A stretch of DNA of 32,914 nucleotides from Thermodesulfobacteriota bacterium (GCA_040755095.1 JBFMBH010000033.1:1-32914), one strand, 5' to 3'; counted from the stretch's first letter, positions 1 through 32,914 are shown. Program-made: numbers and translations. Notes: a model not told the origin generated them from the letters alone.

Positions 1-675
1 CGCGAGCCGGCAAAAAACGGCCTGGTCCATCCTCAGCCCCGCAGACGACGCATACCTCCGCCCAAACACCACCCCTGCGGCATTCCTCACCGGCCAATAC
101 TGCGGGGTTTCGGGTCGGCGGCAATACAGGTCTGGAACGGTGCCGAGCTGGCGCGGGCCTTCGGCGTGGCTGCGACCACTGTTCGACGCTACCTGGATGC
201 TCTGTGTGCCGGGCTGGTGCTCCGGCAGCTCCTGCCCTGGCATGAGAATCTCGGCAAACGCCAGATCAAGGCTCCCAAAATCTACGTGGCTGATCCGGGC
301 CTGCTGCACACCCTGCTCAATCTGCCAGCCAGGCACGAGATCACTGGCCACCCCAAAGTGGGCGCTTCCTGGGAAGGCTTCGCCTTGGAGGAGGTTGTCA
401 CCCGTCTCGGCGCCCGGCCCGAAGAATGCTTCTTCTGGGGGAGTCACGGCGGGGCGGAGCTCGATCTTCTGGTCATCCGCGGCAGCGTACGGCTGGGCTT
501 TGAATTCAAGTACACGGCTGAGCCCCGCACCACTCGCTCCATGCACACCGCCCTTGTGGACTTGGCGCTGGACCGCCTGGATGTCGTCCACGCTGGTCTT
601 CATACCTTCCCCCTGACCGATCGGATACGCGCCATCTCCCTGCACCGGCTCCTGGTCGATCTGGCTCCCCTCTAG
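1..675 (+). CDS. DUF4143-type AAA ATPase, C-terminal part (5' end missing)
   Basis: The frame is open to the left edge and ends in TAG at 673-675. From about position 121 the protein reads like the C-terminal DUF4143 half of the widespread ATPases that carry an N-terminal P-loop domain. The visible parts are a winged-helix-like segment (VWNGAELARAFGV, then RRYLDAL), the block PWHENLGKRQIKAPKIYVAD, the block GHPKVGASWEGFALEE, and a PD-(D/E)XK-like core (ELDLLV followed by GFEFKYT). Such proteins usually have about 380-400 residues, so only the last ~185 could be here. The first ~40 codons (rich in Pro, Arg and His) do not resemble the family, which normally has a FxxMLAHYHGQ-like stretch before VWN. 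A GTG at 166 could serve as a start but would cut into the helix-turn-helix segment. The gene may therefore be broken near position 120, not just cut by the window edge. The cellular role of this family is unsettled. Confidence 0.7.
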   Translation, partial: REPAKNGLVHPQPRRRRIPPPKHHPCGIPHRPILRGFGSAAIQVWNGAELARAFGVAATTVRRYLDALCAGLVLRQLLPWHENLGKRQIKAPKIYVADPGLLHTLLNLPARHEITGHPKVGASWEGFALEEVVTRLGARPEECFFWGSHGGAELDLLVIRGSVRLGFEFKYTAEPRTTRSMHTALVDLALDRLDVVHAGLHTFPLTDRIRAISLHRLLVDLAPL

Positions 676-914
676 CCTGGGCGCAGCTTCGCCGGCCATG
701 GCCCCTGCTTGAGCCTCCCGGTCCACCGCAACCGGAGCCGCCGCGATCTCCCCCTTGACCTGATCCCGCCCCCCTCGCTACCCTGGACGGCAGCATTCGT
801 CCCGCCGCCAGGCTTGCCCCTTCGGGCTCATCTGGCGGCTCCTTCTGGCCCGCCCCCCTTGCGCGTTCCTGAGCGCCCGGGCAGGGCGGGCCATTCCCTT
901 ACGGAGCCTTCATC
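676..914. other. Spacer with leader hairpin upstream of the acyl-CoA synthetase
   Basis: No convincing gene is seen in this 239-base gap. A two-tier hairpin can form between CCGCCAG (805-811) and CTGGCGG (832-838), with an inner GCCC/GGGC stem (816-819 and 824-827) and loop CTTC. No T-run follows, so it is not a standard terminator. It could be a 5' leader structure of the downstream operon. ACGGAG at 901-906 is the ribosome-binding site for the ATG at 915. No clear promoter was recognised. Confidence 0.35.
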
Positions 915-3014
915 ATGCTGGAAGCCCTGTTCTATCCTCAGGCCGTTGCCGTCATCGGCGCCTCCAAGACCCCGGGCAAGGTCGGCCACGAGATCCTGGC
1001 CAACCTGAAGAAAGGCGGCTTCGCCGGCGAGGTGGTGCCGGTCAATCCCAACGCAGACACGGTGCTGGATCTCCGCTGTTATGGCTCCCTGGCCCAATGG
1101 GGCGGCCGGGTGGATCTGGCCCTCATCGTCGTGCCCCAGGCCGGGGTGCTGGACGCGGCCGACGATGCCATCAGGGCCGGGGCCAAGGCCCTCATCGTCA
1201 TCTCGGCCGGCTTCAAGGAGACCGGGCCGGAGGGCGCCCAGCTGGAGCGCCGGCTGGCGCAACGGGTGGCGGATGCCGGCGTCCGGCTCATGGGCCCCAA
1301 CTGCCTGGGGCTCATCAATACCGACAACCGCATGAACGCCTCCTTTGCCGGCTCCATGCCGGAGCCGGGCGGCATCTCCGTCATCTCCCAGTCCGGGGCC
1401 CTGTGCACCGCCATCCTGGACCTGGCTGCCAGCCGGCACCTGGGGCTGGCCAAGCTGGCCTCCATCGGCAACAAGGCCAATCTCACCGAGGTGGATTTCC
1501 TGACCGCCCTGGCCCACGACCCCCAGACGAAGGTCATTGTCGGCTATCTCGAGGACATCTCCGACGGCGACGACTTCGTGAAGGCGGCGGAGGAGGCGGC
1601 GAATCTGAAGCCGGTGGTGCTCCTCAAAAGCGGCACCACCGCCGCCGGTCTCAAGGCCGCCAGCTCCCATACCGGGGTACTGGCCGGCTCCGAGACCGCC
1701 TATGGCGCCGCCTTCAAGCGGGCCGGCGTCATCCGGGCCGACACCTTCGAGGATCTGTTTGACTTTGCCACCGCGCTCTCCATGCAGCCCCTGCCCAAGG
1801 GCGACCGCACCCTCATCATCACCAACGCCGGCGGGCCGGGCACCATGGCCGCCGACGCGGTGGAGAAGGCGGGCATGGTGGTGGCCGAGCCGGAGCGGTC
1901 CATCTCCGCGGCACTCAAGGAGAAGCTGCCCCGGGCCGCCAGCATCGGCAACCCCACCGACGTGCTGGGGGATGCGGATCCCGGCCGCTACGTGGCAGCC
2001 CTGCAGGCGGCCCAGCAGGACGGCACCGTGGATGCCGTCATCGTGCTTCTCACCCCCCAGGCCATGACCCGGCCGGCGGAGACCGCCCGGGCAATCGCCG
2101 CCAACCTTTCTCCCGACAAGCCGGTTCTGGCCGCCTTCATGGGGGGAAAAAGCGTCATGCCCGGCCGGCAGGAGCTGGCGGCGGCGGGCCTGCCGGACTA
2201 TGACTCGCCGGAGCGGGCGGTCTCGGCCCTGAAGGCCATGCGGGACTATGCTGCCTGGCGCAGCCGGCCACCGCGCATCGTCACCCGCTTCCGGGTCAAC
2301 CGGCGCCGGGTGGAGCGGATCATCATCCGCCGGCAGCGGACCGGCCGGCTGCATCTGGGCGAGGTGAAGTCCAAGGACATCCTGGCCGCCTACGATTTCC
2401 GGGTGCCGGAAGGCTATCTCACCACCTCCGGCCAGGAGGCCATGGCAGCAGCGGAGCGCATCGGCTTCCCGGTGGCCATGAAGATCGTTTCTCCGGACAT
2501 CGTCCACAAGACCGACCTGGGCGGCGTGCGGCTGAATCTGGCCAGCAAAGGCGAGGTGCGGGACGCCTATGACCTCATGATGCTGCGGATGTCCCAGCAG
2601 GCGCCCAACGCCTTCATCGAGGGGGTCTACGTGGAGAGGATGCTGGAGAAGGGACTGGAGATCATCCTGGGCATGACCCGGGATCCCCAGTTCGGGCCCA
2701 TGCTCATGTTCGGGCTCGGCGGCATCTTCGTGGAGGTGATGAAGGATGTCACCTTCCATCTCGCCCCCATCACCCGGGACGAGGCGGTGCAGATGCTCAC
2801 CTCCACCCGCTCCTACGAGATCCTGAAGGGCAAGCGGGGCCAGAAGGGGGTGGATATCGAGGCCATCGCCTCCGGCCTGCAGCGCATCAGCCAGCTGACC
2901 ACGGATTTTCCCCAGATCCTGGAGCTGGACATCAACCCGTACATCGTGGGCGAGATCGGCTCGGTGCCCATCGTTGCCGACGCCCGCATGACCATAAGGC
3001 CCCTGGAGGGATGA
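915..3014 (+). CDS. Acetyl/acyl-CoA synthetase (ADP-forming), fused alpha-beta
   Basis: A 699-residue cytosolic enzyme of the NDP-forming acyl-CoA synthetase family, which converts acyl-CoA, ADP and phosphate to acid, CoA and ATP, or the reverse. The order of domains is: CoA-binding Rossmann domain (about 5-130; VAVIGAS near the start, GPNCLGLIN), flavodoxin-like ligase domain (about 150-290; SQSGAL), second CoA-ligase domain (about 300-445), an Arg-rich linker (about 450-480), and an ATP-grasp domain (about 480-699; PVAMKIVSPDIVHKTDLGG, ELDINP near the end). The phospho-histidine expected in this family is present as His252 in SSHTGVLAGS. The alpha and beta parts are in one chain, as in many bacterial members. 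The start is supported by ACGGAG 8 bases upstream. It ends one base before the CoA-transferase gene, so the two are surely co-transcribed. Its substrate cannot be fixed from sequence; acetate, propionate or branched acids are all possible. Confidence 0.92.
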   Translation: MLEALFYPQAVAVIGASKTPGKVGHEILANLKKGGFAGEVVPVNPNADTVLDLRCYGSLAQWGGRVDLALIVVPQAGVLDAADDAIRAGAKALIVISAGFKETGPEGAQLERRLAQRVADAGVRLMGPNCLGLINTDNRMNASFAGSMPEPGGISVISQSGALCTAILDLAASRHLGLAKLASIGNKANLTEVDFLTALAHDPQTKVIVGYLEDISDGDDFVKAAEEAANLKPVVLLKSGTTAAGLKAASSHTGVLAGSETAYGAAFKRAGVIRADTFEDLFDFATALSMQPLPKGDRTLIITNAGGPGTMAADAVEKAGMVVAEPERSISAALKEKLPRAASIGNPTDVLGDADPGRYVAALQAAQQDGTVDAVIVLLTPQAMTRPAETARAIAANLSPDKPVLAAFMGGKSVMPGRQELAAAGLPDYDSPERAVSALKAMRDYAAWRSRPPRIVTRFRVNRRRVERIIIRRQRTGRLHLGEVKSKDILAAYDFRVPEGYLTTSGQEAMAAAERIGFPVAMKIVSPDIVHKTDLGGVRLNLASKGEVRDAYDLMMLRMSQQAPNAFIEGVYVERMLEKGLEIILGMTRDPQFGPMLMFGLGGIFVEVMKDVTFHLAPITRDEAVQMLTSTRSYEILKGKRGQKGVDIEAIASGLQRISQLTTDFPQILELDINPYIVGEIGSVPIVADARMTIRPLEG

Positions 3015-3015
3015 G

Positions 3016-4911
3016 ATGACCCTTGAGCCCACCTACCCCCACGATCGGCAGTGGCGGGAGCGCTATCGCGACATGATCGTCAGCCCCAAGGAGGCGGTGG
3101 CACGCCTCAAGCCCGGCAACCGGGTCTTCATCGGCACCGGCTGCGCCCAGCCCACCCTGCTCGTCCAGGCCCTGGTGGGCCGGGCCGGCGAGCTGGCGGA
3201 CATCGAGATCCTCCATCTGCTCACCAAAGGGGATGCCCCCTATGCCGACCCGCGCCTGGCCGACGTCTTCACGGTCAACAGCTTTTTCATCGGCCAGAAC
3301 GTCCGCCACCTCATCCAGGAGGGCCTGGGCGGCTATACCCCGGTGCTGTTGTCCGATATTCCGAAGCTCTTCCGGTCCGGCCAGATCCCCCTGGACGTCG
3401 CCCTCATCCAGACCACGCCGCCCGATGAGCACGGCAAGGTGAGCCTGGGCATCTCGGTGGATATCGTGAAAAGCGCCTGCGAGAATGCCTCCCTGGTCAT
3501 CGCCCAGGTGAATCCCCACATGCCCTGGACCCACGGCGACTCCCTGGTGGACATCTCTGACCTCGACTATCTGGTGCCGGCCGAGGTGCCGCTCCTGGAG
3601 CGGCAGGTGAACCCCGTCCATCCGGTGTCCGAGGAGATCGGCCGCTTCGTGGCCGGTCTGATCGAGGACGGCTCGACGATCCAGTTCGGCATGGGACGGC
3701 TGCCGGGGGTGGGCCGCATCCCGGCCGCGGTCAGCCATTTCCTGAAGGAGAAGAAGGACCTCGGCATCCATACCGAGGTGATCACCGACGCCATCATGGA
3801 CCTTATCGCCAGCGGCGCGGTCAGTGGCCGGCGCAAGACCACCGACCGGGAGACCATCGTCACCTCGTTTTGCATGGGCACCCAGGCGCTCTACGACCTG
3901 GTGAACGACAACCCCCTGTTCAGCTTCCGGCCCACCTCCTATGTCAACGATCCGTACATCATCAGCCGCCAGCACCAGATGGTGAGCATCAACCTCGCCC
4001 TGCAGGTGGATCTGACCGGCCAGGTGTGTGTGGATTCCATCGGCCGCAAGTTCTACTCCGGCATCGGCGGCCAGGTGGACTTCCACCGGGGGGCTGCCAG
4101 CTCGCCGGGCGGCAAGCCGATCATCGTTCTGGCCGCCACCAACCGGGAGGCCACGGCCTCCCGCATCGTCACCCAGCTGTCCCCCGGTGCCGGGGTGGTC
4201 ATCACCCGGGGCGAGGTCCACTACGTGGTCACCGAGTACGGGGTGGCCTATCTGCATGGCAAGAACGTTCAGGATCGGGCCCTGGCCCTCATCAGCATCG
4301 CCCACCCGAGCTTCCGGGAGCAGCTCCTGAAGGAGGCGATCGAGGAGAAGATCCTGCACCAGGACATGCGGGAGGTGGAGGGCAAGTTCGTGGTGGCGGC
4401 CGAGGACATGAAGACCAGCCTGCTCCTGGACGACGGCACCCAGATCCAGCTCCGGGCCATCCATCCCACCGACGAGCCGGCCATGAAGGATCTCCTCTAC
4501 GCCCTCTCCCAGGAGACCCTCTACTACCGCTTCATGACCCGCAACCAGAAGTTCGGGCACAAACAGATCCACAACTTCGTCTACGTGGATCACCGCCGGG
4601 ACGTGGCGGTGGTCGGTACGGTGCCGGCCGCCCACGGCGACGAGATCATCGCGGTGGGGCGCTATTATCTCGACGAGCGGACCAACTACGCCGAGGTGGC
4701 CTTTGTCGTGCGGGACGAGTGGCAGAACCGGGGCATCGGCTCCTTCCTCTTCCGCCACCTGGCGGCCCTGGCCAAGAAGAGCGGCATCCGCGGCTTTGCC
4801 GCCGAGGTCTTGCGCATCAACAAGCGGATGCAGACCATCTTCCACCACTGCGGCCTCAAGGTGCAAAGCGCCGCCGAGGACGACGTCTACTCCTTCCGGA
4901 TCGATTTCTAG
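3016..4911 (+). CDS. Acetyl-CoA hydrolase/transferase fused to GNAT acetyltransferase
   Basis: A 631-residue cytosolic protein. Residues about 20-215 and 255-430 match the two halves of the acetyl-CoA hydrolase / 4-hydroxybutyrate CoA-transferase family. The glutamate that forms the CoA-thioester intermediate in that family is present as Glu254 in GIHTEV, and the glycine-rich GIGGQVDFHRGA block follows at about 350-361. Residues about 450-631 are a GNAT domain: its acetyl-CoA pyrophosphate loop is QNRGIGSFLF near 570, preceded by YAEVAFVV. The fusion recurs in anaerobic Deltaproteobacteria-like genomes, where the GNAT part is thought, but not shown here, to acetylate proteins or sense acetyl-CoA. 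It starts two bases after the stop of the ADP-forming synthetase and is followed by a strong terminator, so the pair is a two-gene acyl-CoA operon linking CoA transfer with ATP formation. Confidence 0.92.
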   Translation: MTLEPTYPHDRQWRERYRDMIVSPKEAVARLKPGNRVFIGTGCAQPTLLVQALVGRAGELADIEILHLLTKGDAPYADPRLADVFTVNSFFIGQNVRHLIQEGLGGYTPVLLSDIPKLFRSGQIPLDVALIQTTPPDEHGKVSLGISVDIVKSACENASLVIAQVNPHMPWTHGDSLVDISDLDYLVPAEVPLLERQVNPVHPVSEEIGRFVAGLIEDGSTIQFGMGRLPGVGRIPAAVSHFLKEKKDLGIHTEVITDAIMDLIASGAVSGRRKTTDRETIVTSFCMGTQALYDLVNDNPLFSFRPTSYVNDPYIISRQHQMVSINLALQVDLTGQVCVDSIGRKFYSGIGGQVDFHRGAASSPGGKPIIVLAATNREATASRIVTQLSPGAGVVITRGEVHYVVTEYGVAYLHGKNVQDRALALISIAHPSFREQLLKEAIEEKILHQDMREVEGKFVVAAEDMKTSLLLDDGTQIQLRAIHPTDEPAMKDLLYALSQETLYYRFMTRNQKFGHKQIHNFVYVDHRRDVAVVGTVPAAHGDEIIAVGRYYLDERTNYAEVAFVVRDEWQNRGIGSFLFRHLAALAKKSGIRGFAAEVLRINKRMQTIFHHCGLKVQSAAEDDVYSFRIDF

Positions 4912-4941
4912 GCCCCGTCCCCGGCAATTGCCGCTCTCACC

Positions 4942-4979
4942 GCCGCCCCGGCCAGCGCCATGGCCGGGGCGGCTTTTTT
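4942..4979 (+). terminator. Rho-independent terminator of the acyl-CoA operon
   Basis: A perfect 13-bp stem (4942-4954 pairing with 4961-4973, GCCGCCCCGGCCA and its complement) with a 6-base loop is followed at once by six T (4974-4979). It lies 30 bases after the stop of the CoA-transferase/GNAT gene. Confidence 0.95.
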
Positions 4980-5009
4980 GTGCACGCCCGGCATGGGCGT
5001 GAGGGTGCA

Positions 5010-5177
5010 TTACACGTTTGTCCCTGAGCCGCCCGGTGCGGACCCGCATGCCGGGTGGTGTGGGGGGAGGGGGAGAAAAAAACCGGCTACCCGATTGCGG
5101 GAATCGGGGCGGCCGTGTGCTACGGCTCTGCGGGCGATAAGATCCCGCTTGGCGCGGGCGGTCCAGAGGAGCCTCAT
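5010..5177 (-). pseudogene. RelE/ParE-family toxin remnant
   Basis: The ATG (5177-5175) overlaps the TGA of the antitoxin-like gene as ATGA, the coupling typical of type II toxin-antitoxin operons. The first residues, MRLLWTARAKRDLIA, closely resemble the N-terminus of ParE/RelE toxins (W-T-x-x-A-x-x-D-L). After about 15 residues the resemblance ends. The frame runs on through low-complexity Pro/Gly/His codons and a terminator-like hairpin to a TAA at 5012-5010, giving 55 residues where the family has about 90-100. The toxin fold cannot form from this, so the gene is read as a truncated remnant. Confidence 0.55.
5076..5108 (-). terminator. Putative terminator downstream of helicase/TA remnant
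   Basis: On the minus strand a 7-bp stem (CCCGATT/AATCGGG, 5102-5108 with 5090-5096, loop of 5) is followed after 7 bases by a run of seven T (5082-5076). The gap between stem and T-run is longer than usual, but flanking CGGC/GCCG bases may extend the stem. It would end transcripts of the helicase operon, and it lies inside the degenerate toxin frame. Confidence 0.5.
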
Positions 5178-5332
5178 GTGGCGGCTGTTCCCAGGGCACG
5201 GTCCAGCTCAGCCTCCAGGTCCTGGTCGTCGGTCAAACGCCCGGCCTCGGAGTCGGCGAGACCGGCCTCTACAGCCTCCAGGAACCGGTCGCGGCCGTGC
5301 AGGCGGTCGAAGTCTTCAGGGGTGACGAGCAT
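5174..5332 (-). CDS. Short Phd/YefM-like antitoxin tail (52 aa)
   Basis: A 52-residue frame starting ATG at 5332 and ending TGA at 5176-5174. It begins one codon after the helicase stop and in the same frame, with GGGGAGG about 8 bases ahead as a strong ribosome-binding site, so it is translationally coupled to the helicase. The sequence opens MLVTPEDFDRLHGRDRF and continues with GLADSEAGRL, which reads like the C-terminal, toxin-binding half of Phd/YefM antitoxins (LVSxEDFExL...). The N-terminal DNA-binding half (about 35-40 residues) is absent. Directly downstream, overlapping by ATGA, is a RelE/ParE-like toxin start that is broken. The likeliest reading is a decayed toxin-antitoxin pair in which both genes lost their outer parts. 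A still-translated orphan antitoxin fragment is also possible. Confidence 0.55.
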   Translation of the reverse strand: MLVTPEDFDRLHGRDRFLEAVEAGLADSEAGRLTDDQDLEAELDRALGTAAT

Positions 5333-5335
5333 GGC

Positions 5336-8300
5336 TTACGCCTCCCCTCCACCTCCCTCTCCTCCTGCCTCATCCCCCCGCATGAGGCGCACGAGATCCT
5401 CGGTGGAGATGCGGCCGGCCGTGTCGGTGCCGGCCAGGAGGTTGTCGGCCAGGTCGCGCTTGGTCTGGTGCAGGGCAACGATCTTCTCCTCGATGGTCCG
5501 GCGGGCCACCAGGCGGTAGACGGTGACCGGCCGCTCCTGGCCGATGCGGTGGGCGCGGTCCGAGGCCTGATCCTCCACTGCCGGGTTCCACCAGGGGTCC
5601 AGATGGATGACGAAGTCGGCGGCGGTGAGGTTGAGGCCAGTGCCGCCAGCCTTGAGGCTGATGAGAAAGACCTCGCCCTCGCCGGCCTGGAAGGCGTCCA
5701 CGGCCCGTTTCCGGTCCCGGACCGGGGTCGAGCCGTCGAGATACTGGTAGGAAATGCCCTTGCCATCGAGCAGCCCCCGCACCAGGGCCAGGTGATCCAC
5801 GAACTGGCTGAAGACCAGCGCCCGATGGCGGCCCGCCACCAGCTCCTCCACCACCTCGCCGAATACCGCCAACTTGGAGCCCGAGATGCCGGCCTCAGGG
5901 AGAACGAGCCGCGGATCGCAGCAGGCCCGGCGCAGCCGCATGATCTCGGCCAGGACCCGCAGATGCTGGGCGCCGGGCGATCCTTCCGCCGTGGCCACCG
6001 CGGCCAGGGCCTTCTGGCGTAAGGCCTCGTAGAAGGCCATCTCCTCGGCCGACAGATCGACGTGGAGGATGATGTCGGTGCGGGGCGGCAGCTCCTCCAG
6101 GACCTGGGCCTTGGTCCGGCGGAGGATGAAGGGCTGGATGAGCCGTTTCAGCCGGCGCCGGGCCCCCTTGTCGCTCTGGCGCTCGATGGGGTCGGCGAAA
6201 CGCTGGTTGAAGCCCTCCAGGGAGCCCAGGAGCCCAGGGTTCAGGAACCGGAACAGATTCCACAGCTCACCGAGGTTGTTTTCGATGGGCGTACCGGTGG
6301 TCAGGAGCCGAAACCCGGCCGCAAGACGCATGGCCGCCTGGGAGCGCCTGGTGGCGACATTCTTGATGGCCTGGGCCTCGTCGAGGATCACGGTGCTCCA
6401 GACGCCTTCGGCCAAAAGATCGGCCACGCCCTCGGTTTGGAGCAGGCCGTAGCTCACCACCAGGACGTCGAAGGGTCCCAGGCCGGCCACCGTCTCCTGG
6501 CGGCGGGCCTGGCCCAGGGGAGCGAAACGGAGGCTGGGGGCGAACCGCACCGCCTCGTCCAGCCAGTTCGGGCAAACCGAGGTGGGGGCCACCACCAGGG
6601 CCGGTCCATCCTTGGCCCGCAAGAGAAGCAGGGCCAGGGCCTGCACGGTTTTGCCCAGGCCCATGTCATCGGCCAGGCATGCCCCCATGCCCAGGTGGGC
6701 CAGCCGGGCCAGCCAGGCAAACCCCTCCCGCTGGTAGTCGCGGAGCTCCGCCCGCAGGGTGGAGGGCACCAGCGGCTCGAAGGATTGTGCCTGGTCCAGG
6801 CGTTTGAGATGGGCCTGCCAGGCCCGATCCACCTCCACCGAGCCCGCCTCTGCCAAGAGCCCGGACAGGGCCTGGGAGGCCAGGGGATGGAGCCGCAATC
6901 CCTTGCCATGGCTCTGGGTGAAGGCGGCCAGTTCGTCGATACGCTTGCGGAGCTCGGCGGTCAAGGCCAGAAACTCGCCCTGGCCCAGGGGGAGGTAGCG
7001 GCCAGGGGTCGTTCCGAGGAGGTCGAGGAGCTGGCCCAGGGCCAGGACCCGGTGATCGTCCACCATCAGGTCGCCGTCGATGGCGAACCAGTCCTTCTGG
7101 GAGCGGATCCGCAGGCGGAAGGCATCGGGACCCTTCCTGGGCAGGACCTTCATGCTCTGGCCTTCGGGCCAGGCCACGATGATGGCCTCGCCTTGGGCCA
7201 AGAGCTCCTGAAGAAGATCGAGACACGGCTCCGGCCCCGGCACGAGCCACTCGGCATCCCCGGTCTCCTCCGCCTCTCCGGCGAGCACGGCGGAGTCCGC
7301 CAGGAGCTGGTCGGCCGCAGACCTCTCCCTGGCCAGGTCCCGCTGGGCCAAAAGACGCTTCCCCGCCACCTCGGCGATGACCGTGGCACCGCCCTGGCCG
7401 GGCAGATAGGTGGGCCCGTCTGCGCCCAGGGGACGCACGCGCAGGCGCGCCGTAAGACCTTCTCCCTTCGGTCGCAGAAGGAGACAGGGCCGGGCATCGG
7501 CCTCCACCGTCTCCACGCCGGCCGCAGCGTCGCCGGCCACGTCGGAATGGACGGTGACCAGGCCGGCCACCGCGCCCACGGCGCTCATGAGCCGCGCCTG
7601 GGCAGCGCTGGGCACCGACAGGCCGCGCCGGCCCAGGATGCCGGCGATCCGGTGATGCTCGGCCGTAACGGCAATGGCCTGGAATCGGGTATGGCTCTCC
7701 TCCTGGACAATGACTTGGGTCTCGGGGCCGGGATAGGGCACGAGCTCGACGATGATACCGCCGCTTTTCTTGCGCCGGACCAGGAGCTCAGGCTGGTGGC
7801 GTACCAGCTCCACCCGGGTCTCGGGATGATTCGCCCGGAAGATGGCGGGATGCCCGACCAGCTCCAGGAGGGCCTGGGGCGCAAACTCGTACTGGACGGC
7901 ACCGTAATACCCGGTGCGATAGGCCTTGAGATGGGCGCATACCCTCCGATCCTGCTCGCTCATGAAGGGGACGCCTTTCTCCTGGAGGCGCTTCAGGGCC
8001 ACGTTTCGGCCCTGGGTCCAGGCGCCGTTCTTCTGCCGGCGCTGTTCCTTGGGCTCCAGCCGAAACCCACCCTGGTGCACCGTCAGCTGCCAGGCCAGCC
8101 GGATCTCCTTGTCCGGCCCGATTTCACCGGTCCCGCCCGGCCCCATGGCAGTCAGGGCATCCAGGGCCCGCTCCCAGGGCTGTTGGCTGCCCACCGCATC
8201 CAGGAGGCTCTTCCAGCCGACCGCCTCCCGGAAGGTGCGGGCCGCCTCTCCGTACCCTGCCCCCAGTCCGAGCCGGACCAGAAGCTCGGAGACCTCGGCG

Positions 8301-9580
8301 GCCAGCCACCGGGAGCCGGCGGCCTTACGTTCGGCCGCCAGCGCCTGCAGGCGCTTTTCGAGGCCTGGCGGCAGCGGTGTCGAGGTCCAGTAATGGCAGG
8401 CGCCCAACAGGAGCAGGAGAAGGGGGGCAAACGGCACCGAGGTGTTTTCGAGCAGGCTGGAGTCCACGAAGGAATGCACCTTTTCCCCGGACAGGGCGCG
8501 CACCAGGGAGGCCAGGCAGGCATGGCTGGGCAGGTAACGGTCCTGGGACACCGCCCCTTGCGCATAGGCCAGGGCGGTCTTCCGGTTGGCCTCCGACCCG
8601 CTCCGGATGAGGGCAAGGACATACAAGGGGCTCTGGGGGCGAAGGAGATAGACCTTGCGCTTGCCAATCCGCTTGCCAGCCTGTTGCAGGACCCCTTGAT
8701 AGACCTTGAGGCTCTCCGCATACCTGCCTTGCGCGAACAAGAGCCAGGCCTCGACCTCTTGGAGGATCAGAAAGGATGGGAACCGTTTCTTGCAGTCGGC
8801 CAGGAGGCCTTGGGCCTCCGGCCAGTCCCCCCGCAGGATCAGCTGCTCCAGCAAAAGAAGACTGACCTCCGGGATGAGGGGGTTTGCCTCCTCCCTGGCG
8901 CCAGGCTGAGCCAGAGCCAACCGTGCCCGCAGAAGGGGGATGGCATGCGGCTCCAGTTCGGGTGGCAGGGCCAGGTCGGCGGCTTTGTCCCAGAGATAGC
9001 CCAGGAAGAAAGCCGGCGACAGGTCTTCGATCACCTGGGGATCGAAGGGGTTTTCCAGGATGCGGCACAGCACTTTGAATGGCGAAACGGTATCCAGGAT
9101 CGATCGCCGCTTGTTGAACCGGCGGATCTTCTCGTAGAAGGCCTCGACATCCTGGTTGTAGAAATCGATGCGAACCGTGATGAAAAGGCTCTCCTCTGGC
9201 GGCTGGTCGTGGACGTTATGGGCGCCAAAATACCATATTGCCTTGGCGACCTCGGCAAATCGGCCCTGCCGCGCCAGCTTCCTGGCTGCCGTCTCCATGA
9301 TCAGGGGCTGGCAGGAAAACATTTCCCCATCCCGTTTCACGAGGCCGTCGCTGGTGAGGCGTTCAAGAAGCGGCAAGATGTCCCGTTTGCTCGTATAGAG
9401 CCGGCCATCGTCCCGGCGGAGATCCAGCTCGCTCAGGCACTGGACCACGGGCGTGGCACGGATCGGGGCCACGATGATGGCCAGCAGCTCCACCACGGCC
9501 TGCTGGATGGGAGGCAAGGCGTCGAAGGCCGCGACCAGGGGTTGGCGTGCCGACTCCGGGGCGCGAACGGGCTCGAGCAT
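5336..9580 (-). CDS. SNF2-family DEAD/DEAH-box helicase, large
   Basis: A ~1414-residue ATP-dependent DNA translocase. The C-terminal ~470 residues hold all Swi2/Snf2 motifs: Walker A DDMGLGKT (Lys about 977), Walker B DEAQ (about 1067-1070), TTGTPIENNLGELWN, FSQFVDH, GGTGLNLTAAD with HLDPWWNP, and RAHRIGQ (Gln about 1348). The N-terminal ~900 residues are predicted helical and repeat-like: an opening winged-helix-like segment, then TPR-like stretches (about 230-350), then a region without recognised motifs. I see no SWIM zinc finger, although many bacterial SNF2 proteins carry one. An upstream in-frame ATG exists at 9592, but GGAGGT lies at 9590-9585, over that ATG and just ahead of the ATG at 9580, so 9580 is preferred. 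The short antitoxin-like gene follows within one codon. A role in DNA repair, transcription-complex recycling or defence cannot be told from the sequence. Confidence 0.93.
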   Translation of the reverse strand: MLEPVRAPESARQPLVAAFDALPPIQQAVVELLAIIVAPIRATPVVQCLSELDLRRDDGRLYTSKRDILPLLERLTSDGLVKRDGEMFSCQPLIMETAARKLARQGRFAEVAKAIWYFGAHNVHDQPPEESLFITVRIDFYNQDVEAFYEKIRRFNKRRSILDTVSPFKVLCRILENPFDPQVIEDLSPAFFLGYLWDKAADLALPPELEPHAIPLLRARLALAQPGAREEANPLIPEVSLLLLEQLILRGDWPEAQGLLADCKKRFPSFLILQEVEAWLLFAQGRYAESLKVYQGVLQQAGKRIGKRKVYLLRPQSPLYVLALIRSGSEANRKTALAYAQGAVSQDRYLPSHACLASLVRALSGEKVHSFVDSSLLENTSVPFAPLLLLLLGACHYWTSTPLPPGLEKRLQALAAERKAAGSRWLAAEVSELLVRLGLGAGYGEAARTFREAVGWKSLLDAVGSQQPWERALDALTAMGPGGTGEIGPDKEIRLAWQLTVHQGGFRLEPKEQRRQKNGAWTQGRNVALKRLQEKGVPFMSEQDRRVCAHLKAYRTGYYGAVQYEFAPQALLELVGHPAIFRANHPETRVELVRHQPELLVRRKKSGGIIVELVPYPGPETQVIVQEESHTRFQAIAVTAEHHRIAGILGRRGLSVPSAAQARLMSAVGAVAGLVTVHSDVAGDAAAGVETVEADARPCLLLRPKGEGLTARLRVRPLGADGPTYLPGQGGATVIAEVAGKRLLAQRDLARERSAADQLLADSAVLAGEAEETGDAEWLVPGPEPCLDLLQELLAQGEAIIVAWPEGQSMKVLPRKGPDAFRLRIRSQKDWFAIDGDLMVDDHRVLALGQLLDLLGTTPGRYLPLGQGEFLALTAELRKRIDELAAFTQSHGKGLRLHPLASQALSGLLAEAGSVEVDRAWQAHLKRLDQAQSFEPLVPSTLRAELRDYQREGFAWLARLAHLGMGACLADDMGLGKTVQALALLLLRAKDGPALVVAPTSVCPNWLDEAVRFAPSLRFAPLGQARRQETVAGLGPFDVLVVSYGLLQTEGVADLLAEGVWSTVILDEAQAIKNVATRRSQAAMRLAAGFRLLTTGTPIENNLGELWNLFRFLNPGLLGSLEGFNQRFADPIERQSDKGARRRLKRLIQPFILRRTKAQVLEELPPRTDIILHVDLSAEEMAFYEALRQKALAAVATAEGSPGAQHLRVLAEIMRLRRACCDPRLVLPEAGISGSKLAVFGEVVEELVAGRHRALVFSQFVDHLALVRGLLDGKGISYQYLDGSTPVRDRKRAVDAFQAGEGEVFLISLKAGGTGLNLTAADFVIHLDPWWNPAVEDQASDRAHRIGQERPVTVYRLVARRTIEEKIVALHQTKRDLADNLLAGTDTAGRISTEDLVRLMRGDEAGGEGGGGEA

Positions 9581-9750
9581 GGGGACCTCCATGAAGGATG
9601 AGGCAACGACCTGGAGACCACCGGGCAGCCGTTACCGGTGAACCGCACGTTTTCAGAATCCAGGACGGGAAATCGACTTGGCAGCTCGGCATGGCGGGCC
9701 GGCAGCGGGCGGGACCTAAAGAGGGGGATGCGCTCTGACCGGGCCGCCGC

Positions 9751-9924
9751 CTACATCCCCACCAGGGTGATCCGTTTACCGGCCTCAATCCGCTCTTCCC
9801 AGCGGAGGCGCTCCTCCCAGGGCTTGTCGGCAGCGGTCTCGAACAGGGCCAGGTAGCCGTGGTCGAGCCCCAGCCGGGAGAGATAGCGGGCCAGCTCCTG
9901 GAGCGGCACTGGGAGAACGTCCGC
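9751..9924 (-). pseudogene. C-terminal fragment of ATP-binding / PD-(D/E)XK protein
   Basis: A minus-strand frame of about 57 codons ending TAG (9753-9751) and preceded in frame by a stop at 9927-9925. It contains LARYLSRLGLDHGYLALF, then KPWEERLRWEE and GKRITLVGM. This is the typical last stretch of bacterial AAA ATPases with a PD-(D/E)XK-type C-terminal domain (pattern L..YLdrLGLd.GYLvLFd...WEER...G..I.v.g.). There is no start codon context, and nothing upstream belongs to the family, so it is the 3' stub of a deleted gene. It lies between the start of the SNF2 helicase and the divergent NHL gene. The identification rests on pattern memory and a short match. Confidence 0.5.
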
Positions 9925-10251
9925 CTACCCCAGCCGCTCGGCGGTCCCAACCTACCAGAAGCGGGGGCGGGTGTCGAGGCGGCGCGGCCGCCCTGGGCTT
10001 GGCCTCCGGTGAGGCGGCCCAGGGCGGCTCGAACGAGCAGCCGGCGGCGACGACGTCATTCCCTTGTAGCTGTCTTTCGCCCATTCTGTTAAGAGTACCT
10101 TCCCGTTCGCTCCTTATGGCTTGCGTCCGGCTCGGCCGGGACGGCCAGCCCGGGGGCCCGGGCCGGCAAGGCTTAGAGCGAGGCGAAGGAGCACAGGAGG
10201 TGAGCGGCAAGCCGCTCCATCCTGGTCAACCGGTCAAGACGAGGACCTGCC
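9925..10251. other. Upstream region of the first NHL-cytochrome operon
   Basis: No gene is recognised in these 327 bases. They contain a GC-rich palindrome (GCCCGGG-GG-CCCGGGC, 10148-10163), a short hairpin GAGCGGC-AA-GCCGCTC (10202-10217) just behind an AGGAGGTG, and GAGGA at 10241-10245 as ribosome-binding site for the ATG at 10252. A promoter should lie here, and the least GC-rich part is around 10060-10120. A weak TTGTAG...17 bases...TGTTAA pair is visible but poorly conserved. No c-di-GMP (GEMM) riboswitch core was found. Confidence 0.35.
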
Positions 10252-12885
10252 ATGAGATGCCTCTCCTGCCGGGGGCGTGCCCCCCTTGTCATCCTGCTGT
10301 TTCTCTGTTTGCTGCCGCTGCGGGCCTCCGGTGAGACCTTTGCCGGCTATACCCGTCTCGGCCGGCTGGCCCTGGATGCGCCTACTGCCCTGGCCGTGGC
10401 TGGGGACGAGAGCCTCTCCGTGGTGCAGGCCAATGCCGGCCGGCTGGCGGTCTACGGCCCTGAGGGCAGCCAGCGGGCCAGCCGGTCCGACCTGGACCAG
10501 CCCAGCAGCGTGGCGGTGGCGCCGGATGGCAGCATCCTGGTCGGCTGCAGCGGCGATGGCAGCGTGCGGGTCTACACCCCGGACCTGGTTCCGGTCCGGC
10601 AGCTCGGCCGCGGCGCCGGCGAGGTCAGGCGGCCGCTGGCCATCGCCGTGTCCGCCAGTGGCACGATCTATGTCGCCGACGCCCTGGCCAACGCAATCAA
10701 GGTCTACGGGGCGGACGGCAGCTGGCGGTTCTCCTTCGGCAGCCCGGGCCGGGAGGACGGCCAGTTCAACTACCCCACCGCCATCACCATCCTCGAAGAG
10801 CGCCAGGAGATGGTGGTTGTCGACCTGTGCCTCGTGGACTCCCCCACGGGCACCCACCCGGGCGCCCGGCTGCAGGTCTTTGATCTCGAAGGACAGTTCC
10901 TGAGGCAATTCGGTGGGTTCGGCCTGGGGGCCGGCGTGCTCATCAAGCCTACGGGCGTGGCCGCCGATGGGGACGGCGATCTGCTGGTGGTGGATGCCTA
11001 CCAGGGCGTGGTGCAGCTGTTCGACGCCCTGGGCATCTACCAGGGGGCGGTCTACGACACCAGCACCCCCTTGCGGACGCCCCTCGATGTCGGCATCGGC
11101 GTCCAGACCGGCCGCCTGTTTGTTGCCGATGCCGCCGGCATCGAGGTGTTCGGCCTTCCGGGCAGCGTGCACACCGTTACCGCCGGTGCCGCTGGCCGGG
11201 GCCACCTGGCGCCGGCCGGGGCCGTCACGGTCGCAGACGGTGCGGCCCAGGACTTCCTGCTCGCCGCCGACGAGGGCTATGCCATCGCCGGCCTGGAGGT
11301 CGATGGGGTGGCGGTGGCTGGCGTGGGCGGCCTGACCCGGACGGTGTACACCCTGCCGGCGGTAGAGGCCGACCACGTCCTGGCCGTGACCTTCGCCCCC
11401 CAGGTCCATACGGTGCGGGCAACCGCCCAGGGCCATGGCCGCCTGAGCCCGGAGGGTGTCCTGTCCGTGGCGCACGGCGGCCAGGTGGCCTTCACCTTGA
11501 GCCCGGAGCCGGGCTACCGGGTGGGACGCCTGCTGGTGGACGGCGTCGAGCAGGGGGCGGCCAGCCAGTATGTCCTGGGCGGGATTGCCGGGGATCACAC
11601 CGTGGAGGCGACCTTCGTCGCCCCGGAGTCCGTGGCCATCTGGGCCGGTGCCGGTGCCCACGGCAGCATCGTCCCCAGCGGCACGGTGACCAGGGCCGAG
11701 GGGGACAGCGCCACCTTCACCATTGCCCCGGAGCCGGGCTACACCATCGCGGATGTGCTGGTGGACGGCATCGCCGCAGGGCCGGTGGACCGCTACACCT
11801 TTGTCGCCCTGGATCGGGATCACAGCATCGAGGCCCTGTTCCTGGCCGCCCCGGTCTGGCATGACCTCGTGGTCACGGTGGCGGGTGCCGGCGCGGTGGC
11901 AAGCGGGTCGGGAGACATCGCCTGCCCGCCTGCCTGTACGGCCGAGCTGGCCCAGGGCTCCCCGGTGGCTCTCGCCGCCAGTCCTGGCGCCGGGCAGGTG
12001 TTTGTCGGCTGGGGTGGCGACTGCACGGGCAGTGACCCGGTCTGCCGCCTGGTCATGACGGGCCAGCGGGCGGTGACTGCCCATTTCGGGCCAGACCGGG
12101 AGCGGGAGACCTTCGAGCTCGGCCACTGGCGCGCCTTCCCCTGGCTGACCGGTGGCGCCTCGGCCTGGACGATCCAGGACCAGGTGCCGCATCAGGGCCG
12201 GTACGCGGCCCAGGCGCCGATTGATCTGGCGGCTGGCGGCATGAGCTTCCTGGAGGTGGCCTTGGAGGTGCCCCAGCCGGGGGAGATCCGCTTCTGGCTG
12301 CGGCTGCGCGATACCACCGGCAGCGACCAGCTGAGCTTCCTGCTGGATGGGGTTGAAGCGGCCTCCTGGGCCGGGGATCTGGACTGGCAGGAAGCCTGGC
12401 TCCCGGTGCCGGCCGGCCGCCATGTCTTCCGGTGGGAATACCGGAAGAGGGACGGCGATGCCGCGGCCAGCGCCTGGCTGGACGACATCGTCTTCCCGCT
12501 CCATGTCCCGCCGCCGGCGCCGGTGCCGGATCTCAAGGCCAATGGCAGCGACGGGCCGATGATCCTGCGGCGCGGCCAGCCGCTGGTGGTCTCCTACGGC
12601 CTGGCAGCCGGCGCGGCCCTGGGCCAGGGCTCGGATTGGCTCCTGGCCCTGCACTCCCCCTGGGGCTGGTTCTTCTACGACCAGACGCGGCAGGTGTGGA
12701 GCCCGCGGCCGGCCTTGATCTACCAGGGGCCGCTGGCGGATGGCCATGCCCACACCACCTTCCTGGCCACCACCGGCCTGCCGCCGGGGGGCTATATCTT
12801 CTATTTCCTGGTGGATCGGACGGCCGACGGTCAGCTGGACCAGGATCTGGCCCTGGACGCGGTGCAGGTCAGGGTAGGCCGATGA
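10252..12885 (+). CDS. Exported NHL-propeller protein with InlB-like repeats (module 1)
   Basis: 877 residues with an N-terminal signal peptide (hydrophobic VILLFLCLLPL, then RASGE). Residues about 38-300 form an NHL-type beta-propeller with recurring units such as IYVADALANAIKVYG and LLVVDAYQGVVQLFD. Four repeats of ~75-80 residues follow (about 306-384, 385-458, 459-535, 536-615) of the divergent InlB-B/bacterial-repeat type, each with a YxIxxLxVDG-like core and a DHxxxxxF end; the fourth contains four Cys. Residues about 619-750 look like a carbohydrate-binding-type beta-sandwich (FEL..W...GGASAW, then AWLDDIVFP). The last ~115 (PDLKANGSDGP... SPWGWFFYD ... GYIFYFLVD) are an unnamed domain that recurs in exported Deltaproteobacterial proteins. 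It has no haem motif and no visible anchor. It is followed after 23 bases by the giant cytochrome and is homologous across its length to the NHL protein at 29972-32341. It is probably a surface partner of the cytochrome. Confidence 0.88.
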   Translation: MRCLSCRGRAPLVILLFLCLLPLRASGETFAGYTRLGRLALDAPTALAVAGDESLSVVQANAGRLAVYGPEGSQRASRSDLDQPSSVAVAPDGSILVGCSGDGSVRVYTPDLVPVRQLGRGAGEVRRPLAIAVSASGTIYVADALANAIKVYGADGSWRFSFGSPGREDGQFNYPTAITILEERQEMVVVDLCLVDSPTGTHPGARLQVFDLEGQFLRQFGGFGLGAGVLIKPTGVAADGDGDLLVVDAYQGVVQLFDALGIYQGAVYDTSTPLRTPLDVGIGVQTGRLFVADAAGIEVFGLPGSVHTVTAGAAGRGHLAPAGAVTVADGAAQDFLLAADEGYAIAGLEVDGVAVAGVGGLTRTVYTLPAVEADHVLAVTFAPQVHTVRATAQGHGRLSPEGVLSVAHGGQVAFTLSPEPGYRVGRLLVDGVEQGAASQYVLGGIAGDHTVEATFVAPESVAIWAGAGAHGSIVPSGTVTRAEGDSATFTIAPEPGYTIADVLVDGIAAGPVDRYTFVALDRDHSIEALFLAAPVWHDLVVTVAGAGAVASGSGDIACPPACTAELAQGSPVALAASPGAGQVFVGWGGDCTGSDPVCRLVMTGQRAVTAHFGPDRERETFELGHWRAFPWLTGGASAWTIQDQVPHQGRYAAQAPIDLAAGGMSFLEVALEVPQPGEIRFWLRLRDTTGSDQLSFLLDGVEAASWAGDLDWQEAWLPVPAGRHVFRWEYRKRDGDAAASAWLDDIVFPLHVPPPAPVPDLKANGSDGPMILRRGQPLVVSYGLAAGAALGQGSDWLLALHSPWGWFFYDQTRQVWSPRPALIYQGPLADGHAHTTFLATTGLPPGGYIFYFLVDRTADGQLDQDLALDAVQVRVGR

Positions 12886-12908
12886 GGACGCTGGGACAGG
12901 AGACGGTT

Positions 12909-15900
12909 ATGGCAGGCGCGAAGGCGATTCTGGTGGGTATGCTGGGCGTGCTCCTCTTGGCCGGTTCGGTGGTGGCCGACCGGTTCGATTACCACTATCC
13001 CCACAACTGGAGCACCAGTACCGCCTGCGAGAGCTGCCACTACATGGTGCAGGAGGCGCCGCCGGCCTGGGTGAGCAGCGCCACCCCCTACGACACCCTG
13101 TGCCTGAGCTGCCACAACGAGGTCATCCAGCCCAACCTCACGGTGCAGACCCACTCCAGCGCCAACACCAGCAGCCGGTACGGCGACTGGGCCGTCGAAT
13201 GCCGCACCTGCCACTGGCCGCACCACCAGCGCCAGTACCAGGTGTACGGCGCCACCGTGGCCACCGGCGTTTCCACGGGCCTCTCCGCCAGCCCGCCGGA
13301 CGAGGCGCACCCGTACGGCACCGGCACCCTGACCGTGGCGGACGCTGGCTGGGCCGAGGACCAGTTCAACGACTTCATCCTGGTCCCCAACACCGCCCAT
13401 CCCACCTACAACGCCCGCATCCTCGACACCACGAGCGACACCTTGCTGGTGAGCCCGGCCATCGATCTGGCCTATACCGCGGTGGGCGACCCGTTCGCCA
13501 TCTTCTACGGCAAGCTGATCAAGGACCAGATCCGGACCCCCAACAGCGGCCGGCAGACGGTGCGGTTCTTCAACACCACCGGACCCAACTCCTACGCCGA
13601 CGGCGATGCGTCCTCCGACGGGGTCTGCGAGGTCTGCCACACCCGAACGACCCACTTCCGGAACGACGGCAGCGCGCCGGACCAGCTGCACAGCAATGTC
13701 GGTGGCGGCCAGGCGGGCCGGAATTGCGTGGCCTGCCACGCCCATGCCAACGGCTTTGCCCACGGCGGCGGTGCGGGCGGCGGCGGCTGCGAATCCTGCC
13801 ATGGCCATGACGGCGGCTTCGGCGGACCCGGCTCCGGCGGCAAGGGCAGCTTCTTCAGCCACTCCACCCATACGGAAAGCGATGCCGACGATGCCAAGGG
13901 ACCGGCCCTCGCCTGCGGCGACTGCCACAACACCAGCGCCTTTCCCAGCTTCAAGGACGGCGCCGCCAGCCTGGCGGTCACCACGGTCTGTGACCCGTGC
14001 CATTCGCCGGGCGGCACCTACGACGGCGTCGGCGATCCGGAAGTCGGCGCCAAGGCCAACTGGGATGCCGGCATCTATGCCGCCGATGGGGTGTCCCTCA
14101 AGCCGGGCAAGGAGAAATGGTGCGCCACCTGTCACGATGAGGAGCCATCGGTGATCCAGGGGGTCAGCGCGCCCCACGTTATCGGCGACGAGGACGGCGC
14201 TTACACCTATGGCACGGGCTGGGGGTTCTACAAGACCGGCCATGGCCTGCCGGCGGCACAGGCCTATCCCAGCAAGGGCGGCCAGTTCCCGCCGCTCATG
14301 GTCAACGGCTCGAGCCGGGCCGTGGAGTGCGGCAGCTGCCATGACCTGGCCAGCCGGCATATCGATGGCGTGGCTCGGACCTACGGCACCCAGGCGGTCA
14401 CCCCCACCGGCTACCGGCAGGGCTACCGGCTGAAGATGATCGATGGCAAGGAGCCCATGGAGGTGCCGAAGACGCCCTGGGGCGAGAACACCTTCGATGA
14501 CTACCTCCTCTGTTTCCAGTGCCACGACTCGACCCCGTTCCTGGACCCGGTGGACGAGCGCTCCAACATGGCCCAGCGCAGCACCGGCAACGCCAGCCTC
14601 AAGGTCGGGCACTATTATCACCTGGCGTCCATCGGGTGGCAGGGCTGGCGATCGGACTGGCGGTCCACGGTCAACAGCGGCGTCAGCTGCACCCAGTGCC
14701 ACAACGTGCACGGCAGCAAGGCCTACGCCATGCTGTCCGACGGCTCGCTCACCGGCACGGCGCCAGGTCTCGAATTCTTCTACTACAACCGGGCCCTGTC
14801 CACCCGGGATCCCAACGCCTACAATCCGCCGGTGCCGCGCAGCCTGCCCCTGGGTCTGGCGGACGGCTTCCAGTGGCTGCCCCTGAGCACCAACCGGGTG
14901 GGCTGCAGCGCCACCTGCCACGGTCAGACCCTGTACCGCACCTTCGAATGGACGCCGTACAACGTGCCCAACCAGGCACCGCTCCTGGCCTGGACCGGGG
15001 AGGCCAACTACACCGCGGCCAGCGTCTATCCCACCAGCGCCGTCTCGGGCAGCAGCTTCGAATTCCGGGTCAAGTACCTCGACCACCTGCTGGATATGAA
15101 CGGCGCTGGCTTCGACAACGCGCCCAGCTACATCCGGGTGCTGCTCGACACCGACAACGACGGCGGATTCGAAACCGCTTATTCCATGGACTATGTGGGA
15201 CCGGCTGCTGGCGAAGGCCGGATCTACCGGAAGGTGCTGCCGATCAGGAACACGTTCAGCAACACCATCCCCTACAAGATCGTGGCCGGCGACGGACCGG
15301 ACACCGTCTCCACCGGCTCTGCCCCCAGCGGCCTGGCGGCAGAAGGCGCCCCCACGGAGGTCAGGACCCTGGAGCTCATCAACCGGCCGCCGGTGCTGTC
15401 GTGGACCAATGAGACCCATTTCGAGGCGGACGGGGTCAATCCCGACGCCGGCGGCGCCGGCCGGACGTTCAGCTTCCGGGTCAGCTACACGGATCCGGAC
15501 AACAACCCGCCGGATGCCAACGGCGTCCGGGTGGTGATCAACGGTATCGAATATGCCATGGAGGAGAAGGAGGCCTTCTATTACGACACTGGCCGGCACT
15601 TTGCCAGGACCGTGACCCTGGAGGCGGCCGGCGACCTGGCCTACCGGTTTGTGGCTCAGGATCTCTTCGGCGCGCCGGCCTCCGGCGAGCCGACCGCCGA
15701 GCACCTGGTTCAGGTGCAGGCGGCGACCACGCCGCCTGTCCTGGACTGGGTGGTCGAGGAAGGGCGCACCGCCGGGGTGAAACCGGCCGTCGGCCTGGCG
15801 GGGGAGGCCTTCGACTTCCGGATCCGCTACACCGATGCCGGCAACCAGTGGCCGCCCAGCGCCGGCTCTATGGAGGTGTGGGTGGATCAGAACGACAACG

Positions 15901-17474
15901 GGCTGGTGGATGCCGGTGAGACCCTGGAGATGGACGAAGAGGTGGCCGGTGCCGGTGCGGTTGCCGGCAAGCTGTACCGGCGCCAGGTGCGGCTGACCAG
16001 CGTTGGCGACGGCTCGATCCGGTACCGCTTCCTGGCGTCCAACGGCGCGGATCTGGCGGTGGGCGAGCCCACCGCCGACCAGGAGCTGACCATCCTCCGC
16101 TCGACGATCTGGACCACTGATGCCGATTTCAACGCCGGGGCTCTGGCCGGCCTGAGCGTCCTGGGCGCCGCGGAGCCGGCCTTTGTCACCCTGGCGCCCG
16201 GCCCGGAGAACTGGCGCCAGCTGAGCGTCACCGGCCAGCCGCCCGGCAGCAGCAGCGGCCCGCTGGTGTACGACAGCCGCTGCCAGAAGCTGGTCTACTA
16301 CGACGGCCAGACCTCCGAGCTCGACCCGGCGCTCGGCCAGTGGACGCGGATCACCACCGCCGCCGCCCCCCCCACCAACTACGCCAACTGGGGCTGGGCC
16401 GGCAGCGCCAACATGACCTACGACCCGCGCCGGGACCGGGTGGTCCTCCTGGACTACACGGGGGCGACCTGGGAGTACCACGCCGGCCTGTGGACCAACC
16501 GGGGGGCGGCCAATATCAATCCCCTGGGCCAGCGGCGCTTCAAGTACGCCCTGGTTTACGATACCAGCATCCGCCAGGTGGTCCTGGTGGGCGGGGTCAA
16601 CACCCCGGGCGTCAACTATGTCGGCGGGGTCATCAACTACGAGGAGACCTGGACCTATGATCCGGTATGGAACACCTGGACCCCGGTGCTCTTCCACAAC
16701 ACGGATCCCCCGGCGGGCAAGGGCTTCCGCAACTCCAAGGTGAGCCAGACGAACGCCTTCTACGATGAAGCCGCCAACCGGCTGGTCATCCCCGCTGGCC
16801 ACGGCTACAGCTACGGAGCGGCCTCCACCAGGACCTATGCCTTCAGCTCAGCCGACTGGCTGTGGAGCGATCTCGGCCTCGCCACCCCCAACCGCATGTA
16901 TCAGATTCCCCTGGCCTATGACAGTCGGCAGAGCCGAGGGATCCTCTACGGCGGCACCCTGGACGACCAGGCCCAGTACCAGACCTGGGCCTTCGACTCG
17001 GCCACGGCCATCTGGCAGCAGCTGAGCCCGGCCAATGCCCCCACCTTCGCTGCCGGCTCCATGGCCTACGATGCGGAGCACAGGCGGCTGGTCCTGAACG
17101 GCGGCGCCAGTGGCACCTGGACGTTCGGCGCCACCTATCCGACCGCCACCGGGACCATCACCGGCCTGATCGCCGACGCCGGGGCCGGGCAGACAGCCCA
17201 GTGGCATACGCTGGCCTGGGATGCCCAGGTTCCCGCGGGCACCGGGGTGCAGCTCCAGGTTCGCACCGGCAACAGCGAGGCGGAGCTGGCCGCCGCAGCC
17301 TTCCAGGGACCCGATGGCACCGGTCAGACCTTCTTCACCGCCTCGCCCAGCGCCCTGAGCGGCCTGGCCGCCTGCCGCTTCCTGGAGGTGGAGGCCAGCC
17401 TGGAGACTTCAGACCCGGCGCTCAGCCCCACTCTCCGCTCCATCACGGTGGGCTACGATACCCAGCCCGAGTGA
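12909..17474 (+). CDS. Giant exported multihaem c-cytochrome with Ig-like and Kelch-like domains
   Basis: 1521 residues from the ATG at 12909, which has AGGAGA 5 bases upstream. An in-frame ATG at 12882 overlaps the previous stop but lacks a site. The signal peptide ends near VVADRF. Residues 40-671 hold twelve CxxCH haem sites (the first at Cys40, the last canonical one at Cys594) plus one CxxxCH at Cys666, with scattered His for axial ligation. A haem-free insertion spans about 103-239 between haems 3 and 4, and a Gly/His-rich stretch lies around haems 5-6. Three Ig/cadherin-like domains follow (about 690-820, 823-935, 938-1060; each opens PxLxW and the second has SYTDPDNNPPDANG). Next comes a Kelch/galactose-oxidase-like propeller (about 1095-1410; LVYDS, MTYDPRRDRVVLL, ALVYDTSIRQVVLVGG, MAYDAEHRRLVLNGG) and a final beta domain to 1521. 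No lipobox or membrane anchor is visible. It probably carries electrons outside the cell. The haem part is homologous to the cytochrome at 25703-29941. Confidence 0.9.
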   Translation: MAGAKAILVGMLGVLLLAGSVVADRFDYHYPHNWSTSTACESCHYMVQEAPPAWVSSATPYDTLCLSCHNEVIQPNLTVQTHSSANTSSRYGDWAVECRTCHWPHHQRQYQVYGATVATGVSTGLSASPPDEAHPYGTGTLTVADAGWAEDQFNDFILVPNTAHPTYNARILDTTSDTLLVSPAIDLAYTAVGDPFAIFYGKLIKDQIRTPNSGRQTVRFFNTTGPNSYADGDASSDGVCEVCHTRTTHFRNDGSAPDQLHSNVGGGQAGRNCVACHAHANGFAHGGGAGGGGCESCHGHDGGFGGPGSGGKGSFFSHSTHTESDADDAKGPALACGDCHNTSAFPSFKDGAASLAVTTVCDPCHSPGGTYDGVGDPEVGAKANWDAGIYAADGVSLKPGKEKWCATCHDEEPSVIQGVSAPHVIGDEDGAYTYGTGWGFYKTGHGLPAAQAYPSKGGQFPPLMVNGSSRAVECGSCHDLASRHIDGVARTYGTQAVTPTGYRQGYRLKMIDGKEPMEVPKTPWGENTFDDYLLCFQCHDSTPFLDPVDERSNMAQRSTGNASLKVGHYYHLASIGWQGWRSDWRSTVNSGVSCTQCHNVHGSKAYAMLSDGSLTGTAPGLEFFYYNRALSTRDPNAYNPPVPRSLPLGLADGFQWLPLSTNRVGCSATCHGQTLYRTFEWTPYNVPNQAPLLAWTGEANYTAASVYPTSAVSGSSFEFRVKYLDHLLDMNGAGFDNAPSYIRVLLDTDNDGGFETAYSMDYVGPAAGEGRIYRKVLPIRNTFSNTIPYKIVAGDGPDTVSTGSAPSGLAAEGAPTEVRTLELINRPPVLSWTNETHFEADGVNPDAGGAGRTFSFRVSYTDPDNNPPDANGVRVVINGIEYAMEEKEAFYYDTGRHFARTVTLEAAGDLAYRFVAQDLFGAPASGEPTAEHLVQVQAATTPPVLDWVVEEGRTAGVKPAVGLAGEAFDFRIRYTDAGNQWPPSAGSMEVWVDQNDNGLVDAGETLEMDEEVAGAGAVAGKLYRRQVRLTSVGDGSIRYRFLASNGADLAVGEPTADQELTILRSTIWTTDADFNAGALAGLSVLGAAEPAFVTLAPGPENWRQLSVTGQPPGSSSGPLVYDSRCQKLVYYDGQTSELDPALGQWTRITTAAAPPTNYANWGWAGSANMTYDPRRDRVVLLDYTGATWEYHAGLWTNRGAANINPLGQRRFKYALVYDTSIRQVVLVGGVNTPGVNYVGGVINYEETWTYDPVWNTWTPVLFHNTDPPAGKGFRNSKVSQTNAFYDEAANRLVIPAGHGYSYGAASTRTYAFSSADWLWSDLGLATPNRMYQIPLAYDSRQSRGILYGGTLDDQAQYQTWAFDSATAIWQQLSPANAPTFAAGSMAYDAEHRRLVLNGGASGTWTFGATYPTATGTITGLIADAGAGQTAQWHTLAWDAQVPAGTGVQLQVRTGNSEAELAAAAFQGPDGTGQTFFTASPSALSGLAACRFLEVEASLETSDPALSPTLRSITVGYDTQPE

Positions 17475-17504
17475 TCCCGGCCCAGGGGCCGAGCGTCTGG
17501 TCAC
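17471..17504. terminator. Hairpin between convergent operon ends
   Basis: The two convergent genes stop only 26 bases apart. Between them CGGCC/GGCCG (17478-17482 and 17487-17491) can form a short stem, and GTGA/TCAC (17471-17474 and 17501-17504) an outer one. There is no T-run on either strand, so a role as a bidirectional terminator is only possible. Confidence 0.25.
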
Positions 17505-20500
17505 TCGCAGGCCCGATCGCCCGCTGCATAGGGAGGTGTCGTGACCAGCGCCTCGTTGGAGTAGGTCGATTCGGTCGAGCCGCGGGCGGCCTTCACCCGG
17601 TAGCGGTACTGCTTCTGCGGCTCGATGCCCACGGTGTCGGTAAAGGTGCTCACCGCCGGCCCCAGGGTCTGGCGCACGGTCCACAGGCCGTTCCAGCTCT
17701 GGGCCTCCAGAACGAAGCCCTCCTCGCAGTCCGAGTTGTCCGCCCACTCCAGCCGGATGATCCGGGAATTGACCGCTGTCGCCGTAAGCCCGCTGGGCGC
17801 GGCCAGGGTGCCGGCGCAGGGAGTGCAGGCCTCATCGATCTGGCCATTGCAGTTGTCGTCGCGACCGTTGCAGTACTCCGTGGCAGCAGGGTGGATCGCC
17901 CTGTGGCCATCGTCACAGTCGCTGCTGTTGGCCACGTAGCCGCTGGGAGCCGCGGTCTGGCAGGTGGCGATGCTGTGGTAGCCATCGCCGTAGGTGTCAC
18001 CGTCGGCATCGCGGTAGAAGGTGTGATCCTGGGCAAACCCCTCATCCACGCTGCCATCGCAATCGTTGTCCGCGCCGTCGCATTCCTCGACCGCCCCTGG
18101 CCGGATCGCGGCCACCGCATCGTTGCAGTCTCCACTGGTGGCGGCAAGTCCGCCGGCCGGGTAGTAGCTGGCCCCGGGATCGACACACTGCGCCAGGGCG
18201 GTGCCGTCGGAATAGCCGTCCGCGTCCGCATCCTTGAACCAGACCAGCCCAGGGTGGACCGCCGGGTCGTCATCGTTGCAGTCCCCACCGGACGCGGTGA
18301 GGTCACCAGCCAGGTGCCAGGTCGGGCCCGGGGCCGCGCATTGGACTTGGTTCGTGCCGCTGGCATAGCCGTCCCCATCCACATCCTGATACCAGACCGT
18401 GGCGGGATGGATAGCTGCCTTGGTGTCGTCGCAGTCCGCGCTGTCGGTCACATAGCCAGCCGGCGCCTGGCAGGCCGCCTCGATCACAGCCGGATTGCCG
18501 TAGGTATCGCCATCACTGTCCTGGTAGCAGGTCACCGAGGTGGTGGCGGCTGAAGCCTCGTTGGAGAAGCCCGAATGGCCGCCGGAGTTGGTGGCCCGCA
18601 CCCGGTAGAAGCAGGTGGTGTCGATGGCCAGGCCCGTGCTGTCGCTGTACGTGGTGGTGTTGGGCGCCACGGTGGCGACCGCGAGCCAGGACCCGCCGGC
18701 CCCGGCCTTCCGCTCGATCGCAAATCCGGTCTCGTTGCCGGTGGCGCCGTTGGCATTGTCGGTCCAGGCGAGATCGATGGCGCAGGCGCCGCTGGCCGTG
18801 GCGGCGAGGCCCGAGGGCGCGCTGGGGATCGTGTCGTTGACCGTGGTGAAGCTGGTTTCGTCGGAGAATGACGACCAGGCACCGAAGCTGTCCTCATATT
18901 GGAGGCGCCAGAAATAGGTGGTGCCGAAGGCGAAGGCATACGGGGAGACGAGACCGTTGGCCGCCTGGGCGCCGACCGTGGCTGCCGGCTCGGAAGCCGC
19001 GTATTTTCGGACGTGGAAATAGTCGTAGTCGGTATTGAAACTGCCGCCGCCGCTCCATGATTTGGCCATCAGCCCCCAGTCGCGGGGCACGGAGGGCAGG
19101 GTATAGATGCCGCAGTTGTTCCAGCTCTCCCCATCCGTGCTCCAATCGTATTCGAGGGTCGAGCCGGTCTTGCGGAAGCGCAGATGATGGACCGCCGCGC
19201 CCGTGGCGCAGGTGGAGCCCTGGTAGCCATCGGCGCTGAACATCACCGACGAGGTGCTCGACTTCGAGCCGAAATAGCCCTTGTTGGTACTGCCGGTGGC
19301 AAGGCTTCTGATATAGGCCAGCCCGGAGTAGCGGTTGCCGCTGACATTGGCCCCATCCTGCCTGGTCGTGAGGACAAAGTCCTGGGCCGTGGTCCATGCA
19401 TCCCAATGGAGGAACGGGGCATCGTTGACCGTATTCCAGGTGTCGCTGTCGCCCACCACCTTGATCCGCAGCCACCCTGGCCGCTCGGTGAGGGTGTAGG
19501 CATCGTCGCCGCCTGGATTGAAAAAGGACCAGCCGGATTTCAGAGTGGCGCTGTCGAAATTGTCATAGAGCTCGAAGACCTGGTCGGCATCGCTTTCCGC
19601 GACCGCCAGGGCATCGCCGTACAGCAGGTAGACCGTGCTCGTGCCCGCTGTCTTGACCTTGACCCAGACCGTGGAGCTGCCGCCGGTGTTCCAGGTCTCG
19701 AGCCAGTAAGGCAGCTTGGCGCCGGCGGCGTCATAGAAGCGCAGATCCGAGCCGTCGGCTTTCATGTTGGCGTAATTGTCGGTATTGGCCGCCGTCAAGG
19801 TGATCTTCACCTGGAAGCCATCGACCGGCGTCGCCGGGGCCAGGGTGATTGGCCGCTGGTACTGCGGGGCGGTGGCCGGACTGGTCCGGGTGAGATCAGC
19901 GAAGCTGGCGCCGCTGTCATAACTGCCGGCCCCGCCGTACTGATCGTTCGCCGGCCTGATTTGCCAGCGTGAGGCGGCATGAAAGTCACCCTCGTCGGCG
20001 TCGACGAAATCGCTTGCCGCCAGCGCCGGCGCGCGGCTGACGCCGGTGGCGCCGTTGGCCGGCGTCCCATTGCTCGGCTTTCCCGGAGCGGAATAATCGT
20101 ACCGGGCCCTGATCTCCGCGGCGGACAGGGCCCGATTGTAGATCACCACCTCATCGATCACGCCGTCGAAGTACTCGCTGGTGCCCAGCCGGCTCCCAAT
20201 GAAGACATTGCTGTCCGAGCTGTCGAAGGTGAGGTTGGCATAGGCTGTGGCTCGGCCATTCTTGTACAGGGTGACTTGGCCGGCGCTGTGATCGAAGACC
20301 GCCGCCAGATGCTGCCACACCCCGACATCGACGCTCATGTCGGGGAAGATGACACTGCCGGAGCCGTCAAAAACGGCCCAACAGTCTCCCTCCCGCAGCA
20401 GGGACCAGTCAAACCAGCCGTTGTCCGACGTAACCACCTCATGCCGGCCGGCGCTCGTCCCGGCCGGCCTTACCCAGGCCTCAAAGGTATAGGATTGTGT

Positions 20501-23500
20501 GCCGCCCTGATCGATGTTCAAGGGGGTGCTCACGGAATCGGCGACACCATCAAACGTGAGAGCCGAATGGAATTTGCCGTTGACAGTCCAGGTGGCGCCG
20601 CTGATCTCGCCATCATAAATGCCGACAACGCTGCTGTCTGCGGCCGTGGTGCCGCTGCCGTCATCCAGCTTCCAGTAGGCCACAACACCGTCCGGCTGGG
20701 AAAGGCCGGTGGCGAACGAGGTCCCGGCCGACCAGCCCGACCAGTTGCCCTGGCTGTCCTGGTAGCGCAGCCGCCAGGAATAGGTGGTGTCGTTGGCGAG
20801 CACCGAGGCGATATCGTGGCTGGTGGCCGCCGCAACAGTGCCGCTGTCGTACGCCATGGTCGCAAAGCCGCTGTCCTCTCCGATCTGCCATTGCGCTGCC
20901 CGCTGCACGTCGCCATCCACATCGCGGTACGCCGAGCCGGTCAGAGTCGGGGTGCGGTCGTTGACCGTCGCCCCGGCCGCCGGGCTGCCATTGGTCGGGG
21001 TGTCGGGCGGAAAGTTGGCGGCGGTATCGAAGGTGGCTTCCGCAGACCAGGCGGACCAGGCCCCGGCCTGATCCCGGTGCCGCACCTGCCAGTAACAGGT
21101 GGTCCCGGCCGCAAGATCCGCTGGCAGGGCATAGCTGGTGAGGCTTGCGGTCTGGAGCGCGCTGTCGTGGGTCAGGGTCGCCCCGGTGTAATTGCCGCTG
21201 GCGGTGGCGACCCGCCATTGGGAAGCGGCGTGGCTGTCACCGGCTCCGTCCGGGTCGGAAAAGGCGGAAGAGGTCAGAGTCGGTCTGGGAGCGTTGACCG
21301 TGGCGCCGCCGGCCGGGGCCTGGGTCGTTGGGGTATCGGGCGCCGCGTTGCTGCCCCCGGTCGTGAATCCGGTTTCGGCGGACCAGGGGGACCAGAGGCC
21401 GGAGCTGTCCTTGTACTGCACGCTCCAGAAATATCCGGTATCGAGGGCCAGGCCGTTGGCCACCGGCACGGTGTAGCTGGTGAGGCTGGAGGTGACCGGA
21501 CCGCTGTCCAACGACGTCACCGGGTCGCCATAGGTGCCCGCGCCCTGCCGGAGCCGCCAGCGGGAGGCCGTATGGGCATCGCCGGGATCGAAGTCGGCAA
21601 AGGCCGAGCCAGTCAGCGTCGGGGTGACCGCGACCCCGGTGGCGCCCTGAGCCGGTGCCTGGTTTGCTGGCTGGCCCGGCGCGTGGGTGTTGCGGGTGAC
21701 AAGATAACGCGCCATGACCTCGGCGCTGGAGAGGGCGGCATGGTAAATCACCACCTCATCGATCACGCCGTCAAAAAAGTCGGACGTGCCCTGATTGCTG
21801 CCGATATGGATGTCGCTGTCCGAGGAGTCATAACTGATGGCGCTGACCAGCGCGGCCGCGCCGTTCTTGTAGAGGATCACCCGGCCGGCGGTGTCATCGA
21901 ATACCGCCACCAGATGCTGCCAGGTATCGACATCGACGCTCAAAGCAGAAGAGACGATGCTGCCGCTGCCGTTGAACACGGCCCAGCTTGCCCCTTCCCG
22001 CAACAGTGTCCAGTCGTACCAGCCGTTATCCGTGCTGACGACAAAATGTCTGGCCGCACTGGTGCTGGCCGGCTTGACCCAGGCTTCGAAGGTGTAGGAC
22101 TGGCCACCGGCCTGCTCAATGTTGAGCGGCGTGGAAACATCGTCGCTGCTGCCGTTGAAGCTCAAGGCGGTGCCGCTGTTGCCGGTGATCCAGGCGGCGC
22201 CACTCACTGTGCCGTGACTGGTGCCGGCGCTGTCGTTGGCCGTGGTGCCGCTGTTCTCGTCGAATCTCCAGTGGGCGACAGTGCTCGCCGGAAGGGGTGT
22301 GCCGGTGGTCAAGGCGGTTCCGGCCGAGTAGGCGGACCACAGCCCGCCGCTGTCCCGATACCGCACGCGCCAGTGATAGGCTGCGTTGTTCGCCAGGGTG
22401 GTGGCAACCGCGTGGCGCACCAGATCGGTGCATGGCCCGGTGTCATAGACGATCGATGCAAACCCGGCGTCACCGGCGAGCTGCCACTGGCTGGCCTCGT
22501 GGGTGTCGCCCTCGGGATCCGAAAAAACCGAGGCAACGAGCGTCGGGGTGCGGCTCACGCCCGCCGCGGCGTCGGCCGGCGAGCTGTTCACTGGCTGGTC
22601 CGGCGCCGTGTTGCCGGGCAAGGTGATGGCGGAGACGATCTGCGGGTTGCTGCCGGCCACGCCGTCCGCATCGTGGTAGGTCAGGCGCGCATCATAGGTG
22701 CCGCCGCGAGCCAGGCCGGTAATGGTGTCCGTGAACGGGCTCGGAGAATGACCCTTGGGATTGATGCCCCAGGCGAGCCAGGTGCCCGAGGCGGAAGGCT
22801 TGTACTCGACCGAACAGGTGCTGTCGGCGTTGACGTCGTCCGTATAGGGCATGCTGATATGGAGGGCCACCCCGTTCGCTGGCGTCGCCGTCGCCGTGCC
22901 GGTCGTAGTCGGGTTTTTGGGCATGGTGACCGTCACGGTTTGCGGATTGGTGCCGCTGACCCCATTCCCATCATTGTAGGTCATGCGGAAGTCATAGCTC
23001 GCCTCAGGCGTGAGACCGGTGATCGTGGTGGCATAGGGACTGGCCACGTGGGCGGCGGCTGTTACCCAGTTCGTCCAGCTGCCGGCCGCGGCGAGCTTGT
23101 AGTCCACGGTGTAGGTGTTGTCATGGTTGTCGTCTTTGCTATACGGCATGGTGACGGCGACCGAAGTGATGCTGGCGGCCACGGCCGTGGCCACGCCCAC
23201 GGTGGTGGCGTTGATGGCATACTCATCGGCGCCGATGTCGGGATTGCCGTTGCGGGTATCGCCCTCGATATCGTCGGCCGGAGCGCCGGCCCCGGTGCCG
23301 CCATCGATGCATGGCGAGGCATTGCTGCAGGCCGGATCGGGGGTGCCGGCGCCGCCACAAATCCGGAAATTGCCCGCCGTGGTCGGCAGGCCGCTTGCCG
23401 CCGTCTGAAAATCCACGAACATCGGATCACTGTTCATGCTGGTGCCGCTGGGGAAGCCAGTCTGCCCAACATCGGACCAGGAGAAGGTGGGCACGCCGCC

Positions 23501-25663
23501 ATACTGCTTCAGGGTCGCATCGCCAGCATCGTTGCCGTAGACGATGCTGTTGGTCACCGTGGCATCGCCGTAAAGCCCGCCGCCGTCGTCCCAGGCATAA
23601 TTGCCGCTGATGGTGCTGTTGAGGATGGTGGTGGCGCCGGCCGCTCTTACCCCGCCGCCATCATTGGTGAAGGCCCGGTCGGCGGTGTTGCCGGTGATGA
23701 CGCAGTTGGTGATGTCAAGCGTCGAGCCGGCATAGATGCCGCCGCCGTCGCCTGCCCTGTTGCCCTGGACGTATGTTCTGACGATCTCGGTTGGCGATGC
23801 GGTATAGATGCCGCCGCCGGAATAGTTGCCCGCGGTGATATTGTTGCGGACGGTTGAGCCTGAGACCGTGGTCCTGGTGCCGGGCGGATAAGCCGCATAG
23901 CTGCCGGTGATGTAGAGGCCGGCGCCGTTGCGGGCGGCGGTGTTGTCCGAGATGTTGCTGTTGCTGATGGCGAGCGGCGACTCGCTTGCGACAATGGTGC
24001 CGCCGGCGATGGCCGCGGAGCTGGCGTTGCCGGTGACGGTCACGTTGTCCAGCACGGTGATCTCGGTCACGCCGGTCAGGTACATGGCCGCGCCGATGCT
24101 GGCGCTGTTGCCGGTCAGGGCGCTGTTCATGACCGCAAGCGGGCAGGTGTTGGCGTAGATGCCGCCGCCGGCATAGGCGCCGGAGCTGTTGCCGGCGATG
24201 GTGGTGCCATCGATCACGGTCCTGGTGCCCGCGGCGAAACCGGAATAGCTGCCGGCCAGGTAGAGACCAGCGCCTTCGCGGCTGCCGGTGTTGCGGGAGA
24301 TGGAGCCGCCGGTGATGGTCAGGGGCGAGGACTCCGCATAGATGGCACCGCCATTGATGGCGGTGCCGATGTTGTCGTCGACCTGGGTGTTGGTGATCAC
24401 CGTGACCAAGGGCAGGTTGATCAGGCGCAAGCCCGAGCCCTGTTTGCCGCTGTTGCTGGTGATGGCACTGTTGGTGATCGCGAGTGGCGAGCCGTTGGAG
24501 AGGATGCCGCCGCCATTGTAACCGTTGGCATTGTTGCCGTTGATGGTGGTGCTGTCGATAAGGGTCTTGGTGTCGGCCGGAAAGCCGGCATAGCTGCCGG
24601 TCAGATAGATACCGGCCCCGTCGCGGGAAGTGTTGTTGGAAACCGAGCTGTTGTTGCCGATCGCCATCGGTGAATCGATGGAATAAATACCACCGGCAAT
24701 ATATCCCCCGGCATTATTCGAATTGATGGCGACGTTGTCGATTGTGGTTATTGTCGGGACATTCTGCAGCCGCAAGCCAGCCCCTTCCTTGCCCGAGTTG
24801 TTGGACACGGAGCCGCCGGTAATGGTCAGGGAGCTCTGGTTGGAGCAGATACCGCCGGTGGTGTAGCCGTTGGCGGTGTTATAGACCACATTCGTATTGG
24901 TCAGGGTCGTGGTCCCGACCATGGCGTTCAGGGAGATGCCCGCATAATCCCGGCCCGAGTTGTACGAAACGGTGCAGTTGGTCAGGGTGAGATCCAAGCC
25001 GGCGGTGGCGTAAAGGCCCGAGCCTTTATTGGCCTGGTTGGCCAGGCCGGACTGGCCGATGGTCGTGTTGCTGATCGTGGCCCCGCCGCCGTTGATATAG
25101 ATGCCTGCCCCGTAGTTGTCTTCACTGATGGTAGCTGTTGCCAGCACGTTGCCGGCAATGACGCAGTTCTGGATGGTGGGGGTGGCACCGGCAGTGATCC
25201 TGATCCCCCGGTATTTGGCACCGATGCCCTGATTGTCGATGGTAAAGCCGTCGAGCACCGCGCTGGCGGCCTCGCCGCTCACAAACGAGACAACGGCGTT
25301 GCCGCTGCCAGCCGCGCCGCGAAGGGTGGTGGCACCGGCACCGCCGGCCGACCGCACCGTGATGCTCTTGCCGGAAAAATTGATGTTCTCGCTGTAGGTG
25401 GCGCTGGCCACGAGGACCGTGTCCCCGCTCCCTGCCGCATTGATGGCATCCTGAATGTTGGCGTAGGAGCCCGGCACATTGAGTGTGGCGGCAAGGGCGG
25501 GATGGAAGAAGACAGGCAAGAAGAAGATCAACAAGGTCGAAGCCGCAACGCGGCGGAACAGCGAAGCAGCGTCCGGGATACCGCTCGTTATCCTTGCGCC
25601 GAACTTCCCAGAACTGCGCACCACTTCAAGTGGCTGATACCGGGACGCGTGTCTGTCAATCAT
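17501..25663 (-). CDS. Giant adhesin-like surface protein: beta-helix, FN3-like, LamG, DUF2341, MopE-like
   Basis: About 2720 residues. GAGAGG sits only 2 bases before an ATG at 25669 but 8 before the ATG at 25663, so the latter is preferred. The leader is long: some 38 polar residues, then a hydrophobic core (STLLIFFLPVFF) and ALAA. Residues about 60-815 are a right-handed parallel beta-helix rich in GGGIY, NNS and TNS turns. About 820-1125 are fibronectin-III-like repeats (SYDFRMTYNDGNG). About 1125-1325 and 1660-1855 are two near-duplicate LamG/concanavalin-like domains (SYTFEAWV, GVIDEVVIY), with more FN3-like units between. About 1930-2025 resemble DUF2341, followed by a lectin-like sandwich to ~2225. 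About 2375-2610 are MopE-type Cys/Asp repeats (DCDD, CDGADNDCDG, CNGRDDNCNG), likely Ca or Cu binding. A last FN3 domain ends the chain. No sorting signal is seen. It is the third gene of the NHL2-cytochrome2 operon, 39 bases after the cytochrome. Confidence 0.88.
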   Translation of the reverse strand: MIDRHASRYQPLEVVRSSGKFGARITSGIPDAASLFRRVAASTLLIFFLPVFFHPALAATLNVPGSYANIQDAINAAGSGDTVLVASATYSENINFSGKSITVRSAGGAGATTLRGAAGSGNAVVSFVSGEAASAVLDGFTIDNQGIGAKYRGIRITAGATPTIQNCVIAGNVLATATISEDNYGAGIYINGGGATISNTTIGQSGLANQANKGSGLYATAGLDLTLTNCTVSYNSGRDYAGISLNAMVGTTTLTNTNVVYNTANGYTTGGICSNQSSLTITGGSVSNNSGKEGAGLRLQNVPTITTIDNVAINSNNAGGYIAGGIYSIDSPMAIGNNSSVSNNTSRDGAGIYLTGSYAGFPADTKTLIDSTTINGNNANGYNGGGILSNGSPLAITNSAITSNSGKQGSGLRLINLPLVTVITNTQVDDNIGTAINGGAIYAESSPLTITGGSISRNTGSREGAGLYLAGSYSGFAAGTRTVIDGTTIAGNSSGAYAGGGIYANTCPLAVMNSALTGNSASIGAAMYLTGVTEITVLDNVTVTGNASSAAIAGGTIVASESPLAISNSNISDNTAARNGAGLYITGSYAAYPPGTRTTVSGSTVRNNITAGNYSGGGIYTASPTEIVRTYVQGNRAGDGGGIYAGSTLDITNCVITGNTADRAFTNDGGGVRAAGATTILNSTISGNYAWDDGGGLYGDATVTNSIVYGNDAGDATLKQYGGVPTFSWSDVGQTGFPSGTSMNSDPMFVDFQTAASGLPTTAGNFRICGGAGTPDPACSNASPCIDGGTGAGAPADDIEGDTRNGNPDIGADEYAINATTVGVATAVAASITSVAVTMPYSKDDNHDNTYTVDYKLAAAGSWTNWVTAAAHVASPYATTITGLTPEASYDFRMTYNDGNGVSGTNPQTVTVTMPKNPTTTGTATATPANGVALHISMPYTDDVNADSTCSVEYKPSASGTWLAWGINPKGHSPSPFTDTITGLARGGTYDARLTYHDADGVAGSNPQIVSAITLPGNTAPDQPVNSSPADAAAGVSRTPTLVASVFSDPEGDTHEASQWQLAGDAGFASIVYDTGPCTDLVRHAVATTLANNAAYHWRVRYRDSGGLWSAYSAGTALTTGTPLPASTVAHWRFDENSGTTANDSAGTSHGTVSGAAWITGNSGTALSFNGSSDDVSTPLNIEQAGGQSYTFEAWVKPASTSAARHFVVSTDNGWYDWTLLREGASWAVFNGSGSIVSSALSVDVDTWQHLVAVFDDTAGRVILYKNGAAALVSAISYDSSDSDIHIGSNQGTSDFFDGVIDEVVIYHAALSSAEVMARYLVTRNTHAPGQPANQAPAQGATGVAVTPTLTGSAFADFDPGDAHTASRWRLRQGAGTYGDPVTSLDSGPVTSSLTSYTVPVANGLALDTGYFWSVQYKDSSGLWSPWSAETGFTTGGSNAAPDTPTTQAPAGGATVNAPRPTLTSSAFSDPDGAGDSHAASQWRVATASGNYTGATLTHDSALQTASLTSYALPADLAAGTTCYWQVRHRDQAGAWSAWSAEATFDTAANFPPDTPTNGSPAAGATVNDRTPTLTGSAYRDVDGDVQRAAQWQIGEDSGFATMAYDSGTVAAATSHDIASVLANDTTYSWRLRYQDSQGNWSGWSAGTSFATGLSQPDGVVAYWKLDDGSGTTAADSSVVGIYDGEISGATWTVNGKFHSALTFDGVADSVSTPLNIDQGGTQSYTFEAWVRPAGTSAGRHEVVTSDNGWFDWSLLREGDCWAVFDGSGSVIFPDMSVDVGVWQHLAAVFDHSAGQVTLYKNGRATAYANLTFDSSDSNVFIGSRLGTSEYFDGVIDEVVIYNRALSAAEIRARYDYSAPGKPSNGTPANGATGVSRAPALAASDFVDADEGDFHAASRWQIRPANDQYGGAGSYDSGASFADLTRTSPATAPQYQRPITLAPATPVDGFQVKITLTAANTDNYANMKADGSDLRFYDAAGAKLPYWLETWNTGGSSTVWVKVKTAGTSTVYLLYGDALAVAESDADQVFELYDNFDSATLKSGWSFFNPGGDDAYTLTERPGWLRIKVVGDSDTWNTVNDAPFLHWDAWTTAQDFVLTTRQDGANVSGNRYSGLAYIRSLATGSTNKGYFGSKSSTSSVMFSADGYQGSTCATGAAVHHLRFRKTGSTLEYDWSTDGESWNNCGIYTLPSVPRDWGLMAKSWSGGGSFNTDYDYFHVRKYAASEPAATVGAQAANGLVSPYAFAFGTTYFWRLQYEDSFGAWSSFSDETSFTTVNDTIPSAPSGLAATASGACAIDLAWTDNANGATGNETGFAIERKAGAGGSWLAVATVAPNTTTYSDSTGLAIDTTCFYRVRATNSGGHSGFSNEASAATTSVTCYQDSDGDTYGNPAVIEAACQAPAGYVTDSADCDDTKAAIHPATVWYQDVDGDGYASGTNQVQCAAPGPTWHLAGDLTASGGDCNDDDPAVHPGLVWFKDADADGYSDGTALAQCVDPGASYYPAGGLAATSGDCNDAVAAIRPGAVEECDGADNDCDGSVDEGFAQDHTFYRDADGDTYGDGYHSIATCQTAAPSGYVANSSDCDDGHRAIHPAATEYCNGRDDNCNGQIDEACTPCAGTLAAPSGLTATAVNSRIIRLEWADNSDCEEGFVLEAQSWNGLWTVRQTLGPAVSTFTDTVGIEPQKQYRYRVKAARGSTESTYSNEALVTTPPYAAGDRACE
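20095..20690 (-). repeat. LamG-like block, copy 2 (internal duplication)
   Basis: It encodes a LamG-like domain nearly matching the copy at 21700-22290, about 1.6 kb away. Shared landmarks are SYTFEAWV, DNGWFDW/DNGWYDW, LLREG, WAVF.GSGS, LYKNG and FDGVIDEVVIY. The similarity is visible in the DNA as well, so the duplication is fairly recent. Confidence 0.75.
21700..22290 (-). repeat. LamG-like block, copy 1 (internal duplication)
   Basis: This is the partner of the block at 20095-20690 within the giant surface protein. Matching landmarks (for instance the LLREG codons) are about 1609 bases apart. The unit duplicated probably includes the FN3-like domains between the two lectin-like blocks. 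Confidence 0.75.
23871..25000 (-). repeat. Four ~345-base super-repeats in the beta-helix
   Basis: Equivalent landmarks (codons for the TRT/TKT turn before a V/IDGTTI-like strand) fall at 23871, 24219, 24564 and 24906, giving periods of 348, 345 and 342 bases (116, 115 and 114 residues). Each unit has the order turn, GGGIY or GGIY strand, PLAI/PLTI strand, then GAGLYL with a GSY loop in the first three. They are diverged tandem copies that lengthen the helix. Confidence 0.7.
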
Positions 25664-25702
25664 CTTCATGACCTCTCTCTGTATGGCATCCGCTGCAGGC
25701 CC

Positions 25703-28700
25703 CTACCACGGCGTCACGGAATTCCACAGCTCATTGTCCGGCCACTGACCGCCGCCCGGCCCGCCGCCACCGAAGGCAGAAGCCGTCTCGTGGCAGGCCA
25801 GCGGATTACGCTCGTCCACCACCTTGAGCCCATAGAAAATACCAGGAAAGAATCCGTAGTAGCCGCCGTCTGCCTTGTTCGCCTCGATGGCGTGACCGCC
25901 GGCGACGACACCCCCGCGGTGGCTCTTGTTGAGGCAGTTGGTCTGCATGAGGCGTGGCAGCCCGGCGTTGTGCGGGACGTGGCACTTGGAGCAGGGGAAG
26001 TTGTGCTCGGCGTTGTTGCCCCAGTCCTTGACCGTTTCATGGATGCGGTCCACCGTCTTCCAGCCGGTATCCTTGTCCGTCCCGTTGGTGAGCCGGGTCT
26101 TGGGGTGGCAGCGCAGGCAAAGGCCGGCAAAGGTCGCATCGTCCTCGGTAATGCCGGTGTAGGCATCACCGGTCTGACAGGTCGGATTGGCGTTGAAGGT
26201 GACCCGATCGGTGTTCCAGTGGCGCCGTTGCGGATCGTCGTGCTCCGTCTGGCGCTCGCCCCTGGTGGCGCCGACGTTCGCCGTGTTCTCGTTCGGCGAA
26301 TCCTCCTGGTAGGGCGAGGTCATCCAGGTGCCCTTGAGCAGCGGCACGCCGTAGGACTGCTTGCTGCCGAGGGAGGGGCTGACACCGTGCGGATCGTGAC
26401 AGGGGGTGCACAGGCCGTTGATCGGGTAGACCGCCTCGTCGCCGGAGCCTGGCGTGCCGTCCAGGCCATTGAGGGAGGCGGAGGCCATCAGGTGGCCCCC
26501 CATGTTGTCCCGGCCGGCCCGGTAGGGAAAGCGCTCCTTGGTGCCGGAAAGGCTGGTGCCGAAGCGATCGCCGTCTTTGTATCCCTTGATGGCCGCGGCA
26601 GCGCCGAAGGTCTGGCTGAAGCCCCAGGGGGTGGCGAGGGCGGTGGGGGAAAGATGGCAGTCGAAGCAGAGGTCGGCGCCGGTGGCGTACGGGTTGTGGT
26701 CGCTGCCGTCGCTGTTGGCCTGTGGGGTGTAGGTGACGGCGTAGCCGCCCCTGCCCGCCGTGGTGCTCTTGAGCAGGGCGCCGCTTGGGGTGCCGTTGAA
26801 GCTGACGTAGCTCGACGTCGTGCCCGAGGCGGCCGAGCCATGGGCGTTGTGACAGTCGAAGCAGAGCACGTTCAGGCTGCCGGCCCGGGTGTTGGCGATC
26901 TCGGCGTCCAGTCCGTCCATCCGGCCATCGGCGTCGTTGTCAACACTGCTCCAGCCGCCCTCGTTGCCCACCGCGTTGCCGTGGGCAGAGAAGGCCTTGC
27001 TGAGATCCTTGGCCGCGATGCGCGGATAGGAGGATTTGTAGGGGGCATACTTGCCCCAGGTCGTCACGCCGGTTTGGGAGTAGCGGGCCGCGATGGAGCT
27101 GCGGTCCCAGGCGTATTGCCGCGGGGTGTTGCAGTCCCCGAACGGCTCGGTGTCGTTGTTCGGGTCGCTGTGGCAGGAGAGACAATGGGTGTTGAGCCTG
27201 GCGATCTCGGCGCGCGAGCCGTCGGCGTGGTAACTGATGGCCGTACCGGTGTTGTACGAAGTGGGCCGCTCGCCAGGGCCGTAGACCACCAGATCCACCG
27301 GCGCACCGCTGTTGAAGGAGCCGCCGTGGTATGTGGGGTTGATGGAGCCGTCGCTGTTCGCCTCCCAATGGCACGGGTAGCAATGGGCGCCGGTAACCGC
27401 GATGCCCTGCACATGGTGGGAGCTGGCGTCGAATTGCGGCCCGATGGCGGCCCGGCCGTTCTGGGCCACGCGGTGGCAGCCGAGACAGGCGGAGTCGCCC
27501 CAGGTGGCCTCGGTGCCGCCGTGGCAGGAGATGCTGGCGCACAGCCCGCCGTTGCCGCCGAAGAGGTAGATGAAGCTCACCCCGGTGCCGGGCTTGAGGT
27601 TGTACTGGTCATTGAGGTGCGCGCTGCCGGTGATCGTCGTGCCGTCGGCTGTGGTGGCGCTGTGGCACGTGTCGCAAGAAAAGCCGCTGTGGGCCGCGTG
27701 CGTGTTGGCCTTGGGCTGTGCCGAGGGGTAGCTCGGGCCGCTGTCGTGGCAGCCGGCGCAGGTCAGGGTCTGGCCGGAGAACCAGTCCGGCGGCGGCATC
27801 AGGACCTTGTTGCCGGTGGCGACCACGGTGCCGTCGTGGTGGCAGTCTGCGCAGACGGTGGTGTTGTCCTTGGTGGTGCCGCCGTCCTTGAAGTGCGGCA
27901 TGTCGGCCAGGTCGTGGCAGTCCGTGCAGGCCAGGCCGGCGTCGGTCAGGTGGCCGGCATGGGAGCCGGAGCCGCCGTGGCAGGCCAGATCGCCACAGCT
28001 GGCCCCGCCGGCAGCGCCCCCGCCGTGGGCGAAGCTCGCCTGGTGGGAGTGGCACGGCATGCAGCTCGCGCCGGTATTGCCCTGGTTGTGGTTGCCGGGA
28101 TGGTTGGTGTCCGGATGGGCCTGGCCCGCTGCCCCATGGCAGGCATCGCAAACGCCATCGTTGGCCGCAGCTGAAGGATCCAGGTCGCGCAGATCGGTGT
28201 CGCTGGCCTCCAGACCGGCGATATCCACCGGATTGCTTGCCCCGCCCACCCGGCCGTCGATGGCCGGCAGCACCATGGCGAGCCTGGTGGTGCCGTGCAC
28301 CTCGTGGCAATCCTCGCACTGGTAGCCCGGGGCGGCCGCATAGTCGGCGCTGTTGCCGTAGGCCGGGAAGGCGTTGGCCGCCTGGGCAGCACTGTCGTAA
28401 TTGCCCGTGATCCCGCCCGAGTGGACCGTGGCCTCGGCCGTGGCATCGTAGCCCAAGGCGCCGTTGGCGGACTGGCCGACCTTGTGGCAATCGAGGCAGA
28501 CCTCGGAGATCGCCGAGGTAGAGTCGAGACCGTCGCCAGCCACCGCCTTCAGCCTGGTATCGCCGTAAGTACGGTTGATGTGCGGTGAGGCGCTCCGGTC
28601 GTGACAGACGAGGCAAGCATAATCCGGGCCGTTTTGGCCGTGCAGGGTGGCGTTGAAGCCCAGGGCCGAGTCGAGGCCGTGGCCGTTCACGTAATAGCCG

Positions 28701-29941
28701 TAGGAGGCGTTGTCGCCCGCCTTGTTCGGGGCCGGCGCCGTGCCGCTGCCGTCCTGCTTGTCGTTTGCCGGGTCTTCATCATGACAGCTGATGCAGAAGA
28801 GCTCCTTGCCGGCTTTGAGCGCGTTACCGTCATAGACTCCGGTGTCGAAGTTGTTCTTGGCCCCGACCGCGGGGTCGTTCACCCCGTCGACCATGCCCCC
28901 GGGACTGTGGCAGTGGTTGCAGGCCGTGGTATTGGCCAGGGTTTCGCCGTCGGCGAAGGCCGGGAAATTGTCTTCCTGATGACAGGTAAGGCAGTCGACA
29001 CCGGCAAGCATGCCCGCAAGGTGCGTGGGGTGCGACTTCTGGTCCTGGTGACAGCCGGCCTGGCCGCTGCAGCCGCTGCCGTTGCCGCCGCCGCCCCCGC
29101 CGCCGTGACCGAAGCCGTTGGTATGAGCATGGCAGTCGATGCAGCTGGTGCCGGCCTTGCCGCCGAGGTTCTCATGATTCTGCGTGCTTCCGGTGCCGTC
29201 GTTCCGGAAATGGGTGGTTTGGGTGTGGCAGACCTCGCAGACGCCGTCCCGGGTGCCGTCGCCGTCAGCGTAGGAGTTGGCGCCGGTCTTGCGGAACAGC
29301 CGCACGGTTCTGCTGCCGCTGTTGGGGGTGGGAACGGTCGATTTGATGAGCTTGCCGTAGTAGACCGCAAAGGTGTTGCCGGCCGCGGCCTTGGCGAGAT
29401 CCATCGGGCCGTCCACTGTCAGGGTGTCCGCCGTGGTATCGATGATCGTGTAGCTGTAGGAGGGGTTGGCCAGATTGGGGACGAGGACGTGGCTGTTGAG
29501 CTGGTCGCCGCTCCAGCCGGCCCCGGCCATGGTGAGGGAGTCGCTGTCCAGGGCGGTGGAGACGCCACTGGCCAGGTAGGCGGCACTGCCGTATGTCCTC
29601 GCCTGCATCTGGTGATGGGGCCAGTGACAGACCCGGCATTCGATGGACCAGGTGCCATGGGTGTCCGAGGTGGCCAGGCTGGAGTGGGCCGAGACGTAGG
29701 GGGCACGGACATCGTTGTGACACCCCCAGCACATGTTGTTGTAGGCGGTGTCGTCGGCATTCTGGGGCACATGGGTGACCCAGGCCGGCGGGTCGTTGCT
29801 GACGATGTAGTGGCAGGAGTCGCAGCCGATGCCGCTTGGCGCCGAGTGCGGGTAGTCCAGTCCCAGCTGGTCCGCTGCCGCTGGCGCCATCGTCAGCAGG
29901 ACGGCGCCGATGATGAAGAGGGCCGCGCTCGGTGTCTGCAT
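25703..29941 (-). CDS. Giant exported multihaem c-cytochrome, ~25-28 haems (module 2)
   Basis: 1412 residues from the ATG at 29941, which is preceded by GGGGAG. An earlier in-frame ATG at 29965 has no site, and with 29941 the first haem Cys is residue 40, exactly as in the plus-strand cytochrome. The signal peptide ends at PAAADQLG. There are 25 CxxCH motifs between residue 40 and about 1321, plus two CxxxxCH (CGDLACH, CASISCH) each followed by a CxxCH, the pattern of the Geobacter CxxxxCH...CxxCH family, and one CxxxxxCH (CSGQAGCH). Up to 28 haems are thus possible, with abundant His. A haem-free insertion (about 107-234) sits between haems 3 and 4 as in the other cytochrome. There is no Ig or propeller tail and no anchor. 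It follows the NHL protein by 30 bases and precedes the giant adhesin by 39 bases, so all three form one operon. The likely role is extracellular electron transfer or haem-wire formation. Confidence 0.92.
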   Translation of the reverse strand: MQTPSAALFIIGAVLLTMAPAAADQLGLDYPHSAPSGIGCDSCHYIVSNDPPAWVTHVPQNADDTAYNNMCWGCHNDVRAPYVSAHSSLATSDTHGTWSIECRVCHWPHHQMQARTYGSAAYLASGVSTALDSDSLTMAGAGWSGDQLNSHVLVPNLANPSYSYTIIDTTADTLTVDGPMDLAKAAAGNTFAVYYGKLIKSTVPTPNSGSRTVRLFRKTGANSYADGDGTRDGVCEVCHTQTTHFRNDGTGSTQNHENLGGKAGTSCIDCHAHTNGFGHGGGGGGGNGSGCSGQAGCHQDQKSHPTHLAGMLAGVDCLTCHQEDNFPAFADGETLANTTACNHCHSPGGMVDGVNDPAVGAKNNFDTGVYDGNALKAGKELFCISCHDEDPANDKQDGSGTAPAPNKAGDNASYGYYVNGHGLDSALGFNATLHGQNGPDYACLVCHDRSASPHINRTYGDTRLKAVAGDGLDSTSAISEVCLDCHKVGQSANGALGYDATAEATVHSGGITGNYDSAAQAANAFPAYGNSADYAAAPGYQCEDCHEVHGTTRLAMVLPAIDGRVGGASNPVDIAGLEASDTDLRDLDPSAAANDGVCDACHGAAGQAHPDTNHPGNHNQGNTGASCMPCHSHQASFAHGGGAAGGASCGDLACHGGSGSHAGHLTDAGLACTDCHDLADMPHFKDGGTTKDNTTVCADCHHDGTVVATGNKVLMPPPDWFSGQTLTCAGCHDSGPSYPSAQPKANTHAAHSGFSCDTCHSATTADGTTITGSAHLNDQYNLKPGTGVSFIYLFGGNGGLCASISCHGGTEATWGDSACLGCHRVAQNGRAAIGPQFDASSHHVQGIAVTGAHCYPCHWEANSDGSINPTYHGGSFNSGAPVDLVVYGPGERPTSYNTGTAISYHADGSRAEIARLNTHCLSCHSDPNNDTEPFGDCNTPRQYAWDRSSIAARYSQTGVTTWGKYAPYKSSYPRIAAKDLSKAFSAHGNAVGNEGGWSSVDNDADGRMDGLDAEIANTRAGSLNVLCFDCHNAHGSAASGTTSSYVSFNGTPSGALLKSTTAGRGGYAVTYTPQANSDGSDHNPYATGADLCFDCHLSPTALATPWGFSQTFGAAAAIKGYKDGDRFGTSLSGTKERFPYRAGRDNMGGHLMASASLNGLDGTPGSGDEAVYPINGLCTPCHDPHGVSPSLGSKQSYGVPLLKGTWMTSPYQEDSPNENTANVGATRGERQTEHDDPQRRHWNTDRVTFNANPTCQTGDAYTGITEDDATFAGLCLRCHPKTRLTNGTDKDTGWKTVDRIHETVKDWGNNAEHNFPCSKCHVPHNAGLPRLMQTNCLNKSHRGGVVAGGHAIEANKADGGYYGFFPGIFYGLKVVDERNPLACHETASAFGGGGPGGGQWPDNELWNSVTPW

Positions 29942-29971
29942 GGTGTCTCTCCCCGTCCGGTGCATGAAGGG

Positions 29972-32341
29972 CTATCGCGAAACGTGGACCTGTACCACGT
30001 CGTAGATGAACGGCTCGTCCAGGCGATGATTCATGATCGTGTCGACCAGGAAGTAGAAGGTGTAGGTGCCCGCCGGCAATCCCGTGAGGTCCAGCAGGTC
30101 CAGGTGACCACTCAGATCGGGAAGGGGGCCTTGCCAGGAGAGCTTGAGGCCCCGGAGCCAGGTCCCCCGGAAACCGTTGTAGCTGTACCAGCCCCAGGGC
30201 GAGCCGAAGAGGATGAACCAGTCGCCGGGATCGCCCTCCCGGTCTCCGGCTGCCAGACCGAGGGAGATCAGGAACGGATCGCTGGCCGCCAGCTCCAGGG
30301 GACCGTCCAGGGTATTCACCTTGAGATCGGTCACCGGGAAGCGCACCTCGACATGATCCGGGAAGAGGATGTCGTCCAGCCAGGCCGCGCCACCGGTGGA
30401 TTCCCAGCGGAAGACACGGCGGCCTGCCGTGACGGCAAAGCGCTGCTCGGTCCAATCCAGCACGCCGCTCCAGGCGTCCTGCTCGCGGCCATCGATGAGG
30501 AACCGCAGCCGGCCCGTCCCTTCCAGCTTGCAGGCGAAGGTGATCGCACCGGGCGCGGTGACCTCCAAGGCCACCTCCAGGAAGGAGAAGGCGTCGCCGC
30601 CGGTGGCCGGGGCCTGGATCGCGTAGGCACCGGAACGGGTGGTGTCGCCCTGGAGACGCCAGTGGCCGGCACCGCCGGTGAGCCAGGGATAGCCTGCCAG
30701 GTTGCCGGACTCGAAGCCCTCCAGGCTCTCCTCGGGGAGGAAGCGGGCTACTACGGTCCGGTTGCTGTCCAGGAGAAGAGCGCAGGCGGCCTCGACGCCG
30801 GAGCAATCACCGTTCCAGCCGGCGAACCGGTAGCCATGGTCCGGGGTGGCTGCCAGGACCACCCGCGTGCCTGGGGCCAGCTCCGCCTCGCACTGTCCCG
30901 GGCAGCGGATGTCCCCAGGGTCGCCCGCCACCTGGCCGTTGCCGTCCACGGTCACAGCCAAGGTGTGCGCTTGCGGGCTCACCGTCCCGAACACCGCCTC
31001 AATGGTATGATCCCGGTCGATGGCCGCGAAGGTGTAGCTCGCCAGCCGGCCGGCCGAATGGCCGTCGACCAGAAGATCCAGGATCTCGTAGCCGGCGGCT
31101 GCTGCGACGCTGAAGGTCAGGTCCTGGCCCAGAGAGGCCGTGACCGGACCGGCCGGGCTGATGGCGCCGCCACTGGTGGCCGTGGCGGTGACCGTAAAGA
31201 CGCGCTCCCGGAAGGATGCCTCGATGGCATGGTCGCTCAGCACGCAGGGAAAGGTGAACGAGGAGAGTGCCCCCACCTCGGTGCCGTCCACCCGTACTCC
31301 GGCGATCTCGAAGCCGGCATCGGGCACGATCGCAAAGTGCCGGTTGTCGCCCTGATAGACCTGGATGGCACCGGCCGGCTCAATGCTGCCGCCAGGACCA
31401 GCAGTGGCGTCAATGGTGTGGGTGGCCGGCGGGCCATAGACCTCCAGGCTGCCGGTCCGCTGGGAGACGATGAACAGCCGGCCGGTCACGGGGCCGACAC
31501 TCACATCCAGGGTCGTGCGCATGGGATGGCCGCTGTCGAACACCGTTTCCTGGTGGCTGCCGTCGCGGTCGAAGATCTGGACCACGTTTTCGAGGGCATC
31601 CGCAACCAGGACCCTCCCCCCGGCAGTTGCAAGCCCCAGGGGCTTCATCAGGCTGCCGTCGTCCATGCCGAACTGGCCGAAGCCGGATACGAAGCCGCCT
31701 TCCAGGTCGAAGATCTGGATCCTGGCTCCTTCATGGGAGCCCAGGCCCTGGGCGGAGCGGACCACGGGGAGATCGCTGACCATGATCTGACCGGCCTCTT
31801 CGTCGATATCCAGGGCCACCGGGTAATGGAACTGGCCGGCGCCGCTGCCGGTCTCGCCGAAGGAGAAGAGGGCGCGGCCCTGGGCATCGTAGACCTTGAC
31901 CCGGTCGGCACGGGCGTCGGCGACATAGATCTGGCCCTGGGAGTCGACACGGATGTCCGCTGGCCGGCCGAGCTCTCCTGGGCCTCGACCCAGCGTCGAC
32001 AGCCTTTCCAGGGTCGAGCTGAAGACAACGACGCTGCCGTCGCCGTCATTGCCGACGTAGATCCGGCCACCGGTATCCGTCGCGACGCTGACTGGCCTGG
32101 GCAGGTCTTTCAGGGTGCGGAGGAACCGGCCGGCCCGGTCGAAGACTCGCACCTGATTCCGGGACGATTCAGCGACATAGATGTTTTCCGTCCCATCCAC
32201 CGCCACCGCCGTGGGCACCAGCCCCGGGATGGCGAACAGGCGCACGTAGCCGGCAGCCGCCTGGGCCGGTACCGCTGCGGCAAGCACCAGCATTGCCAGG
32301 GCGACCCCCCACGTGAAGGACCGGTGAAGAACACGCGTCAT
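29972..32341 (-). CDS. Exported NHL-propeller protein with InlB-like repeats (module 2)
   Basis: 789 residues from the ATG at 32341, with GAGAGG 8 bases ahead; the in-frame GTG at 32350 overlaps that site and is less likely. The signal peptide is AMLVLAAAVPAQA. Residues about 40-300 form an NHL beta-propeller (IYVAESSRNQVRVFD, IYVGNDGDGSVVVF, IYVADARADRVKVYD, VLVADALENVVQIFD). Three InlB-B-like repeats start at residue ~307 (GFEIAGVRVDG, GYEILDLLVDG, GYRFAGWNGDC), one fewer than in its homologue at 10252-12885, which accounts for most of the ~88-residue difference. A beta-sandwich (SFLEVALEV ... AWLDDILFP) and the same unnamed C-terminal domain (DLKVNTLDGP, GSPWGWYSYN, GTYTFYFLVD) complete it. 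It is the first gene of the 14.8-kb minus-strand operon. It has no haem site and no anchor, and is probably a partner or scaffold of the downstream cytochrome. Confidence 0.88.
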   Translation of the reverse strand: MTRVLHRSFTWGVALAMLVLAAAVPAQAAAGYVRLFAIPGLVPTAVAVDGTENIYVAESSRNQVRVFDRAGRFLRTLKDLPRPVSVATDTGGRIYVGNDGDGSVVVFSSTLERLSTLGRGPGELGRPADIRVDSQGQIYVADARADRVKVYDAQGRALFSFGETGSGAGQFHYPVALDIDEEAGQIMVSDLPVVRSAQGLGSHEGARIQIFDLEGGFVSGFGQFGMDDGSLMKPLGLATAGGRVLVADALENVVQIFDRDGSHQETVFDSGHPMRTTLDVSVGPVTGRLFIVSQRTGSLEVYGPPATHTIDATAGPGGSIEPAGAIQVYQGDNRHFAIVPDAGFEIAGVRVDGTEVGALSSFTFPCVLSDHAIEASFRERVFTVTATATSGGAISPAGPVTASLGQDLTFSVAAAAGYEILDLLVDGHSAGRLASYTFAAIDRDHTIEAVFGTVSPQAHTLAVTVDGNGQVAGDPGDIRCPGQCEAELAPGTRVVLAATPDHGYRFAGWNGDCSGVEAACALLLDSNRTVVARFLPEESLEGFESGNLAGYPWLTGGAGHWRLQGDTTRSGAYAIQAPATGGDAFSFLEVALEVTAPGAITFACKLEGTGRLRFLIDGREQDAWSGVLDWTEQRFAVTAGRRVFRWESTGGAAWLDDILFPDHVEVRFPVTDLKVNTLDGPLELAASDPFLISLGLAAGDREGDPGDWFILFGSPWGWYSYNGFRGTWLRGLKLSWQGPLPDLSGHLDLLDLTGLPAGTYTFYFLVDTIMNHRLDEPFIYDVVQVHVSR

Positions 32342-32851
32342 GGCAGTCACCTCTCAAAGCGAGCCAGTGCCAGCAGCCCCAAAAAAAATGACCGGGGAGC
32401 TCTCACCTGCAAGCTGCCCGATCATCTCTTGGTCGCCAGTTCGTCGATCCACTCTGCCGAACGCTGAGCAGGACGATGGATATGCTGTCTTCAGGCTATC
32501 ATCCCCGCGTTTGTCGACTCCATGGAAGATCTTGTGGCGAATCCGGCACCTTTTGTGAAGTGACTTCCCGCGATCGGGAACGTTGCCAGAAATGCCGGGG
32601 TGTGGCGGGAGCAGTGGTGGGGAGCAGCGCCGGACACCAGCGTTGGCCGCCCCACGATCGGTGGCGACGTGCGGCCAATGGATCCTCCCGTAGGGGCGAC
32701 GCATGCGTAGAAACGCCTGGGGGACTTCGACGATTTTGTCGCGACGGTAAGAGAATGGGTCGCCGAGAAGAGCCCGTCGTGACCGCCAATCTCTTCCGGC
32801 ACCAGTTCGTCCGCGCCAAGTGGGCGGCCCGCGGTTGCCGCCCTCATCAAT
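32342..32851. other. Upstream region of the minus-strand surface operon; no clear gene
   Basis: Several open frames cross this ~510-base stretch on both strands, but none reads like a real protein family over its length. A 23-codon plus-strand piece (32711-32782, ending TGA) reads KRLGDFDDFVATVREWVAEK. It vaguely resembles the C-terminal helix of HepT/DUF86 HEPN proteins and may be another gene remnant. A run of eight T on the minus strand (near 32380) lies close to the NHL gene. The promoter of the minus-strand operon must lie here, but I cannot place it. Confidence 0.35.
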
Positions 32852-32867
32852 AGACAATATTTTGTCT
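32852..32867. promoter_or_regulatory. Operator-like imperfect palindrome, site 1
   Basis: AGACAATATTTTGTCT is an imperfect 16-base inverted repeat in an AT-rich patch. It matches the perfect palindrome 41 bases to the right at all but one position, so the two are probably binding sites of one dimeric regulator. Confidence 0.55.
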
Positions 32868-32892
32868 CTACATCCTATCTTCACCCTGTTAA

Positions 32893-32908
32893 AGACAATA
32901 TATTGTCT
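32893..32908. promoter_or_regulatory. Operator-like perfect palindrome, site 2
   Basis: AGACAATATATTGTCT is a perfect 16-base palindrome. Its centre (32900.5) is 41 bases, about four helical turns, from the centre of site 1 (32859.5), so both sites face the same side of the DNA. The controlled gene probably lies right of the window, perhaps autoregulated. I do not recognise the motif as that of a named regulator. Confidence 0.6.
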
Positions 32909-32914
32909 ATTCTC

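Follow-up and report, generated by a model that had tools for sequence, protein, structure and literature searches.

The gene at 25703..29941 in the 32,914-nucleotide stretch of Thermodesulfobacteriota DNA analysed here (the window) raises the question of how many haems its product carries when three of its cysteine pairs depart from the CxxCH spacing and a further pair lies much farther apart. Our overall reading, to which we give a probability of about 0.78, is that of a Sec-exported, soluble giant cytochrome that would conduct electrons outside the cell or at its outer surface, together with an NHL-repeat propeller protein encoded just upstream. It would bind 28 haems, at 25 CxxCH sites, both CxxxxCH (CX4CH) sites and the single CxxxxxCH (CX5CH) site, and most likely a 29th at a site with a long loop between its cysteines.

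The cytochrome gene and its haem motifs

The gene occupies a minus-strand open frame of 1420 codons (P0001, 29965..25703), within which the ATG at 29941 has a better ribosome site than the frame start at 29965, and the protein is probably 1412 amino acids long as counted from that ATG. The first-pass annotation gave the coordinates 25703-29941 with the strand unstated, and these fit the 1412-residue protein on the minus strand. Residue numbers used here count from 29965, not from the ATG.

25703..29941, minus strand: large, predicted secreted multihaem c-type cytochrome with 25 CxxCH, two CX4CH, one CX5CH and a candidate CX46CH
29949..29954, minus strand: Shine-Dalgarno-like GGGGAG, seven bases ahead of the ATG at 29941
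29048..29071, minus strand: CX5CH site CSGQAGCH (aa299-306)
27977..27997, minus strand: CX4CH site CGDLACH (aa657-663), CX5CH in the close paralogue
27521..27541, minus strand: CX4CH site CASISCH (aa809-815), CATISCH in the paralogue

Judged by eye, the N-terminus is hydrophobic, with a Sec-type signal that ends in APAAA and in which no lipobox cysteine was seen. Two Pfam families, Cytochrome_C7 and Cytochrom_c3_2, match above their cut-offs, and the presence of many CxxCH motifs in a protein that appears to be exported places it in the multihaem c-type class. That the gene is real is indicated by a paralogue of 1428 codons in the same genome, which is 60% identical from end to end (64% in the search); the genome holds further paralogues, one of them in the window on the plus strand (12909-17474). 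Shadow open frames lying opposite real genes in this GC-rich DNA (P0003, P0005, P0007 and P0008; 828-3032, 2932-5199, 10234-12753 and 12831-16802, minus strand) were set aside. A match to the cytochrome was found in 25 of the 58 genomes searched, the nearest named record being a Desulfobulbaceae MAG (L031), which suggests that the window comes from Desulfobulbales or a neighbouring order within Desulfobacterota. Searches of plasmids and of viral contigs returned no relatives.

A motif scan of the cytochrome counted 25 CxxCH, in keeping with the very high haem count claimed at first pass, and recovered the three unusual sites listed there, namely CX5CH at aa299 and CX4CH at aa657 and aa809; no CXnCH with n=1, 3 or 6-14 occurs in the protein. 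Behind each CX4CH comes a CxxCH, as had also been noticed (aa680 after aa657, aa827 after aa809); the Geobacter CxxxxCH/CxxCH cytochromes (TIGR01904) show this order too, likewise within about 20 residues and in secreted multihaem proteins of very large size. The assignment to that family, proposed along with it, fares less well than the arrangement: TIGR01904 scores 20.7 bits, below the NCBI cut-off of 27, and matches best at the second pair, and the CX5CH and long-loop sites lie outside the model's name. The DmsE/MtrA-type decahaem model (TIGR03508) reaches 44 bits against a cut-off of 192. The OmcS, OmcE and OmcZ chains gave no sequence match at E up to 1, nor did a profile built from the C-terminal domain recover any of them, and a sequence relation to the OmcZ-type filament cytochromes was not detected.

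PDB searches returned no solved structure of a close relative; the match 7zs0-2 was rejected as a structural guide, as it covers a short stretch only and leaves the CX4CH cysteines uncovered. AlphaFold models built with few alignment rows had a pLDDT of 24 for aa905-1420 and of 31 for aa24-500, too low for placing haems or disulphides. The cytochrome is a known kind of large multihaem protein, with a rare but real CX5CH spacing and a probable long-loop haem site.

The CX5CH site and the range of haem spacings

The CX5CH site sits within a three-haem module that occurs twice in the protein.

28907..29143, minus strand: three-haem module, copy 1 (aa275-353), which holds the CX5CH site
27839..28063, minus strand: three-haem module, copy 2 (aa635-709), whose matching site is CX4CH

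In order, the module consists of C..CH.H...F.HGG, the odd site, SHPTH or a similar stretch, and two C..CH. In an alignment of modules, the middle site is CxxCH, CX4CH or CX5CH among relatives, including copies in the same genome. Because the position is fixed and these same-genome copies carry any of the three spacings, CSGQAGCH is very probably a haem site, and the comparison thus answers what the first-pass annotation had left unclear about haem binding at CxxxxxCH. At two of the three odd positions the spacing in the 60% paralogue is not that of the cytochrome: the CX5CH at aa299 corresponds to CxxCH at paralogue residue 300 and the CX4CH at aa657 to CX5CH at paralogue residue 672 (equivalences that rest on module position, since BLAST puts gaps in these loops), and aa809 is CX4CH in both.

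Genuine CX5CH copies were found in three of 258 genomes of the order, using a DNA pattern of CX5CH and the histidines that follow it, and a related pattern recovered two more from another family of the phylum. Altogether, CX5CH at the module site is represented by 12 distinct sequences from six genomes and five families (one of the sequences from G018). In all 12, both cysteines and the histidine are kept and the downstream histidines are present, and the five residues between the cysteines vary. A tree of the module has few resolved branches and gives no count of the spacing changes.

In structures of tetrahaem cytochrome c3, CX4CH sites bind haem. Published work on this cytochrome describes haem binding at CX4CH (PMC10454114), although it is a small four-haem periplasmic protein, unlike the one studied here. 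A full-text search of open-licence papers found none that names CX5CH or CXXXXXCH. A census of spacings drew on 84 distinct multihaem frames, which together hold 1190 CxxCH; its expected numbers come from shuffled sequences. CXnCH was observed 24 times for n=3 (0.47 expected), 57 times for n=4 (0.45), 17 times for n=5 (0.31) and once for n=6 (0.42), with n=6-19 near chance; the frames are related to one another, so independent cases are overstated, and the n=5 cases, inspected by eye, belong to some five unrelated sites. In a second, larger set (95 frames) the counts were 39, 156, 24, 6 and 5 for n=3, 4, 5, 6 and 7, with fewer than 0.9 expected for each. The census points to CX5CH as a real but less common haem spacing in this group, with a tolerance that appears to fade beyond five, and sequence comparison supports all three odd spacings of the cytochrome (two CX4CH and one CX5CH) as real haem sites. 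At such sites a few residues would have been inserted between the cysteines, with the second cysteine, the histidine and the nearby distal histidines staying in place.

The candidate C-terminal long-loop site

The last 100 residues of the cytochrome consist of CSKCHxPHxxGLPRLMQTNC, a stretch of 46 residues, CH and a WN.VTPW tail.

25790..25936, minus strand: candidate long-loop haem site, Cys1344 (TNC), 46 amino acids, Cys1391-His1392

Cys1344 and Cys1391-His1392 were invariant in the first family alignment; the other lone cysteines, Cys945 and Cys1263, are unmatched in the aligned relative L031. Of 395 genomes of the phylum, 25 gave a match to a profile of the C-terminal region, and the cysteine was followed by CH after 22-102 residues in 63 of 63 distinct unmasked copies (of two partly N-masked copies kept apart from these, one is cut before the CH position and the other has CH). 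A second profile, ended before the loop to avoid circularity, added three complete copies, all with CH, whose loops measure 47, 43 and 68 residues; this brings the count to 66 of 66. No plain CxxCH was found at this position in any copy among the relatives, which makes the site less sure than the CX5CH site. We nevertheless take Cys1344 and Cys1391-His1392 most likely to be a 29th haem site, whose span between the cysteines would have grown into a 46-residue surface loop. As with all the sites counted here, we infer haem binding from conservation.

Loops within haem motifs are known elsewhere. Haem 1 of OmcZ, an extracellular multihaem cytochrome of Geobacter sulfurreducens, has a 14-residue loop between its cysteines, and this loop lies at the subunit interface (PMC9473688); OmcZ is similar to the present protein in having a haem motif with an inserted loop, although it has eight haems and its loop is shorter than the 46 residues found here or the 22-102 of the family. 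The sulfite reductases MccA and SirA also have long spans between haem cysteines, though again shorter than here, CX15CH and CX12NKGCH (PMC6976685), but these are octahaem enzymes with a dedicated lyase and the site within the reductase, and no sequence relation to them was seen. By analogy with OmcZ, the long loop could serve in contact with a partner or the next subunit. We think it somewhat better than an even chance that a haem site with cysteines 22-102 residues apart is conserved throughout the phylum (presumably Desulfobacterota) as the final site in giant extracellular cytochromes, that its variable loop forms a partner- or subunit-specific surface, and that it adds one haem to any count based on CX2-4CH. 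Such a site seems to be undescribed in the literature that could be searched.

The same residues could be explained in another way, with haem at the CX4CH and CX5CH sites, a Cys1344-Cys1391 disulphide closing a surface loop and His1392 serving as the distal ligand of a neighbouring haem, so that the count stays at 28. The lack of a solved relative and the low pLDDT of the C-terminal AlphaFold model leave room for such a bond, and the extra loop cysteines of the 63 copies come mostly in even numbers (none in 55, two in five, four in one, one in two), which makes loop disulphides plausible. Moreover, the shortest loop has 22 residues, and no intermediate links the long loop to CxxCH. However, a disulphide would not readily account for a histidine directly after the second cysteine in every one of the 66 complete copies, given how freely the loop varies in length and sequence; a CH pair is the signature of a haem motif, and OmcZ and MccA/SirA provide precedents for loops between haem cysteines. 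We consider the disulphide rather unlikely.

It is also conceivable that the stretched sites hold haem by one thioether, through the cysteine of CH, with the first cysteine unused, given that the second cysteine and the histidine form the core of the motif. Single-cysteine c-type haems are indeed known from the mitochondrial cytochromes of euglenozoans. The first cysteine is, however, invariant at both the CX5CH and the long-loop site, and we regard this explanation as improbable. More doubtful still, to the point that we give it very little weight, is that CX5CH is what remains, in one paralogue, of a haem site that has degenerated and no longer binds: its rarity and the lack of a paper naming it among the open-licence full texts would fit, but a relic should decay, whereas the two cysteines and the histidine are retained across the 12 sequences of five families and CX5CH is enriched at unrelated sites too.

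Haem binding at all the sites, as we prefer to read them, would have some consequences. Published genome haem counts use CxxCH and sometimes CX3CH and CX4CH (PMC10734462, PMC5566968), and with haem at CX5CH and at the long-loop motif, many giant cytochromes of metal- and sulphate-reducing relatives would be undercounted. A hypervariable, haem-anchored loop would also offer a candidate, open to test, for how partners are recognised in extracellular electron transfer. If the long-loop motif binds haem, a lyase must bring together two cysteines widely separated in the sequence, a point of interest for substrate recognition by System II.

Haem lyases and the NHL-cytochrome cassette

System II is the maturation system indicated by the gene content of this genome. 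Its single ResB protein is encoded on contig C72 next to a CcsA-type protein; another CcsA-type protein, on contig C61, adjoins a gene that we take from its translation to be one of sirohaem synthesis, and a third, a divergent protein of 343 residues on C90 (L079), has no adjacent ResB match. No full-length CcmF/NrfE match was found in the genome, and a need for a special NrfE-type lyase is unsupported. The divergent C90 protein is a possible specialised lyase; nothing in the lyase genes of the genome links a special lyase to the odd haem sites, and no CcsA or ResB match lies anywhere in the window.

The long-loop site and the NHL partner gene were both absent from the first-pass annotation. 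The NHL genes and the second cytochrome of the window are as follows.

29972..32350, minus strand: NHL-repeat beta-propeller with InlB-like repeats, immediately upstream of the cytochrome, its cassette partner
10252..12885, plus strand: NHL-repeat propeller paired with the second cytochrome, directly upstream of it
12909..17474, plus strand: paralogous multihaem cytochrome with 12 CxxCH and CX3CH, CxxCH at the equivalent module site, possible alternative start at 12882

The NHL-cytochrome cassette recurs in the genome, and most cassettes of the order have the big cytochrome immediately preceded by the NHL gene, with a gap that is often about 60 bases or less; beyond the order, three of 20 loci showed the pairing. 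In some cassettes a six-haem cytochrome stands ahead of the NHL gene. Identification of the NHL protein with ScyF and similar proteins was rejected, as the NCBIfam matches are far below cut-off. NHL proteins adjoin multihaem cytochromes in the Uet cluster (PMC10734462), and in a Geoalkalibacter locus an NHL protein beside multihaem cytochromes has been suggested to bind mineral nanocrystals (PMC12016550). The present locus resembles both in having an NHL propeller gene beside extracellular-type multihaem cytochromes, but the window yielded neither their porin nor their undecahaem cytochrome, and no porin or other conduit part was found beside the cytochrome gene. From the pairing known in these two systems, the most likely role of the cytochrome and its NHL partner would be extracellular electron transfer, to an outside acceptor.

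Several further observations concern the neighbouring and related genes. The haem region of the second cytochrome (12909-17474) ends with a CX3CH (CSATCH), and two relatives, in G406 and G553, have CX5CH and CX3CH in a frame similar to it. In several cassettes the NHL gene is preceded by a small, conserved cytochrome that has one CX3CH besides its six CxxCH (L033:2590-3825, L049:989-2224). The longest multihaem frame of the genome (L034, G000:C1:119001-139000), reported at 5814 codons and partly N-masked, has CX4CH, CX6CH and the TNC motif. Finally, a secreted protein of 2722 residues follows the cytochrome on the same strand (17501-25669, minus), with a beta-helix-like N-terminus, LamG and Ig/fn3 domains and Cu-binding MopE motifs.
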